Assembly (NCBI GenBank): GCA_017417055.1
Contig: JAFPZX010000200.1
Coordinates: 20,087 to 84,086, forward strand
Origin: Anaerolineaceae bacterium
GTDB taxonomy: Bacteria; Chloroflexota; Anaerolineae; Anaerolineales; Anaerolineaceae
Length of the DNA stretch: 64,000 nucleotides
Direction: 5' to 3'
The notes beneath the pieces are model-generated. The model saw only the letters and a list, made by a program, of their open reading frames with translations. It was not told the origin of the DNA and made no database searches. This document shows, one piece after another, positions 1-64,000 of the stretch (its first letter is position 1; every line of letters starts with the position of its first letter). The translations under genes were made by a program, and so were the position numbers.

Positions 1-305
1 TTCAGATAAAGACCGGAATAAATACACAGCAAAACAGACGCCGCGAGCAGGACCCAATAGCTGTATGTATAATGAAAGAACTCTCCTATCGTTTCAACCT
101 GTCCGGTAAGGACCCATGATTGTATGTAACGCACGATCATCAAGACTTCAACCAGACCTACAATGGCAGAAAGGTATAAAGCGCTTCTGACGTCCGCTTC
201 CTGCAGCTGATTTTCAATATAGGGAGGATTGCGGTAAAAACCAAGAGCCCGGCTGATCAAGTGAAGGGGGCCTTCTTTTTTTTGAGGGTTATTGTCTTTT
301 TCCAT
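1..305 (-). CDS. N-terminal part of a membrane protein, cut by the window edge
   Basis: The reading frame opens with ATG at 305 and is still open at base 1, so about 101 N-terminal residues are visible. The first 40 residues are polar (start MEKDNNPQKK). Two hydrophobic stretches follow at about residues 42-62 and 80-100, each long enough to span the membrane. The gene starts 73 bases after the rpoC stop, in the same direction, with a hairpin between them. No good ribosome-binding site is visible, because the leader is A-rich. I do not recognise the family from this fragment. It could be the N-terminal anchor of a larger enzyme or sensor, or a small polytopic protein. Confidence 0.6.
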   Translation of the reverse strand, partial: MEKDNNPQKKEGPLHLISRALGFYRNPPYIENQLQEADVRSALYLSAIVGLVEVLMIVRYIQSWVLTGQVETIGEFFHYTYSYWVLLAASVLLCIYSGLYL

Positions 306-323
306 AATTTGTTTTTTTAGAAC

Positions 324-349
324 AACAGCCGGGATTTTTCCCGGCTGTT
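324..349. terminator. 11-bp hairpin between rpoC and the next gene
   Basis: AACAGCCGGGA at 324-334 pairs perfectly with 339-349 across a TTTT loop. On the minus strand it lies 29-54 bases after the rpoC stop, but the following bases are A-rich rather than U-rich. It may therefore be a weak terminator, a processing site or an mRNA-stabilising stem rather than a full intrinsic terminator. Confidence 0.5.
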
Positions 350-377
350 ATAGTTATTTTGTTGCCCTTTCGGATAA

Positions 378-3300
378 TTATTCGGTAGGCAGGTTGGAAA
401 TGACCGCCTGCTGGCCGTCAACGATTTCATCACCCTGGATAAAACGTCCGGGGACAAAACCGGTACCGGCAGGAATCAGTTTACCGATAATGACGTTTTC
501 TTTCAGACCGTAGAGCGGGTCTTTCAGACCGCCAATGGCGGCGCTGGCCAGCACTTTGATGGTGTGCTGGAAGGAAGATGCGGACAACCAGGAATCAGTG
601 GAAAGAGAAGCCTTTGTGACGCCAAGCAGAATTTCGACATATTTGGCCGGAGTCTTGCCTTCTTCTTCCAGACGGCGGTTGATATCCTTCAAAGTCAGGT
701 AATCGACCACATCCATCGGCAGATAAGGTGAATCGCCGGAGCTGGTGATTTGAACTTTGCCGAGCATCTTGCGGATGATCACTTCAAAGTGTTTATCGTT
801 GATGTTCTGACCCTGTGTGCGGTAAACATCCTGGATTTCCTTCAGCATGTACATCTGGCAGGCATCCCGGCCATTGAGCTTCAGAATCATATGCGGGTTC
901 AAGGAACCTTCTGTCAGCGGTGTGCCGGCAGAGACGATTTCACCATCCTTGACAAGCAGACGGGCGTTGGTCGGAATGTTGTATTCCTCGGTCATGTGGT
1001 TTTCATAAGTCACAATGACCTTGTTGTCTTCAACACGGACCTGCCCGGCATGAGCGGCACCGATCATGGTTTCACCCTGTGTGGCGATGGTGTCGCCAAG
1101 TTCCACACGCATTTCATCTTCGACAGCAATGCTCCAGCCATCTTCAATGGTGTAAGTGTCAGAAATCAGTTCGCTGTTTTCAATGCGGACAATGCGGACA
1201 TCGTCATATTTGTCATTCTGCATGATGAACGCCTTACCGGAAATCTGGGCGATAATAGCTTCACCTTTCGGCGTGCGGCGCGCTTCAAACAATTCTTCAA
1301 CACGAGGCAGACCGGAGGTAATGTCACCACCCTGGGCAACACCACCGGAGTGGAACGTACGCAGTGTCAGCTGGGTACCCGGTTCACCGATGGATTGGGC
1401 TGCGACGGTACCGACAGCAGCACCAAGTTCAGCCAGTTTCCCACGTCCGAGATCCATACCGTAGCATTTCGCGCAGATACCATGTTTGAGCTGGCAGGTC
1501 ATCGGGGAGCGTACTTTCATTTCCTGAACGTTCGCAGCCTGGATCTTTCGGGCAGCTTCATGGTCGATCATCTCACCCTTTTCCAGGAGAATTTCACCGG
1601 TTTCCAAGTCGACAACACGTTCTGCAGTCACACGGCCGTAAATACGTTCCGCGTAAGACTGTTTCGCGACATCATCGGAACGGCGGATGTAGATACCTTC
1701 ATCAGTACCGCAATCCTCATCATTGATGATAAGATCCTGAGCAATATCCACCAGACGGCGGGTCAGATAACCGGCATCTGCGGTTCGCAGCGCGGTATCA
1801 GCCAGACCTTTACGGGCACCATGCGTGGAGATGAAATATTCCAGCGCGTCCAGACCTTCACGGAAGTTGGATTTAATCGGCAGTGTGATGATACGGCCGG
1901 ATGGGTCAGCCATCAAACCGCGCATACCGGCCAGCTGACCGATAGGACCGAAACCACCCTTGGTCGCGCCGGAGTTCGCCATGATAGCCATGTCTCCTTC
2001 CGGATCCATAAAGTTGCGGACAGCCTTTGACACTTTGTTGGTGGTGTCCTGCCAAACGGCCACGATGCGGTCATCACGTTCAGCTGCGGTGAGCAGACCC
2101 TTGCGATACTGTTTGTTGATTTTTTCAACTTCTTCATCAGCCTGGTGCTGCAGCTGATTCCGTTCCGGCGGAACAGTGATATCGGAAACTGCCATGGTCA
2201 GACCGGAGCGCATGGAGTATTCAAAACCGATATCCTTAATGGAGTCAGCAACAATAGTTGTTTCATCCTGACCGCAGACGTCATAAACTTCAGAGATCAG
2301 GTCTTTGATTTCACCCTTGCCGAAAGTCATGTTCTTGAAGAGCATCTTATCAGGCAGAATGTTATTGAAGATCACACGGCCGACAGTGGTATCGATGATC
2401 TTTGTCACCGGTTCCGCCATGCGTTTGCCGTCTTCATCATAGTAAGTTGTGGCCTTGAACTTGATCTTCGTGTGCAGGTTGACCTGGTTGATGTCGTAGC
2501 AGTATTTTACTTCGTCGAAGTCATAAAAAGCACGGCCATCACCCGGATGTTCCTGTCCCAGTTCCATGGTCAGGTAATAAATACCGAGAACCATATCTTT
2601 GGAGGGACTGATGATCGGTTCGCCGTCAGCAGGTTTCAGCAGGTTCTTGGAAGCCAGCATCAGTGTGCGGGCTTCATTGACTGCCTTGTCGGAAAGCGGT
2701 ACGTGGACAGCCATCTGGTCACCGTCGAAGTCCGCGTTAAAAGCGGTACAAACCAACGGATGCAGCTGGATGGCGGAACCTTCGATCAGGATCGGTTCAA
2801 AAGCCTGAATACCCAGTCGGTGCAGGGTTGGCGCACGGTTCAGCATAACCGGACGTTCACCGATAACCTCTTCCAGAACTTCCCATACTTCCGTGCGGTT
2901 GCGTTCGATCAGACGGCGGGCACCCTTCACGTTAGTGGCGTAGCCATGCTTGCACAGGCGGGAAATGACGAAGGGCATATAAAGCTCCAATGCCATGGAT
3001 TTCGGTAAACCGCACTGGTACAGTTTGAGTTTCGGACCGACAACAATAACGGAACGGCCGGAGTAGTCAACACGTTTACCGAGCAAATTGCGGCGGAAGC
3101 GGCCTTTCTTACCCTTCAGCATATCGCTCAGGGACTTCAGTTCACGGCGGCCGCGGCGGGAAAGCGCTTTACCGCGCTGGGAGTTGTCAATCAGAGAGTC
3201 AACGGCTTCCTGCAGCATACGTTTTTCATTGCGGACGATCACATCCGGGGCACCCAGCTCCAGCAGTCTCTTCAGACGGTTGTTGCGGTTGATGACACGG

Positions 3301-4610
3301 CGGTACAGATCGTTCAAATCGGATGTGGCAAAACGACCGCCATCCAAGTGAACCATCGGGCGCAGATCCGGAGGAATGACCGGCAGAACGGACATGATCA
3401 TCCATTCCGGATGATTATGGGACGCACGGAACGATTCAACGACCTTCAGGCGTGAAGTAGCCTTCTTGCGCTTCTGTTTGGATTTTGTTGTGCGGACTTC
3501 ATTCCACAGATCTTTGGAAAGCTGGTCAAGATCCAGGCGCTTGAGAATATCATAAAAAGCTTCAGCACCCATATCGGCACGGAAAACCTGACCCCAGCGG
3601 GAACGCAGTTCACGGTAGGTTGTTTCACTCAGGAAAGTGAAAGGCTGCAGATCTTCCAGCTCTTCGCGGAGTTTGGAATTCTGGCTCTGTGTTTCACTGG
3701 ACTGGTCAGCGTGCTGGCTGCGCAGTGCTTCCATCTGTTCTTCCGCTTCAGCACGAACTTTCATCTTTTCCATGTCGAGTTTTTCAATATCAGCCTGCTG
3801 CTGCAGTTTGATATCCTTCTCGAGAGATTCGAGCTTTTCACGAACAGCATCCTGAACGGTGGAAATGTGCTGGAAGGAAATGGTTTCTCCTGCTTTGACA
3901 ACGGTCATGTCTGCTGCATTAAAATGCAGGTCAACAGCCGCAGTCTGTCCCACAGAATCCTGCAGGGTCTGTTCCAGACGCTGGCCTTCGCGCATTACCG
4001 GATCCAGACGCTTGCTGATTTCTTCTTCTCCTCTGGATTGGAGCTGGTCTCGTTTTTCCTGCAGTGCCTTCAGTTTTGCATCACGTTCACGTTTTACGCT
4101 CAGGATCTTTGCGTTTACTTCCTGCGCTCGTTCGCGTTCTGTTCCGGTGATATCATCTTCCAATTTGCTGAGCGCTTTTTGTCTTGCTTCTTCATCGACA
4201 TAGGTGACGATATATTGTGCAAAATAGAGCACACGGTCTAAGTTCCTGCGGGAAATATCCAAAAGCAAACCGAGATATGACGGGATACGGCGTGTATACC
4301 AAATATGAGCAATCGGGGTTGCAAGTTCAATATGACCGAGACGTTCGCGGCGGACAGACGCTTTTGTTACTTCAACTCCGCACTTGTCGCAGATGATCCC
4401 TTTGTAACGCGGGTTCTTATACTTTCCGCAATAGCACTGCCAGTCACGGGTCGGCCCGAAGATAGCTTCACAAAAGAGGCCATCTTTTTCCGGGCGGAGA
4501 CGTCGGTAGTTAATGGTTTCCGGTTTCAAAACTTCGCCGTGTGACCAACTGCGGATGGTTTCCGGTGATGCGAGACTGATTCCTAATGCAACCAAACCTT
4601 TCGTTTCCAC
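378..4610 (-). CDS. rpoC: DNA-directed RNA polymerase subunit beta'
   Basis: Catalytic beta' subunit of RNA polymerase. The start is GTG at 4610, eight bases after a GGAG ribosome-binding site. The first zinc site has Cys59, Cys61, Cys74 and Cys77. The active-site loop NADFDGDQ provides Asp627, Asp629 and Asp631 for magnesium. The second zinc site is the later CGT...[11 protein letters not shown] cluster. Between about residues 135 and 300 there is a charged coiled-coil insertion that Firmicutes beta' (about 1,200 aa) lacks. The N-terminal sequence ([23 protein letters not shown]) matches the form seen in Chloroflexota. Unusually, rpoB is not directly upstream: the neighbour is a TPR membrane protein. 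A separate promoter sits about 120 bases upstream. Large frames on the opposite strand are shadows. Confidence 0.98.
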
Positions 4611-4731
4611 GTTTTTTCTCCTTCGTTATATGATGTTTTGCATCATTTGGTTTATGTGATAAAAACAGACTGTATGAATACAGCGGTTTAAGGCACAATC
4701 TGCCCATAAAATATTTTATAAGCGACTAATC

Positions 4732-4740
4732 ATTATATCA
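4732..4740 (-). promoter_or_regulatory. Extended -10 promoter for rpoC
   Basis: On the minus strand the sequence reads TGATATAAT, a perfect TATAAT preceded by TGn. This is the extended -10 form that needs little -35 contact, and no good -35 is visible. It lies about 120 bases before the rpoC start. The leader that follows contains two short inverted repeats, ATGATG/CATCAT at 4630-4646 and CTGTAT/ATACAG at 4670-4683. The promoter suggests that rpoC is transcribed on its own here. Confidence 0.55.
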
Positions 4741-4821
4741 TAAGCCGCTCAAATCTTAAAAAAAGATGACAAAGAAAATCAGCAGCATTTAATGAGATGG
4801 CAGTGTTCTGTTCTCAATTGA

Positions 4822-6066
4822 TTACTGACCGTCTGCAATGTAAAAGTCCTGGTTTACATATAAATTTTCGTCAGGATACTCGAACTGATTCGGATCTTGA
4901 TAAAATTCGTTCCCTGGTTCTGCCGGAACAGCTGTCGGCTCCGGCGGATAACACTCAAGATAAACAGCAGTTGCAGTCATTTGAACAGATTCCGGCGCAG
5001 AAATTTGCAGACCCTGTTGATAAAACTGAATGGCGCCGCAGTAGTCTTCTCTTGCCGCATATTCTCCAGCAACCGCAAAAGAAGCTTCTGCATAACGCTG
5101 GTTGGCGGTTAAGCCGGTGGCGCGATCCATCAGATTGGGCATGACCTGCGCCGCATTGGAATAATACTCCAGAGCTTTGTTCCAGTTGATTTCCCAAAAA
5201 CCTGCACCTGCCAGGTAAGCACGGGCTGCGCTGCGAAGGCTGTCTGCCTGGTTATCAATCGGACCGAATGATTCAGCCAGCGCGATATTGTAAACACCAT
5301 TTTCGAGGTATCCGGCTTGGATTTGCTGAATTCCATGATTACGGAGGGCTATATAATACAAGCCATCGACTTCAATACCTCGGTAGCTGATGTTCCGGTC
5401 TCTAAGTTCGTTGATCATGTTAATGGCATATTCCCAGTTTTGACTGTAAATAGCCTGTTGAATGGCCTGGAACATTTCTTCTTCTCCGCGTGTGTCTGCT
5501 GTTGCTGTCGGGGCAGGAGTGGCTGTCATCATCGGAGTTGGGGAGGCGGTTGGGTAAAGCGCCAGCATGACAGTCTGATATGTTTCCATTGCGCCGGGAT
5601 ATGCGGAGTCAACTTCAATCACATAGTCCAAACGTGTTTTGGCATTTTGAAATTTTCCCTGTTCAATATCTGCTAATGCCATCTGATACTGTTCAGCAGC
5701 TGCCATCATGGACCTGCGCGTATATTCTGCCTGACGTGCACTGATGGCTGCGTTGTAACCCAAAACACCGCCGATAATACCAAGTGCGATCATTAAAACA
5801 ATACCGAGTAAAATCCAACCGACGATAGAGCCATTCCCCTTTTTCTTTTTGCTGTCTTTTTTGTTTTTCCCTTGTTTTTTATTCGAATTTGACTGCTGCG
5901 GCCCCGGCTGGTTTGGCATTGGCTGTCCGCTGAAATTCGGTGCTGCATTCCATTGCTGTCCGTTTGGATGCGGCTGCTGCGGCGGGTATCCCTGCGGATT
6001 CCCAGGTTGAGCCGTATTCATGGGCGGATAAGGTGTCTGTTGATTTTGATTTGGCATTTGGTTCAT
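4822..6066 (-). CDS. Membrane-anchored TPR-like protein with Pro/Gln-rich N-terminus
   Basis: 414 residues. Residues 1-60 are low-complexity Pro/Gln/Asn. A Lys-rich stretch follows (about 62-78), then one transmembrane helix (about 80-105), so the N-terminus is probably cytoplasmic and the rest extracellular. The outer part has helical repeats with TPR-like spacing, for example around AAEQYQMALADIEQGKFQNA and the later KALEYYSNAAQVMP. They are separated by a Pro/Thr linker (TASPTP...TPAPTA) of the type common in Chloroflexota surface proteins. The start ATG at 6066 has a GAGGG motif about six bases upstream. It lies 92 bases downstream of murJ on the same strand, so co-transcription is possible. 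The function is unknown; a scaffold or protein-interaction role is inferred only from the TPR character. Confidence 0.8.
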   Translation of the reverse strand: MNQMPNQNQQTPYPPMNTAQPGNPQGYPPQQPHPNGQQWNAAPNFSGQPMPNQPGPQQSNSNKKQGKNKKDSKKKKGNGSIVGWILLGIVLMIALGIIGGVLGYNAAISARQAEYTRRSMMAAAEQYQMALADIEQGKFQNAKTRLDYVIEVDSAYPGAMETYQTVMLALYPTASPTPMMTATPAPTATADTRGEEEMFQAIQQAIYSQNWEYAINMINELRDRNISYRGIEVDGLYYIALRNHGIQQIQAGYLENGVYNIALAESFGPIDNQADSLRSAARAYLAGAGFWEINWNKALEYYSNAAQVMPNLMDRATGLTANQRYAEASFAVAGEYAAREDYCGAIQFYQQGLQISAPESVQMTATAVYLECYPPEPTAVPAEPGNEFYQDPNQFEYPDENLYVNQDFYIADGQ

Positions 6067-6158
6067 GTTTTCCCTCGTTATCGGTTGTTCTCAGATCATG
6101 TTTCTTTTAGAAAAGCTCTGAACTTCCTCCAATTTCACGAGAATAAATCAGGATTTCC

Positions 6159-7751
6159 TTAGAAACGTCTTAGTAGTTTAATTTCGGGCAGGATGATGAA
6201 ACCGTAAAAAAACAGGGCTGCTGTCATCCCTAATATAGATTTTACCAGATTATTTATATTTGGGATGGACATAACTGCAAAACAGATACCCCCGGCTGCA
6301 GCGGCTCCCGGAATGGAACGGAGCAGCGTTTTTCGCAAGTCCGTGACAGCGCTGAGAAATGTTTTTCCCTTAAGTAACTGAAGAAATCTTTCCGGTTTCG
6401 CGAGCACAAGCAGCAACAAAATTGCCTGGACGGTGAATGCTATGGAATCGGTCAGGCTGAGTCCGGGTGCCCCAAGTTTTTGGAACAACAGGAACCCGGA
6501 AATGATATAAATTATGACATTGAGTATCGTTCCCAACAGGGGAACAAGAGCCTGTTCCTGTGCATAAAAAGCACGGTTGGCAATCTCTAACAGGCAATGT
6601 CCCGCAAGTCCGACTAAAAATCCCTGCAATGTGCGCATCATCAGCAGGTTTTGTGTCTCGTCAAAAGCGAAGAAGGCACCGATAAGAGGACCGAGTCCGA
6701 CGGCCATGATGGCGGCGGCGCCGAGAGAAAGCGCAAGAGCGATGCGGCAGGCTTTTTCAATAACTTCCCTGTAAGATTTTGCGTCCTCATTGGAAATATA
6801 TAATGAAAGGGAAGGCAGAATCGCGGTCCCTATGGCTGTGCCGATCAGTGTTTCCGGAAGCTGCTGGAACATATACCCATAACTTAGCGCGGTGACTGCT
6901 CCGGAAGCGAGACGGGATGCGTAATTGTCCCGAATGATGAAGATGAGTTGGATAAAAAATACAGAAAGAATGCGGGGACCTAAAACCCGCAGCACCCGCA
7001 GCACACTCGGGTCATGCAGCGCAATCATTGGAAACCAGCGGAAATTGTGACGAAACAAAGCCGGCACCTGGATCAGCAGATGGGCGGCAGCTCCGATGAT
7101 AACGCCCCAGACCAGTCCGTCGATCCCCATTCCAAAGCAGGGCAGGGACAGCGGACCGATTCGATATGGTTCCGAGGGGGAAAGGACAACCGCTCCGAAA
7201 ATTTGACCGATGTTGTAAAAAATCGGAGCCAGCGCCGGCATCAGAAAATGCCGGTTCGCCTGCAATCCGCCGACCACATAGCCGCTCAGTGCAAAAATCA
7301 GCATGGCAATCAGGTTCATGCGCATCAGGTGAATCACTGAGGACTGCTGTTCCGGCGTGAAACCCGGTGCGATCCCGATTTCGGAAACAACCAGCGGTTT
7401 GGCAAAAATAGCTGTCAATATGGCAAGCCCGGCCGCACAGAGGAAGGACAGGTTGGCGACGGAAGAAAACAGTTTCCATCCGGCTTTCTTTCCGTCTTTA
7501 TTGATAATGTCGGACATTACCGGAATCAATGCCATGGAAAGCGCTCCGCCGCTGATGAGGGTGAAGAGCATGTCGGGCAGATTGTTCGCGATGTTGAAGA
7601 CGTCCAGTTCGACGGAAAGGCCGAATTGCCGTCCGATGATCATTTGCCGCAATACGGCAACACATTTGTCAATGCCGAAGCAGATAAAAAGCAGCAGAGA
7701 CGTTTTTGACAGATTTGAAAGGTTTAATGTTCGTTTTGTTTTTCTCTCCAT
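6159..7751 (-). CDS. murJ: Lipid II flippase MurJ (MviN family)
   Basis: 530 residues, the usual length for MurJ, with about 14 hydrophobic segments throughout. The N-terminal region (LLLFICFGIDKCVAVLRQMI) and the internal FPETL-like segment (MFQQLPETLIGTAIGTAIL) are typical of MviN/MurJ. The protein moves the peptidoglycan precursor lipid II across the cytoplasmic membrane. It could instead serve as a flippase for another undecaprenyl-linked glycan, but the size and motifs favour the peptidoglycan role. A TATAAT at 7758-7763 lies only seven bases before the ATG, so either the transcript is nearly leaderless or that hexamer is coincidental. No Shine-Dalgarno is seen. Confidence 0.9.
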   Translation of the reverse strand: MERKTKRTLNLSNLSKTSLLLFICFGIDKCVAVLRQMIIGRQFGLSVELDVFNIANNLPDMLFTLISGGALSMALIPVMSDIINKDGKKAGWKLFSSVANLSFLCAAGLAILTAIFAKPLVVSEIGIAPGFTPEQQSSVIHLMRMNLIAMLIFALSGYVVGGLQANRHFLMPALAPIFYNIGQIFGAVVLSPSEPYRIGPLSLPCFGMGIDGLVWGVIIGAAAHLLIQVPALFRHNFRWFPMIALHDPSVLRVLRVLGPRILSVFFIQLIFIIRDNYASRLASGAVTALSYGYMFQQLPETLIGTAIGTAILPSLSLYISNEDAKSYREVIEKACRIALALSLGAAAIMAVGLGPLIGAFFAFDETQNLLMMRTLQGFLVGLAGHCLLEIANRAFYAQEQALVPLLGTILNVIIYIISGFLLFQKLGAPGLSLTDSIAFTVQAILLLLVLAKPERFLQLLKGKTFLSAVTDLRKTLLRSIPGAAAAGGICFAVMSIPNINNLVKSILGMTAALFFYGFIILPEIKLLRRF

Positions 7752-7839
7752 ACGGTTATTATAACTTTAAATCAGGATGTGATTTATCCGGACAGGTGAT
7801 TTATGTTTATAATTAACAGTCGCGAAGCTTATTGTTCAG

Positions 7840-7881
7840 CACGAAGCACATGCGGGACTGGACGAAGCACATGAGGGATTG
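7840..7881. repeat. Two tandem copies of a 21-bp unit
   Basis: CGAAGCACATG followed by a GGGA-TGG core occurs twice in succession, about 7840-7860 and 7861-7881, with two differences. The second copy forms the left edge of the palindromic repeat at 7867-7928. Confidence 0.6.
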
Positions 7882-7928
7882 GCACCTTGTGCCGCGAAGC
7901 CGACATAAGTGTGCCTGTCCCCCTGTGC
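7867..7928. repeat. Dispersed palindromic repeat, family 2, copy 1
   Basis: An imperfect palindrome built around GGCACCTTGTG...CATAAGTGTGCC, with outer arms GCACAtGaGGGA and TCCCcCTGTGC. The same design, in the opposite orientation and with many identical bases, occurs at 24529-24592. It lies between the divergently transcribed murJ and nitroreductase genes. Confidence 0.75.
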
Positions 7929-8038
7929 AGCACTGAGCGGAGGAATATAACTTTTTTTTCTCCTTCCTTCTCGCTCCTTGCTTTCCTCATGTGTTTAACC
8001 TCAAAATCGTTATTTTATATAAATGAAAGGATTTATCC

Positions 8039-8566
8039 ATGAACGAAATCATCAACGCAATGAAAGAACGAAGAAGCATCCGGAAATTCAAACCGGATAT
8101 GCCGGAAAAGGCAGACCTGGATCAGATCGTCGAAGCCGGTCTTTACGCAGCCAACGGCATGGGAAAACAGGCCGGATTGATCATCGCTGTCACAAACAAA
8201 GAGATCCGTGACAGACTTGCTGACCTAAACCGGAAAATTGCTGGATGGAAAGAAGGCGTCGATCCTTTTTACGGGGCTCCGGTGGTTTTTATTGTCCTTG
8301 CTGATAAAAGTGCATTCACCTATGTCTATGACGGCAGCCTTGTGATCGGGAACATGATGCTGGCAGCGCATTCTCTTGGCCTTGGCAGCATATGGATTCA
8401 TCGGGCAAAGGAAGAGTTTGAAACCGAAGAATGGCAGAAATTGCTCAAAGATCTCGGCGTTGAAGGTGACTATGAAGGGATCGGTCACTGTGCAGTTGGT
8501 TACATCGAAGGGGAAACACCCGCTGCCGCACCCCGCAAGCCCGGCCGTGTTTATTGGGTGGAATAA
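8039..8566 (+). CDS. Nitroreductase family protein
   Basis: 175 residues, the compact single-domain size of the FMN-dependent nitroreductase fold. The N-terminal RRSIRKF motif contacts the FMN phosphate in this family, and the C-terminal GYIEGE stretch near position 155 fits the conserved end of the domain. These enzymes use NAD(P)H to reduce nitro compounds, quinones or flavins. The true substrate cannot be read from sequence. AAAGGA lies seven bases before the ATG. The stop codon is directly followed by the ATG of the thiamine pyrophosphokinase gene, so the two are translationally coupled. Confidence 0.85.
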   Translation: MNEIINAMKERRSIRKFKPDMPEKADLDQIVEAGLYAANGMGKQAGLIIAVTNKEIRDRLADLNRKIAGWKEGVDPFYGAPVVFIVLADKSAFTYVYDGSLVIGNMMLAAHSLGLGSIWIHRAKEEFETEEWQKLLKDLGVEGDYEGIGHCAVGYIEGETPAAAPRKPGRVYWVE

Positions 8567-9202
8567 ATGACCCGCTGTGTGATTATCGGCGGCGCCGCAA
8601 TTCACAATTATGAGGTGATCCGGACGTATCTGCGTCCGGATGACTTTATCGTGTGCTGCGACAGCGGACTGAAACATCGTTCAGGTCTTGGGGTGGAAGC
8701 GGATTTGATCATCGCGGATTTAGACTCGGCTGAAAATCCTCATCTACCAGTCGAAACCATTGTGCTGCCGCATGAAAAGGACGATACGGACTCCATGGCA
8801 GCTGTCCGTGAGATGACCGCCCGTGGGTATGATGAATTTCTGCTGCTGGGTGTGTTTGGAGACCGTTTGGATCATACGCTCGGCAATATTTATGTATTGC
8901 TGTGGCTCACCAACCGCGGAAAAAAAGCTCTTGCCGTGGATGATTATTCCGAAATGGAAATCATCAGCCCCGGAGTTGTCGGAAAAATTGATTGCGCATA
9001 TCCGTATTTTTCTCTGGTTTCCATTGCCGGCGCTGCAGGAGGAGTTACGATCAAAAATGCTAAATATACACTGAATAATGCAATAATTGATTCGGAGTAT
9101 CAATACGCGGTCAGCAACGAGCCCATACCCGGTAAAACCGCCGAGGTCTCCCTCAAAAAAGGCGCTCTTCTCCTTATCCGCGACCGTAGTGATAAGAACT
9201 GA
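8567..9202 (+). CDS. thiN: Thiamine pyrophosphokinase
   Basis: 211 residues. The enzyme transfers pyrophosphate from ATP to thiamine to make thiamine diphosphate. The catalytic-domain signatures are present: VCCDSGLKH near the N-terminus, the acidic ADLDS motif (about residues 50-54), EKDDTDS (about 69-75) and LGVFGDRLDHTLGN (about 93-106). A short thiamine-binding beta domain follows. It starts on the base after the upstream nitroreductase stop codon, which indicates an operon. No thiamine transport or biosynthesis genes are adjacent. Confidence 0.9.
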   Translation: MTRCVIIGGAAIHNYEVIRTYLRPDDFIVCCDSGLKHRSGLGVEADLIIADLDSAENPHLPVETIVLPHEKDDTDSMAAVREMTARGYDEFLLLGVFGDRLDHTLGNIYVLLWLTNRGKKALAVDDYSEMEIISPGVVGKIDCAYPYFSLVSIAGAAGGVTIKNAKYTLNNAIIDSEYQYAVSNEPIPGKTAEVSLKKGALLLIRDRSDKN

Positions 9203-9240
9203 CGGAAAAAAAGAAGAGTCTCATAACAATGTAAGGTAAA

Positions 9241-9283
9241 AAAGCAGATTAGAAAAGCCACTGATTGGCTCATCTAATCTGCT
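9241..9283 (-). terminator. Long hairpin between thiN and galE
   Basis: AAGCAGATTAGA at 9241-9252 pairs perfectly with 9272-9283, and a smaller GCCA/TGGC stem forms inside. Read on the minus strand the stem is followed by TTTTTTACC, so it is best read as the galE terminator. On the plus strand it sits 38 bases after thiN and may act for both converging genes. A short tandem CTTATTT tract follows at about 9331-9352. Confidence 0.75.
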
Positions 9284-9352
9284 TACTGCTTACGTCAGTC
9301 CGGTTTTCTCCGCCAGAATTGCTATAACTTCTTATTTCTTATTTCTTATTTA

Positions 9353-10366
9353 TTAATGGTATCCGTTCGGGTTATGGCTCTGCCAGTTCCAGGAATCGGC
9401 GCACATGTCGTCAAGGGTTTTTGTGGCAGTCCAGCCGAGGACTTCCTTAGCCTTTGTGGCATCGGCATAAACGGTGGCGAGGTCGCCGGCGCGGCGCGGT
9501 GCGATGACGTATGTCAGAATGCGGCCGCAGGCTTTGGAATAGGATTTGATCATATCCAGAACGGAGACACCTTTGCCGGTTCCCAGGTTGAAGATTTCCG
9601 TTCCCTCGTGATTCATCACATAATTCAGTGCGGCAACATGCCCGGAAGCCAGGTCGACCACATGCAGGTAATCGCGTACGCCGGTGCCATCGGGTGTGTC
9701 ATAATCATTGCCGAAGACGTTGATGTGATCCCGTTTGCCGACAGCGACCTGGGCGATGAAAGGCATCAGATTATTGGGAATCCCCTGCGGATCCTCACCG
9801 ATCAAACCTGACGGATGAGCTCCGACCGGGTTGAAGTAGCGCAGCAGCACAACGGAAAATCCCGGGGTAGCTTTGGCGATATCCTGCAGAATTTGTTCGT
9901 TCATCAGTTTTGTCCAGCCATAGGGATTGGAGCAGCCAAGGTGGGATTTTTCCGTGAAAGGCACTTTGTTGTCCGCGCTGTAGACAGTGGCGGAGGAGGA
10001 AAAGATGATGTTCATCACGCCGTGCTGGATCATGCTTTCGCATAATGCAAGGGTGGCGTTCAGGTTGATGCGGTAATATTCCAGCGGGATCTGTACCGAT
10101 TCACCCACTGCTTTTTTCCCGGCAAAATGGATCACGGCATCGATTTGGTTTTCTTCAAAGATTCTGTCCAGTGCCGATTTGTGGCAGACATCTGCCTGAT
10201 AGAAAGGGAAATCCTTGCCGGTGATCTTTTTTACCCGTTCCAGTGATTCTTTACTGGAATTCGAAAGGTCATCAACGACCACAATATCATAACCATTTTC
10301 CAGCAGCTCAACTGCTGTATGAGAGCCAATATATCCGGCTCCTCCGCAGAGTAATACTCTCGTCAT
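9353..10366 (-). CDS. galE: UDP-glucose 4-epimerase
   Basis: 337 residues, the standard GalE length. It interconverts UDP-glucose and UDP-galactose using tightly bound NAD. The Rossmann motif GGAGYIGSH is at residues 8-16, the catalytic Tyr149-x3-Lys153 lies in NPYGWTKLMNE, and the serines of FSSSATVY are at 123-125. GGAGG lies five bases before the ATG. The upstream gene on the same strand is a nucleotidyltransferase, separated by about 266 bases of repeated sequence. Together they probably supply activated sugars for surface glycans. Confidence 0.95.
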   Translation of the reverse strand: MTRVLLCGGAGYIGSHTAVELLENGYDIVVVDDLSNSSKESLERVKKITGKDFPFYQADVCHKSALDRIFEENQIDAVIHFAGKKAVGESVQIPLEYYRINLNATLALCESMIQHGVMNIIFSSSATVYSADNKVPFTEKSHLGCSNPYGWTKLMNEQILQDIAKATPGFSVVLLRYFNPVGAHPSGLIGEDPQGIPNNLMPFIAQVAVGKRDHINVFGNDYDTPDGTGVRDYLHVVDLASGHVAALNYVMNHEGTEIFNLGTGKGVSVLDMIKSYSKACGRILTYVIAPRRAGDLATVYADATKAKEVLGWTATKTLDDMCADSWNWQSHNPNGYH

Positions 10367-10384
10367 AAATCCTCCATTTTCAGG

Positions 10385-10620
10385 TCTTTCAGGTTTTAGG
10401 TTTTAGGGTTTAGGTGTCAGGTTTCAGGTGTTAGGTTTTAGGTGTTAGGTTTTAGGCATAAGGTGTCACATCTTTGTACATAAATTTTCAGAATTGTAGA
10501 ATTTCTCATGCCTAAAAAAATAAATTTAATTTACAGCTCCAACTACCAACTACTAACTGCTAACGTTCAGCCACTAACCATCAACTACCAACTACTAACT
10601 ACCAACCACAAACTCCTCAC
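10385..10620. repeat. Self-complementary minisatellite-like tract
   Basis: The left part (about 10385-10460) is a run of degenerate GTTTTAGG / GTGTTAGG units. The right part (about 10530-10620) is a run of degenerate ACTACCAACT / ACTAACTACC units, which is roughly the reverse complement. An AT-rich, non-repeated centre lies between them. The tract fills the gap between the NTP transferase gene and galE. A similar arrangement occurs at 37505-37625. Confidence 0.7.
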
Positions 10621-10632
10621 TCCTAACTAATT

Positions 10633-11541
10633 CTATTCCCACAGTGTCAGCGGGTATTTCCCGCTTTCACGCATAGATTTGAGCGCGGCGACAACAGAAT
10701 CCTTGTCTTCATGATAGGTAACGCCGTACCAGCGTTCATCCGTCGGGAGAACGGTAATACTGGCTTTGCCCTCGCTGATCAGCGCATTTGGGATCAGCGG
10801 GAGAAAATATTCACATTTCAGCGGATTGACCGGCAGATTTTCCTGTAAATATCCGCTGAATCGGTCTTCGATCTCCTGCATCATGGAATACTGGAATCCC
10901 CAGAAATTCATCGAAACAATCGTGCCTTTCGGCAGGAACTGCTCTGTTTCACCTTCAGTGTAAAGCGCCCCGCCTTCCGCAGGAACGATATGCAGACATT
11001 CCTTGACTCCGGTCAGATGGTCGTTTTCATCTGTTGAGCAGACGCCGCGGGAAACATATCCATTTTCGGTCAGGGTGTTTTCGATGCGGAATCCGGACAT
11101 CACATGATGGGAAGGGTCGGTATCCTTTGTGAGAAATTCATAGATACTGCGATAAGGATGTTCCCCGTAATAATCATCCGCGTTGATGACGCAGAACGGA
11201 CCATGGACAAGATCTTTTGCGGAAAGCACAGCATGGGCGGTGCCCCAGGGTTTTGTCCGTCCTTCCGGGACATTGAACCCCGCTGGCAGATTTTCAAGAA
11301 CCTGATGCGCATAGTCTACCTTGATGTATTTGCGCAGGCGGCTGCCGATTTTTTCTTCGAATAACGCTTCATTTTCAGGTTTGACAACGATGATCACTCT
11401 GTCGAATCCGGCACGTTTCGCATCAAATACAGAATAATCCATCAACAGATGTCCGTATTCATCGATGCTGTCCATCTGCTTCAATCCGCCGTAACGGCTG
11501 CCCATCCCGGCAGCCATAATAATCAATACTGGTTTATCCAT
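10633..11541 (-). CDS. Sugar nucleotidyltransferase family protein
   Basis: 302 residues from ATG 11541, chosen because GGAG lies seven bases upstream. An in-frame TTG at 11553 would place that ribosome-binding site inside the gene. The N-terminal signature IIMAAGMGSRYGGLKQ is a variant of the nucleotide-binding loop of sugar-1-phosphate nucleotidyltransferases. VINADDYYG carries the metal-binding aspartates. The family resembles UTP/dTTP-glucose-1-phosphate enzymes but is a distinct clade often annotated only as NTP transferase. It lies upstream of galE on the same strand, so a role in forming a UDP-sugar is plausible. The exact substrate is not determinable. Confidence 0.8.
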   Translation of the reverse strand: MDKPVLIIMAAGMGSRYGGLKQMDSIDEYGHLLMDYSVFDAKRAGFDRVIIVVKPENEALFEEKIGSRLRKYIKVDYAHQVLENLPAGFNVPEGRTKPWGTAHAVLSAKDLVHGPFCVINADDYYGEHPYRSIYEFLTKDTDPSHHVMSGFRIENTLTENGYVSRGVCSTDENDHLTGVKECLHIVPAEGGALYTEGETEQFLPKGTIVSMNFWGFQYSMMQEIEDRFSGYLQENLPVNPLKCEYFLPLIPNALISEGKASITVLPTDERWYGVTYHEDKDSVVAALKSMRESGKYPLTLWE

Positions 11542-11648
11542 TCGTTTCTCCAAAGCGCTGCGAGCCGGTTCAGACCCGCAAACAAAATTATTTTATCATG
11601 TATCTGTTCAGATAAAGACATCGGAACGATAATTTTAATTAATCTGTT

Positions 11649-13028
11649 TCAAATAAAAGTATCATCCATGTAAGTAACATTTTTCCGTTTGTAACGAATC
11701 TCATTCTGGATTGCCCAATCCTCAGCCAATGTACCGGGAGTAAGGATGGCGGTCAGGTCTTCGATACCGTAAAAAGCCCCGCGTCCGATGGAATATAACT
11801 GATCGGGAAATTCAACGGAGGTAAGCCCGCTACATTCCATAAAGGCAAAGTCTCCGATAAAATGTAAGTTCTCCGGGAATTTTAATTCTGAAAGTGAAGT
11901 GCATTGATAAAAGGCGCCTTCCCCGATGGAGTCAAGCCCCTTTGGGTAGCTGATCGATTTCAGAGCGGTACATTCAGAAAAAACGTATCTGCCGAGCCAG
12001 GTCAGACCGGAGGGAAGCGTGACGTTTTTCAAATCCGGGCAGCCGCTGAAGGTATTGTTTCCGAGTGAAATAACACTGTCAGGAATGTTGATCGATGTCA
12101 AGCCGCTTTCTGCAAAAGCAGCATCCTTGATCGTGACAACCGTTTGCGGCAGGTTGATTTTTTTCAATTCAGCGTGTTTGTAAAATGATTCCTGCCCGAT
12201 CGATCTGGTCCCCCTTTGAACCGTATAACTGTCTGCATCCGAACCCCACAGGTAAGCAATCAGTTCCAGTTCATGCGTGTTATATAAAGCACCGGAGTGC
12301 ATTTCAAACATCCGATTGAATAGCGAAATGTTGATTTTTGTCAGGCTCAGGCACCCGCAGAACGGATTCCCATTCATTACTGCAACGGCGTCCTGTATGG
12401 TGATTTCTTTCAGATAATTGTTTTCGGAAAAAGCGGCCAATGCGATTTCGGTGACCCATTCCGGGATGACATATTCCGTATCGGTTTTCCCGGCAGGATA
12501 TGCGGTCAGTGTTGTGTTCCTGCGGTCAAACAAAACTCCCTCTTCGGTAAAATAATAAGGATTATCACCGGAAAATACAATTTCTGTAAGTGAATCACAG
12601 CGGTCGAAAGGATTGATGCCGATGTGAACGATCCCATCCGGAAGGATTATATTTTGCAGCTTCACATCTCCCTGGAAAACCAAATCCCCAAGTGAGCCCA
12701 GACCCTCCGGAAGAGAAACGCTCTGAATGTTGGTACATTCGGCAAAGGCATAATTCCCGATGGCGGTTACAGCTTCCGGTATCACAACTTCTTTCAGTGT
12801 TTCATTGCGGGAAAAAGCGTTTGTTCCGATAGAAATAACGTCATATCCATCCATTGTTTTGGGTATGATCAGTGATTCTGCTTCTCCGGTATACCGCACA
12901 ATTTCGATTTTGTCATTCTCAAGAACAGTGTATAGATAGTCTTCAAAAGTGAGATTATCCGCAAGGCCGATTTGATACATTAATAAGAATGTCAAAAGTA
13001 AAAGAACGAATACGTGCAGTCTTTTCAT
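11649..13028 (-). CDS. Secreted BspA-type leucine-rich repeat protein
   Basis: 459 residues from ATG 13028, with AAGGAG six bases upstream; an in-frame ATG at 13046 would swallow this site. Residues 1-24 form a signal peptide (hydrophobic core VFVLLLLTFLLMY, cleavage after IGLA). Nearly all the rest consists of LRR_5 repeats of about 23 residues with the pattern L-x-x-I-x-L-P-x-x-L-x-x-I-G-x-x-A-F, interrupted in the middle by less regular repeats. There is no sortase motif or membrane anchor, so it is probably exported and loosely attached. Proteins of this type bind surfaces or host molecules in some species. That role is not shown here. Confidence 0.85.
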   Translation of the reverse strand: MKRLHVFVLLLLTFLLMYQIGLADNLTFEDYLYTVLENDKIEIVRYTGEAESLIIPKTMDGYDVISIGTNAFSRNETLKEVVIPEAVTAIGNYAFAECTNIQSVSLPEGLGSLGDLVFQGDVKLQNIILPDGIVHIGINPFDRCDSLTEIVFSGDNPYYFTEEGVLFDRRNTTLTAYPAGKTDTEYVIPEWVTEIALAAFSENNYLKEITIQDAVAVMNGNPFCGCLSLTKINISLFNRMFEMHSGALYNTHELELIAYLWGSDADSYTVQRGTRSIGQESFYKHAELKKINLPQTVVTIKDAAFAESGLTSINIPDSVISLGNNTFSGCPDLKNVTLPSGLTWLGRYVFSECTALKSISYPKGLDSIGEGAFYQCTSLSELKFPENLHFIGDFAFMECSGLTSVEFPDQLYSIGRGAFYGIEDLTAILTPGTLAEDWAIQNEIRYKRKNVTYMDDTFI

Positions 13029-13181
13029 GTTTTTCTCCTTTATCATTTGCTAATCGAACGCAGCGCATGGATAGTGGCCTGATGCTGCAGGAATACCATA
13101 ACTTATCCCATACTGCTTTCTCATATACCGGATCATTTCAATAAATATTATACATGAAAAGCGTAATTATTTAATAAAATC

Positions 13182-13224
13182 AATCAGTCACACATATCCG
13201 GGAGATCCTCTTGTGTGACTGATT
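13182..13224 (-). terminator. 12-bp hairpin after the Pro-rich secreted protein gene
   Basis: AATCAGTCACAC at 13182-13193 pairs perfectly with 13213-13224. On the minus strand it lies about 107 bases after the stop at 13331 and is followed by a T-rich stretch. It probably ends the 13331-14080 transcript before the LRR gene. Nothing else is seen in the 13029-13330 gap. Confidence 0.6.
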
Positions 13225-13330
13225 TAAAACCTCTTGCTGAAGTCGGGAGAATAGGGACAAGATTTAGGAAATATTGAATATTGTATATTGAGTAATAAGA
13301 ATTATTCTTACTTCTGCCTATCCCCTAAAA

Positions 13331-14080
13331 TTAATTCGGATTCACGCTGAACTGATAAAGTGTTTTGGATCCGGCTATGATTGCGAAAGACATCGTTTCG
13401 CTGTACATCGGCGGCCAAATGTTGACAGTAAAGCTCAGCTGTCCGCCCCGGTTGACAGAGTAGGGAAGATCCCACAGTGTCCTTTCCGGTTTGGTGAGCA
13501 GATGACATCCGGATGTGCATTTGATGTCGATGTTCTTTTTGTCCCAATATTCATTTGTGGTGTTGGTGATTGTCCAGGTAAGGTTGATGGATCCGTTATA
13601 ACACCACTGCTTGTTGACCTGTACATTGGAATAGCCATTTCCAGGATAATACGGTTGGTACGGTTCATAAGGCTGGTTGGGATATTGGTTTTGATACGGA
13701 TATGGACTCTGATAAGGATTCTGATATGGATCGTCTTCGTTGATCGGATAAAAATACAGACCGGACCAGGGATCATAAATCGGACCTTGATTGGGGTAAG
13801 GTTTATATTCGGGTTGCTGTGGTTCCGGATAGACTGGGTAGGACGGTCTCGGCTGCGGCTGTTGGGGTTCCGGATAGACCGGGTAGGACGGTCTCGGCTG
13901 GGACTGTTGGGGCTGCGTATTCTGCTGCGGGATCTGACCGATCGGATACAGCTGAGGGATCGGGTAGGTCTGCTGCGGCTGAGTGTACCAGTAAGGTGTG
14001 TTCCCGTCGGCGTGAACCGCGGCGGTGATTGTGAAAAGACTGATCAGGATAAAGAATAAAAAGATATTTCTGGTTTTCAT
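13331..14080 (-). CDS. Secreted Pro/Gln/Tyr-rich protein with a C-terminal beta domain
   Basis: 249 residues. Signal peptide at 1-24 (core FLFFILISLFTI, cleavage after VHA). Residues about 30-150 are low-complexity Pro, Gln, Tyr and Asn, including two near-identical copies of QPRPSYPVYPEPQQP. Residues about 155-249 form a folded domain with a Trp and two Cys (WCYNGSINLTWTITN...CTSGCHLL). Its pattern, a WTITNTT-like strand followed by a VNRGGQLSFTVNI strand, resembles NBR1-type Ig-like domains found in Chloroflexota secreted proteins; that is a tentative match. The ribosome-binding site is unclear, with only GGGGG about 10 bases upstream. The role is unknown, possibly surface attachment. Confidence 0.7.
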   Translation of the reverse strand: MKTRNIFLFFILISLFTITAAVHADGNTPYWYTQPQQTYPIPQLYPIGQIPQQNTQPQQSQPRPSYPVYPEPQQPQPRPSYPVYPEPQQPEYKPYPNQGPIYDPWSGLYFYPINEDDPYQNPYQSPYPYQNQYPNQPYEPYQPYYPGNGYSNVQVNKQWCYNGSINLTWTITNTTNEYWDKKNIDIKCTSGCHLLTKPERTLWDLPYSVNRGGQLSFTVNIWPPMYSETMSFAIIAGSKTLYQFSVNPN

Positions 14081-14131
14081 GAGAATTTACCCCCAAATTT
14101 TTTTGTCTGATCCATAAACGATATAGAAATA

Positions 14132-14153
14132 AAAAAGTTCCATATAACTTTTT
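14132..14153 (-). terminator. Short hairpin after the recombinase gene
   Basis: AAAAAGTT at 14132-14139 pairs with AACTTTTT at 14146-14153, about 90 bases beyond the recombinase stop codon on the minus strand. It is A/T-rich and weak, but its self-complementary run gives a U tract. Confidence 0.4.
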
Positions 14154-14240
14154 CTGCTGGGCATTGGGAATGGTCCTTTAAAACACAAAACAAATATATC
14201 CGAAAAAAAGATAGAAATTACATTATATCTATGCAAGGAA

Positions 14241-14816
14241 TCAGCAGAGTTGAATATTCAGGTAGACATCATCAAGTTCATCCTGTTCAATCCCAAGATA
14301 TCGTTTGGTGACCTCGACGGAGGAGTGATTAAAGATTACCACCAATAGTGTCAGCGGTGTATGCATATATTTCCAGGCATGGTATCCGAATGTTTTCCGC
14401 AGGGAATGGCAGGCGATTTTTCCCTTTACATCAATTTTTTTCGCGGCATTGGAAATGATGCGCCACGCCTGTACGCGGGAGATGGCTTTTTCTTCTTTTC
14501 TGCCATTGCTGAAGATGAATTTCCCTTTCCGATGAGGAAAATATTTCTTCAGCGCTTCCAGAATGCGTTTGTTGAGTGCAATTCTCTTCGATTTTCCGGT
14601 TTTTCTTTCGGTCAGATCAATGTGTTTGAGAAATTGTTTTTTCTCGAAGTCATAAACGTCTGCCCACTTAAGGGAAAGCAGGTCGCTGATTCGCAGTGCT
14701 GTGTACGCACCGAATATGACAAGCACATAGTTCCGCATCTGTTTTTTATTCAAAAAATAGTCGGTCAGCGCATATAATTGTTTTTTGTCGCGAATGGGGT
14801 CAGTTGTATTACACAT
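14241..14816 (-). CDS. Tyrosine recombinase, catalytic domain only (FimB/FimE/RecV-like size)
   Basis: 191 residues with the full set of tyrosine-recombinase residues: Arg42 (TALRISDLLSL), His137 and Arg140 (CHSLRKTFG), His164 (FNHSSVEVT) and the nucleophile Tyr173 (KRYLGI). A basic Lys74/Lys76 region provides the beta-hairpin lysine. The N-terminal core-binding domain of phage integrases and XerC/D is missing. That matches the size of FimB, FimE and similar DNA invertases that control phase variation (family knowledge). AAGGAAGG lies just before the ATG. The gene is transcribed away from a 304-bp segment bounded by 26-bp inverted repeats that starts 90 bases upstream. This strongly suggests that the segment is its substrate (inference). 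Confidence 0.88.
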   Translation of the reverse strand: MCNTTDPIRDKKQLYALTDYFLNKKQMRNYVLVIFGAYTALRISDLLSLKWADVYDFEKKQFLKHIDLTERKTGKSKRIALNKRILEALKKYFPHRKGKFIFSNGRKEEKAISRVQAWRIISNAAKKIDVKGKIACHSLRKTFGYHAWKYMHTPLTLLVVIFNHSSVEVTKRYLGIEQDELDDVYLNIQLC

Positions 14817-14906
14817 GATATACCTTCCTTAATTTAGATATATATTTATATATAGAAGATTATTATGCGTGTAATTGTCTTAAACTCAATGGAAATGTTT
14901 TGCATG

Positions 14907-14932
14907 TAACTAATTTGAAATCCTGTTACTTT
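14907..14932. repeat. Left inverted repeat of the putative invertible segment
   Basis: 26 bases, starting TAACTAATTTG and ending GTTACTTT. The reverse complement occurs at 15185-15210 with one mismatch (position 8). Similarity does not extend beyond these 26 bases on either side. Confidence 0.9.
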
Positions 14933-15162
14933 TTTGTAGGAATATATTTGGAATATATATTGATAAAAGAATAAACTTGTAAGTATTCACCTGAAAGATT
15001 ATGCGTTAAGAAACAGATGTTTTGTCCGGACTATCCCCGGCAAACGTTCCTATACTCATTGCTTATTTCTTATTGCTGAATTGATTGATTCTTGATTCAT
15101 ATTTTTGTGAAAAGATTTTTGTTATTTTCGCAGATTGATTTGTTTTTTGAATACTAAAGTTG

Positions 15163-15171
15163 TGGTATGAT
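15163..15171 (+). promoter_or_regulatory. Extended -10 promoter inside the invertible segment
   Basis: TGGTATGAT: a TATGAT hexamer at 15166-15171 with the TGn extension at 15163-15165. At the -35 position there is only a T-run in TTGTTTTTTGAA, which is tolerable for an extended -10. Transcription would start about seven bases downstream, just before the right inverted repeat, and run into the polysaccharide locus. Confidence 0.55.
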
Positions 15172-15184
15172 TTGTAAATAGCGG

Positions 15185-15210
15185 AAAGTAACAGGATTTC
15201 AATTTAGTTA
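15185..15210. repeat. Right inverted repeat of the putative invertible segment
   Basis: Reverse complement of 14907-14932 with a single mismatch. It would form the 5' end of the mRNA in the present orientation. The 212 bases that follow, up to the first small gene, hold no clear gene. Confidence 0.9.
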
Positions 15211-15422
15211 TATTATGAGTATGGATCACTTTGAGATACGGATATTCGTTTATTTTTAAAGGTTGTGTAACAATCCGTGAACCATAACCGTGAAATCCGA
15301 TGCGATGCGCACCATGAAACCGAACGCGGACTGCTTTTGAAACTACTCTATTGCACATGCTGAAGGTTGAGATAAGAAGCGAGACTCTCACACTCGAATT
15401 CCGGATGAAAGAGGATATTCTG

Positions 15423-15599
15423 ATGTGGAAAGTTCGTAAAAGCAAGCGGAATGAAAGCTCCGTGGATGGCATCGCCTTGTCTGCTGAAGCCACAGAGACC
15501 TTAGTTATTTTTGAAAAACTGAAAGTTTTCAGCCCAAAAACATTGAATCATATACCGAAATCTTTTAACCTAATCGAAAGCAATAAAAGAAAAAAATGA
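15423..15599 (+). CDS. Possible small basic protein leading the polysaccharide operon
   Basis: 58 codons from ATG 15423, which has GAGG at 15411-15414 with eight bases of spacing. The stop TGA overlaps the ATG of the next gene (ATGA at 15596-15599), a sign of translational coupling. The next gene has only a poor ribosome-binding site of its own. The sequence starts MWKVRKSKRNESS and ends KRKK, and is rich in Lys, Ser and Glu. I do not recognise it. Longer in-frame starts exist at 15357 and 15405 but lack a ribosome-binding site. It could be a real small protein, or a leader ORF that opens the message for the next gene. Confidence 0.45.
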   Translation: MWKVRKSKRNESSVDGIALSAEATETLVIFEKLKVFSPKTLNHIPKSFNLIESNKRKK

Positions 15600-16759
15600 A
15601 AGATGAAATATATTATGGGCGTATAAAATATCTGAGCTTTGTTCTATTAGATTTTTTATTACTCTTAACTTCCAATTATCTTGCTTTTCAGGTTTATATC
15701 TTTCAATATAAACCTGAAAATGAATATACGCTAAATAAGCATATTTTTGTTGTAATTATTATGGCCGTGATTGATTTTTTCATTACGGCTGTGTTCAATA
15801 CACTTGAGAGAGTGTTGAGACGAAGGAAAAAAAAGGAATTATACGAGGGAATAAAACATGTCGGATACAGTTATATTACACTGGCTGTAATTCTGTTTTT
15901 ATTCAGGAAAAGTACGGATTATTCCAGGCTAACGATAACTCTGGCTTACCTTATCTATTTCGTTCTTTTTATTGGCGTACATATAATCTGGAAGTATATA
16001 TTGAAAAAATTCATACAAAAGCCTGCACGTAAGACAGTACTTTTGATGACAATGGATGGCTTCCTTAATGAGGGTATTCAAAGATTGCAGGAACAGGATT
16101 TTGATGTTCGTTATATTTATCTGCTGAAAAATAGCAAAGCAGATATTGTTGAAGGAATCCCGGTCATCAAAAAATGGGAAAGAGCAGCTTCTGCGATTTG
16201 TTGGGACCTGATTGATCGTGTATATATCTATGGCCTTGATCATAAAATGGTTCCTCAGTATATGATCAACGCCTGTAGGGAAATGGGATTGAAATTTAAT
16301 TTGGTTGATTTCACGTACCGTATCATCAATATTAAAACAATTGGTCATGATGATCCGGGCTTCGGGATATTGTCAACACTTGAGGAAAAGCGCGATATTC
16401 CATTTTCGATCCGCCGTGTCTATTGGATCACAGAAACTGAAGCCGAATTTCATCGCGGATATCATGCCCATAAATTGAATTGTCAGTTGTTATTTTGTCC
16501 GTATGGTGTTATCGATCTGATTCTGGATGATGGGACAACAAGAAATACTGTTACTCTGGACAGACCTGATAAAGGTTTGCTGTTGATGCCGGGAATTTGG
16601 CGCGAGATGGTATGGAAAAAAAGCGGATCGGTTTTGTGTGTGCTCGCATCAGGGTATTATGATCCAAAAGAATACATCCGGAATTATGATGAATTTCTTG
16701 AATACAGCCGCAAATACAGAGCAGGATCTGATAAGGTGAATCTCAATAAATCCTCTTAA
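15596..16759 (+). CDS. Fusion: polyprenyl phosphoglycosyltransferase membrane half + FdtA/QdtA-type sugar ketoisomerase
   Basis: 387 residues in two parts. Residues 1-135 contain four membrane helices (about 12-35, 48-68, 88-104, 111-135). Residues about 145-240 form a Rossmann-like domain. Together these look like the non-catalytic N-terminal half of WbaP-type sugar transferases. Residues about 272-370 are a cupin of the WxcM/FdtA/QdtA family. It has RGYHAHK with His290 and His292, the [17 protein letters not shown] block, and the [17 protein letters not shown] end. FdtA/QdtA enzymes isomerise dTDP-4-keto-6-deoxyglucose to the 3-keto sugar, the substrate for a 3-aminotransferase. That enzyme type is encoded next. 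The missing catalytic half of the sugar transferase is two genes downstream. I know of no standard family with this architecture. Confidence 0.8.
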
Positions 16760-16769
16760 GTATAAAAGA

Positions 16770-17870
16770 ATGAATATTCCTTTTGTTTCTTTTCGCTCGA
16801 TGGAACGTGAACTTGATGCAGAATTACGCGGTGCTTTTGACCGAGTTTTTGCTCGTTCCTGGTATATAAAGGGAGAAGAGAATAAATCCTTTGAAGAAGC
16901 CTTTGCCGCTTATCATGGCGTAGAACACTGTGTTGGTGTCGGCAACGGACTTGATGCGCTGATGCTCGCTCTCAAATCCCTCGGTATCGGTGAAGGAGAT
17001 GAAGTGATCGTTCCTTCCAACACCTATATTGCCACAGCTTTGGCGGTCACCTATGTAGGTGCAAAACCGGTGTTTGTTGAACCGAATATCCGCACCTTCA
17101 ATATTGATCCTTCCCGGATCGAGGCGGCTGTTACGGAGAAAACGAAAGCAATCATACCGGTTCATCTTTATGGTCAGCCATGTGATATGGATCCGATCAT
17201 GGAAATCGCCAGAAAGAGGGAATTGCGTGTAGTAGAAGACTGCGCTCAGGCGCATGGCGCCCGCTATAAGGGACAGCTTGTCGGAACCTTCGGTGATGCA
17301 GCGGGGTTTTCCTTCTATCCGGGGAAGAATCTCGGTGCGCTGGGCGATGCGGGTGCGGTGCTGACCAACGATAAAGAATTGGCGAAAAAGATCCGTGCCC
17401 TGGGTAATTATGGGTCGGATTACAAGTATCATCATATCTATCAGGGGAACAACTCCCGCCTGGATGAAATACAGGCGGCTTTCCTTTCTGCAAAACTCCC
17501 ACATTTGGACCGCATGAACGCGGAACGCCGCCGCATCGCGAAGCGTTATCTTGCGGAGATTCAACACTTGGATGTTATTCTGCCGACAGTCCCGGATTAC
17601 GCAGAACCGGTCTGGCACATCTTCGCGGTGCGCTGTTCAAGTCGGGATGCGTTGGAAAAGCACATGAATGATCACGGCATTATGACCAACAAGCACTATC
17701 CCATCCCAATGCACCTGCAGGAATGTTACCGTGACCTGGCCTTCCAGAAGGGTGATTTCCCCATCGCTGAGGAAATCAGCCAAACCGAACTATCCCTTCC
17801 TATGTTCTATGGTATGACAGAGGAAGAGATTCAATTTGTTATAGATTCGATAAATGGATTAGTCAAATAA
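16770..17870 (+). CDS. DegT/DnrJ/EryC1 sugar aminotransferase (FdtB/QdtB-like)
   Basis: 366 residues, typical for PLP-dependent nucleotide-sugar aminotransferases. Lys186 in [16 protein letters not shown] is the Schiff-base lysine, and [13 protein letters not shown] (about 156-168) carries the aspartate and glutamine that hold PLP. The N-terminal [15 protein letters not shown] and [16 protein letters not shown] blocks match FdtB/QdtB-type enzymes. With the ketoisomerase domain just upstream, the likely product is dTDP-3-amino-3,6-dideoxyhexose (Fuc3N or Qui3N). No acetyltransferase is adjacent, so N-acylation must be encoded elsewhere or done differently. The stop overlaps the next ATG by one base (TAATG). 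Confidence 0.92.
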
Positions 17871-18673
17871 TGGATAAATCTGTCGGTAACGATAATCTGA
17901 TTTCGACAGAAGAAGGAAAAATTGCAGAGCTTCTGAAAAAAAGAAATTTGCAAAAGGTAAATGAGAATTCCCAAAAAGTTCATCCAAGATGTACTTTTTA
18001 CACAAAATATGGGAAACGGTTTTTGGATTTATTGATTTCAATTCCTGTTTTTATAATTCTGCTGCCAATAAATTTTATTTTGGGAATTTGTACATTTTTA
18101 GATGTCGGACGGCCGATTTTATTCAAACAAACCCGGGTAGGGAAAAACGGTCAACATTTTATGATGGTCAAATTCCGCAACATGAATAACAAAACCGATT
18201 CGGAAGGAAAACTTCTTCCGCCTTCGGAGCGTACAACAAAATTTGGAAAAATCATGAGAAAGTATTCCTTTGATGAGCTGCTGAATTTTTGGAGCGTGCT
18301 GAAAGGAGATATGTCTATCATTGGACCGCGCCCGCAGCCGGTTTTCATTTATGATCGTATGTCAGACCGACATAAAATGCGCACAGCTTTGCGTCCGGGT
18401 CTGGAATGTCCTCGGATAATACATAACGAATGGAATAACGGCAGTTTATACCAGTGGTCGTATGAAAATGATATCTGGTATGTAGAAAATGTGAGTTTTC
18501 TTCTTGATATGCGAATGGTTATTCTTCTGATAAAAATGGTATTTTCTTTACGACATCGCAGTGATCAGGCGGTTGGACGGGGTATCAGTTATTTTGTTGG
18601 TTACGATGACGATGGAATTGCTACAAGCTATAAAAACCAGTTAGCGAGAATGGAAAAAGAAGGTTCTTTATGA
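17870..18673 (+). CDS. Initiating phosphoglycosyl transferase, catalytic domain only
   Basis: 267 residues. It starts with a polar 45-residue tail, then one membrane segment (LDLLISIPVFIILLPINFIL, about 51-70) and the bacterial sugar transferase domain. Motifs include FKQTRVGKNG, MVKFRNM, SFDELLNFWSVLKGDMSIIGPRPQP and a C-terminal ALRPGLECPRI. The enzyme transfers a sugar-1-phosphate from a nucleotide sugar to undecaprenyl phosphate and starts each repeat unit. It lacks the four-helix plus CoA-binding-like N-terminal half of WbaP-type enzymes. A half of that type is fused to the ketoisomerase two genes upstream. The next gene overlaps by four bases. Confidence 0.9.
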   Translation: MDKSVGNDNLISTEEGKIAELLKKRNLQKVNENSQKVHPRCTFYTKYGKRFLDLLISIPVFIILLPINFILGICTFLDVGRPILFKQTRVGKNGQHFMMVKFRNMNNKTDSEGKLLPPSERTTKFGKIMRKYSFDELLNFWSVLKGDMSIIGPRPQPVFIYDRMSDRHKMRTALRPGLECPRIIHNEWNNGSLYQWSYENDIWYVENVSFLLDMRMVILLIKMVFSLRHRSDQAVGRGISYFVGYDDDGIATSYKNQLARMEKEGSL

Positions 18674-19629
18674 AACATAAAGTTCTTGTAACTGCAATCG
18701 GGACTGTAACAGCAGCTTCTATTGTCAGTGAACTGAAAAAAAACGGAAGGTATTACATTCTCGGAGCGGACATCAATAATCGATATGAAATTGCCACTTC
18801 GCTGGATGTGGATGAATATTACAAGTTTCCGCTTGCTGTCAATGATGAATATCTGCCATTTGTAATTGATTTTTGCCGGGATCATCAGGTGGAATATTAT
18901 TTTGCCGTTATCGATAAAGAGGTTGTAAAGCTTGCGGAGAACAGAGAAAAATTTTCGGAAATCGGTACAAAGCTTTGTGTCGTAAACCGGGAGTTCGCAG
19001 AAATCTGCCATTACAAAGATGTTTTCAACAGTTGGATTTCTGAAAACATACCTTTCATAGGAATTAAATCATATAAGAATTACACAGATGCTGAACGAGC
19101 GTCTTTTCCGTTATTCATCAAACCGGTGGAAGGCGTCGGAAGTGCGGGATGTGTAAAAATCAATAATTCAGCGGAATTGAAGTCATTGGTTTATCCGGAT
19201 GATTTTGGAAAAAAGATACTGGTTCAGGAATTTATCACCGGTCAAAACATCACAGTGGATTGTGTCAGAAACCGCAAAACCGGTCAAAAAAATCAAATTC
19301 AGCGCCGTGAGCTGCTTCGTAATTCGCATGGCTGCGGAATTGCGGTTGAAATTATTCACGATGATAAGCTTTCAGAAATCTGCGATGAAATAATGGAAAA
19401 GCTTGATCTGAACGGTGTCTGCAATATGGAATTTTTTGAGACAGATTCCGGATACAAAATCATGGAGATTAATCCGCGGTTTTCTGCCGGGACGACTTAT
19501 TCCTGCATGGCCGGCGTCAATACGGTACAAGCTGCTATCGATATCGCTGATGGCCGTGAATGTACTTTCGGTGAGATCGCTGTAGGAGCGCACTTCGCGG
19601 AACGCTATGAAGCTTATCGTATGGACTAA
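18670..19629 (+). CDS. ATP-grasp ligase-like protein 1
   Basis: 319 residues. The N-terminal Rossmann-like pre-domain (KVLVTAIGTVTAASIVSELKK) and the ATP-grasp region (FPLFIKPVEGVGSAGCVKINN, about residues 140-160; EINPRFSAGTTYS, about 275-287) resemble the carbamoyl-phosphate synthase and PylC/D-Ala-ligase-like group. Such enzymes join a carboxylate to an amine or thiol through an acyl phosphate. In glycan loci they may add amino acids to amino sugars, which would suit the 3-amino sugar made upstream (inference). It overlaps the sugar transferase by four bases and is followed after nine bases by a second ATP-grasp gene. Confidence 0.82.
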   Translation: MKHKVLVTAIGTVTAASIVSELKKNGRYYILGADINNRYEIATSLDVDEYYKFPLAVNDEYLPFVIDFCRDHQVEYYFAVIDKEVVKLAENREKFSEIGTKLCVVNREFAEICHYKDVFNSWISENIPFIGIKSYKNYTDAERASFPLFIKPVEGVGSAGCVKINNSAELKSLVYPDDFGKKILVQEFITGQNITVDCVRNRKTGQKNQIQRRELLRNSHGCGIAVEIIHDDKLSEICDEIMEKLDLNGVCNMEFFETDSGYKIMEINPRFSAGTTYSCMAGVNTVQAAIDIADGRECTFGEIAVGAHFAERYEAYRMD

Positions 19630-19638
19630 TACAGAAAA

Positions 19639-20934
19639 ATGCTGATCAGAGGACTGAAGGGAAAAAAGATATTACTTGTCGGTGGGCTGAACAATACCGT
19701 CGATTTGATTGATCTGGCTCACCGCAACGGCGTAACAGTTGGTGTGGCTGATTATAACAAGGGGACACTTGCGAAAAGTCTTGCGGACTACGCTCACGAT
19801 GTAAGCGCCTATGATGAAGATGACATGGCAGAACTGTGCCTTTCAGAGCATTATGACGGCGTGATCACCGCATTCAATGAACGTCTCGGACCAATTGTCC
19901 GTAAATTAGCGGATCGTTTGGGTATGTATGCGCCTTTTACGGTGGAGCAGCTCCAAATGAGCACGAACAAGAAGTATTTCAAGCATACCTGTCAGAAATA
20001 CGGTGTACCGGTCCCGAAAGAATACATCATTCAATCAATTGAAGATATCTTTAAGCAGGATATTGCTTATCCGGTTATTATCAAACCGGTTGACGCGGCA
20101 AGCGCGGTCGGTGTTATTCCCTGTCGCGATTCAAAGGAATTGGAAGCCGGATATGAAATTGCAATGTCAAAATCGAAAGTCGGTGACGTGATCGTTGAGC
20201 AGTATCTGCCTTATGATGAGATCAACCTGACTTATATCGCCCAGGATGGTGACATTCAGCTGGCGGCGATCCATGACCGCTATTTCAACACCGAACAAAA
20301 AAGCGCGTCAAAAGCGCCTGATCTTTATATCTATCCCAGCCGCTATACGGATCTGATCCTTGAGAAATATAACGACAAGATCATAGCCATGCTGCAGGGG
20401 ATTGGAATCAAAAACGGTTCGCTTTTCATTCAGGCAATCGTGAAGGGTGAGGAGCTGTACTGTTATGAGGCCGGTATGCGGCTGAATGGCTGTAAGACGT
20501 ACCAGATCCTCGAAGTGGAAAATGGCTACAACACCTTTGAACATCTGATGGAACTGGCGCTGACCGGTTCCATGGGAGAAAAGGTGACCTTTGACCCACA
20601 TTTCAAACACTGGTACGCCACGCTGAATGTTCTCGGCAAACCGGGTGCCACGATCGCGGAAGTCCGCGGGGAAAAGGCTTTGAATTCCTACCCCTGGATG
20701 GTTCACATTGCCCGCCGGGATGGGGTAGGTCACACCATCCCCGCTGATTCTGCCGGTACCCTGGTGCAGGATACCACCCGCATCCATATTGCCGCTGATA
20801 CAAAAGAACAACTTATGGAACGCATCGACCGCACTAATGAGCTCTTTCAGCTTCTGGATGCAGATGGGAACAGCATTATTCTCCCGCCCCATGACACAAA
20901 AGAGGTTCTTGCGGGGTTGAATTACGAATTGTAA
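19639..20934 (+). CDS. ATP-grasp ligase-like protein 2
   Basis: 431 residues with a PurK/PurT-like arrangement: a nucleotide-like N-terminal domain (KILLVGGLNNTVDLIDLA), the ATP-grasp core (YPVIIKPVDAASAVGVIPCRD, about residues 143-163) and a metal-binding block (CYEAGMRLNGCKTYQILE, about 275-292). A C-terminal beta domain (HTIPADSAGTL...) follows. It is clearly different from the preceding ATP-grasp protein, so the pair is not a recent tandem duplication. It probably catalyses an ATP-dependent carboxylate ligation during sugar modification. Substrates are unknown. Its GC content is visibly higher than that of the downstream glycosyltransferases. Confidence 0.82.
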   Translation: MLIRGLKGKKILLVGGLNNTVDLIDLAHRNGVTVGVADYNKGTLAKSLADYAHDVSAYDEDDMAELCLSEHYDGVITAFNERLGPIVRKLADRLGMYAPFTVEQLQMSTNKKYFKHTCQKYGVPVPKEYIIQSIEDIFKQDIAYPVIIKPVDAASAVGVIPCRDSKELEAGYEIAMSKSKVGDVIVEQYLPYDEINLTYIAQDGDIQLAAIHDRYFNTEQKSASKAPDLYIYPSRYTDLILEKYNDKIIAMLQGIGIKNGSLFIQAIVKGEELYCYEAGMRLNGCKTYQILEVENGYNTFEHLMELALTGSMGEKVTFDPHFKHWYATLNVLGKPGATIAEVRGEKALNSYPWMVHIARRDGVGHTIPADSAGTLVQDTTRIHIAADTKEQLMERIDRTNELFQLLDADGNSIILPPHDTKEVLAGLNYEL

Positions 20935-20943
20935 AGAGTTTCA

Positions 20944-21834
20944 ATGAATATTTTGATTACCGGTTCGGATGGATTTCTTGGTTCAAAGATAACCCTCGCA
21001 ATTCAAGAGAATACTTCCTGGAATGTACTTGGCCTGACAAGGTCAAAGGATCTTGTGCAAAGTATGCAGAATCAAGATACAGGTATTGATCTTAGCCGCG
21101 TTCAGTATCTAACCAATGAAGAATTCTTACATTCACGTCAAGTTGATTGGGATTTATACGGGGCGGTTCATTTGGCCTTTTCTCGCCGTATGCAGCCGGC
21201 AGCAGATATTGCTTCCTCTATTAATTTTGCTGCTGCTGTTTTCCATAAGCTTGCGGATCTTCATACTGACCGTGTGATCAATATGTCTTCTCAGGGAATA
21301 TATGGAAATACACCGGAAATCAGAACAGAAGAAACGCTGCCGGCTCCGGAAACACATTATTCGATGGCAAAGTATGCCTCAGAAATTTTATTCAATGATA
21401 TTCTGCGGGATTGTCCGCATCACACAAATTTACGCCTTGATCCTGTTGCTCAAAGTCAAAATGTATTAAAAGGATTGATAAAATCTGCGAAAGAAGGTGT
21501 TATCAACCTGAAGGGTGGAAAACAGGTTTTTTCTTTTATTGATGCGGATGATGTGCCTTCTGCTGTTATTTCAATGCTTAAATCAAAAGGTGATTGGGAT
21601 CTTGTTTACAATGTCGGTTGGAACAGAAAACGATATACTTTGATTGAATTAGCAAATCTCATCGCAGATGAAACTGAAAATGTGGGGTATCAACGACCGG
21701 TAATCAATATCGAAAATGCAGAATTTTTTTTATGGTCAGGACTTGATTCTACAAAGTTCCAGAAAAAAACAGGATGGACACCGGTTACACAATTGTTTGA
21801 TACGGTTAAAAAAATGTTATTAGATTGTGGATGA
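20944..21834 (+). CDS. NAD-dependent epimerase/dehydratase family protein
   Basis: 296 residues, extended SDR type. The nucleotide-binding motif GSDGFLG is at residues 7-13, the catalytic Tyr139-x3-Lys143 in HYSMAKYASE, and NMSSQGIYG supplies the active-site serine. It is slightly short for the family. The product cannot be specified: it could be a 4-epimerase, a 4-reductase or a dehydratase. It starts nine bases after the ATP-grasp gene and is probably in the same operon. The 155 bases after it are AT-rich and hold no clear gene. Confidence 0.85.
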   Translation: MNILITGSDGFLGSKITLAIQENTSWNVLGLTRSKDLVQSMQNQDTGIDLSRVQYLTNEEFLHSRQVDWDLYGAVHLAFSRRMQPAADIASSINFAAAVFHKLADLHTDRVINMSSQGIYGNTPEIRTEETLPAPETHYSMAKYASEILFNDILRDCPHHTNLRLDPVAQSQNVLKGLIKSAKEGVINLKGGKQVFSFIDADDVPSAVISMLKSKGDWDLVYNVGWNRKRYTLIELANLIADETENVGYQRPVINIENAEFFLWSGLDSTKFQKKTGWTPVTQLFDTVKKMLLDCG

Positions 21835-21989
21835 AAACACCTCCGGTCAATTTGGAATTCAAGCAAGTTCTTTAATTGGAATTAAACCGGAACTAAGCAA
21901 AATTATTAAAAAAATGGATTTACTTCTTCCATTTTCTTTTGAAAGAAAATAGAGCTCGGTAATATGAATCAAATTCAGGTTTTAGTTAA

Positions 21990-23156
21990 ATGGACAGTAG
22001 TAAAACAATAAATATTTTACATGTGACCATTGGAGATGGAAACTATGGGGGTATCGCGAGTTTTCTGCATACGTTTTACAGTTATGTAGATCATCAACGG
22101 TTCCATTTTGATGTTTTATATTGCGGAGAAAATTCACTGAAAAGCAAAGAATCTGATCCTGTCTGGTCTGATTCAAAGATAGAAGCGTTACACATTTTAA
22201 AGAAAAATAATGGGATATCAGAATATATAAGGTTACTGCCAAAATTAAAGAAAAAACTGTATGAAAAAGATTATGATATCGTCCATGTTGAAAGCAATAA
22301 TCCGTTCCTGAATGCCTGCGTTTCAATTTTAGTAAATAATCAAATAGTTTATATTTCTCATTCACATAATTCTAAGCCGAATATCATTTCTGGATCAAAA
22401 GGAAATAGATTATTCAAAAAGACAATTTCCGGATTAATGAGAGTAATCATAAGAAAAAAGGCGGATGCGTTATTTGCCTGCTCAAAGGAGGCGGGATTAT
22501 ATTTATTTGGAGAAAAGGGGATAAGATCCAATAAGTTTTGTATTGTTCCCAATGCAATCGAAACCGGTAAATTTAAATTCAATAAAAACATACGACAAAA
22601 ATTAAGAAATAAAGAAAACTTCATTATTGGATTCGCAGGACGTTTGGAATTGCAAAAAAATCCGATTTTTGCTGTCAATGTTTTCTATGAAATCTTGAAA
22701 AAGAACCAAAATGCTGTTTTGTGGATCATCGGAGATGGTGACAAAAAGACTGCAATCGAAAAAAGAATAAAAGAATTTAAAATACAAGATAAAGTGTTCA
22801 TGTTGGGACAGAGAAATGACGTTTCTGATTTAATGCAGGCAATGGATATTCTTTTATTCCCTTCTTTTTATGAAGGTTTTGGTATTGTTGCTATTGAAGC
22901 GCAATGCTCCGGATTAAGAGTCGCTGCATCAGACAGTGTTCCCGATTCTGTAAATCTAACCGGTCTTGTTTCATTTTTACCATTATCAGAGTCACCGGAA
23001 TATTGGGCTGATTATATCATCAGCAATCAACTTATGGAAAAAAATCGCGAAGATATGTCAGAAATAATCAAGAACGCAGGCTACGATATCAAAATTGCTG
23101 CGGAAAAACTTGAAGATCAATACATGATGCTGCTGCGGGAAAAGCACAAATCGTAA
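21990..23156 (+). CDS. GT4 family glycosyltransferase
   Basis: 388 residues, GT-B fold. The N-terminal glycine-rich loop is DGNYGGIASFL. The donor-binding E-x7-E motif is in PSFYEGFGIVAIEAQ (about residues 290-304), preceded by GFAGRLELQKN and DLMQAMDILLFPS. It transfers a sugar, with retention, from a nucleotide sugar to the lipid-linked repeat unit at the cytoplasmic face. It is markedly AT-rich (many AAA, ATA and TTA codons) compared with the 16.7-20.9 kb genes, suggesting a separate origin. The ribosome-binding site is weak. Confidence 0.9.
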   Translation: MDSSKTINILHVTIGDGNYGGIASFLHTFYSYVDHQRFHFDVLYCGENSLKSKESDPVWSDSKIEALHILKKNNGISEYIRLLPKLKKKLYEKDYDIVHVESNNPFLNACVSILVNNQIVYISHSHNSKPNIISGSKGNRLFKKTISGLMRVIIRKKADALFACSKEAGLYLFGEKGIRSNKFCIVPNAIETGKFKFNKNIRQKLRNKENFIIGFAGRLELQKNPIFAVNVFYEILKKNQNAVLWIIGDGDKKTAIEKRIKEFKIQDKVFMLGQRNDVSDLMQAMDILLFPSFYEGFGIVAIEAQCSGLRVAASDSVPDSVNLTGLVSFLPLSESPEYWADYIISNQLMEKNREDMSEIIKNAGYDIKIAAEKLEDQYMMLLREKHKS

Positions 23157-23252
23157 CTGTTCAGAACTTGAGTGACGCAACACCAGTACAGTTTTCTTGG
23201 GTGGATTTCACCACAATAAAAAAGCTGTCCGGTATGTGCTCCGTTCTGAATA
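23153..23252. repeat. Dispersed palindromic repeat, family 3, copy 1
   Basis: An imperfect palindrome with ends GTAACTGTTCAG and TTCTGAATA. TTCAGAAC pairs with GTTCTGAA on the outside; inner pairings include ACAG/CTGT and TTTT/AAAA. The same ends occur at 30968-31057, and the inner part resembles 28818-28886. It begins at the stop codon of the GT4 gene. Confidence 0.7.
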
Positions 23253-23273
23253 GATACATTAATAATATTTTTG

Positions 23274-24479
23274 ATGTTTATTACAATTACGAGAGGGTTT
23301 GAGGATAATTCATTGGAAAAAAAATTTTTTATATTTAAATATTTTTGCATAAAGATCCTGCGGTTGTTTTCAAAATTATCTTTCCTGATTCCTTTACGAA
23401 ACAATCAGATTTTGCTGATTGCTTACAACGGGAAGGAGTATTCTGACAGCCCCAGGTATATTTCTGATTACATTCAAAAGCGGGATCAGAAAAACGATTT
23501 TATTATGTACTGGGCTGTAAAAGAACCTGAAAGATATAAAAATATGGAAACAAAAAACCTCAGGTTCATCGAATATAGAAGTTTGCGTTTCGCGTTGGAA
23601 CATATGCGTTCAAAATTTATCATAACAAACATAAGCCCGATGAAAGCAATAGCGGGGCGTAAAGGGCAGGAAATTATCAGTACCTGGCATGGCGGCGGCG
23701 CTTATAAAAAGGTAGGTATGGCGCAATATCATCAATCGAAAGCTCGGCTTTCAATTGTTCGAATGACGATGAAGGATTCAACATTGGTACTAAGCAGCAG
23801 TAAGGCGTTTACGGACGTTTGTATCCATGACGCGTTTCATTATGAAGGTGCTGTCCTGAATGCAGGGTTACCGAGAAATGATATTCTTTTCAAGTCCGAT
23901 GTTCATTATGGAATCAAAGAAAAAGTAAAAAATTTTTTTTCGCTTCCTTCAGCTATGCATATTGTTTTATATGCTCCTACCTATAGACGATCCGAATTAA
24001 ATTGGGCTGAAAAAATAGATTTTAAAGAATTGCTGAATTCGCTTCAAAATAGATTTTCCGGTGACTGGATCATCCTTTATCGCGCTCATAACATGATGAA
24101 TCGGGATGACATGGTTTTGCGGAACAATTCCCTTTTAGATGCAACTGATTACCCGGATATGCAGGAATTACTGATTGCGGCGGATGTTTTGATCACGGAT
24201 TATTCTTCTTCTATCTGGGATTATTCGTTACTGAAAAAACCCGGTTTCCTATTTGTTCCGGACTTAGAATACTACGAGGAAAATAACGGACTTTGTACAC
24301 CGATCGAAAAGTGGGGATTTGCGGTTTGCAAAACCAATGAAGAGCTGAAACAAAAAATCCATGATTATGATCAGAAGGAGCAAATCCGGGCTATTAGCGA
24401 AAACCATAAATTGTTTCATAGTTATGAAACCGGAAAAGCCTGTGAGTATGTTTATGATTACATCATAAGCAAAATCTAA
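23274..24479 (+). CDS. CDP-glycerol/polyol-phosphate transferase (TagB/TagF family)
   Basis: About 401 residues, PF04464-type. Characteristic blocks are IISTWHGGGAYKKVG (about residue 130), LNAGLPRNDILF, VLYAPTYRRSE, YRAHNMM and the C-terminal ADVLITDYSSSIWDYSLLKKPGFLFVPD. Members move glycerol phosphate or ribitol phosphate from a CDP-polyol to a growing chain. The next gene encodes a CDP-polyol-forming type of cytidylyltransferase, so the polymer probably carries a polyol phosphate. ATG 23274 lacks a ribosome-binding site. TTG 23313, with GAGG eight bases upstream, is a good alternative start and would remove 13 residues. Confidence 0.85.
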   Translation: MFITITRGFEDNSLEKKFFIFKYFCIKILRLFSKLSFLIPLRNNQILLIAYNGKEYSDSPRYISDYIQKRDQKNDFIMYWAVKEPERYKNMETKNLRFIEYRSLRFALEHMRSKFIITNISPMKAIAGRKGQEIISTWHGGGAYKKVGMAQYHQSKARLSIVRMTMKDSTLVLSSSKAFTDVCIHDAFHYEGAVLNAGLPRNDILFKSDVHYGIKEKVKNFFSLPSAMHIVLYAPTYRRSELNWAEKIDFKELLNSLQNRFSGDWIILYRAHNMMNRDDMVLRNNSLLDATDYPDMQELLIAADVLITDYSSSIWDYSLLKKPGFLFVPDLEYYEENNGLCTPIEKWGFAVCKTNEELKQKIHDYDQKEQIRAISENHKLFHSYETGKACEYVYDYIISKI

Positions 24480-24528
24480 TCAGTCCATATAGATAATTTA
24501 AAAATGTAAGTATTTAGAATTCAACAAC

Positions 24529-24592
24529 GCCCATGAGGACAGGCACGCTTGTGTCGGCTTTACGACACAAGGTGCCAGTCCCCAAGTGCTCC
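24529..24592. repeat. Dispersed palindromic repeat, family 2, copy 2
   Basis: The core CGACACAAGGTGCC at its right and GGCACgCTTGTGTCG at its left pair across a short loop. Outer arms GAGGACAGGC and a TCCCC block also pair. The reverse complement closely matches 7867-7928. It lies between the TagF-like gene and the cytidylyltransferase gene. Confidence 0.75.
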
Positions 24593-24606
24593 TTTCTGAT
24601 AAATAA

Positions 24607-25350
24607 ATGAGAAAACAAAAAAATATGAATATCGCCATTATATTCGCAGGTGGGGTTGGACAACGGATGAACGCAAAGGCCTTGCCGAAGCAGTTTCTGG
24701 AAGTGCATGGCAAGCCGGTTATCATTTACACGCTGGAACACTTCGAAAGCCATCCGGATATTGACCACATCATTGTGGTCTGCGTAGAAGGATGGATCGA
24801 CTACCTGCAATCCCTGCTGAAAAAATTTTATATCACCAAAGTTTCCGCGATCGTCCCCGGCGGTGATACCGGACAACATTCTATTCGCAATGGAATCTAT
24901 AAAGCGGCTGAATTGTATCCGGAAGACAGTATCGTCCTCATCCACGACGGAGTACGTCCGCTCATCACTGCACAGATCATCACTGATTGTATTGACACTG
25001 TAAAAAAGCATGGCAATGCGATCACTGTCTCGCGCGCTATCGAAACGATCGTCATTTCTTCCACGGATCAGCGTGAAGATGTCGCGGATGTTGTTGACCG
25101 TTCCCGCTGCATGATGGCACGCGCCCCGCAGTGTTTTGTCCTGCGTGATATTTATGCCGCGCACAAAAAGATGGATGAGACCGGGTATACCAATATCATT
25201 GATTCAGCCATGCTGATGCGGGAATTCGGAATGACACTGCATACGGTGGAAGGAGTGCCCGAGAATATAAAAATCACCACACCGGCTGATTTTTATATGT
25301 TCCGTGCACTTCTTGACGCACGGGAAAATTCTCAAATTATCGGTATGTAA
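24607..25350 (+). CDS. IspD/TarI-family polyol-phosphate cytidylyltransferase
   Basis: 247 residues. The nucleotide-binding N-terminus AIIFAGGVGQRM...LPKQFLEVHGKPV, the ILIHDGVRP-type motif (VLIHDGVRPLI, about residues 116-126) and MARAPQCFVL are typical. It activates a polyol phosphate with CTP. The context argues for TarI/Abp1-like CDP-ribitol or CDP-arabinitol synthesis rather than isoprenoid biosynthesis: a TagF-like transferase lies upstream and an epimerase-family oxidoreductase follows directly. ATG 24607 or ATG 24625 may be the start; neither has a good ribosome-binding site. Confidence 0.85.
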   Translation: MRKQKNMNIAIIFAGGVGQRMNAKALPKQFLEVHGKPVIIYTLEHFESHPDIDHIIVVCVEGWIDYLQSLLKKFYITKVSAIVPGGDTGQHSIRNGIYKAAELYPEDSIVLIHDGVRPLITAQIITDCIDTVKKHGNAITVSRAIETIVISSTDQREDVADVVDRSRCMMARAPQCFVLRDIYAAHKKMDETGYTNIIDSAMLMREFGMTLHTVEGVPENIKITTPADFYMFRALLDARENSQIIGM

Positions 25351-25390
25351 TAGTAAAAAATTCATAACAGTTATAAGGTTGAAGAGCAAA

Positions 25391-26452
25391 ATGCCAATTA
25401 ATCAGGTATTGGAAGAAGATTTAAAACAAACAGTTCACAGCGCTATTCCCTGGGAGAGCTTGAAATCCGGCAGGTTTTTAATTACAGGAGCCACCGGCTT
25501 GGTCGGATCGATGCTGGTAAAAACCCTGCTTTACGGTAATAAAGAAAAAAATCTGGACATAAGTGTTTATGCCGTCGTTCGCAGCCGAGAAAAGGCGAAT
25601 GATATTTATAAAGATTTTCTTCCGGATCCCGCTTTGAGGTTTATTAATGTTGACCTGACAATTGATGATCTGGCAGTCGATGAACCCATTGATTATATCA
25701 TCCATACAGCCGCTGTTACCAAATCAAAAACAATGGTTGAAAAACCGGTCGAGACGATTCAAACAGCTGTTTTCGGGACCATCAAAACACTCGAACTGGC
25801 AAGGGTAAAAAAGGTTAAATCGTATGTCTATATCTCCTCCATGGAAATGTATGGCATATTTGCGGATTCAAGCAAGATGACCACGGAAGATGACCTTGGA
25901 TATATAAATCCATTGGCAGTAAGAAGCAATTATCCGGAAAGCAAGCGAATGTGTGAAAATATATGTATTTCGTATCTAAGCGAATATCAGGTTCCTGTGA
26001 AAATTGCCCGCCTTGCTCAAACATTCGGAGCAGGGATTCTTCCGGATGAAAACAGAATTTTCGCTCAATTTGCCCGCAGTGTTTTGTCTCAAAAAGATAT
26101 CGTCCTGCACACAAAAGGGCTTTCAGAAGGCAATTATTGTTATCTCAGCGAGACCATAGAAGGAATTCTCCTTTTGTTGATAAAAGGGGAAACCGGTGAG
26201 GCTTATAATATTGTCAATGAAAATTGCCACACAACAATAGCGCAAATGGCTGAAATGATTGCCAATGAGATAGCCTGCGGTAAAATCAAGGTGGTCTTCG
26301 ATATTCCACAAAAAAATATTTATGGTTATGCATCTGATACGCATATGAAGTTATCTTCGGAACAAATGAAAAACCTGGGATGGCAGCCAAAGATTGATTT
26401 GAAAGAATCCTATCTGCGTTTGATTAAATTTTTAAAAATAGAAGAAAGATAA
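25391..26452 (+). CDS. NAD-dependent epimerase/reductase, possibly polyol-phosphate forming
   Basis: 353 residues from ATG 25391, after an AAGG...GAAGAG region. Longer in-frame starts overlap the previous gene and read as non-conserved. The Rossmann motif GATGLVGS is near residue 32, the YISSMEMYG serine block near 150 and YPESKRMCE (Tyr-x3-Lys) near 185. IspD-like enzymes paired with an NAD-dependent epimerase-family protein occur in pneumococcal CDP-arabinitol pathways (Abp1/Abp2). By analogy this enzyme may reduce a ketose phosphate to the polyol phosphate used by the preceding cytidylyltransferase. A plain nucleotide-sugar epimerase is the alternative. Confidence 0.8.
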   Translation: MPINQVLEEDLKQTVHSAIPWESLKSGRFLITGATGLVGSMLVKTLLYGNKEKNLDISVYAVVRSREKANDIYKDFLPDPALRFINVDLTIDDLAVDEPIDYIIHTAAVTKSKTMVEKPVETIQTAVFGTIKTLELARVKKVKSYVYISSMEMYGIFADSSKMTTEDDLGYINPLAVRSNYPESKRMCENICISYLSEYQVPVKIARLAQTFGAGILPDENRIFAQFARSVLSQKDIVLHTKGLSEGNYCYLSETIEGILLLLIKGETGEAYNIVNENCHTTIAQMAEMIANEIACGKIKVVFDIPQKNIYGYASDTHMKLSSEQMKNLGWQPKIDLKESYLRLIKFLKIEER

Positions 26453-26464
26453 TCCGGAATCGAA

Positions 26465-27634
26465 ATGAATATTGGAATTTTCTCATTAGAAACAATCAAT
26501 AACGCCGGGGATGAAATCCTTGGTGAAACAACGCAATGGCTTGTGCATCAAAATGCTGATAAAGTAAACGTCAGGAGAATTCAGTTTTCTCCTGATAAAC
26601 ATTTGTTAATTGGAGAATATCCTGTTCAGCTTTTCTTTTGTAAAATCATCCGTATATTTGCAGATATTTTTCCGCAGGGAAATTTCAAATATAAACTGCT
26701 CAATGCCGCCTACAAAATTAAATTATCACGTTATTATCATGATGAGATGAAACAATTGGATGGCGTCATCACAGCAATCGGAATGTTGAAGTTTACTACA
26801 CAGAATTTCAGTTATCTGTATGATTTGCTGCTAAAGGAAGCCGGTAAGCTCCAGCTTCCGGTCATGATCAGCGCTGCCAGTATCGCAGAGAAAAATGATG
26901 AAGATTGGCGTTGTGAACAATTAAAAGAGGTTGTTAAAAGTCCATCTTTGAAAATCATAACAACAAGAGATGGCCGGCAGGGTCTGGACCGGCTCAAGAA
27001 AGAATACCCGGTTCGTTCAGATGTTTTTTGTGATTATGCCGGAGATCCCGCCTTGTGGATACCAGACGCTTACAATGTAAGAAAAGCTGCAGGGAAACAC
27101 TGTATCGGAATTAATCTCATTCGGAGTGATATTTATTTATCTTATGGCGGCCATACTTCTGAAGATGAGTTGATGGAATTTTATGAAAATTTGATTTCGA
27201 ATTTGTTACAGAAAAATGAGCCATTTAAATTATTTTGCAATGGCATAACCTCTGATTACGAGGTAGGAAAGAAATTATTACAAAGGTTGAGCCTTTCGGA
27301 TGATTATTTATGTCCAAAACCATAAAATTCGAAACAATTTTTTTCTGAAATTTCCCAATTCGATATTGTTTTTGGTGCACGATTGCATGCATGCCTTACA
27401 AGTTATGCTTTGGATATACCGGTTGTTGGGTTATTATGGGACGATAAATTACGTTTTTTTTCTGATAATGCCGGTATCAAAAATTATTTTCTGGAAGAAA
27501 ATCAACTAATTGGCGAAAAGGCTGCTGAACTGCTCATCAACAGCAGAAAATATGATTATGACCATAACATCAGAGATCATTATAAAAATCGCACAAAAGA
27601 AAGTATTGGAAAATTTCTCAACGAATATCTGTAA
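26465..27634 (+). pseudogene. Polysaccharide pyruvyl transferase, interrupted by an in-frame TAA
   Basis: The frame from ATG 26465 encodes a PF04230-type enzyme that would transfer pyruvate from PEP to a sugar. Its N-terminus reads FSLETINNAGDEILGE, and CDYAGDPALWIPD follows later. After 286 codons it meets TAA at 27323-27325. The same frame then continues without a gap and restores the conserved C-terminal block SQFDIVFGARLHACLTSYALDIPVVGL up to the stop at 27632-27634. So one nonsense codon, not a frameshift, breaks a 389-codon gene. It could be a real inactivating mutation, a sequencing or assembly error, or a phase-locked variant. The N-terminal piece alone lacks the donor-binding region and should be inactive. 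Confidence 0.8.
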
Positions 27635-27735
27635 TTTTACTTCTGGTAAAAATGTATCAGATTAATAAAAAAACGTCAACGGAAGCGAAAGCAGCTGGAT
27701 TTATATCTGAGCTTTTTTATCAATGAGGCATATTC

Positions 27736-28770
27736 ATGAACAAGAATCATCCCAGCGTTAGTGTTATTGTTCCGATTTACAGGATCAAACAAGAATATCT
27801 TGAACAATGTATTGAAAGTCTTGTTCTCCAGACTTATCAGGATATCGAAATTATCCTGATAGATGATGGGTCTCCTGATAATTGCGGAAAAATTTGTGAT
27901 TTATATGCGGAACGATATGCCGCGATTCGTGTTATTCATAAAGAAAATGAAGGCGTATCAGTTGCAAGGAATCTTGGCATTGATGTCTCGCAAGGTGAAT
28001 ATATCATGTTTGTAGATGCTGATGATTGGTTGGAAAGGGACTGCATTGAAACCGTTCTCAAAGAAATTCAGCTCAGAAAAGCAGAAGTATTGTATTTTCA
28101 AAGATGTAAAGAGGGTTTGATTAATCAAAGCTTTCCTCCGACAAAATCGAGATATCTCGATAACGCAGAGATTACTGATTTTCAAATTTGCGCTTTGTCA
28201 TCAAGACAGAGAGTAGATTTTGATCCAAAAGCACCTTGGGGTAAGATCATTCGAAGAGACTATTGTATTAAAAATCATATCTCTTTTCCTCCCGGGGTTA
28301 AAAAGGCGCAGGATGTAATCTTTAATCTGTATCTTCTTGAATATGCGGCGTCATTTTATTGTCTTGATTATGTTGGGTATCATCATCGTCTAAATCCCGG
28401 ATCGATTAATGTCCGATACAATCCTGAAATTCCTGATGCAATGGTTCAAGTTCTTAGCGAATGTGATAAATTTATTAACAAATTCCATAGTACAGAACAA
28501 TTGTTTTTGGAAGGTATGTGCTTTCGTTCTGTTATTCAATTAGGAACGATAGAGAAACTCTATACCTTACACAGCGAAAGTAATATGACATATGGCGAAA
28601 TAAAAAAGATTACACTCCAATATTGGGACAATGAATTCGTAAGAAAGTATATCAATTATTTTTCTTCTAAATTTTTTGATACATTCAAATATCGTTTTCG
28701 TTATTACATCGCAAAAAACAAACTTTTTCCCGTTTATTATTTTTATCGCATATATCTAAGGAAAAACTGA
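27736..28770 (+). CDS. GT2 family glycosyltransferase
   Basis: 344 residues, GT-A fold. VSVIVPIYRIKQEYLEQCIESL begins the domain, followed by IDDGSPD, the ENEGVSVARNLGI block and the DXD-like VDADDW (about residues 92-97). It adds one sugar with inversion. The C-terminal 120 residues are basic and aromatic, as in capsule GT2 enzymes. GAGG lies eight bases before the ATG. It is the last gene of the polysaccharide locus on this strand and is AT-rich like the GT4 gene. Neither flippase nor polymerase genes follow. Confidence 0.9.
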   Translation: MNKNHPSVSVIVPIYRIKQEYLEQCIESLVLQTYQDIEIILIDDGSPDNCGKICDLYAERYAAIRVIHKENEGVSVARNLGIDVSQGEYIMFVDADDWLERDCIETVLKEIQLRKAEVLYFQRCKEGLINQSFPPTKSRYLDNAEITDFQICALSSRQRVDFDPKAPWGKIIRRDYCIKNHISFPPGVKKAQDVIFNLYLLEYAASFYCLDYVGYHHRLNPGSINVRYNPEIPDAMVQVLSECDKFINKFHSTEQLFLEGMCFRSVIQLGTIEKLYTLHSESNMTYGEIKKITLQYWDNEFVRKYINYFSSKFFDTFKYRFRYYIAKNKLFPVYYFYRIYLRKN

Positions 28771-28817
28771 ATAATCCAACATGCCATAACAGTCACCAGG
28801 ATAATTGAATATAGGAG

Positions 28818-28886
28818 TTCGGACACAAAGTGCAGTTTTTTATGTTGGCTGTGCGGCAACAAAAAAGCAGACCTTGGTGTGCTTTT
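28818..28886. repeat. Dispersed palindromic repeat, family 3, divergent copy
   Basis: GACACAAAGTGCAGTTTTTT pairs with AAAAAAGC...GGTGTGC around a GTTG...CAAC stem. The inner part aligns with the repeats at 23153-23252 and 30968-31057, but the GTTCAG outer ends are missing. It follows the last glycosyltransferase gene and may act as its terminator. Confidence 0.55.
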
Positions 28887-28891
28887 AATTC

Positions 28892-28972
28892 ACAGTAATT
28901 GAGATTCGGGGACGGTTTTGTGTGAAGCGCAGAACAGACCACTCACTTCCACGGAAAATACCCAGTGTTTCA
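28892..28972 (+). repeat. Dispersed palindromic repeat, family 1, copy a
   Basis: TTCGGGGACGGTTTTG, GAAGCGCAGAACAGACC and a CAGTGTTT end. It is recognisably the same element as at 31818, 40054, 46351 and 55998. It sits between the converging GT2 and metal-ATPase genes. Confidence 0.8.
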
Positions 28973-29008
28973 TTAAATTCAATATAAAGCAGCACAGATT
29001 GAACAAAA

Positions 29009-29062
29009 ATGCCTCCCTGGGCATCACGATAAATACATTTATCGCGGTGCTTCGGGAGGCAT
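29009..29062 (-). terminator. Strong bidirectional hairpin after the metal ATPase gene
   Basis: ATGCCTCCC pairs with GGGAGGCAT, and inside this GCATCACGATAAA pairs with TTTATCGCGGTGC with one bulge. On the minus strand it follows the ATPase stop (29082) and is continued by TTTTGTTC. On the plus strand it could also stop transcripts from the polysaccharide locus. Confidence 0.85.
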
Positions 29063-29081
29063 TGTTTGCTTAATCTGTTTT

Positions 29082-30944
29082 TTATCGCAGGCAGCGCATG
29101 GCGTTCAATATTGCCAGGAAGGCGACGCCGACGTCGGCAAAAACAGCCAGCCACATGGAAGCCTGACCGAAAGCGGCCAACACCAGGACGATCAGCTTTA
29201 CCCCGATGGCGAAGATGATATTTTCACGGACGATCCGCAGGGTTTTGTTGGCAATGGCGAGCGCTTTGACGATATCGGAAGGTTTATCGTTCATCAGGAC
29301 GATGTCGGCTGCTTCAATCGCGGCATCTGATCCCATGGCGCCCATAGCGATGCCGACATCTGCACGGGTGAGCACCGGTGCGTCGTTGATGCCGTCGCCG
29401 ACGAATGCCAGTTTTTCGCTGCTGCTGCATTCGGAGAGCAGTTTTTCCACGATTTCTACTTTATTTTGCGGGAGCAGTTCCGCATAACATTCGTCTAACC
29501 CGAGTTGTGAAGCGACATCGGACGCAACGGTTTGTTTGTCTCCCGTCAGCATGACGGTCCTGCGAATACCGTTGTCCTTCAGTCCTCTGATTGCCTCAGC
29601 GGAGTCCGGTTTAATTGTGTCGGAAATCACGATATGCCCGGCATACAGTCCGTCAATAGCCACATGGATGATCGTCCCTGTCAGGTGGCACTCATGCGGG
29701 GTTACAGCATGGCTTCCCATCAATTTATTGTTTCCTGCAAGCACATGTTTCCCGTCAACGGTGGACGCGATGCCATGTCCGGAAATTTCCTCATTGGCTG
29801 TTATGCGGGTTAGATCAATGTCTTTCGTATAGGCATTTTTGATGGACTGTGCGATCGGGTGCGTGCTGAACGCTTCCGCATGTGCGGCATATTCCAGTAA
29901 TTCCGCTTCAGAGATCAAATCCGGATGAACGGCGGTGACGGTGAAGGTTCCGTTGGTGAGTGTGCCGGTCTTGTCAAAAACAATGGTTTTGACCTGAGCC
30001 AGCGCTTCAAGATAATTGCTGCCTTTGACCAAAATCCCTTTCCGGGAAGCTCCGCCGATGCCGCCGAAAAAACTGAGCGGTACGGAAATAACCAGGGCAC
30101 AAGGGCAGGAAACCACCAGGAAAATCAGCGCCCGGTTGATCCAGACGGACCATTGCTGATGGAAAAGCAGCGGTGGGATGATGGCCAAGAGGATTGCTGA
30201 AATAACGACAACAGGCGTATAAACCGCGGCGAATTTGGTGATGAATTTTTCCGAGTGGGATTTTTTGTCGGAGGCATTTTCGACCAGTTCCAGTATGCGG
30301 GCGACGGTTGATTCGCCGTAAGGTTTTGTGACGCGCACTTTCAGCAGCCCGTTCAGGTTGACCGAACCGGAATAGATATCCTGATCAGGACCGATGCTTT
30401 GCGGGACAGATTCTCCGGTAAGCGCAGCTGTATCCAGACGGGATTCCCCTTCGATCACGGTGCCGTCCAGTGGGACGCGTTCACCGGGTTTGATGAGGAT
30501 GATTTCACCGGGTTCTACTTCTTCTGGGTCGACCTCTTCAATCTCTTCACCGCGGACTACATTGGCGACGTCCGGCCGCAGGTCCATCATGGCGGAGATT
30601 GATTCGCGGGATTTCCCGACGGCATAATCTTCAAATAACTCGCCGACCTGGTAGAAAAGCATTACCGCGACGGCTTCTTTATAATCCCGTAGCGCAATGG
30701 CGCCCAGAGAGGCGATTGCCATCAGAAAGTTTTCATCAAAAACCTGACCGTTGCGGATGTTGCGGGCAGCTTTGAGCAGTACATTCCAGGCGATGATCAG
30801 ATAGGCAGCGAGGTAAAAAATGACACGGATGATTTCTGCTGCTTTGCTGGGAAATACTTTGTCGAACGGGAAAACCAGTGCGAAGACAAAAAGCCCTGCG
30901 CTGATCAAAATCAGACGAAGACGACGTTTTTGACTCTTGCTCAT
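29082..30944 (-). CDS. Heavy-metal (Zn/Cd/Pb) P1B-type ATPase
   Basis: 620 residues. It exports Zn2+, Cd2+ or Pb2+ at the expense of ATP. The metal-site helix contains CPC (VVSCPCALVISVP), the phosphorylation motif is DKTGTLTNG, and the hinge is GDGINDAPVLTRADVGIAMG. TGES of the actuator domain and an HP-type motif (AFSTHPIAQ) are present. There is no N-terminal heavy-metal-associated domain; that domain is a separate small protein upstream. It is the last gene of an operon with the small protein and an ArsR/SmtB repressor. A palindromic repeat lies in the 120-base gap before it. Confidence 0.93.
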   Translation of the reverse strand: MSKSQKRRLRLILISAGLFVFALVFPFDKVFPSKAAEIIRVIFYLAAYLIIAWNVLLKAARNIRNGQVFDENFLMAIASLGAIALRDYKEAVAVMLFYQVGELFEDYAVGKSRESISAMMDLRPDVANVVRGEEIEEVDPEEVEPGEIILIKPGERVPLDGTVIEGESRLDTAALTGESVPQSIGPDQDIYSGSVNLNGLLKVRVTKPYGESTVARILELVENASDKKSHSEKFITKFAAVYTPVVVISAILLAIIPPLLFHQQWSVWINRALIFLVVSCPCALVISVPLSFFGGIGGASRKGILVKGSNYLEALAQVKTIVFDKTGTLTNGTFTVTAVHPDLISEAELLEYAAHAEAFSTHPIAQSIKNAYTKDIDLTRITANEEISGHGIASTVDGKHVLAGNNKLMGSHAVTPHECHLTGTIIHVAIDGLYAGHIVISDTIKPDSAEAIRGLKDNGIRRTVMLTGDKQTVASDVASQLGLDECYAELLPQNKVEIVEKLLSECSSSEKLAFVGDGINDAPVLTRADVGIAMGAMGSDAAIEAADIVLMNDKPSDIVKALAIANKTLRIVRENIIFAIGVKLIVLVLAAFGQASMWLAVFADVGVAFLAILNAMRCLR

Positions 30945-30967
30945 ACAGCCTCGAATTTTGTTTATTG

Positions 30968-31057
30968 GTAACTGTTCAGTACCGAGTCAAAGTGCCCTGT
31001 TTTCGTTGACTCAGCATTGAGTCATCAGAACAGGTTGCTTTGACTCATTCTGAATAC
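30968..31057. repeat. Dispersed palindromic repeat, family 3, copy 3
   Basis: Nearly perfect nested stems: GAGTCAAAG pairs with CTTTGACTC, CCTGTT with AACAGG, and TGACTCA with TGAGTCA at the tip. The ends GTAACTGTTCAG and TTCTGAATA match the copy at 23153-23252. It lies inside the metal-efflux operon, between the small metal-binding protein gene and the ATPase gene. Confidence 0.8.
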
Positions 31058-31063
31058 TTACAT

Positions 31064-31285
31064 TCATTTGAAGATCACTTCACAATCGGGTTCAACTTTG
31101 GAAATCACTTTGACGACTTCCTTCATCAGCGCATCAAAATCTTCCACGTCTGATTCGATCGTCATCTTCTGCATCATGAAATTGACGGATGCGTTGGTGA
31201 CGCCCGGGATTTTTTTGATGTTGTTTTCCATTTTTGCCGCGCAGTTCGCGCAATCCAGATCTTTGAGTTTAAAAACCTTTTTCAT
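31064..31285 (-). CDS. Free-standing heavy-metal-associated (HMA) domain protein
   Basis: 73 residues, a complete ferredoxin-like HMA domain with the CxxC metal motif at Cys12-Cys15 (DLDCANCAAKME). It probably carries metal to, or acts as a detached N-terminal domain of, the ATPase encoded downstream, which lacks its own. It lies nine bases after the repressor gene on the same strand. The soluble, very short form resembles CopZ, but the operon context and the partner ATPase point to zinc or cadmium rather than copper. Confidence 0.9.
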   Translation of the reverse strand: MKKVFKLKDLDCANCAAKMENNIKKIPGVTNASVNFMMQKMTIESDVEDFDALMKEVVKVISKVEPDCEVIFK

Positions 31286-31294
31286 GATGTACTC

Positions 31295-31657
31295 CTATTC
31301 TGTAATATGTTCCATTCCCATGGCGATGATCGTTTTGACGTGATCGTCGGCCAGAGAGTAATAAACAATTTTCCCGTCGCGGCGTGACTTGACCAGGCGG
31401 CTTTGTTTGAGGATCCGCAGCTGATGAGATACGGCAGATTGTGTGGCATTCAGCGCTGCGGTGATGTCTGCGACACACATTTCATCGGCAATCAGCAGGG
31501 AAAGGATGCGGATGCGGGTCGTGTCGCTGAAGTTCTTGAAAAGGTCCGCCAGGTCAGCCAGGTATTCTTCTGCCGGCTGCTGTGCAAGCGCCTTTTTTAC
31601 GACTTCTTCGTGAATAACACCTTCGCCTGTGATTTCGATTTCGTTCTCTGATTTCAT
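31295..31657 (-). CDS. ArsR/SmtB-family zinc-responsive repressor
   Basis: 120 residues from ATG 31657, which has GAGG about seven bases upstream; a TTG further up would swallow that site. It is a winged-helix repressor with recognition helix TQSAVSHQLRILKQ. The C-terminal helix contains Asp104, His106, His117 and Glu120, the exact D-x-H-x10-H-x2-E spacing of the SmtB/CzrA alpha-5 zinc site. Cys61 lies in the DEMCVADI motif. Zinc binding should release it from DNA. Its own promoter contains an SmtB-like operator (31671-31690), so the operon is self-repressed. Cadmium or lead sensing is less likely because the N-terminal CadC cysteines are absent. Confidence 0.92.
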   Translation of the reverse strand: MKSENEIEITGEGVIHEEVVKKALAQQPAEEYLADLADLFKNFSDTTRIRILSLLIADEMCVADITAALNATQSAVSHQLRILKQSRLVKSRRDGKIVYYSLADDHVKTIIAMGMEHITE

Positions 31658-31670
31658 ATCAACCTCGCAA

Positions 31671-31690
31671 CATATGAACAATTATTCATA
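31671..31690. promoter_or_regulatory. SmtB-type operator
   Basis: CATATGAACAATTATTCATA: two half-sites, TGAACA and TATTCA, separated by two bases, with one mismatch from a perfect palindrome. This is very close to the cyanobacterial smt operator (from memory: TGAACA-GT-TATTCA). It lies between the -10 box and the repressor start codon. Confidence 0.75.
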
Positions 31691-31718
31691 AGTATAAGCG
31701 CATTTATATTTTTGTCAA
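31691..31718 (-). promoter_or_regulatory. Promoter of the metal-efflux operon
   Basis: On the minus strand TTGACA (31713-31718) and TATACT (31691-31696) are separated by 16 bases. The -35 box is perfect and the -10 box is a good match. The operator directly adjoins the -10, so a bound repressor would block transcription start. Confidence 0.75.
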
Positions 31719-31817
31719 TAAATCCGGATATTTTCTGATTAATCCAAACTTGCCTTTCGCAGCTTTACCATTAATGAATGTTCCTTGTGAAAACAGGGGA
31801 CAATGTTTTGGATGCAA

Positions 31818-31902
31818 GTAATGAATAATTGAAATTCGGGAACAGTTTTGCGCATGGCGCAGGACTGTCCTCTCGCCTTCAACGGAGTTAATCAGCGTTT
31901 TC
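31818..31902 (+). repeat. Dispersed palindromic repeat, family 1, copy b
   Basis: TTCGGGAACAGTTTTGCGC and GCGCAGGACTGTCCTC form the central hairpin, and the end reads TTAATCAGCGTTTT. It lies between the divergently transcribed efflux operon and hydrogenase operon. The rest of the 31719-32078 gap holds only the hydrogenase promoter. Confidence 0.8.
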
Positions 31903-32010
31903 CAAGGAGATAAATGACAGTAAGGGTATGCTCTATGGCTGGCAGCAGCAATTTGTAATTCACGAAAAGTACTTATTGATAAACACTTATTCTTTTTATG
32001 AATTTGGGTG

Positions 32011-32016
32011 TATAAT
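32011..32016 (+). promoter_or_regulatory. -10 box of the hydrogenase operon
   Basis: A perfect TATAAT, preceded by GTG, about 63 bases before the first gene. The -35 region is poor (T-rich), so an activator or an alternative contact may help. Confidence 0.45.
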
Positions 32017-32078
32017 ATCAAAGTGTGTAATACGAAATTATTTTTCGTTTATTAGAGAAGAAATGGAGAATGGTGTTT

Positions 32079-32570
32079 ATGGCCAAACTAAGCGAAAGTG
32101 CTGTACAGACTATCACTGAGATTTGTCATCGTTATGACGACGAAAATACGCCACTGATGATGATCCTGAGTGATATTCAGAACGAATACGGTTACATTCC
32201 TTTGGAAGTCCAGGAAATCGTTTCAAAAGAAACAAACATTTCCGTTGCGGAAATCTATGGTGTTGTGACGTTTTATTCGTTCTTCTCATTGACTCCCAAG
32301 GGCAAATATGTCATTGGGTGCTGCCTCGGTACTGCGTGTTATGTGAAGGGTGCACAGCAGGTTATCGATAAATTTGAAGAACTCCTCAAAATCAAACCGG
32401 GTGAAACATCTGAAGACGGGCTCTTTACGCTTGATGCGCTTCGCTGCATTGGTGCCTGCGGCATCGCTCCGGCAGTGAGCATTAACGGAACAGTCTATCC
32501 CAAGATGAGTGTTGATAAGGTCCCCGCTGTTATTGCCGAATATAAGGCGAAGGAAGGAATCCCAGCATGA
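32079..32570 (+). CDS. hydC: Electron-bifurcating [FeFe]-hydrogenase, NuoE-like subunit
   Basis: 163 residues from ATG 32079; an in-frame ATG at 32070 is too close to the GGAG site. It is a thioredoxin-like [2Fe-2S] protein of the NuoE/HydC family, with cluster ligands Cys82, Cys87, Cys123 and Cys127 (CLGTAC...CIGAC). In the HydABC complex it takes part in electron transfer around the flavin subunit. The stop overlaps the next ATG by four bases. Its gene, hydB and hydA form one operon, so the product is a soluble NAD- and ferredoxin-linked hydrogenase rather than complex I. Confidence 0.93.
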   Translation: MAKLSESAVQTITEICHRYDDENTPLMMILSDIQNEYGYIPLEVQEIVSKETNISVAEIYGVVTFYSFFSLTPKGKYVIGCCLGTACYVKGAQQVIDKFEELLKIKPGETSEDGLFTLDALRCIGACGIAPAVSINGTVYPKMSVDKVPAVIAEYKAKEGIPA

Positions 32571-34453
32571 AAATCACTTCGGTTGAAAGCCTGAATGAAA
32601 AAATCGAAGCCTGTACCAAGGCTCTCGATGAAAAAATCAAAGGTCTTGACGGCAAGCGTCATATCGTTCTTTGCGGTGGTACCGGTTGTCTGAGCAGCCA
32701 TTCCGACAAGATCAAGGAAAAGTTTGAAGAAATCCTCGAAGCCCGCGGTTTAACAGACAAAGCTACCGTCAATATCGTCGGCTGTTTTGGTTTCTGCTCC
32801 CAGGGTCCTTTTGTAAAAATTTATCCGGAAGATACACTGTATCGTCTGGTAAAAATTGAAGATGTTGAAGAGATCGTCGAGAAAGATATTGTCGGCGGTG
32901 AAGTTGTCGAACGTCTGCTTTATGTTGATCCTGCCACCCATGAAAAGGTCATCAAACAGGACAACATCAACTTCTACAAAAAACAGAAGCGCATTGCCCT
33001 CCATGGCTGTGGTGTCATCAATCCGGAAGACATCAATGAAGCATTGGGCGATGGCGGCTACCAGGGCCTGCGCCGTGCATTGAGCATGGACCCGCAGGAA
33101 GTGATCGATGAAGTTCTGGCATCCGGCCTTCGCGGCCGCGGCGGTGCAGGCTTCCCGACCGGCCGCAAATGGCAGTTCGCGAAAAACGTTGAAAGTGAAG
33201 ACAAATACATCGTCTGCAACGGCGATGAAGGCGACCCGGGTGCCTTTATGGATCGTTCCATTCTGGAAGGAAATCCGCTGGCTGTCATTGAAGGTATGGT
33301 GATCGCCGGTTACGCTTTCGGTGCTCACAACGGTTACTTCTATGTCCGTGCTGAATACCCGATTGCAGTCAAACGTCTGCGCATCGCGATCAAAGAAGCG
33401 GAAGAAATCGGCTTGCTTGGTGACAACATCTTCGGTTCCGGTTTCAGCTTCCGCTGCCACCTGCGTCTCGGCGCCGGTGCCTTTGTCTGCGGTGAAGAAA
33501 CTGCTCTGCTGAATTCCATTCAGGGCAAACGCGGTATGCCGCGGCCTCGTCCGCCGTTCCCGGCTGTTAAAGGTCTGTGGGATAAGCCGACCTGCGTGAA
33601 CAATGTGGAAACACTCGCTTGTGTTCCGTACATTCTCCGCAACGGCGCTGCTGAATTCGCTTCCGTAGGTACCGAAAAATCCAAGGGTACAAAAGTGTTC
33701 GCGCTCGGCGGTAAGGTCAACAACGTCGGTTTGGTTGAAGTCCCGATGGGCACCACCCTCCGCGAACTGATCTACGATATCGGCGGCGGAATTCCGAACG
33801 ACAAAAAATTCAAAGCCATTCAGACCGGCGGTCCTTCCGGCGGCTGCTTGACCGAAGAATATCTGGATGAACCGATCGACTTCGATAACCTGGTTGCCAA
33901 GGGTTCCATGATGGGTTCCGGCGGCGCCATCGTTATGGATGAAGACAACTGTATGGTTGACGTCGCGAAATTCTATATGGAATTCATCTGCGACGAATCC
34001 TGCGGTAAATGTACTCCCTGCCGTATCGGTACCAAACGCATGCTTGAGATTCTAACCCGCATTTGCGAAGGCAAGGGTACCATGCATGACCTGGAAGAAC
34101 TGGAAGAACTCAGCCAGACGGTGAAAGCCAACTCTCTGTGCGCTCTTGGTCAGACTTCCGCGAACCCGATCAATTCCACGCTGACCCATTTCAAAGATGA
34201 ATACCTCGCCCACATCAATGACAAGACCTGCCCGGCTCATGTCTGCAAGAAACTGATGAAATACGAGATCGATCCTGAAAAGTGTATCGGCTGCGGTATG
34301 TGCGCAAAGGGCTGCCCGGCGAACTGCATCACCAGAACAGACTACATCGCTCCGAAGCATAAGCTTGCTTCTATGCAGATCGATTCGTCTGCCTGTGTCA
34401 AGTGCGGTGCCTGTATGGCGACCTGTAAGTTCGGTGCGATCAGCAAGAAATAA
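32567..34453 (+). CDS. hydB: Electron-bifurcating [FeFe]-hydrogenase, NuoF-like flavin subunit
   Basis: 628 residues, longer than NuoF because of extra domains at both ends. Residues 30-90 form a thioredoxin-like [2Fe-2S] domain (Cys36, Cys41, Cys73, Cys77). The FMN/NADH region has GLRGRGGAGFPTG and NGDEGDPGAFMDR (about 185-225). A [4Fe-4S] site follows, with CGKCTPCRIGT. The last 70 residues carry two ferredoxin-type clusters (CIGCGMCAKGCP, CVKCGACMATC). It oxidises or reduces NAD(H) and splits or joins electrons between NAD and ferredoxin. The four-base overlap with hydC indicates coupling. Confidence 0.95.
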   Translation: MKITSVESLNEKIEACTKALDEKIKGLDGKRHIVLCGGTGCLSSHSDKIKEKFEEILEARGLTDKATVNIVGCFGFCSQGPFVKIYPEDTLYRLVKIEDVEEIVEKDIVGGEVVERLLYVDPATHEKVIKQDNINFYKKQKRIALHGCGVINPEDINEALGDGGYQGLRRALSMDPQEVIDEVLASGLRGRGGAGFPTGRKWQFAKNVESEDKYIVCNGDEGDPGAFMDRSILEGNPLAVIEGMVIAGYAFGAHNGYFYVRAEYPIAVKRLRIAIKEAEEIGLLGDNIFGSGFSFRCHLRLGAGAFVCGEETALLNSIQGKRGMPRPRPPFPAVKGLWDKPTCVNNVETLACVPYILRNGAAEFASVGTEKSKGTKVFALGGKVNNVGLVEVPMGTTLRELIYDIGGGIPNDKKFKAIQTGGPSGGCLTEEYLDEPIDFDNLVAKGSMMGSGGAIVMDEDNCMVDVAKFYMEFICDESCGKCTPCRIGTKRMLEILTRICEGKGTMHDLEELEELSQTVKANSLCALGQTSANPINSTLTHFKDEYLAHINDKTCPAHVCKKLMKYEIDPEKCIGCGMCAKGCPANCITRTDYIAPKHKLASMQIDSSACVKCGACMATCKFGAISKK

Positions 34454-34467
34454 GAGGGAGGATATTC

Positions 34468-36237
34468 ATGTCATTAGTCAATATTAAGATCGAAGGCCAA
34501 CCCTATCAGGTGGAAGCCGGTCTTACCATTCTTGAAGCTGCGAAAAAATGCGGTTATGAAATTCCCTCTTTGTGCGCGTTCAATCATGGCGAATGCAACC
34601 AGGGTTCCTGCCGTGTCTGTCTCGTTGAGGCGACCGGTGCCCGCGGCCTCGTAGCCAGCTGTGTTTATCCTGTGAACGAAGGTATGGAAATCCGCATTTC
34701 CACTCCTTCCGCTACACAGGCACGAAGACGCAGTGTTGAACTGCTTCTTTCCAACCATAATGTGAACTGCCAGCAGTGCGGCAAAAATGGCCATTGTGAA
34801 CTGCTGCATGTTGCCCAGCTTGTCGGTGCCCGCGAAGGTGCTTACAAGGGTGTAAAATCCGAAACCATCATCGATGAACTGGCTCCGGCACTGGTCCGTG
34901 ATACATCCAAATGTATCCTCTGCGGCCGCTGCATTGCCCGCTGTTCCAACGCTCACGGTCTCGGCATTCTCGGTTTTGAAAACCGCGGATTCAAGACTTT
35001 CGTCTCCCCTGCACAGAATCGCAGCTTCGCCAATTCTCCGTGTATCCAGTGCGGTCAGTGTGTCAACGTCTGCCCGACCGGCGCTCTGATGGAAAAATCC
35101 GAAATCGACAAGGTCGATGCCGCTGTGAAAGCCGGCAAGCACGTTGTCTGCCAGGTCGCTCCGGCAGTCCGCGCCGCGATCGGTGAAGAATTCGGCTACA
35201 AGATCGGTACTCCGACCACCGGCAAGATGATCGCCGCCCTGCGCCGCCTTGGATTTGAACGCATCTATGATGTCAACTTCGGCGCCGACCTGACCATCAT
35301 GGAGGAAGGAACCGAACTGCTGCACCGTCTGACCAACAACGGTGTGCTGCCGATGATCACTTCCTGCTCTCCTGGCTGGATCAATTACGCGGAATATAAC
35401 TACGGCGATCAGCTGGATCACCTTTCCAGCTGCAAATCCCCGCATCAGATGCAGGGTGCCATTATCAAGTCCTACTGGGCTGAACAACACGATTACGATC
35501 CGAAGGATGTCTTCGTTGTTTCCGTTATGCCTTGTATCGCCAAGAAGTTTGAAAAAGAACGCGAACAGGAAAAGGTCAACGATATTCCGGATGTGGATGC
35601 CGTTATCACCACCCGCGAACTTGCAAAGATGATCAAGCGCTCCGGTATCATCTACAACCGTCTGCCCGATGAAGACTGGGATCAGGACATCATGGGTGAC
35701 TACTCCGGCGCCGGTGTGATCTTTGGTGTGACCGGCGGCGTGATGGAAGCTGCACTGCGTACCGTTTACTTCAAGCTGACCGGCAAAGAATACGACAAGA
35801 TCGAATTCACCGAAGTCCGCGGCCACGATGCGGGAATCCGCGAAGCTGCTATCGACATCAACGGAACCGTTGTGAATGTCGCGATTGCTTCCGGCATGAA
35901 ATCCGCCAAGGTTCTGCTGGATGAGATCCGCAATGGTACCTCCAAGTATCAGTTCATTGAAATTATGGGCTGCCCGGGCGGTTGTATCAATGGCGGCGGA
36001 CAGCCGTATGTCCGTCCGTGCTTCCTGCCCAATGAGGAAGATGACATCCTGGATACCTACAAGGAAAAGCGTGCGAAAGCCCTGTATTCCGAAGATGAAC
36101 GCCAGGTCGTCCGTCAGTCTCACAACAATCCGCAGATCGTTGAGCTGTATGAAAAGTTCCTCGGTGAACCGAATTCCCATAAATCACACGAACTGCTGCA
36201 TACCAGCTATGCTGCACGTGTAGGTTTCAACGATTAA
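34468..36237 (+). CDS. hydA: [FeFe]-hydrogenase catalytic subunit
   Basis: 589 residues. Domains in order: an N-terminal [2Fe-2S] ferredoxin (about 1-75), a His-Cys3 [4Fe-4S] site (HNVNCQQCGKNGHC), two [4Fe-4S] clusters (CILCGRCIARC, CIQCGQCVNVCP) and the H-cluster domain. The three H-cluster signatures are TSCSPGW, MPCIAKK and MGCPGGCINGGGQP; all four cysteines that bind the active-site cluster are there. It makes or consumes H2, here coupled to NADH and ferredoxin through HydB and HydC. GGGAGG lies seven bases before the ATG. HydE, HydF and HydG, needed to build the H-cluster, are not in the window. A terminator follows. Confidence 0.97.
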   Translation: MSLVNIKIEGQPYQVEAGLTILEAAKKCGYEIPSLCAFNHGECNQGSCRVCLVEATGARGLVASCVYPVNEGMEIRISTPSATQARRRSVELLLSNHNVNCQQCGKNGHCELLHVAQLVGAREGAYKGVKSETIIDELAPALVRDTSKCILCGRCIARCSNAHGLGILGFENRGFKTFVSPAQNRSFANSPCIQCGQCVNVCPTGALMEKSEIDKVDAAVKAGKHVVCQVAPAVRAAIGEEFGYKIGTPTTGKMIAALRRLGFERIYDVNFGADLTIMEEGTELLHRLTNNGVLPMITSCSPGWINYAEYNYGDQLDHLSSCKSPHQMQGAIIKSYWAEQHDYDPKDVFVVSVMPCIAKKFEKEREQEKVNDIPDVDAVITTRELAKMIKRSGIIYNRLPDEDWDQDIMGDYSGAGVIFGVTGGVMEAALRTVYFKLTGKEYDKIEFTEVRGHDAGIREAAIDINGTVVNVAIASGMKSAKVLLDEIRNGTSKYQFIEIMGCPGGCINGGGQPYVRPCFLPNEEDDILDTYKEKRAKALYSEDERQVVRQSHNNPQIVELYEKFLGEPNSHKSHELLHTSYAARVGFND

Positions 36238-36257
36238 TTCCAATATATTTATTAATA

Positions 36258-36294
36258 ATCCCGTATCTGCTTTTGTTGGATACGGGATTTTTTT
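36258..36294 (+). terminator. Intrinsic terminator of the hydrogenase operon
   Basis: ATCCCGTATC pairs perfectly with GATACGGGAT and is followed by seven T. Confidence 0.92.
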
Positions 36295-36337
36295 GTCATT
36301 TACATCCAATATCATTTCAACAAAAAAATAATAGTGT

Positions 36338-36343
36338 TATAAT
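36338..36343 (+). promoter_or_regulatory. -10 box for the ABC importer leader
   Basis: A perfect TATAAT with TTTCAA 17 bases upstream. Transcription would begin near 36350 and give a leader of about 158 bases before the substrate-binding protein gene. Confidence 0.55.
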
Positions 36344-36349
36344 TCCCGC

Positions 36350-36507
36350 TAACAAAAATGTCAGGTGAAATTAGTGATTTAAGTAATATGGTTCTTTTCA
36401 AAAACTTTATTGAATTTAATATTTTGCCGGATACCATCTGATTTTCAGAAAGCTTTTGAAAATCAGATGCGGGAAATTTTTTATTATTTTTTAAGGAGTG
36501 AAAAATT
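36350..36507 (+). promoter_or_regulatory. Untranslated leader with a terminator just before the start codon
   Basis: CATCTGATTTTC at 36435-36446 pairs perfectly with GAAAATCAGATG at 36458-36469. Two T-runs follow (36477-36491), and then the AAGGAG ribosome-binding site. A terminator placed this way normally means attenuation, by a riboswitch or another leader signal. CCCGC near 36345 could pair with GCGGG at 36469-36473 as a competing structure. The sequence does not match any riboswitch class I can recognise. Confidence 0.5.
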
Positions 36508-37449
36508 ATGAAAAAAATGTTAGCAGTTTTGGTTATGGCACTGCTTTGTCTCTGCGGCAGCGCGATGGCACAGGAAACTTACACAGTCGGTGTCAGCCAG
36601 TTGGTTCAGCATGTTGCGCTGGATGCTGCCACACAGGGTTTCCAGGATGCATTAACTGAAAAACTTGGCGATGCAGTCAAATTTGATGTCCAGAATGCTT
36701 CCGGTGATTCCAATACCTGTTCCACCATTGTCAACACATTTATTTCCAACGGCGTTGATCTGATCATGGCAAATGCCACTCCGGCACTTCAGGCTGCTGT
36801 AGCCGCTACCGGCGATATTCCGATCCTCGGTACCAGCGTTACTGATTATGCCACCGCTTTGGACATTGATGACTGGACCGGATCTACCGGAATGAACGTT
36901 TCCGGTACTTCTGACCTTGCTCCATTGGATGAACAGGCAGCCATGCTTCATGAGCTCTTCCCGGAAGCCAAAAAGGTTGGACTGCTTTACTGCTCTGCTG
37001 AACCGAACTCCAAGTATCAGATTGATGTTATCAAAGTATATCTTGAAGAAATGGGTTATGAATGCACTGAATTTACCTTTGCCGATTCCAACGATGTTGC
37101 CTCTGTAACTCAGAATGCTGCTGACAATAGTGATGTTATCTACATCCCGACTGATAACACTGCTGCTTCCTGCACAGAAGCGATCCGCAACGTCCTTGAA
37201 CCTGCCGGTGTTCCTGCTGTTGCCGGTGAAGAAGGGCTTGCTGCCGGATGCGGTGTCGCTGCCCTGACCATCAGCTATTATGATCTTGGCTACGCTACCG
37301 GAGAAATGGCTTATGAAATTCTTGCAAATGGTGCAGATATTTCAACCATGGATGTCCGTTTTGCTCCGAAAGTGACCAAAAAATATAATGCTGAACTGTG
37401 CGAAATCTTCGGGGTTCAGGTTCCTGAAGATTACGTTGTGATTGAATAA
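36508..37449 (+). CDS. ABC importer substrate-binding protein (PF04392, TrpX-like)
   Basis: 313 residues. Signal peptide at 1-21 (core MLAVLVMALLCLCGSAMA). The mature protein has the two-lobed layout of the family: VGVSQLVQHVALDAATQGF at the start, GTSVTDYATALD, EPNSKYQ and YIPTDNTAASC. No lipobox cysteine lies at a clear lipobox position, although LCLCGSA contains cysteines, so lipid attachment is uncertain. It delivers a ligand to the permease and ATPase encoded downstream. Related systems import tryptophan, tyrosine or other small aromatic or nitrogenous compounds; the ligand here is unknown. A hairpin after the gene may keep this gene more highly expressed than the permease. Confidence 0.88.
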   Translation: MKKMLAVLVMALLCLCGSAMAQETYTVGVSQLVQHVALDAATQGFQDALTEKLGDAVKFDVQNASGDSNTCSTIVNTFISNGVDLIMANATPALQAAVAATGDIPILGTSVTDYATALDIDDWTGSTGMNVSGTSDLAPLDEQAAMLHELFPEAKKVGLLYCSAEPNSKYQIDVIKVYLEEMGYECTEFTFADSNDVASVTQNAADNSDVIYIPTDNTAASCTEAIRNVLEPAGVPAVAGEEGLAAGCGVAALTISYYDLGYATGEMAYEILANGADISTMDVRFAPKVTKKYNAELCEIFGVQVPEDYVVIE

Positions 37450-37468
37450 TAAATCTTTCTAAAGTATA

Positions 37469-37501
37469 AAAGGGAAGGTAATATTTTTTTACCTTCCCTT
37501 T
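37469..37501 (+). terminator. Hairpin after the substrate-binding protein gene
   Basis: AAAGGGAAGGTAA at 37469-37481 pairs perfectly with 37489-37501. It lies inside the importer operon, where partial termination would favour the binding protein over permease and ATPase. Confidence 0.65.
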
Positions 37502-37504
37502 CGA

Positions 37505-37625
37505 TATTCGTCAGTAGTCAGTGGTCAGTGGCCAGTGGTCAGTGGTCAGCAGTGATACGTCAAAAATTTTACGGCATACCACTTAACCAATAAACACTAA
37601 CCACTAATCACTAACTTCTAACCAA
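37505..37625. repeat. Second self-complementary minisatellite-like tract
   Basis: The left arm has degenerate copies of GTCAGTGG (37510-37552). The right arm has degenerate copies of ACTAACCACT (37580-37622), roughly its reverse complement, with an AT-rich spacer between. Same design as 10385-10620. Confidence 0.7.
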
Positions 37626-37643
37626 AACAAGGAGGAATGACCT

Positions 37644-38558
37644 ATTAATATCAATGCTCTTTTCAACGCAATGCCGGGAGCCATTGCTCAGGGGCTGATC
37701 TGGGGAATCATGGCAATCGGTGTTTTTATCACTTACAAAGTTCTTGATTTTTCAGACTTAACTGTTGACGGTACCATGGCAACCGGCGGCGCGGTTTGTG
37801 TAATGCTGATGCTGAATGGTACAAATGTATGGGTTGCATTGTTGTGCTCGGTTTTTGCGGGCATGATTGCGGGACTCATAACCGGATTGTTCCATACTGC
37901 AATGGGGATCCCGCCAATCCTTTCCGGTATTCTCACCCAGCTTTCCTTGTATTCCATTAACCTTGCAGTTATGGAATTCAAGGCGAATCAGGGGATCAGT
38001 GTGACCAAATACCCTTTGATCGTGAGCCAGAGAAACGTCAGACAGGTGAGCTTTGACAACCCGATTTTCAGAACAATTGTTATCCTGGCGGTTGTTATCG
38101 CGTTGTTATACTGGTTTTTCGGGACAGAAATCGGCTGTTCGCTGCGTGCAACCGGCGCCAATGAAGCCATGTCCCGCGCACAGGGAATCAATACCAATGT
38201 AGCCAAGATTATCGGTTTGATGATCGCCAACGGAATTGTTTCATTGTCTTCTGCCCTTCTTTCACATTACCAGGGCTTTGTTGATGTAAACATGGGACGC
38301 GGTGCAATCGTTATCGGTCTTGCCGCGGTGATCATCAGCGACGTGTTGTTTGGGAAGATTTTCCGCAATTTTGCTTTGAAACTCGTGGCTGTGGCTATTG
38401 GCGCTGTAATTTATTATATTGTGATTCAAATTGTGCTGTGGCTCGGCTTAAACACCAACCTGCTGAAGCTGCTTTCCGCTTTGATCGTGGCTGTATTTCT
38501 GGCAATTCCTTTCTGGAAGGCCAAACTGGATGCAGCTAATGCCGGGAAAGGAGCGTAA
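37644..38558 (+). CDS. ABC importer permease
   Basis: About 304 residues and eight or nine hydrophobic segments; permease of the branched-chain/TrpY type (GAIAQGLIWGIMAIGVFITYKVLDFSDLTVDG near the start). It forms the membrane channel for the substrate delivered by the binding protein. The only good ribosome-binding site, GGAGG at 37631-37635, is followed eight bases later by ATT at 37644, in frame with the protein. The first in-frame ATG (37671) has no such site and would remove nine residues (INALFNA...). An AUU start is therefore proposed. The gene is three bases upstream of the ATPase gene. Confidence 0.85.
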   Translation: MNINALFNAMPGAIAQGLIWGIMAIGVFITYKVLDFSDLTVDGTMATGGAVCVMLMLNGTNVWVALLCSVFAGMIAGLITGLFHTAMGIPPILSGILTQLSLYSINLAVMEFKANQGISVTKYPLIVSQRNVRQVSFDNPIFRTIVILAVVIALLYWFFGTEIGCSLRATGANEAMSRAQGINTNVAKIIGLMIANGIVSLSSALLSHYQGFVDVNMGRGAIVIGLAAVIISDVLFGKIFRNFALKLVAVAIGAVIYYIVIQIVLWLGLNTNLLKLLSALIVAVFLAIPFWKAKLDAANAGKGA

Positions 38559-38561
38559 GCA

Positions 38562-39356
38562 ATGCTTGATATAAACAATATCCGCAAAACTTTTAACGCC
38601 AAAACGGTTAACCAGAAAATTGCTCTGAATGGTGTAACGCTTCATATGGATGACGGTGATTTTGTTACCGTTATCGGAGGCAACGGTGCCGGGAAATCGA
38701 CCATGCTGAACGCAATTGCAGGGGTTTTCCCGGTAGACAGTGGTAAGATTCTGATCGATGGAACCGATGTAACCGGTCTGCCGGAACACCGCAGAGCCGC
38801 ATTGCTTGGCCGCGTATTTCAGGACCCGATGACCGGTACTGCGGCAACCATGCAAATCGAAGAGAACCTTGCGCTTGCTGCCCGGCGCGGAGAAAAACGT
38901 ACTTTGAAAATCGGAATTACCCGTGAGGAACGGAATGAATACCGGGAAAAACTGGCAGCCCTTGGACTGGGACTTGAAAACCGGATGACAACAAAGGTTG
39001 GACTGCTTTCCGGTGGGCAGCGTCAGGCCTTAACACTGTTGATGGCAACGTTAAAAAAACCGAAACTCCTGCTTTTGGATGAGCACACAGCTGCTCTTGA
39101 TCCGCATACAGCCGCGAAAGTTCTGACGCTTTCTGAACAGATCGTCACAGAACACAAAATCATGACATTGATGGTAACACACAACATGCGGGACGCTATC
39201 CGCTACGGCAACCGTTTGATCATGATGAATGAAGGACGTATTATCCTTGACATCGCAGGGGAAGAAAAGAAAAACCTCACAATCGAAATACTGATGGATG
39301 CTTTTGCTCAGGCAAGCGGTGAAGCTTTTGCAAATGACCGGATTCTTCTTTCCTGA
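38562..39356 (+). CDS. ABC importer ATP-binding protein
   Basis: 264 residues. Walker A is GGNGAGKST (about residue 39), the signature is LSGGQRQAL and Walker B is LLLLDEHTAALDP, followed by the H-loop histidine in MVTHNMRDA. The glutamate after the Walker B aspartate is intact. It energises the permease encoded just upstream. AGGAG precedes the ATG. The operon (binding protein, permease, ATPase) has the gene order of TrpXYZ-type systems. Confidence 0.95.
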   Translation: MLDINNIRKTFNAKTVNQKIALNGVTLHMDDGDFVTVIGGNGAGKSTMLNAIAGVFPVDSGKILIDGTDVTGLPEHRRAALLGRVFQDPMTGTAATMQIEENLALAARRGEKRTLKIGITREERNEYREKLAALGLGLENRMTTKVGLLSGGQRQALTLLMATLKKPKLLLLDEHTAALDPHTAAKVLTLSEQIVTEHKIMTLMVTHNMRDAIRYGNRLIMMNEGRIILDIAGEEKKNLTIEILMDAFAQASGEAFANDRILLS

Positions 39357-39386
39357 CGAAGTTAAACAGAATATCTTTAAAAAATG

Positions 39387-39440
39387 AGGACAGTTATTTT
39401 GTTATCAAAAGACAGACACAGATGACTGTCCTTGTTTTAT
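39387..39440 (+). terminator. Terminator of the ABC importer operon
   Basis: AGGACAGT at 39387-39394 pairs with ACTGTCCT at 39425-39432 across a long loop and is followed by TGTTTTAT. Confidence 0.6.
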
Positions 39441-39577
39441 ACCTTTTTGTTACGGTCTGTAATCGTGAATCAGCAAATCTTTTTATTTCTGTGTTAAAAT
39501 AGACTTAGATCATAACAAAGCGAAATAGACTAAAATTATTTCAGGCAGCTGAATGCCTGGTTTGGCGGGAGTAATAT

Positions 39578-40051
39578 ATGGTAAATACAGCTGATAAAGA
39601 AGTTGAAAAAAATATATCAAATAACACTGATTCCTTCTCTGAGCGTTTTGTGCTAAAAATTCCGGCTGAAATAGAAAAACTTGATGATGTTCTGCTTTTT
39701 GTTGACACACAGCTGGAATCGGTTGACTGTCCATTAAAAACACAGATGCAGCTTGATGTTGTAGTGGAAGAACTTTTTGTAAATATCGCTCATTATGCTT
39801 ATGAAGGCAAAAGCGGTGATGCAATAATTTCTATGCTATTTAATAAAGAAACATCTGAGGTTGAAATAGAATTCAAAGACAGCGGTATTGCTTTTGACCC
39901 ACTTGCAAAAGCGGATCCTGATGTAACTCTTTCTGCGGAAGATCGTCAGATAGGCGGACTCGGGATTTTTATGGTCAAAAAGAATGTTGATTTTATAGAC
40001 TACCGCCGCGAAAACGATCAGAATATTCTGGTAATTCGTAAAAAAATGTAA
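39578..40051 (+). CDS. Serine-kinase-type anti-sigma regulatory factor (RsbW/SpoIIAB-like)
   Basis: 157 residues, a GHKL ATPase domain. The N box is EELFVNIAHYAY (about residues 63-74), the G1 box FKDSGIAFDPLA, and the glycine-rich lid IGGLGIFMVKK. Proteins of this family bind and inhibit a sigma factor, or phosphorylate an anti-sigma antagonist. They lack the histidine-phosphotransfer domain of sensor kinases. GGGAG precedes the ATG. No sigma factor or STAS antagonist gene is adjacent, so its partner lies elsewhere. Confidence 0.85.
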   Translation: MVNTADKEVEKNISNNTDSFSERFVLKIPAEIEKLDDVLLFVDTQLESVDCPLKTQMQLDVVVEELFVNIAHYAYEGKSGDAIISMLFNKETSEVEIEFKDSGIAFDPLAKADPDVTLSAEDRQIGGLGIFMVKKNVDFIDYRRENDQNILVIRKKM

Positions 40052-40053
40052 GG

Positions 40054-40140
40054 AAACACCGAATTATGGAAAATCGGGAACGGTTATGCGTGATCGCAGA
40101 TCTGTCTTCCTGTTTTCATGAAAAATAATCAGTGTTTCCA
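40054..40140 (+). repeat. Dispersed palindromic repeat, family 1, copy c
   Basis: The best-preserved ends: GGAAACACCGAATTAT on the left and ATAATCAGTGTTTCC on the right form terminal inverted repeats around the GGGAACGGTTATGCG / CGCAGATCTGTC core. It begins directly after the anti-sigma factor gene. Confidence 0.8.
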
Positions 40141-40168
40141 TATATATTCCGCATTTATATTCAAAAAT

Positions 40169-40217
40169 AAAAAACAGCGTATTTGTTTAAACCTTGTAAA
40201 CTTATACGCTGTTTTTT
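40169..40217. terminator. Bidirectional terminator between converging genes
   Basis: AAAAAACAGCGTAT at 40169-40182 pairs perfectly with 40204-40217, and GTTTA/TAAAC extends the stem. A and T runs on both sides allow termination in both directions. Confidence 0.85.
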
Positions 40218-40233
40218 ACTGTCAGCTGTCTGA

Positions 40234-40629
40234 TTATTTCAGCCATCCCAACGCGTTCGCTAATACCCATATAACGATCATGGCAATTGAAATAATGGCG
40301 AAATACTTGAAGAAAATTTTTATCATTGCCTGTGAATTTTCCGCGTCTAATCGTTTGGATTCACGCTTGACCTCCCGGTTTTTGTCGATTTCTCTTTCAA
40401 CAAAATTGATAACGGAATCAACGCTGCCTTTCATATCGACATGGACGGAATCGACATGATCAATATGAGCGTGCTGTATATTATAATTATGGATCGCTTT
40501 TTCCACGATGAAAGGCGTGCCGCAATATTTGCAAGTCGCGGCTTCCTGTGTGGGATCAACTTCCAGCTGTCCGCCGCATTTTGGACAGACTGCCGGGACA
40601 AATTTTACTGAATTCTGTGCTTCACTCAT
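40234..40629 (-). CDS. Zinc-ribbon protein with one C-terminal membrane helix
   Basis: 131 residues from ATG 40629; a GTG four codons upstream overlaps the GGAAA motif before the ATG. Two CxxC pairs form a zinc ribbon near the N-terminus (CPKCGGQLEVD...CKYCGTPFIVE). A middle stretch with His and Asp/Val (HAHIDHVDSVHVD) precedes a charged helix. The last 28 residues contain a membrane helix (FFKYFAIISIAMIVIWVLA). It is probably a cytoplasmic zinc-ribbon domain tethered to the membrane. The function is unknown. A -10-like TATAAT lies at 40678-40683 on the minus strand. Confidence 0.75.
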   Translation of the reverse strand: MSEAQNSVKFVPAVCPKCGGQLEVDPTQEAATCKYCGTPFIVEKAIHNYNIQHAHIDHVDSVHVDMKGSVDSVINFVEREIDKNREVKRESKRLDAENSQAMIKIFFKYFAIISIAMIVIWVLANALGWLK

Positions 40630-40845
40630 TTTAATTTCCACACTTTCAAAAATAAAATTTTCATAAACTTTTTAATCATTATATGCTAAATAAGTCGAAA
40701 AGAAGGTATTTTGTTGAATTATTGTAACAAGTGGGATAGGCTCAGGGGCTTGTCCCGTGTATACACTTTGAATGGTAAACTGTACCACGCCATCTGATAT
40801 TATGATTATACTGTAGAAAACATTCATTTACAGATTCTGCGAGAG

Positions 40846-40962
40846 TATAATGGTATATAATGGGATGCTGAGCTGAGAATATTTTGCCGGGGGCTGGGGG
40901 AATTCCGCTTAAACTTGAGACTATGTCTCCGTTGAAAGTACCCGCACCGAACAGGTTCAATA
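40846..40962 (+). promoter_or_regulatory. Promoter and structured leader of dinB
   Basis: Two TATAAT hexamers (40846-40851 and 40856-40861) lie just before a GC-richer leader of about 95 bases that contains GAGAC/GTCTC and other short stems. The leader holds GCTGAGA, ACCC and GAACAGG in the order seen in TPP riboswitches. It lacks the rest of the TPP core and runs straight into the dinB start codon. The upstream part of the 40642-40962 gap shows nothing else. Confidence 0.4.
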
Positions 40963-42177
40963 ATGGAACAAATTATAATTCATGTCGATATGGATGCTTT
41001 TTATGCGTCAGTGGAAGTCCGCGATAATCCTGCGCTGCGTGGAAAGCCATTGATCATTGGCGCAAAGCCGCATGAACGCGGTGTTGTCGCTACCTGCAGC
41101 TATGAGGCCAGAAAGTACGGCGTACATTCCGCAATGAATATCAAAGAAGCTTTTCGATTATGTCCGAATGGTATTTTTCTCCATCCGAATTTTGAAAAAT
41201 ACAAAAAGGTTTCAGCGCAGCTCCATGAAATATGGAATGAGAATGCTTCCGCGGCAGAATACATTGCCTTGGATGAGGCTTATCTTGATGTAACAGAAGC
41301 GGCAAAAGATCTTGAAGGTGCGAGACGGATTGCGTATAGAATAAAATATCGTACATTGAATGAAATTGGGCTGACATGCTCGGTTGGTGTAGCGTATTCC
41401 AAAACAGCTGCCAAGACCGCCAGTGAAGAAAAAAAGCCAAACGGATATTTTGAAATCCCAACGCAGCAGGATTTTGTGAACCTGATTATCGATCGAGAAG
41501 TAAAAGTCATTTATACAGTCGGCGCCAAAACAGCAGAAAAATTGAACAAAGCAGGCATCCATACCGTTCGGGATATTCAGCAGCGGCAGCAGGACGTTGT
41601 CCGTTTGTTGGGAAAACAGGGACAGTGGATTACCCAAATTGCATTTGGATTCGATAACCGGAAGGTAGTTCCTTACCGCCCTGAAGATGCGAAATCCATC
41701 GGACGTGAGCTGACTTTCCAGTCAGATGTAAATGATTTTGAATTTCTGAAAGATGTACTGTTTCTGTTGTCTTTGAGTGTGGAAAACCGGGCCAGACGAG
41801 TCGGCTTGCGCGGAAAGGGAATTACGCTCAAGCTTACTTATGCTGATATGAGAGGCATCACCAGATCACGAACGGTCAAAGCGTCTGATTCCGCGGCTGT
41901 AATTTACAGAGAATCGGCCAGGATGCTTGAACAAGTCGAAAAGCGCCCGGTAAGATTGATCGGTGTGAGTTTGAATAATCTTACCGGTGAGGAATGGCGG
42001 CAGCTTTCTTTTTTCGATCTGCTTGAATCCGGTTCGGAACATAATATTTCAGAGCTGAAACGCGGCCTAGAGCATCTGCAAAACCGTTATCATCTTGATT
42101 TTGCCGGCCATCTGCAGCAGATTTATCATGGAGAAACACTGCACAAAACGGTCGAATATATGCGGAAACATCGTTGA
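40963..42177 (+). CDS. dinB: DNA polymerase IV (Y-family)
   Basis: 404 residues. It is an error-prone polymerase for bypass of DNA lesions. The catalytic residues are visible: Asp9 and Asp11 in IIHVDMDAFYASVE, and the Asp-Glu pair in the ALDEAYLDVT motif. SVGVAYSKTAAKTASEEKKPNGYF is the usual palm-finger block. The C-terminal little-finger domain (SIGRELTFQSDVND) follows. No beta-clamp motif is obvious at the very end. No LexA box is seen in front; the leader may instead be structured. Confidence 0.95.
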   Translation: MEQIIIHVDMDAFYASVEVRDNPALRGKPLIIGAKPHERGVVATCSYEARKYGVHSAMNIKEAFRLCPNGIFLHPNFEKYKKVSAQLHEIWNENASAAEYIALDEAYLDVTEAAKDLEGARRIAYRIKYRTLNEIGLTCSVGVAYSKTAAKTASEEKKPNGYFEIPTQQDFVNLIIDREVKVIYTVGAKTAEKLNKAGIHTVRDIQQRQQDVVRLLGKQGQWITQIAFGFDNRKVVPYRPEDAKSIGRELTFQSDVNDFEFLKDVLFLLSLSVENRARRVGLRGKGITLKLTYADMRGITRSRTVKASDSAAVIYRESARMLEQVEKRPVRLIGVSLNNLTGEEWRQLSFFDLLESGSEHNISELKRGLEHLQNRYHLDFAGHLQQIYHGETLHKTVEYMRKHR

Positions 42178-42200
42178 TATAGTATTTATTTTTACAGCGA

Positions 42201-42833
42201 TCAATCTTTCGGAAGAATGATTCCGATATCTGCGTTTGTCAGACTGCCAATCAACTCAGCTGCTTTTCCCTGAAAAAAGCCGTTTTTGTAATAACCGATC
42301 GAAACTGTCAGGTCGCTCACGACAGCGTTTTCCGCCTCTCCCGTGTCTCCGTTCATCCCGCTGTTGATATCCACAGAAATCACATAGGTATCAGATAATT
42401 CTCTGGCGTTGTTGATTTCCCCGATGACAGCCGCAACCGGTCCTCTTGGAGTGCCGCTAAAACCTGTACCAAGCATGCAGTCAACGATGATTTGGTAGGA
42501 CTCAAAATCGACAGAATCTGTGCCGTACATCAGTACCGGAACACCTTTTTCCTGACAGCGTTCGTAATAATAAGCTCCATCTTCGGAGAATTTTTCGGAA
42601 ACACGCAGGATGGTCACGTCCAGATCTTTGTCTTTCATGATCGAGGCAAGCGCGTACCCGTCGCCTCCGTTATTCCCGCTGCCGCAGACGATTAGTGTTT
42701 TCGCATCAACCCAGCCGGGATAGGCTTCAAATACGCCGTTTGCGGCTCTGCGCATAAGTTCCCGGGAAGGTGTTCCCATTGCGATGGTATACTGATCTGC
42801 CTTACGCATTTTTTCTACTGAAACTGTAATCAT
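42201..42833 (-). CDS. nnrE: NAD(P)H-hydrate epimerase (YjeF N-terminal domain)
   Basis: 210 residues, the stand-alone epimerase domain. It interconverts the R and S forms of damaged, hydrated NAD(P)H. The motifs LIVCGSGNNGGDGYALA (about 47-63) and VDCMLGTGFSGTPRGP (about 117-132) bind the nucleotide. The SVDINSGMNGDTGE block supplies the catalytic aspartate. The ADP/ATP-dependent dehydratase domain, which completes repair and is often fused, is missing here and must be encoded elsewhere. GGAG precedes the ATG. It is the last gene of a three-gene operon with DUF503 and Nudix genes. Confidence 0.92.
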   Translation of the reverse strand: MITVSVEKMRKADQYTIAMGTPSRELMRRAANGVFEAYPGWVDAKTLIVCGSGNNGGDGYALASIMKDKDLDVTILRVSEKFSEDGAYYYERCQEKGVPVLMYGTDSVDFESYQIIVDCMLGTGFSGTPRGPVAAVIGEINNARELSDTYVISVDINSGMNGDTGEAENAVVSDLTVSIGYYKNGFFQGKAAELIGSLTNADIGIILPKD

Positions 42834-42866
42834 TTTTCTCTCCTAACCTTAGTGTGGGCGGCCGGT

Positions 42867-43148
42867 TTATCGGATTTCTCTTGTGGCATCAATAATTTCC
42901 GCTTCCGTGTTCTGCTCAATAAATTGTGTAATCTCATTCATCAGTCTGTCCGCCATTGCGTTATGCGGTACGATGGCAGCAGTGCCGATGACGATAAATT
43001 GATGTCTGTCCTGTTCGTCGATCTCCGCAGCTGAAACGTGGAACTGATTCTGCAGCTTTGCGATAAGGCTTTTTACGATCATCCTTTTTTCTTTCAGACT
43101 GTGCACCCACGGTGCGTAAAGGCGGAAGGTGATTGCTAAGATGTTCAT
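42867..43148 (-). CDS. DUF503 family protein (YlxP-like)
   Basis: 93 residues, the normal length. The N-terminal pattern ITFRLYAPWVHSLKEKRMIVKSL and the central strand-helix pattern are typical of DUF503. The role of the family is not established; in Firmicutes the gene lies near translation genes (rbfA region). Here it overlaps the Nudix gene by four bases and is followed by the NAD(P)H-hydrate epimerase gene, so its context differs. Confidence 0.88.
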   Translation of the reverse strand: MNILAITFRLYAPWVHSLKEKRMIVKSLIAKLQNQFHVSAAEIDEQDRHQFIVIGTAAIVPHNAMADRLMNEITQFIEQNTEAEIIDATREIR

Positions 43149-43657
43149 GATTCCAATCCACGGTCTTTCAAAAATTTATGATAAACCTCATATAAGGCTC
43201 CGCCGGGTTTGTCCGGAAAGAATTTTTCATCGGCTTGTTTGGCGGGAACCCATTCCGCAAATGATATTTCACCGGAAAGTGCAAATGGTCTTTTTGTAGA
43301 ATATCCAATAAAACCATGAAGCAGCTGGTCACATTCCTCCAGCCAGAATGTTCCGGCATACGCAACGTTTTCCAATGTAAGGCCAAGCTCTTCGCGGACT
43401 TCGCGTTTTGCTGCCTCTTCGGCACTTTCTCCCGGTACGATATAACCGGTAGTGACGGACATATATTGTTCCGGCAGGTACCATTGTTTTGAGAGTGCTA
43501 TTTCATTGAACTCATTGTAGGTCAAAACAACCACGCAGCTATGGAAGCTGTCGAACCAGCGCTTGCCGCAATGCACACAATAGGGAACCATTCCGTCATC
43601 ACCGGATTGTATTTCAGACAATTTTGATCCGCAGTTCGGACAATATTTATATCGCAT
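43145..43657 (-). CDS. Nudix hydrolase with an N-terminal zinc ribbon
   Basis: 170 residues. The zinc ribbon uses Cys6, Cys9, Cys27 and Cys30 (CPNCG...CVHCG). The Nudix box GYIVPGESAEEAAKREVREELGL has all conserved glutamates (G-x5-E-x7-R-E-x2-E-E-x-G). Zinc-ribbon Nudix enzymes include NudC-type NADH pyrophosphatases, but the NudC SQPWPFPxS motif is absent, so the substrate is open. It heads an operon with DUF503 and the NAD(P)H-hydrate epimerase. A link to nucleotide repair is a reasonable inference. Confidence 0.9.
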   Translation of the reverse strand: MRYKYCPNCGSKLSEIQSGDDGMVPYCVHCGKRWFDSFHSCVVVLTYNEFNEIALSKQWYLPEQYMSVTTGYIVPGESAEEAAKREVREELGLTLENVAYAGTFWLEECDQLLHGFIGYSTKRPFALSGEISFAEWVPAKQADEKFFPDKPGGALYEVYHKFLKDRGLES

Positions 43658-44011
43658 CTCTCCTCTTTATTATAGTGTAAGTATAACCTGAATTGCATTG
43701 ATACTGAATAGAATTAGACAAGGACAGTTTCTTATTTTTTTGTGAATTGGTTCAGGTGTCAGACCTCAGTGGGGAGATCATTGCGGTTGGATGTTCGTGA
43801 TCCGGAATAAATCCATTGGAATTCAATGAACTTGACTCTATACATTTATGGTCAAAGAAGATATAATAATCATATAACTATTGCACGGTACCGGGTGAAA
43901 AACTTGTATTCTGCATAGTACAGTTTACCCATGACTGAAGATTCAAATAAGTCCCGTACATAAAAGAATAGTTATAAATAAAGAGATTCTGTCAAAAATA
44001 GGAGGAAGATT
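43658..44011. other. Intergenic region without a gene (354 bp)
   Basis: The region separates two divergent genes. A TATAAT at 43862-43867 is a possible promoter element for the hydrolase gene, although no matching -35 is clear. An imperfect hairpin (GGGTGAAA...TTTACCC) spans about 43893-43932. A fragment near 43752-43775 (AGGTGTCAGACCT) is self-complementary and may be a decayed repeat. Confidence 0.5.
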
Positions 44012-44890
44012 ATGAAAAAGATTCTCTATATCGTTTTAGCGGCAGTATTGTTTATCTGCTGTGCAGCTTCAGCGCAGGACGCCGGTTTTGAAGAAACAAT
44101 TGTCAATATCGACGGCGATGAATATGAGATTCCTGCAACAGTCTGCATGCCGACCGGTGATGGTCCATTCCCGGCAGTTGTAATGCTGCATGGAACCGGC
44201 TCTACACGTGATGAAGCCGGTAATGGTTATCTCTATGCTGCTCCGGTATTGGCTGAAAAATACGGCATTGCGACGATTCGTATAGACTTTCCCGGAAACG
44301 GTGATTCTAAAGCAGATTACATGCAATATAATTTTTCTTCTGCGGTTTCCGATGCAGTGGCTGCGGCAAACTACATGGCCTCCCTTGAGAAGATCAATCC
44401 GGATGCGATTGGTGTGATGGGATGGAGCCAGGGTGGTACCGATGCACTGCTTGCATGTGCGAGACACCCTGAAATCTTCAAGTCAATTGTTACCTGGGCA
44501 GGCGCACCGGATATGAAACTGGATGGCTTTTTCTCTGAAGAAGACTACGCGGAAGCGAAAGAGAATGGCTTTTTTGTGATGGAATTCGATTGGCGGGACA
44601 ATTTGAACGTCAGCCTGCAGTGGTGTGATGATGTGGCTAAGACTGATGTTCTTGGTGAATTTGCAAAAGGATACACCGGACCGGTTCTGGCAATTGCCGG
44701 AGAAGCTGATGATACCGTTGATCCGGAATGGAGCAAAAAGATTGCGGCTGCGAGCACTAATGAAAAATCCGGGACTTATTTTATTCCGGGAATGGATCAT
44801 ACTTTCAACGTGTTCACGGAAGAGGATTTGCATTCTCTTTATGATGCAGCAGACGCTACCGGAACCTTCTTTGCTGATACACTGAAATAA
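44012..44890 (+). CDS. Secreted alpha/beta hydrolase
   Basis: 292 residues. Signal peptide at 1-21 (core ILYIVLAAVLFICC, cleavage after ASA). The alpha/beta-hydrolase catalytic triad is visible: Ser139 in GWSQGG, an aspartate in the AGEADDTVDP segment (about 233-234) and His263 in GMDHTFN. The oxyanion-hole motif is MLHGTGSTRDE. Substrates are probably esters or peptides outside the membrane. It resembles dienelactone-hydrolase or prolyl-oligopeptidase-like enzymes, but the exact family is open. AGGAGG lies seven bases before the ATG. A strong terminator follows. Confidence 0.85.
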   Translation: MKKILYIVLAAVLFICCAASAQDAGFEETIVNIDGDEYEIPATVCMPTGDGPFPAVVMLHGTGSTRDEAGNGYLYAAPVLAEKYGIATIRIDFPGNGDSKADYMQYNFSSAVSDAVAAANYMASLEKINPDAIGVMGWSQGGTDALLACARHPEIFKSIVTWAGAPDMKLDGFFSEEDYAEAKENGFFVMEFDWRDNLNVSLQWCDDVAKTDVLGEFAKGYTGPVLAIAGEADDTVDPEWSKKIAAASTNEKSGTYFIPGMDHTFNVFTEEDLHSLYDAADATGTFFADTLK

Positions 44891-44953
44891 ACTTAGCGTA
44901 TAAGTCTCAGATGGTGTCGCTGAATTGATCCCCGGAACATTTGAATGAATAAA

Positions 44954-44999
44954 AAAACGCAGGAGTTTTACTAAAACAAATCGAACTCCTGCGTTTTAT
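44954..44999. terminator. Strong terminator between converging genes
   Basis: AAAACGCAGGAGTT at 44954-44967 pairs perfectly with 44984-44997. A and T runs at the two ends make it active in both directions. Confidence 0.88.
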
Positions 45000-45033
45000 T
45001 TTACGCGGTATGCGCTGATGCGTGTTTCAAGTT

Positions 45034-46227
45034 TTATTTCGCGATCCCGTATTCTTCCGCAAGTTTACGGAAAATGGGCAGAGATCGTTCAATCACGTCC
45101 CGGCTGACGCAGTAAGCCAATCGGACATACCCGGGTGTTCCGAAACTGTCACCCGGAACAACAAGAAGTAAATCTTTCATTGCCCGGCGGCAGAATGCTT
45201 CCGCGTCCGGATCCGGTGTTTTCATGAACAGATAAAAAGCACCGTCCGGATAGACGCAGCTGTATCCCATCTCCGTCAGAGAATTGTACAGTAAATCCCG
45301 GTTCTTTTTGTAAATGGAGATATCGCTTGTCGTACCAAGACATTCAACTGTGATACGCTGCCACATGTTTGACACGCAGATATAACCAAAGCTCCGTATT
45401 GCCGCAACTGAGGCGGAATAGATATCCATGTAATCATCAAGATCCGGCGGGAATGCCATAAATCCGACGCGTTCGCCGGGTAAAGACATGGATTTGCTGA
45501 ATGAATAGCAGTAAATTGTGTTTTTATAAATAGAGGGAAGGAAAACCACTTCCTGCCCGTCATAAACCAGTTCGCGGTAAGGTTCGTCCGCTACGATATA
45601 GATCGGGTGGCCGTATTCGATTTGTTTCCGTTCCAAAAGTTTCGCAAGCGCTTCTAATCCCTCTCTTTTTAGGACAACGCCGGATGGGTTATTCGGTGAA
45701 TTGAGGATCAGCATCATGGTGTCCGGTGTGAGCGCTTGTTCGGCGGCTTCCAGATCCAACTGGAAGGTGTCGGGATCAGTCTGACATTCCGTCAGTCCAT
45801 CTCCAAATGCCTCGGCGTAGTATTTGTAGTCCATAAAATAGGGAGTAAACGTCATAGCGCGGCCGCCGCCGGAGAGCAGGACTCTTGTCAAAACTGCCAG
45901 ACAGGTGGAGGTTCCGCAGGTGATAATGATATCCTGCATTTGATAGGGCAGTCCGAAGGTTTTTCTCAAATATTTCGCTGTCTTATCCCGAGCCTCGGGA
46001 AGGCCGATCAGGGGCGCATAGGTGTGCAGCTGCCAGGCAGGCATGGATGCTCTCAGCCTGTTCATCGTTTCAAATACACAAGCCGGCGGGTCAATACTCG
46101 GTGATCCGATGGTGAAATTATAAACATGATCTTCACCGACGATTTTTGCCTGTTCCGCGCCATATTCCGCGATTTCACGAATGATGTTTCCGCTTAGACC
46201 GGCTTTCACTAAATTTTGATCGATCAT
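45034..46227 (-). CDS. Class I/II pyridoxal-phosphate aminotransferase
   Basis: 397 residues, the aspartate-aminotransferase fold. The PLP lysine is in YSFSKSMSLPGERVG (about residue 240), the cofactor-contacting NSPNNPSG block is near 180, ADEPYRELVYDG near 222, and the C-terminal RLAYC arginine binds the substrate carboxylate. It transfers an amino group between an amino acid and a 2-oxo acid; specificity is not readable. AAGGAG lies nine bases before the ATG. Confidence 0.92.
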   Translation of the reverse strand: MIDQNLVKAGLSGNIIREIAEYGAEQAKIVGEDHVYNFTIGSPSIDPPACVFETMNRLRASMPAWQLHTYAPLIGLPEARDKTAKYLRKTFGLPYQMQDIIITCGTSTCLAVLTRVLLSGGGRAMTFTPYFMDYKYYAEAFGDGLTECQTDPDTFQLDLEAAEQALTPDTMMLILNSPNNPSGVVLKREGLEALAKLLERKQIEYGHPIYIVADEPYRELVYDGQEVVFLPSIYKNTIYCYSFSKSMSLPGERVGFMAFPPDLDDYMDIYSASVAAIRSFGYICVSNMWQRITVECLGTTSDISIYKKNRDLLYNSLTEMGYSCVYPDGAFYLFMKTPDPDAEAFCRRAMKDLLLVVPGDSFGTPGYVRLAYCVSRDVIERSLPIFRKLAEEYGIAK

Positions 46228-46350
46228 GAAATATTACTCCTTCTAAATACTAATGCAGATTGATTATTTAAAATAATTTCAATAATTTATTTGAATACAA
46301 GTAGTATAAATCAAATTTCAGCTATTTTGATGCAAAAAGTATCTATTCAA

Positions 46351-46440
46351 GGAAAAGCTGTTTAATTCGCATGAAGGCTGGAGGAAAGTTCTGCGCTTCG
46401 CGCATAACCGTCCCCGAAACTTAATTTATCATTGCTTCCT
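46351..46440 (-). repeat. Dispersed palindromic repeat, family 1, copy d
   Basis: In reverse orientation relative to copies a-c: TTCGGGGACGGTTATGCGC and GAAGCGCAGAAC form the core hairpin on the minus strand. Partly conserved ends (GGAAAAGCTG and CATTGCTTCC) border it. It lies in the gap between the aminotransferase and MATE genes. Confidence 0.8.
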
Positions 46441-47799
46441 TAGATTCGTTTGCAAATTTGAGGTCTGTGCAATGCTGTATGGATGTTTCAGAAAGCTTTT
46501 GTAGAAGCAAAGTCCGATAATGGTTGTTATTGTTTCCGTCAATGGAAAAGTAACCCAGAACCAGTCCAACCCCAATCGGGAAAACAGCCACCCAAGCGGG
46601 ACAAAGCAGAAAACAGTCCGTATAATTGTGAGAAAAGAACTGCGTCCACCGAAGCCTGTCGCCTGGAAAAAAACCGGAAAGATCAGGGATGTGACCATCG
46701 GAATAAAGCTGATCCCAATCCAGCGGAATCCGATTCTGCCGATTCTGATGACCAGTTCATCATTCGAAAATACCCTCAGCATTTGTTCGGGAATCAGTAC
46801 AAAGCAGAGCGTTCCCAGCGACATCAGGATCAATCCGAAAATTACAGAATCACGCAAGGTTCTTTTGCAGCGTTCCAAATTCCCGGCGGAGTAGTTATAG
46901 CTTATTATCGGGACAATGCAGGTTTGCATAGCTCCCAGCGGAATGAAGAAAAAGGTCTGCCATTTGTAGTAAAGTCCAAGGGTGGTTACTGCCTGATCCG
47001 AAAAAGTCGCTAAAATAAGATTCAGCCCGAGTATATAATATGTGTAGGCTGTCTGCATCAGCATATTGGGGAATCCAAGACGAAAGACCTCTTTGGTAAT
47101 TTCCTTGTATTTATGAAAAGGCGGAGATTTTCTCAACCCCTTTTTCATAACGACCAGTGCTGCAGAGATTTGTCCGATGACTGTCGCAATGGCTGCTCCG
47201 GCAATCCCTAACTCCGGAAATGGACCGTTTCCGAAAATCAGCAGCGGATCCAGAGCGATATTGACCAGAGCCCCGATAATTTGGGCTGTCATCGGTGTTT
47301 TCATATTTCCATCTGCCTGCAGGACCTTTGTCCAACCGCTTTCAAGAAATAATCCGATGCTGCAAATGCCTGTGATCCGTCCGTAAACGATGATATCCCG
47401 GATCACTTCTTCTGATTCAGTTGACATGCGCGCGAAAGCGGGCATTCCAAACAGACAGATGGCTGCGAAAAGGAACCAGAGTAGTAATTCGAGCGGTGCA
47501 GCTATCCTGGCAGTCTCATCCGCATTCTCCGGTTTCCCTTTGCCCCGCAGAGAAGACATGCGGGTGTTGATCCCGACCCCGGTACCGACAGCTAACGCAA
47601 TCATGAGCAGCTGAACCGGATAAATTATCGAGAGAGCTGTCAGACCTGTTTCCGCATATCGGCCGATGAATAAACTGTCGACAATGTTGTAAAGCGCCTG
47701 AATCAGCGAGGCCAGCATAACCGGCGGTGCCAGTTTCAGCAGGATACGGCTGATCTTTTCCGTTCCAAAAAATTGTTGTGATTCCATTCCCTTTCTCAT
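46429..47799 (-). CDS. MATE family efflux transporter
   Basis: 456 residues with 12 hydrophobic segments. The N-terminal half begins KISRILLKLAPPVMLASLIQALYNIVDSLFIGR, typical of the MATE family; the second half repeats the pattern. It exports drugs or metabolites using a Na+ or H+ gradient. Two start codons are close together, ATG 47799 and ATG 47787. GGGGAG touches the first and AAAGGGA the second, so the true start is uncertain. The regions after the gene are taken up by a dispersed repeat. Confidence 0.92.
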   Translation of the reverse strand: MRKGMESQQFFGTEKISRILLKLAPPVMLASLIQALYNIVDSLFIGRYAETGLTALSIIYPVQLLMIALAVGTGVGINTRMSSLRGKGKPENADETARIAAPLELLLWFLFAAICLFGMPAFARMSTESEEVIRDIIVYGRITGICSIGLFLESGWTKVLQADGNMKTPMTAQIIGALVNIALDPLLIFGNGPFPELGIAGAAIATVIGQISAALVVMKKGLRKSPPFHKYKEITKEVFRLGFPNMLMQTAYTYYILGLNLILATFSDQAVTTLGLYYKWQTFFFIPLGAMQTCIVPIISYNYSAGNLERCKRTLRDSVIFGLILMSLGTLCFVLIPEQMLRVFSNDELVIRIGRIGFRWIGISFIPMVTSLIFPVFFQATGFGGRSSFLTIIRTVFCFVPLGWLFSRLGLDWFWVTFPLTETITTIIGLCFYKSFLKHPYSIAQTSNLQTNLRKQ

Positions 47800-47859
47800 C
47801 TCCCCGGCAATTTCCGGCGATGAAAGATTGTACCCGTTAATTACAAGTATGGGGCGTCA

Positions 47860-50715
47860 TTATGACTGTGAGGAATGGGTCTGCTGCAGTTCTGAATCGT
47901 ATATCAGTTCTTCCAGTGTTTGGTAGAGATGGTCCGGTTCTACGGGTTTGGTAAGATGAGCATTCATTCCGGCCTGAAGAGAGCGCTGGGCATCTTCATC
48001 AAAGGCATTCGCGGTCAGGGCGATGATCGGAATTTTGGCTGCATCAGGTCGGTCTAAAGCCCGGATGGCTGCGGATGCTTCCAACCCATCCATTTCCGGC
48101 ATGCGTACATCCATAAGAATGGCGGCATAAGTACCTACAGCACTTTTTTCAAATAATTCCACCGCTTTTCTTCCATTTTCCGCATGATCCGCTTCAACTT
48201 CGCGCATAGAAAGTATATCCATCATGATTTCCGCATTAAGCTCAATATCTTCAGCCAGCAGGATGCGGCATCCTTCCAGTTTTGCCCGTTTTTTCACAGA
48301 CTTCAGCACTTTATGACTGCGCTGGATGATGCGGTCGAGATCCATAAGAATACTTGTTTCCGAAAGCGGCTTTGCAAGGAATCCGTCGATTTCCTCATGA
48401 ATCGAGTCAAGCGGAACATCATCCCGGCTGTAAGGAGTAAGAATGATGACAAGATTTTCATTTGCATATTGCTTCCGTATCTTTTTTGCGGTTTCTACAC
48501 CATCCATATCGGGCATTCGCCAGTCTGTAAGGACCACATTGTAAGGATCTTGTTTCATCTGCTGGATGTCAAGCATATGCAGTGCGTCTTTTGCGCTCAG
48601 ACTGATGTCAGCACGGATACCGGCATCATTGAGAACAATCTGTGCATGTTCTGCAGCGATTTCTTCATCGTCAATAATGAGCACATGCAGCACTTTGGGA
48701 TCGATGGTATCTTTGTGTTGGTCCCGCTGCTGCTCGGTGTTCTTCAGCGTTACGATTACTGTAAATTCCGTACCGACACCCTTTTCCGAATCGACAGTGA
48801 TGGTTCCGTTCATCATTTCCACAATGTTTTTCGTGATCGCCATGCCCAGACCGGTGCTGCCGTATTTGTTTTTCCGGCTGCTGTCTTCCTGAGAGAAAGC
48901 GTCAAAAATCTTTGGAATATATTCTTTATCCATGCCGATGCCGGTATCTTTAATGCTGAATTTTATAGAAGATTGTCCTTCAAAATCTGCCATATGTTCA
49001 ACACTCAGGGTTATGCTGCCGGGCGCTTCGGTGAATTTGATTGCGTTGCTGAGGATATTCAGCAGAACTTCTTTCAGCTTCATGTTGTCACCGATATAGT
49101 ATTCATCCATATCATTGATGATCCGACATTCATAAGTCAAACCCTTGTCGCTGCATTGAGACATGACCATGGTGTTGATTTGTTCCAGCATCGCATTAAG
49201 GGAAAATTCCACATTTTTCAGCATAACTCTGCCGGATTCGATGCGGCTCATGTCTAAAATGTCGTTGATCAAGTTAAGCAAATGACGGGCACTTGCGCCG
49301 ATCTTGTCCAGATAATCCCGTGTTTGCGGGGTGAGCCCTTCGTCATGAAGAGCAAGTGTATCAAGTCCAATGATAGCATTCATCGGAGTACGTATCTCAT
49401 GACTCATATTGGAGAGAAATGCTGTTTTTGCGGTATTGGCTTCTTCTGCCATTGCCAGAGCTTCGATCAGCGCCTCGTTTTTGGCCATTGTGTCCCGCAT
49501 TTCAGAATCAATTACTGTAAGGCCGAGTCCGATAGCATGGACCATGTGATCATCCCGATCTTCCAACCTGCGGACACCGGACATACGGAGCATTTCATAA
49601 TATTCACGGTCCTGTCGTTTGACCAGATATCGGAATGCGATAATCGGGTTGTTAGAGAGGTTTTTCCGGATATTTTCCGGATCAATAAAGCGCAGAAATT
49701 CTTCACGATATGCGTCAGTCACATGATTTTCAGCATACCAGGTGAAACGTTCAAGAAATGGAAAATGAACGCCCCGCGGAGTCTGTTCTGTGTCTGCTGG
49801 GTCTGAGCGGTAACAGACTGCGTCATTTTTATCCAGGTTTACATAATAGACCGAACGATAATCCGCTGCCATAGCAGTGATCATGCTGTTCGCTTGTGTA
49901 TTGTTATGCCGGATATACTGCCGGAGGTTGTCTGTCAGATCATCGATGTCCCGATTCAGCGATTTAATGATGTCTTTTTCGCGTTGATTGATTCTGTCTT
50001 TTCTTTTTTTCTTCTCAGTCATATCACTTGTCAGTGTATTGATATAATCTTCCAACTCGCGCAGACTTACCTGAATCGAATCAAATTGCCGGTTGTATTC
50101 TTTTGTAAGGAATAAGATGACAGCGATGCAAATACCAAGAGAAAGAACGCATACAATAATTAAGGTTCGTGTATTCCGGTTCAGCTGCGATTCGTACCAT
50201 TCGGCATTAAAATCCGCGGCAATGATGCCTGCAACTTTACCTTCAGCATTGGAAACCGGACTGTAAGCACTGTAAAAATAACCAAAGCTGTCACGGTAGG
50301 GTTTTTGGTCGGCACTTGCTGTACCGTTAGCTGCTTTGTGCAGGGCTTCCGTTTCATGAATAACGGTTCCGTATTCGCCGATATTTTCTTTTGCCGGGTC
50401 AATGACCAGAATAAAGGAACCATTTTCAGCCTGTCGAACCGCATAAATAAATTCAAGACCGATGTTATTTTGAAAAACAGAAAGTGTTTGATAGAGTTTA
50501 TTGTACTCAGCTGATCCTTTAGAATTTTCTGTAATAGTTTCCAGAGCGCTGCTATCCATCATATCAGCTGCCGTATTTACAACGCTCAGCATATGATCGT
50601 CTATAAGAGATTTTAGTGATTGCCGTGTCTGATGCATCAATGCTGCGCCGAGAACAACATTTGTAGCTATAAGGAAAGCAGACATCAGTAAAAATGCTTT
50701 GGTTCGAAGATTCAT
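47860..50715 (-). CDS. Hybrid sensor histidine kinase with two receiver domains
   Basis: 951 residues. One membrane helix near the N-terminus (about 8-27), an extracellular Cache-like sensor (about 30-180), a second helix (about 185-205), a coiled coil, then a PAS-like stretch. The kinase core has the phospho-acceptor His439 in [15 protein letters not shown], then the [20 protein letters not shown] box and DTGIGM. Two receivers follow, with Asp731 (DWRMPDMDG) and Asp869 ([10 protein letters not shown]). There is no output domain, so phosphate is probably passed to a separate phosphotransfer or regulator protein not in this window. The kinase core is very similar to that of the neighbouring kinase gene. 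Confidence 0.93.
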
Positions 50716-50858
50716 AGGTACTCCAGTGTATCAAACATTTTTAATTATAACTGATTGTATAATCAGGAATAGAATCTAATCGGATCAAATAATCGGATCA
50801 AAGCACATAATCCACATTGTTTTTCATATGTATTAGCCGGATATTGATATAATTTCGG

Positions 50859-53000
50859 TTATCTTTGTCTTATCATTTCATTGAGTGTTTCTTTCAATTT
50901 ATCGATATCAACCGGTTTGGGCAGATGTGCGTTCATCCCTGCCTGAAGGCATTGCTTTACATCTTCTTCAAAAGCGTTCGCGGAGAGGGCGATAATCGGG
51001 ATCTCCTGGGCGTCAGGTCTGCTGAGCTTCCTGATTTCTCGTGTCGCAGTCAGACCATCCATGACAGGCATTCGCATATCCATCAGGATCGCATCAAACT
51101 GTCCGGGATTGCTGGTTTCGAAAATTTCAACTGCCCGTTGTCCGTTTTCCGCCCATTCGGAATCGGCTTCTTCTATTTCCAGAAGTTCCGCCAATATTTC
51201 CGCGTTCATCTCCTGGTCTTCAGCGATCAATATGTGCAGTCCGGCAAGGGAAAAATCTTGTGCCGGCAGTTCCTCTTTTTCGGTCTTTTGATAATCCACT
51301 TCGTTTACTTTTGACAGCGGTACCGTTACCGTAAAAATACTTCCAACGCCTTTTTCGCTTTCGACTTTTATTTCACCACCCAAAATTTTGATAAAGCTGC
51401 CGGTAATCGCCATTCCGAGACCGCTGCCGCCATATCGGCTGGTGTTGCCGCTATCCTCCTGTGAGAAAGCCTCGAACAATTTGGGAATAAATTCTTTGTC
51501 CATACCGATACCGGTGTCGTGAATCGTAAAACAAAGGATAGCTTTATCATTTTCGAAAGATTTCTGTTCGACAGTAAAGGTAACTTTTCCTGGCGGTTCG
51601 GTAAATTTTACGGAATTGCCGAGAATATTGATCAGCGATTGCTTGAGTTTCATGCTGTCGCCGATATAGTGTTCATTCAGCGGTTCGACCCTTATGAATT
51701 CAAACTGAAGCCCTTTGTCTTCGCATTGCCCGTCGATAATAATACAGATCTGTTCCAAAAATTCACGAAAAGAAAATACATCCTCTTTCAACGGCATTCG
51801 TCCGGATTCAATACGGCTCATGTCCAGAATATCGTTGATGATGGAAAGCAGATGGCGTGCGCTGGCACCGATTTTATTCAGCTCCTCCCGTGTCCGGGGA
51901 GAAATGGTTTCATCATTCAAAGCAATCGTGTCCAGACCGATGATCGCGTTGATGGGTGTACGGATCTCATGACTCATTTGAGAAAGAAAGCGTGATTTAG
52001 CCTGGCTGGCGGAGTGGGCTTCTTCCGCGGAGGCAATGGCAAGATTCTTCGCGCTTTGGTTATAGATTACGGAAATAAATACATAGGCTTCCAGCAGCAT
52101 GAAGAGCGTCATCAGGGAAAGGACAATTGTCAGAGGTCTGTAAAACACTCTGGTATTGATCAGGGAGATTGCCTGCCAGCCGCCTTCGATTTCTTCTGTG
52201 AACACCATATAGTTCCGACCGTCGAAGCGCAGTTCAAATTCTCTTGCTTTCTCCCGGAACAATTTTTCTGCCAGTGCTGCGCCAAGCGTTCCGGATTCCT
52301 CAAGATAGTTTTTCCCTAATTCTGACCTGTCGGAATGGGCGATCACCTGTCCTGTGTCATCCAGTACAATCCCCAATGTACCCGCCGCGTGTCTGGCCAG
52401 TTCTTCCGTGATCTCTTCAATACGGCTCAGCGTGACGTCAAGCGCAATAACAGAAACACCATCGGAAAGAGTTTGAGACATGGTTGTGAGGACAGTCTTT
52501 GTCTGTTCATCAAGGTACGGCCTGACGAAAGTAATGTCCCTGTCGTCGGAAATGGTTTCCAGATACCATGGGCGCTCTGTAGGAACGTAATCTTCATCCG
52601 GAACCCAGCCGACGCCATCAAGGTATTCATGATTGATCCAGCCGTAAAGGCCGGTGTAGTCTTTATCTATGGTCCGTTTGATGCTGACGGATTCAGCTTC
52701 CATATATTCCAGAATCTCACTATTTGATCTGCCTCTTTTTATCATTTCGTCCACAACGTGCCCGGCAAGAATAACCGTGTTTTTCCGGATAAGAAGATAG
52801 GCATCAAATTCTTTTGCGGATTGAACAACGTTCAGTTTCCCCTGTAAATTTATGTTCCCCTTTGTGGTTCGATAGAAAGAATAGCCGGCGATACCCGTGA
52901 CCGCGATGGTAACCAGGAATACGAGCATAGAGACAATAATATTCCTTGTACCCATTTTTTTGATAACGTCTTTGATTTTAAAGTAATTTTTGGTTTTCAA
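50859..53000 (-). CDS. Hybrid sensor histidine kinase with Cache sensor and one receiver
   Basis: 713 residues from TTG 53000, which has GGAG ten bases upstream. An ATG at 53036 would add 12 residues that overlap promoter-like sequence. Membrane helices near both ends of a large extracellular dCache domain (about 45-290; it contains WYLETISDDRDITFVRPYLD). The acceptor histidine (about residue 344) is in SHEIRTPINAIIGLD, the N box in DSMKLKQSLINILGNSVKF, and the receiver aspartate (about 641) in MDMRMPVMDG. It probably senses a small extracellular ligand. Same direction as the next kinase gene, with a 143-base gap. The pair looks like an old duplication with different sensors. Confidence 0.92.
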   Translation of the reverse strand: MKTKNYFKIKDVIKKMGTRNIIVSMLVFLVTIAVTGIAGYSFYRTTKGNINLQGKLNVVQSAKEFDAYLLIRKNTVILAGHVVDEMIKRGRSNSEILEYMEAESVSIKRTIDKDYTGLYGWINHEYLDGVGWVPDEDYVPTERPWYLETISDDRDITFVRPYLDEQTKTVLTTMSQTLSDGVSVIALDVTLSRIEEITEELARHAAGTLGIVLDDTGQVIAHSDRSELGKNYLEESGTLGAALAEKLFREKAREFELRFDGRNYMVFTEEIEGGWQAISLINTRVFYRPLTIVLSLMTLFMLLEAYVFISVIYNQSAKNLAIASAEEAHSASQAKSRFLSQMSHEIRTPINAIIGLDTIALNDETISPRTREELNKIGASARHLLSIINDILDMSRIESGRMPLKEDVFSFREFLEQICIIIDGQCEDKGLQFEFIRVEPLNEHYIGDSMKLKQSLINILGNSVKFTEPPGKVTFTVEQKSFENDKAILCFTIHDTGIGMDKEFIPKLFEAFSQEDSGNTSRYGGSGLGMAITGSFIKILGGEIKVESEKGVGSIFTVTVPLSKVNEVDYQKTEKEELPAQDFSLAGLHILIAEDQEMNAEILAELLEIEEADSEWAENGQRAVEIFETSNPGQFDAILMDMRMPVMDGLTATREIRKLSRPDAQEIPIIALSANAFEEDVKQCLQAGMNAHLPKPVDIDKLKETLNEMIRQR

Positions 53001-53281
53001 AACAGCGCATCTCCGTATCGTATAATAAAAAATCATAACACATTTCGTGTGGTTTATCCATCACCGAAAATAATGATAAAAGTAATATTACGTTTATAAA
53101 TCCGCCTGATTCATATTTTAAGCAGATTCTGCGGCAGCTGCACTTATACTGAGAAAAAACTGCATGGCGGTTATATTAATATACTTTTAATAATTCTTAT
53201 ATAAATTCTTTTCTTTACAGTATCATACTTAAAGCGTAATGAAAAAATGAACTTTCCCTTTACGGGGGAGGAGGTGTGATT

Positions 53282-55846
53282 ATGAATTTCGACAAATATA
53301 CACAAAAAGCACAGGAAGCAATATCACAGACCCAGCAGGTTGCGCTGGAATTCAGCCATCAGTCTGTGGAACCAGTTCATCTGCTGCTTGCGTTGCTGCG
53401 GCAGCAGGACGGGATTGTTCCAGCACTGGTGACCCGCATCTCCGGCAGTACCGCGGGACTGATTGAAGCAGTAACGAAAGACCTTGAATCCCGTCCCCGC
53501 ATTTCCGGAAGCTCCACTTCCCTGACGCTGGCGCGTACAACTTCTGACGTATTTACCAACGCGGAAAGTATTGCCAAGGGAATGCAGGATGAATATGTTT
53601 CCACAGAACATCTGCTGCTGGCTTTGTGTGACAGCATTGAAGGAAAGAAGCTTTCCCAATTCGGGATCACAAAAGATTCCGTTCTTCGTGCGCTGACATC
53701 CGTACGAGGCAATCAGCGCGTGACGGGACAGAACCCGGAAGATACCTATCAGGCACTTGAAAAATATGGCCGTGACCTGACCGCTGTGGCCCGGCAGGGA
53801 AAGCTGGATCCGGTGATCGGACGTGATGATGAGATCCGCCGAATGGTTCAGATCCTTTCCCGAAGAACGAAAAATAATCCGGCATTAATTGGTGAACCGG
53901 GCGTCGGGAAAACCGCAGTTGTGGAAGGCCTTGCCCAGCGTATTGTCAAGGGAGATGTACCGGAAGGACTGAAAAACAAGCGTCTGGTCCAGCTGGATAT
54001 GTCCGCTTTGGTGGCCGGTGCAAAATACCGTGGTGAATTTGAGGAACGTCTGAAAGCAGTCCTGAAAGAAATCACGGAATCCGACGGTGAAATCATTCTC
54101 TTTATTGATGAGATGCACACGATCGTTGGCGCAGGTGCTGCGGAAGGCGCAATGGATGCCGGCAACATGATCAAACCGATGCTCGCACGCGGGGAACTGC
54201 ATCTGATCGGCGCGACGACGCTGGATGAATACCGCAAATACATTGAAAAAGATCCGGCACTGGAACGCCGTTTCCAGACGGTTCTGGTGGAAGAGCCTTC
54301 TGTGGAAGATACGATTTCCATCCTGCGCGGCTTGAAACAGCGTTATGAGGTCCATCACGGGGTCCGGATCACGGATGGTGCGGTCATTGCGGCAGCTACA
54401 CTATCTAACCGCTATATCGCGGATCGTCACTTGCCGGATAAGGCAATCGACCTGATCGATGAAGCGGCAGCCCGTCTGCGTACGGAAATTGACTCCAAGC
54501 CGCAGGCATTGGATGACGTTGACCGACAGATCCTGCAGCTGGAAATCGAGCGTCAGGCTCTCTTGAAGGAATCTGATAAGGGATCATTGGAACGTCTGGA
54601 ACGGATCAACCAGGAGCTTTCCGATTTGAATGAGAAATCTGCCGCGTTGACGACGCAGTGGCATACGGAAAAGGAAGCTATCGCGAAACTTCGTACGACC
54701 AAAGAATCTATTGAGGATTTGAATGTCCGTATCGAACAGGCAGAACGCTACAATGATTTTGAAAAAGCTGCCAAACTGCGCTATGGTGACCTGCCGGCTC
54801 TGATGAAAGAACGGGAAGAGGCGGAAGAAAAGCTGAAGACGCTGCAGACAAACGGTGCGCTGCTCAAGGAAAATGTGGACGCGGAGGAAATCGCGGAGAT
54901 CGTCGGACGCTGGACCGGAATTCCGGTTTCCAGATTACTGGAAAGTGAGATGCAGAAGCTGGTCCATATGGAAGACAGACTGCATGAGCGGGTCGTCGGT
55001 CAGGATGACGCGGTGCGTGTTGTTTCCAACGCGGTCCGCCGCAGCCGTGCGGGTCTGCAGGATCCGAACCGTCCGATTGGTTCCTTTATCTTCCTTGGGC
55101 CTACCGGTGTTGGGAAAACCGAGCTGGCAAGAGCACTGGCAGAGTTCCTCTTTGATGACGAACGGGCTATGGTCCGTATCGATATGAGTGAATATCAGGA
55201 GAAGCATACGGTCTCCCGTCTGGTCGGGGCGCCTCCGGGATATGTCGGTTATGAGGAGGGTGGTCAGCTGACGGAAGCTGTGCGCCGCAAGCCTTACAGC
55301 GTGGTACTTTTTGATGAGATCGAAAAGGCTCATCCGGAAGTCTTCAATGTGATGCTGCAGCTTCTGGATGACGGTCGTCTGACGGATGGTCAGGGGCGGA
55401 CGGTTGATTTCCGCAATACCGTTATCATTATGACCTCCAATGCGGGATCGGAACTGTGGCTGAGTCAGAAAAACAATGTCACCCGTGACGAACTGAACCG
55501 CGTTTTGCAGTCGACCTTCAAGCCGGAGTTCCTGAACCGTTTGGATGAGATCGTGGTCTTCCATGGTCTGACCAAGGATGATTTGAACCGCATCGTGGAT
55601 ATCCAGCTGAAGCGCGTGAAGGAACTGCTCGCCCAGCGTGATATCAAGATTGAGCTGACGCAGGCTGCCAAGGATTATATCGTGGACAAGGGCGCGGATA
55701 CCGATTTCGGTGCCCGTCCGCTGAAGCGTGCAATCCAGCATGAGCTGCAGGATCCGCTTGCGCTCGAGATCCTCGAAGGCAACTTCGTCGAAGGGGATAC
55801 TGTCAAGGTGGATTCCAACGGTGAAAAGTTAAACTTTTCTAAATAA
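53282..55846 (+). CDS. clpB: ATP-dependent disaggregase ClpB
   Basis: 854 residues from ATG 53282, seven bases after GGAGG; an in-frame GTG at 53276 overlaps that motif. Domains: N-terminal double Clp-N repeat (1-145), AAA1 with Walker A GEPGVGKT, the coiled-coil M domain (about 405-525) and AAA2 with GPTGVGKT. It unfolds protein aggregates together with DnaK. The M domain marks it as ClpB rather than ClpC or ClpA. No ClpP-binding loop is apparent. No CIRCE element or other heat-shock box is evident in the 280 bases upstream. Confidence 0.97.
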
Positions 55847-55868
55847 GAAATGAATTCATAGAAACGAA

Positions 55869-55908
55869 AGGATGGTTAGCGATTCAATTCTGAGTCGCTA
55901 ACCATCCT
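55869..55908. terminator. Perfect 14-bp hairpin after clpB
   Basis: AGGATGGTTAGCGA at 55869-55882 pairs perfectly with 55895-55908. It ends clpB transcripts. On the minus strand the tail TTTCGTTTC is more U-rich, so it may also end a short transcript coming from about 55964. Confidence 0.85.
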
Positions 55909-55910
55909 GA

Positions 55911-55964
55911 TTATTTATGCGATAAACGAGAAGAAGAACAAGCATCCTGCGCTCTTTCTGTCAT
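55911..55964 (-). CDS. Possible 17-residue peptide
   Basis: ATG at 55964 is preceded by AGGAGG with an eight-base spacer, as good a ribosome-binding site as any in the window. The frame codes for MTERAQDACSSSRLSHK and stops with TAA at 55911. The hairpin at 55869-55908 begins three bases beyond. An AT-rich stretch (TTATATATAAATATG) directly upstream could be a promoter. It may be a small protein, a leader peptide or an accidental motif; I see no relative. Confidence 0.3.
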   Translation of the reverse strand: MTERAQDACSSSRLSHK

Positions 55965-55997
55965 GATACTGTCCTCCTGCATATTTATATATAAGGG

Positions 55998-56084
55998 AGA
56001 GCTGATTAATTCCAGTGAAGGTGGGGGGCAGTTCCCCACGTTCCTCGGGAGAACCGTCCCCAATCCTTAATTAATCAGTGTTTT
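55998..56084 (-). repeat. Dispersed palindromic repeat, family 1, copy e
   Basis: In reverse orientation: ACACTGATTAATT, then GATTGGGGACGGTTCTCCC, then a GGGGAACTGCCCCCC arm and an AATTAATCAGC end on the minus strand. The loop differs from the other copies, but the ends and core match. It lies between clpB and the aldo-keto reductase gene. Confidence 0.75.
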
Positions 56085-56102
56085 TATAATTATGACGGTG
56101 GA

Positions 56103-57245
56103 TCAGCAGCCGAAGAGCTCCGCGGTTTTGATCATCCGGTCCGCGACTTTCACGCCGAAAGGACAGCGGGATTCGCAGCCCTGGCAGCCGATACAGGCGG
56201 AAGCGGTGGTTCCCAGCGCTTTGTAATGTTCCCTTACGCTTTCAGGCACTTCGGGCTGCATCACGGCCAGATCATAAAACTTGTTGACCATGGCGATGTC
56301 GATGTTCACCGGGCAGGGTTTGCAGTGCCCGCAATAGGTGCATTGTCCATTGTAGGAGTGAAGCGGTGCGGAAGCGATCACGGATGCGTAATCCTTTTCA
56401 TCATCCGTAGCCGTTTCATAAGCGATTGCCGCATCGATTTGTTCTTTGGTGTCGTATCCGGCCAGGATCGAGCTTACGCCCGGGCGTGTCAGAGCGTAAT
56501 GGATCAATTGACACGGCGTAAAGGCTTTTCCGAAGGGGGATGTCTTTTCGTCAAAGAGCCGTCCGCCGAAGAAGCCTTTCATGACGGTGATCCCGACTTC
56601 TTTTTCTTCGCATAGATGATACATTTCAGCCCGTTCCTGATCAATGCCGGAAAGCCCTGATTCGTATTCTCCGAACATGTCATCCAGGTTTTCCGTGGCG
56701 GGATGCATGTCAAAGGCCGGATTGATGGAGAACAGGATCATCTCCACAAACCCGGTTTCAATGGCCCGTTTTGCCATACGCGGGTTGTGAGTGGAAAGGC
56801 CGATATGACGGATCACTCCGGCTTCATGAAGCTCATGGACATAGCGGATGTAGTCCGTGTTCATGCTCTTGTTCCAATCCTCTTCCGAGTCAATGTAATG
56901 GATCATGCCTAGATCGATATAATCCGTCTTCATGCGTTTCAGAATATCCTCAAAAGCCGGGACGACATGTTTCAAGTCGCGGCTGCGGACATATTGCCCG
57001 TTTTGGTATGTGGAACCGATGTGCCCCTGGACGATCCATTTTTCACGGTTCCCTTCCATTCCTTTGCCGATAATGTCCCTTGATTTCGGGTCTGGCATCC
57101 AGCAGTCAATGATGTTGATGCCCTTTTCTCCGGCATAGCGGATCAATTCTACGGAATGTTCCTCGTCGTGGCGTTCCAGCCATTCGCCTCCGAATCCAAT
57201 CTCGCTGACTTTCAGTCCGGTTTTTCCAAGATTTCTGTATTGCAT
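56103..57245 (-). CDS. Aldo/keto reductase with C-terminal iron-sulfur domain
   Basis: 380 residues from ATG 57245, eight bases after AGGAG; earlier in-frame ATGs overlap that site. Residues 1-270 form the aldo-keto reductase barrel (MQYRNLGKTGLKVSEIGFGG, then IHYIDSE with the usual catalytic His area). The last 100 residues bear ferredoxin-type cysteines (CTYCGHCKPCP and CIGCQGCESRCP), two [4Fe-4S] clusters. Fe-S aldo-keto reductases of this type occur in many anaerobes; the substrate is generally unknown. The catalytic tyrosine of classical aldo-keto reductases is replaced in this stretch (INIIDCWMPDP), so classical activity is doubtful. Confidence 0.9.
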   Translation of the reverse strand: MQYRNLGKTGLKVSEIGFGGEWLERHDEEHSVELIRYAGEKGINIIDCWMPDPKSRDIIGKGMEGNREKWIVQGHIGSTYQNGQYVRSRDLKHVVPAFEDILKRMKTDYIDLGMIHYIDSEEDWNKSMNTDYIRYVHELHEAGVIRHIGLSTHNPRMAKRAIETGFVEMILFSINPAFDMHPATENLDDMFGEYESGLSGIDQERAEMYHLCEEKEVGITVMKGFFGGRLFDEKTSPFGKAFTPCQLIHYALTRPGVSSILAGYDTKEQIDAAIAYETATDDEKDYASVIASAPLHSYNGQCTYCGHCKPCPVNIDIAMVNKFYDLAVMQPEVPESVREHYKALGTTASACIGCQGCESRCPFGVKVADRMIKTAELFGC

Positions 57246-57358
57246 TTCCATTTCTCCTGTGTTTTTTTGAATTGTATTCATTTCAATTTTCGTAACATTT
57301 TCTATTCTTTTATTATATATAATAAATCATTAAAAGTATGGAAAGGAAGGAATTCAAA

Positions 57359-57988
57359 ATGAAAAAGGTGAAATTTTTCTGTATTGTTGTGCTATTGCTT
57401 GTCAGTTTAGCTTTCACAGCTGTTTGTTTCGCAGATGGAGAATTTGTGAGGGGTACGCTGACTACGGTCTCTTATGATGCCTATGTGAACCCTGAATTGG
57501 GAATTCGCTGCGTCGTTCCTGAAAGCTATGTCATGGCGACGGAGGAAGAAATTGAACAGATCATGGCTGCCGGTGTGGATATGATTTTTAAAGAAGATGA
57601 GGCTGGAAAACAGATTTTGGATGTTTCCAAAATCACCCTTTTGTATGAAATGCTGGCTGTGAATAACAATGACGGAAGCTCAATTACAATTATTGCGGAA
57701 AAGCCGATCCTTTCGAACATGACGATGAAGCAGTATGTTGACGACAACATAAGCCAAATTTCATCACTCCCGATGGATATTAGTGAACCGGAGTCCGGAA
57801 AAGAAGAATTTTGTGGGCAGGAGCTGAACTATCTGGCTTATTCGATGAATTATCAGGGCGTAAATGTTATGCAGAAGATATTCTTTATGGAATCCGGAGA
57901 CCGTTTTGTGATCTTTCAATTGTCCGCAAAGGATACCGATACGATCAATACGATGAAAGGGTTCTTCTCTGAATATCACGGTGAATAA
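57359..57988 (+). CDS. Secreted protein of unknown function
   Basis: 209 residues from ATG 57359, with GGAAGG upstream; an in-frame ATG at 57338 overlaps that region. Signal peptide at 1-25 (core FFCIVVLLLVSLAFTAV, cleavage after CFA). The mature part contains NPELGIRCVVPESYVMATEEE and a later segment with SMNYQGVNVMQKIFFMESGDRFVIFQLSA. This layout, a short strand-helix domain of about 150 residues, recalls PsbP/DUF1795-like folds of small secreted proteins. That is a guess from pattern only. A terminator follows. Confidence 0.75.
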   Translation: MKKVKFFCIVVLLLVSLAFTAVCFADGEFVRGTLTTVSYDAYVNPELGIRCVVPESYVMATEEEIEQIMAAGVDMIFKEDEAGKQILDVSKITLLYEMLAVNNNDGSSITIIAEKPILSNMTMKQYVDDNISQISSLPMDISEPESGKEEFCGQELNYLAYSMNYQGVNVMQKIFFMESGDRFVIFQLSAKDTDTINTMKGFFSEYHGE

Positions 57989-58010
57989 TCACTAAAAATT
58001 TTGAGGTGTA

Positions 58011-58058
58011 AACGCGGGCTGATTTTACCGATGGGTAAGTACCAGTCCGCGTTTTTTT
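58011..58058 (+). terminator. Intrinsic terminator
   Basis: AACGCGG pairs with CCGCGTT; CTG/CAG and TTTAC/GGTAA extend the stem. Seven T follow. Confidence 0.85.
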
Positions 58059-58090
58059 TATGCATTTCCCGTTGTTTGCCGCGGACGGCT

Positions 58091-58819
58091 TCATGAGTCA
58101 AAAGCTTCCAGCGCTTTGGAAACGGAACGTGTCATTTCCCGGGAAAAACCGGAATCATATTTCCGTTTGAAAAACGCAGTCAGCCATTCTTGATATTCTC
58201 TCTCTCCGCTTTTTGGTTCCAGCATTTGCTGCAGTTCAATGTCTGTATGGATATGATAGCTGTTTTCCTGAACGATAAACTCCATCGGAGAGCGGACCGG
58301 TTTTGTGCGGGTTTTCTGCTGATCCGTCGGGTATCCAAAAACCAGAAGTGCGGCAGGAAAAACATAATCCGGCAGATGCAGGATCTCCCTTTGTGTTTCA
58401 ATATTTTCCATGATGTCGCCGATATAGCAGGAACCGATTCCGAAAGATTCCGCTGCAATAACCGCGTTTTGCGCGGCGATCAGAGCATCATCCACTGCCA
58501 GCAGCAAATCTCCGACGCCGAGTTTGCGCGGTTCGCACCCAACAGCTTTGTAGGCGTTATACCATTTTAGACAATCCGCACAAAAGACCAAAACCAGTTT
58601 TCCTTCGGCGATAAAAGGTTGATGGTCACAGGACTCAGCAAGCTGCTTTTTGATTTCCGGGTCAGTGATCCGTAAGATTGTGTAAAGCTGCTGGTTTCCC
58701 GCGGTAGGAGCCATAACAGCGGCAATGAGGATTTCATCTATAGTTTCTTTGTCGATTTGACGGTCTTCAAAAACCCGTATGGATTTTCTATGATTAAGCA
58801 GATTTATTGTGTCATTCAT
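58091..58819 (-). CDS. Nitroreductase family protein (NfsA/FRP-like)
   Basis: 242 residues, the larger nitroreductase type. HRKSIRVFEDRQID at the N-terminus contacts FMN, and FGIGSCYIGDIMEN (about 124-137) is a typical second block. LVFGYPTDQQKTRTKP resembles the NfsA/FRP C-terminal region. It reduces nitro compounds or flavins with NAD(P)H. It is not closely similar to the shorter nitroreductase at 8039-8566. Confidence 0.9.
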   Translation of the reverse strand: MNDTINLLNHRKSIRVFEDRQIDKETIDEILIAAVMAPTAGNQQLYTILRITDPEIKKQLAESCDHQPFIAEGKLVLVFCADCLKWYNAYKAVGCEPRKLGVGDLLLAVDDALIAAQNAVIAAESFGIGSCYIGDIMENIETQREILHLPDYVFPAALLVFGYPTDQQKTRTKPVRSPMEFIVQENSYHIHTDIELQQMLEPKSGEREYQEWLTAFFKRKYDSGFSREMTRSVSKALEAFDS

Positions 58820-59149
58820 AAATCATTCCTTTTTTCGTAAATATACATATAACAATACAGCAAGATAAGAACCTCTTGATAATTTGTTAGAATTATAATA
58901 ATTAGTTATAATAACATACAATATACTTGATAATATTAGTAATTATGAGAGTTGAATTCTAACTACAATTCATAATGGTTTCGAGTTGTTTCCCCAATGA
59001 TGAGGCATATAATGAGAAAGTACATCAATAAAGAAAGTTGACAACTCAGGATTATTATCGAATTTTTCAAATGTCGGGAAAAAGCTAAAATCACTGATTT
59101 GCTCCCACATTTGAAAGGTCGCAGAAAATAAGAGAAAGAGGTATAAATT
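58820..59149. other. AT-rich intergenic region (330 bp)
   Basis: Divergent spacer between the nitroreductase and the secreted-protein gene. It contains several TATAAT-like words (for example near 58894 and 58905) and a TTGACA near 59038, but no clear promoter pair. A frame on the minus strand (58963-59205) is hydrophobic and AT-rich, and I regard it as noise. Confidence 0.5.
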
Positions 59150-60217
59150 GTGAAAAAAATTGCTGTCTTTGTTAGTTTGTTTTTTATAATAACGTCTTTT
59201 AGCATGACTTCAGCAGAATATATGACTTTTTATGATGTCTTTGGTGATTTAAAGCTCATTTTCGGTGATCAGCTGAATGAAGCATGGGGAAAGTCTTTTG
59301 ATGAAATAAAGTCCGCTTCAGAAGCATCACTGCGAGGCTTTTCGTGTCATGCTGAAAATGAAAAAACGCTGATTTGTGAGAAAAATCATTGGACCGGTGA
59401 GTATCAGGTAACAATGCATTTTAAGGAAGGAAAATTAGCAGCGTCAACCTGTCTTCTTACCGGTTTCACAATTCAGAATTTGAATTATAAACCCACCAGT
59501 AAAAATGTTTATTATGTTAATGATCTAATCCTTCGAATGAAAAAATCCGGATTTATTCCGGAAAATGCACCTGAGCAGCAGGTCGATAATCTGTTTCTTT
59601 CAGCAGAAATAACGCCATATACTCCCGCATATATTCTTGGAGAAAACACCCGTTTTCAAGCAGGTTTCAAGGCAAAATCTGAAATTAACCCCAAATTTTA
59701 TTTAGCATTTATTATTCGGGATAATTCTACGGATTTAGGTTTTTCATATAAACCCGGTTATACACAGGAACAATCTGATTATGTATCGAATCTGCAAAAT
59801 GATAAAAGTTTACCGACAATGGAACTGAAACCTGAAGAAATTCCGGCGGAGAGTGAAGCTGATTTTTATGGCGAATGGAAATTGTTATATATTTATTCAA
59901 CGATGTTTATAGTCAATGAAGATCCTGTTATTTTCCGGTATGATATATTGGTTGAAAATCCGGAAATTGAAGATTGGTTTATAATTAATGAGGCCAGTAC
60001 GATCATGAAAAACGGCAATAAGGAAACATCAGTTAAATCCGAATTTGTTGACGGAAAACTTCTTCTGGATGAAAAATATTATCTTGAGATGAATGATAAT
60101 GGTATGCTTTCCTATGAAGCAGATGATATTATTCAATATTATGTGAAAAATGAAAATGATGAATGGCACTATCATCGAAGTGAATTTGAAACGATGCTTA
60201 ATAATAAAGAAGAGTAA
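59150..60217 (+). CDS. Secreted protein of unknown function
   Basis: 355 residues. The start is GTG at 59150, with GAGG nine bases upstream. Signal peptide at 1-22 (core AVFVSLFFIITSFSM, cleavage after TSA). The N-terminal half (FGDLKLIFGDQLNEAWGKSFDEIKS) and a C-terminal half beginning DFYGEWKLLYIY seem to be two domains. The second has repeated beta-strand-like segments as in lipocalin-like secreted proteins, a pattern-level impression only. It lies two bases before the M48 protease gene, so the two are probably co-expressed. Confidence 0.75.
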   Translation: MKKIAVFVSLFFIITSFSMTSAEYMTFYDVFGDLKLIFGDQLNEAWGKSFDEIKSASEASLRGFSCHAENEKTLICEKNHWTGEYQVTMHFKEGKLAASTCLLTGFTIQNLNYKPTSKNVYYVNDLILRMKKSGFIPENAPEQQVDNLFLSAEITPYTPAYILGENTRFQAGFKAKSEINPKFYLAFIIRDNSTDLGFSYKPGYTQEQSDYVSNLQNDKSLPTMELKPEEIPAESEADFYGEWKLLYIYSTMFIVNEDPVIFRYDILVENPEIEDWFIINEASTIMKNGNKETSVKSEFVDGKLLLDEKYYLEMNDNGMLSYEADDIIQYYVKNENDEWHYHRSEFETMLNNKEE

Positions 60218-60219
60218 AA

Positions 60220-61842
60220 ATGAAAAGTAAAATCATAGGGATATCGATGCTGACACTGACCGGATTGTTCGGGATGTTGATCGCATTTCTTGTGTTTATC
60301 TTCTGGCTGGCTGATGTGCCGGTGATATACGCACTCATAGGTGGTATTATTGGACTGATTTTGCAGTTCCTGCTCAGTCCGTGGCTGACGGACCTGAACA
60401 TGAAATGGTTCTACGGAGCGAAATTCGATGGTGAACTGCCGGAATATCTGAAGAACTTTATCGCGGATGTCTGCGCGCAAAACAACATGGAACTCCCGAA
60501 AATCGGTTTCATCGACGACGGTGCGCCGAATGCTTTCACTTACGGACACACCAAAAATGATGCACGTGTGGTTCTGACACGCGGAATCTTTAACCTGCTG
60601 AGCGAAGAAGAAGTGAAAGCGGTTGTGGCGCATGAACTGGGACATGCGGTTCATTATGACATGCTGGTGATGACCGTGGCGCAGCTGGTCCCGATGGTGC
60701 TTTATGCTATTTATCAAGCCTGTCTTAAATATAAAAGTTCCTCCAGCGATAAAGATGATTCTAAAACGGAAGGCGCAATTAAGCTGGCAGGCGTGATTGC
60801 TTACCTGCTTTACATCATCGCCAACTACATCGTTCTGTGGCTTTCCCGTCAGCGCGAGTACTATGCGGATCAGTTCTCCGCTGAAGTCACCCGCAATCCA
60901 AACGCGTTGGCATCCGCTCTGGTGGAAATTGGCTTTGGCCTGAGTACAAAACCAAAAAAGGAGAAGGGACAGTCTGTTGCCAATGCTACAACGCTGGGAA
61001 TTTCCGACGCCCCGAGTTCCAAGGCGATGGCCATCAGCGGTTATGGCGATGGCACTTATACAAAAGGCAGCATCAAGAATGCTATGAAATGGGACCTGTG
61101 GAATCCCTGGGCAACAGTTTACGAACTGAACTCTACCCATCCGCTGATATCCAAACGTCTGCTGTCACTGAGTGAACAGTCGAAGAAATACGGGCAGGAA
61201 CCTTATGTCGTCTTTGATCTGCAAAAACCGGAAAGTTATATGGATGATTTCGCCAAGGACGTTGTGATCAACTTCCTGCCGTGGTGCACATTCATCATCG
61301 CGCTGATCCTCTTCTTTGTGGTCAATCCGGGCAGAAACTGGCAGTATGCCGGGCTTCTCCTGTTGATCCCGCTGGCTGCTTCCCTGTTCAAATATGGCTA
61401 CAGCCATCCGAAGAAAGAATTCAAAAAGGGAACTGTCCGGGATTTTCTGGGTGAGGTGAAGGTTTCGGGTATTACTTCGATCCCCTGTGAGGTTTCGGGG
61501 AAGGTCATCGGACGCGGCAACCCGGGCTGTGTGTTCAATGAAGATTTTGTGATCCAGGATGAGACCGGTATCGTTTTCCTTGACTATGAACAGCCGCTGT
61601 TCCTGATCAATAAGATCTTTGCCATCTTCAAAGCGCCGGAATACTTCGACAAGGTGGTTATTGCCCGCGGTTATTATCGGCGCGCTCCGGTGCCGTTTAT
61701 CCAGCTCAAGGAGCTTGTGATCGATGGGGAAGTGAAGAAATGTCACTCCATCACCTTTGGATGGGTCTGGCGCTGGGTGCTGTTCGGTTTGTCTGCTGCG
61801 GGTGCGCTGTTCCTGCTGTTTTCCGGTACAGTTGCCTTCTAA
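60220..61842 (+). CDS. M48 family membrane metalloprotease (HtpX-like) with C-terminal extension
   Basis: 540 residues. Two N-terminal membrane helices (about 6-32 and 36-55). The zinc site is His138-Glu139-x2-His142 in VAHELGHAVHYD, with Glu213 in SRQREYYADQF as third ligand. It degrades misfolded membrane proteins. The C-terminal 170 residues are not part of ordinary HtpX (about 290 aa). They comprise two further membrane helices (about 348-385), a beta-rich domain (VKVSGITSIPCEVSGKVIGRG...FVIQDETGIVFLDYE) that resembles the membrane-protein domain seen in MULAN/GIDE-type proteins, and a final helix. This extension is tentative. A perfect terminator follows. Confidence 0.88.
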   Translation: MKSKIIGISMLTLTGLFGMLIAFLVFIFWLADVPVIYALIGGIIGLILQFLLSPWLTDLNMKWFYGAKFDGELPEYLKNFIADVCAQNNMELPKIGFIDDGAPNAFTYGHTKNDARVVLTRGIFNLLSEEEVKAVVAHELGHAVHYDMLVMTVAQLVPMVLYAIYQACLKYKSSSSDKDDSKTEGAIKLAGVIAYLLYIIANYIVLWLSRQREYYADQFSAEVTRNPNALASALVEIGFGLSTKPKKEKGQSVANATTLGISDAPSSKAMAISGYGDGTYTKGSIKNAMKWDLWNPWATVYELNSTHPLISKRLLSLSEQSKKYGQEPYVVFDLQKPESYMDDFAKDVVINFLPWCTFIIALILFFVVNPGRNWQYAGLLLLIPLAASLFKYGYSHPKKEFKKGTVRDFLGEVKVSGITSIPCEVSGKVIGRGNPGCVFNEDFVIQDETGIVFLDYEQPLFLINKIFAIFKAPEYFDKVVIARGYYRRAPVPFIQLKELVIDGEVKKCHSITFGWVWRWVLFGLSAAGALFLLFSGTVAF

Positions 61843-61850
61843 ATTTCTAT

Positions 61851-61887
61851 AAAAAAGAGGTCTTCCGATTCGGAAGACCTCTTTTTT
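61851..61887. terminator. Perfect bidirectional terminator
   Basis: AAAAAAGAGGTCTTCC pairs perfectly with GGAAGACCTCTTTTTT across GATTC. It serves the converging protease and phosphatase genes. Confidence 0.95.
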
Positions 61888-61900
61888 GATGATTTTAGAC

Positions 61901-64000
61901 TTACTTGAGTTTTTCTCTCAAAGCCGCGACATCTTCAGCGGACATGCCGTGGGATGTCAGGTAGGCTTCAGCGGCTGCGGAAAGGTCAATTTCTCCATTG
62001 ACTAATTCTTCGGTGGTAAGTCCGGTGACGGCCTGGAGCATCTCGAAGATGTTCTTTATGGCAATCATGTCGTATTTCTCAGCATCTTTTTCCGGGTCGA
62101 TGTGATAGTAATTTACGTAGGACTGCATGTAATCCTGTTCAATCTCATCGGCAGATGCCCCGGCAAGAGCTTCGAGGATCATGGAAGTGAATCCGGCACG
62201 GTCTTTCCCTTCGGTGCAGTGCACGAGATACGGAGTGTCATGCTGAGCGAGGAAGGTGAGACCTTTCACGATACCTTCTGCGAATTCGTCTGAAGTAAAG
62301 TTGATCGGGCTGGCGAGCAGGATCACATTTCCGTCGTTATATAGGGACATATAATAGTCAGAGGCAAATCCTTCTTCAGAAGCGTACGCAGCTAATTCTT
62401 CTTCATTGTTGGCGAGGTTCATGACGGTCTTGATACCTGCAGCTTCCGCGAGAGCGTTTGCTGTTGCAGCACGGTTGAAGGTATTGTCAACAGGAGAAGC
62501 GGAACGATAGAGCTTCCCTGCTCCGATACCGGTAGTGGTGACTTCGCGGAAGTTTGCGAATACTTCATCACTTTCATAATCTGCACGGTCATTTGTGTAA
62601 ACCAGTGAATTCACTTCCTGGGTGAGCAGATTTCTGCCTTTTTCCCGAAGAGTAATGCGGACGGGGCTGCCGATTTCCAGACCATAGGTTTCCGCAAATT
62701 TCCCGTAATTGATGCAGATAGCGATGAACTCATGTCCCGGATAGGCGCGGACCATCTTATCACCACGATCGACGTAATATCCATCAAAGAATGGAATGTC
62801 GTCGTTGAAACTCCCGGCTGTGACAGTGACTGCGTCGCCAAGTTCAAATCCGGCGGCTTTGAAGTCCTCGATGGAAATATCAAGCAGAGCGTGACCGTAT
62901 TTTTCGATTTCGGTGACATGTCCTGTTACCTGGACAGAATCCCCGCTGAGATTGGCTTTGACTGCCGTGATGGTTTCATCGCTTACGCCAAGACCCTTCA
63001 GGTATTCTTCAGCTTCAGCCTGTAAATCCGCGTTTTCAATATCTTCTACACCCATATAAATGGTGAGATTTTTTTTGATATTGTTGGAAAGCTGTGCATA
63101 CTGGTCCGTACCGGCAACAACACCATAGTAGTTGTAGAAGGTGACCATATAATCCTGAACGATTTCATCAAGAGAAGCGCCCATCAGGCATTCCAGGAGT
63201 GCGCTGACGTAACCGGCGCGATCCTGTCCTTCATTGCAATGGACGAGTACCGGTGTCGGAGCATCTGCCAGGAAGTTCATCATTTCAACTACGCCGGCCT
63301 TGTTCAGGTCGCTGCTGAAATCAACACCGAGGTTGAGGTAGAGCACGTTTTGGTCACTGTAATAGCTGTCTTCAAAACCTTCAAATTTTGCCGCGGATTC
63401 AGCGGAGTCGGAAAGGTTGATGAAGCTTTTCACCCCATCGATTCTGGCGCAGATGTCAGCAAGAACATTACGGCCGATGTTAGGATTGACGGGAGAAGAT
63501 GAGCGGAACAGCTTTCCCGCACCAACGCCATCTGTAGTGATCATGCGGTAGTTAGCAAATTGGGCAATAGACAAACCTTCATAGTCATCAAAATTATTGC
63601 TGCGTTCCAGATCAAAAATGGCATAAGTGTCTTTGTATCCGCCCTTTTCTGCCATTTCAATCTTTACAGCAACCGGAAATTCGATACCTTCCATGGCTTC
63701 ATGATAGCGGCTGCCATCTTCCCGGGTGAAGCGTTCTGCCAGACCGTAGGTGGTGGCGAAGGATCCATTGAATACTTCCAGTTCAACCGGTTTGGATGTG
63801 TCATCATTGTACATCACTAATCCGGGAGCTTTGGCGCCAACATAGCGGTAGGCCGGAATGACCGGAACAGTGACGCTTTGGTCGAGAAAGCTGACGGTCA
63901 CATAGTCTGCGTATTCAAAACCGAGATCAGCCAATTCTTTGGACGTGATTGCAAGCCGGATATCACCATACTTGTCGATTTCGTCAACCGAAGGGGCTTC
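61901..64000 (-). CDS. Tandem tyrosine-phosphatase-like protein, partial at the right edge
   Basis: The frame is open to base 64000, so the N-terminus is outside the window; at least 699 residues are visible. Two similar modules follow each other. Each has a beta-rich domain (xIDKYGDIRLAI.. and IEKYGHALLDI.., with an EIA/FIA-LYGxxAxTYGL pattern) and then a phosphatase domain with the CX5R loop HCNEGQDRAG (about 63215-63243) or HCTEGKDRAG (about 62193-62222). The phosphatase domains belong to the Y_phosphatase3/LipA-like group. In the first the loop lysine is replaced by Gln. The beta domain resembles the C-terminal domain of SAM-hydroxide adenosyltransferases. Substrates may be phosphotyrosine or phosphoinositides. 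Whether it is secreted cannot be judged. Confidence 0.82.
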   Translation of the reverse strand, partial: EAPSVDEIDKYGDIRLAITSKELADLGFEYADYVTVSFLDQSVTVPVIPAYRYVGAKAPGLVMYNDDTSKPVELEVFNGSFATTYGLAERFTREDGSRYHEAMEGIEFPVAVKIEMAEKGGYKDTYAIFDLERSNNFDDYEGLSIAQFANYRMITTDGVGAGKLFRSSSPVNPNIGRNVLADICARIDGVKSFINLSDSAESAAKFEGFEDSYYSDQNVLYLNLGVDFSSDLNKAGVVEMMNFLADAPTPVLVHCNEGQDRAGYVSALLECLMGASLDEIVQDYMVTFYNYYGVVAGTDQYAQLSNNIKKNLTIYMGVEDIENADLQAEAEEYLKGLGVSDETITAVKANLSGDSVQVTGHVTEIEKYGHALLDISIEDFKAAGFELGDAVTVTAGSFNDDIPFFDGYYVDRGDKMVRAYPGHEFIAICINYGKFAETYGLEIGSPVRITLREKGRNLLTQEVNSLVYTNDRADYESDEVFANFREVTTTGIGAGKLYRSASPVDNTFNRAATANALAEAAGIKTVMNLANNEEELAAYASEEGFASDYYMSLYNDGNVILLASPINFTSDEFAEGIVKGLTFLAQHDTPYLVHCTEGKDRAGFTSMILEALAGASADEIEQDYMQSYVNYYHIDPEKDAEKYDMIAIKNIFEMLQAVTGLTTEELVNGEIDLSAAAEAYLTSHGMSAEDVAALREKLK

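Follow-up and report, generated by a model that had tools for sequence, protein, structure and literature searches.

Does the short AT-rich segment between a recombinase gene and a polysaccharide locus in an Anaerolineaceae genome work as an invertible promoter? The window, meaning the whole 64,000-nt stretch of contig JAFPZX010000200.1 that was analysed, belongs to an assembly (G000) of 4.4 Mb in 200 contigs that is 85% complete with 5.5% contamination. A 16S gene was not matched in the assembly itself but was in 4 of 12 same-genus relatives searched. Two full copies (L057 and L058) carry the exact sequences of three Chloroflexota probe targets (GNSB941, CFX1223 and CFX784), a partial copy of G012 (L062) carries two of the three and one of G010 (L061) a single one, which supports the assignment to Chloroflexota. 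A preliminary description of this DNA had proposed a phase switch. Our analysis supports that proposal: the region is very probably an inverton, that is, an invertible promoter forming the ON/OFF switch of the polysaccharide operon and flipped by the adjacent recombinase.

The recombinase and the repeats beside it

The gene at 14241-14816 (minus strand) encodes a putative invertase of 191 aa consisting of the catalytic domain only. It scores 78.5 bits against PF00589, above the curated cut-off, and so belongs to the tyrosine recombinase superfamily. Six residues that we take to be catalytic (R42, K72, H137, R140, H164 and Y173) are invariant in 12 aligned recombinases (the window copy counted), in agreement with the earlier claim of a 191-aa tyrosine recombinase with all catalytic residues. 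A parallel with FimB and FimE had also been drawn; it holds as far as a small tyrosine invertase is concerned and fails for family membership. Against the NCBIfam models NF007370 and NF007371 (labelled 'tyrosine-type DNA invertase', 198 and 200 positions long), which are presumably the FimE and FimB models, the protein scores 28.1 and 28.4 bits with cut-offs of 221 and 222, and it therefore lies outside the FimB/FimE family. A PDB search at E <= 1e-8 matched XerA and one XerC-like protein only.

The 26-nt repeat nearest the recombinase sits 90 nt upstream of its start codon. The two inverted repeats (14907-14932 and 15185-15210) match at 25 of 26 positions, whereas 200 dinucleotide shuffles of window 14001-15400 gave 26-nt inverted repeats with 21 matches at most (mean of the best, 18.4); the 26-bp repeats with one mismatch around 252 bp, as first described, are thus above chance. 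Extended to 29 nt they match at 93% and lie 252 nt apart. The recombinase-proximal repeat (14904-14932, plus strand) holds the core site GTAACTAATTTGAAATCCTGTTAC at 14906-14929, and the distal repeat (15185-15213, minus strand) holds a core site at 15188-15211. Between them lies the predicted invertible segment (14933-15184, 252 bp, GC 0.29), which by its repeats and the place of its promoter motif would be in the ON orientation in the assembly. A flipped form of the segment was not found as a separate contig in the assembly.

The recombinase may have a promoter of its own within the roughly 90 nt that separate gene from site. The candidate, TTGAGT-16-CATAAT at 14889-14862 (minus strand), lies outside the segment and is one of four matches in a sigma-70 scan where 4.7 are expected by chance; its CGCATAAT-like stretch is common to a paralogous locus on contig C174 of the same assembly, in reverse complement. 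It had been suggested that in the OFF state the segment's promoter faces the recombinase and could favour switching back. Such feedback is possible; given the candidate promoter outside the segment, it is optional.

Site pairs and motif place at related loci

In a family scan the recombinase was found at E <= 1e-20 in six of 147 genomes. Four of these (G000, G012, G005 and G006) are of the same genus. In the other two (G041, with two copies, and G124) the recombinases are 37-39% identical to that of the window, no comparable repeat pair was found near them, and they were left out of the site analysis. Full site pairs number five, in three same-genus genomes: the window, G012_C12, G005_C51, G005_C27 and G005_C127. 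At G012_C12, G005_C51 and G005_C27 the layout is recombinase, two inverted sites and a divergent NusG-like gene. At G005_C127 (L095 2871-3061) the site pair and an ON-oriented motif are followed by two LoaP-like genes, with no recombinase match on the contig, making this pair a candidate for control in trans. The recombinase therefore adjoins the pair at four of the five full-pair loci, and it also adjoins the site on C174.

The C174 recombinase is 94% identical to the window copy. Its contig ends 115 nt past the site, so that the second arm is unseen. No partner or other copy of the C174 site was found elsewhere in the assembly within 3 mismatches, and the last 226 nt of the contig match, besides themselves, only C116 and a relic on C99, plus nine matches at E 0.46-5.6. 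With the assembly's completeness and contamination as given above, C174 could come from another strain.

All five pairs follow the pattern GTAAC-N14-GTTAC, apart from minor deviations. Their arms agree as well between loci as within them (left arm, 4.6/5 within and 4.6/5 between; right arm, 4.2/5 and 4.1/5). The central 8 nt behave differently: within pairs 7, 7, 7, 6 and 8 of 8 positions match (mean 7.0), against 4.05/8 between loci. True pairing alone, among 120 possible pairings of the sites, reaches the observed central-match sum, part of this similarity being by construction because three of the five pairs came from an inverted-repeat search; the C27 and C127 pairs, located through their arms, still match in the centre. 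In the window the spacers agree at 7 of the 8 central positions, and a single base in one 5-nt arm of the distal site departs from the proximal site.

Inside the right end of the segment lies an extended -10 element, TGGTATGAT (15163-15171, plus strand), with 16 nt between its end and the right-hand 24-nt core site. As originally noted, it faces the 13-kb polysaccharide locus (15596-28770). Its -35 is poor, and the general sigma-70 scan, which was at chance level (4 sites found versus 4.7 expected), did not report it; the putative promoter is therefore identified by its extended -10 and by comparison across loci. The criterion was TGN followed by at least 5/6 of TATAAT, no more than 25 nt from an arm, a limit set post hoc. 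Such an element lies near exactly one arm, pointing at that arm, in all five full segments, and the C174 half-segment has one at its only visible arm; in shuffles such an element occurs near an arm at 0.65-3.7% per end. Weaker -10 motifs (4/6) are present deeper inside the window, C174 and C127 segments.

The arm at which the motif lies differs between homologous loci. In the window, G012_C12 and G005_C127 it lies by the distal arm and faces the operon (ON); in C174, G005_C51 and G005_C27 it lies by the arm next to the recombinase (OFF). This comparison of orientation across relatives, which had been proposed as a check, thus gives three ON and three OFF among six segments as judged by motif place, with C174 counted as a half-segment. 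Together with the matched-spacer pairs, the opposite places in the three OFF segments favour the earlier reading that the assembly shows the ON state. Agreement between window and C174 is limited to the motif and its place, since direct alignment of their 70-nt promoter ends is no better than shuffles (750/2000 reach the score).

A combined site-plus-promoter pattern was also searched in 14 same-genus genomes. It occurs at seven places (window, C174, G005_C51, G005_C127, G012_C12, one in G007 and one in G008), five of them loci on which the pattern was designed, and it missed G005_C27; its backwards control occurs at 36 places in all, so that the count shows no enrichment. Within G000 the window and C174 are its only two places.

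Several same-genus loci are decayed. On C99 of the window's own assembly a broken recombinase and a drifted single distal site accompany TGGTAGAAT, which faces a leader and a LoaP gene; to judge from this arrangement, the relic is apparently fixed in the ON state. Neither of the two recombinase copies of G006 has a detectable pair: one is broken (C38), and the other is at a contig end (C51, where the contig starts 94 nt upstream of the gene). Single-arm remnants were seen by eye before LoaP-like genes in G006_C55 and G013_C28.

Leader, LoaP and the polysaccharide operon

Between the segment and the operon lies a conserved leader element (15307-15481, plus strand), detected with nhmmer and by alignment. 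Leaders of this kind, about 170-210 nt long, were found in eight of 14 loci searched (four of the eight being seeds, and two matches partial), where they lie upstream of either LoaP or the first polysaccharide gene; of the five full-pair loci all but G005_C127 have one. Covariation supporting an RNA helix is weak, and Rfam gave no family at gathering score for window 14000-16000 (five weak matches). The leader loci (window, L041, L042, L011, L038, L098, L096 and L094) may carry an antitermination signal. LoaP is described as recognising a hairpin in leader RNA, with a published UNCG hairpin (PMC12691694; mechanism also in PMC7819879). No terminator-like site was found on the plus strand of 14700-15700.

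The polysaccharide locus has 13 main ORFs, all on the plus strand and all scanned with Pfam. The first gene (15596-16759) combines a CoA_binding_3 domain (25.3 bits, cut-off 25) with an FdtA/WxcM-like domain. It is followed by a DegT/DnrJ/EryC1 sugar aminotransferase (16770-17870), a bacterial sugar transferase (17870-18673, PF02397), two ATP-grasp proteins (18670-19629 and 19639-20934), an NAD-dependent epimerase/dehydratase (20944-21834), a GT4-type glycosyltransferase (21990-23156), a CDP-glycerol glycerophosphotransferase-like protein (23271-24479, PF04464), an IspD-like cytidylyltransferase (24607-25350) and an epimerase (25304-26452). Two adjacent ORFs (26465-27325 and 27383-27634) that have no Pfam match are possibly one interrupted gene, and a GT2 glycosyltransferase (27736-28770) ends the operon. 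The aminotransferase, sugar transferase, glycosyltransferases and CDP-glycerol transferase-like and IspD-like proteins are reminiscent of a teichoic-acid-like polymer. No Pfam match to a flippase or polymerase was found among the 13 ORFs. Elsewhere in the window, 13331-14080 encodes a Pro/Gln-rich protein with 45-nt tandem repeats and, by eye, a secretion-signal-like start; it adjoins a BspA-type LRR protein (11649-13046).

At each of the other four full-pair loci a LoaP-type gene follows the switch; a second LoaP-like gene is present at three of them, and polysaccharide genes come next where the contig extends. NusG-like proteins from G012_C12 (two), C99, G005_C51 and G005_C127 (one each) were tested, and all five exceed the NCBIfam LoaP cut-off (NF033641; 132-147 bits versus 125); that of G005_C27 was identified by Pfam NusG only. 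In the window, tblastn with three LoaPs gave nothing below E 0.05, hence neither LoaP nor a remnant of it; LoaP-like genes are present elsewhere in the assembly, on C1 and C99. The preliminary description needs correcting here: judged by gene content, the window is a LoaP-less version of loci whose switch precedes LoaP.

The proposed switch would work as follows. The small tyrosine recombinase would pair two 24-29 nt sites, each with GTAAC/GTTAC arms around a spacer, and cut within the spacer, whose sequence is almost the same at the two sites, so that the 252-bp segment inverts. In the assembled orientation the promoter would read rightwards through the leader into the operon (ON); after inversion it would point at the recombinase gene and no longer serve the operon (OFF). 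At the related full-pair loci the promoter side would lead into a NusG-like/LoaP gene and from there into polysaccharide genes. As the window keeps the leader and lacks LoaP, its promoter would read about 415 nt directly into the operon, acting on it either alone or with a LoaP-like protein supplied from C99 or C1. From this arrangement we infer that the window recombinase catalyses the inversion, that the inversion is reversible in cells, that the promoter is active and that its state affects phenotype.

Rival readings, relatives and known systems

Locked remnants are present in the genus, and the main rival to the inverton is that the window is one as well: once inverted, now held ON, with its recombinase inactive or its sites drifted. 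The C99 relic with its motif facing LoaP, the broken copy on G006_C38 and the single-arm remnants show that such decay happens, and the differing base in one arm of the window pair would fit its beginnings. The window recombinase, however, is full length, retains all putative catalytic residues and is 94% identical to its paralogue, and the spacers match at 7/8 central positions; we regard a locked remnant as unlikely. It is also conceivable that the promoter is fixed, with the repeats around it serving as operators or structural elements, and that the recombinase works elsewhere, in resolving plasmids or mobile elements. There are indeed 1834 plasmid and 161 phage records, mostly of Firmicutes by the genus names listed, with recombinases that match most of the query. 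A crossover site of a tyrosine recombinase is expected to have conserved arms and a locus-specific, matched spacer, and it is this structure, rather than that of an operator, that the five pairs have. In addition, the recombinase adjoins the pair at four of five loci, and inspection by eye of the ORFs in window 9000-31000 (part of them Pfam-searched) revealed no mobile-element gene. These points leave the operator reading quite improbable.

Inverted repeats around a short AT-rich segment could also be the ends of a MITE or an insertion sequence. Many unlinked copies of the 304-bp unit, named in advance as the observation that would speak for a MITE, were looked for in the assembly, and the unit proved to be single-copy. 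Its 18-nt repeat stretch (at most 2 mismatches) is present at the two arms only, and the C174 site likewise has no other copy within 3 mismatches. We rejected this reading, which is scarcely credible for a unit, repeat and paralogous site without unlinked copies in the assembly. The inverton remains our preferred reading.

Relatives of the recombinase are found beyond the genus. In a tree of 17 recombinases, five of them taken from the 1995 matching phage and plasmid records, those of the same genus, of a Eubacterium MAG and of two human faecal records fall together (12 of 17 rows, split support 99/98), and the other plasmid or phage recombinases and those of G041 and G124 fall outside. The same-genus group itself has support of 93/88, below the full-support mark. 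A search of IMG/VR found no relative. The Eubacterium MAG has four copies, three of them adjoined by 29-nt repeat pairs with ATGCAAC/GTTGCAT arms (L053 4759-4939; L037 736-1187; L054 5620-6475, where the pair encloses the recombinase). The remaining copy lies at a contig start and has other repeats, with one ATGTAAC/GTTACAT site by eye. A csrA gene beside the pair is confirmed by Pfam at L037, where a flagellin start was seen by eye, and csrA-like ORFs were seen by eye at two others; this gene content suggests that the pairs may be flagellar switches. Among three phage or plasmid records checked (L100-L102), two have no comparable repeat pair; L101 (MT837916.1), a human faecal record deposited as phage, has 33-nt inverted repeats of 100% identity (2382-2414 and 3167-3199) that enclose a related recombinase.

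A wider scenario, close to an even call and put forward tentatively, is that small tyrosine invertases with GTAAC/GTTAC- or GCAAC/GTTGC-type sites moved between Firmicutes (here the Eubacterium MAG and the human faecal records) and Chloroflexota and became attached to different surface programmes. In the Eubacterium MAG the programme would be csrA and flagellin. In Chloroflexota it would be a polysaccharide switch of two layers, with LoaP driven from an invertible promoter and in turn letting polymerase pass the leader into the operon. The window would then be a one-layer derivative without LoaP.

Invertible promoters before loci of NusG paralogues and polysaccharide genes are already known in Bacteroidota; what differs here is the recombinase group, LoaP in place of UpxY, and the phylum. 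In groups dominated by Bacteroidota, the regulatable genes near invertons are described as enriched in UpxY family genes (PMC11892184). As these sources present them, the Bacteroides UpxY loci are alike in having an invertible promoter for surface polysaccharide loci with a NusG paralogue as target (PMC11892184, PMC5903667). They differ in phylum and in the paralogue, which is LoaP-type in the Chloroflexota relatives and absent from the window locus. The recombinases differ too: in B. fragilis one serine recombinase, Mpi, is reported to act on at least thirteen scattered regions (PMC5903667), whereas that of the window is of the PF00589 tyrosine type and the Chloroflexota recombinase adjoins its own segment at four of five full-pair loci.

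RecV of C. difficile, as described, is likewise a tyrosine recombinase that inverts short segments upstream of surface genes, at flagellar and cwpV switches (PMC5903667, PMC5386303, PMC7446863); by the same descriptions its targets are others and it serves several switches (PMC5903667). FimB and FimE of E. coli are small tyrosine invertases whose promoter segment, fimS, is of similar size (314 bp; PMC9993118), but the window recombinase scores 28 bits with their cut-offs at 221-222, and the target is polysaccharide here and fimbriae in E. coli. For Eggerthella lenta a preprint describes inversions of DNA by which capsule genes change their position with respect to loaP; these are megabase inversions at a 16-bp repeat, with breakpoints reported to have no adjacent recombinase gene (PMC13174815). 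The cps1 inverton of Akkermansia muciniphila lies beside a capsule locus outside Bacteroidota and has reads in both orientations, but its repeat motif is CGGATT..AATCCG and the main text of that source mentions neither a recombinase nor NusG (PMC13343947). The open-access literature searched, which mostly leaves subscription journals outside, gave no earlier report of an inverton or of phase variation by inversion in Chloroflexota or Anaerolineae, in line with the original remark, whose author was aware of none of this kind described in the phylum.

The locus thus offers a testable phase-variation system in Chloroflexota, a little-studied phylum, and the definition of its site permits a direct search for more such switches. 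If the window did lose LoaP, its operon could depend both on the state of its own promoter and on LoaP from another locus. More broadly, these loci bring together invertible promoters, polysaccharide operons and antitermination genes of the LoaP type, paralleling the UpxY loci of Bacteroidota with different parts; such a parallel would point to more than one origin or spread of the same control logic.
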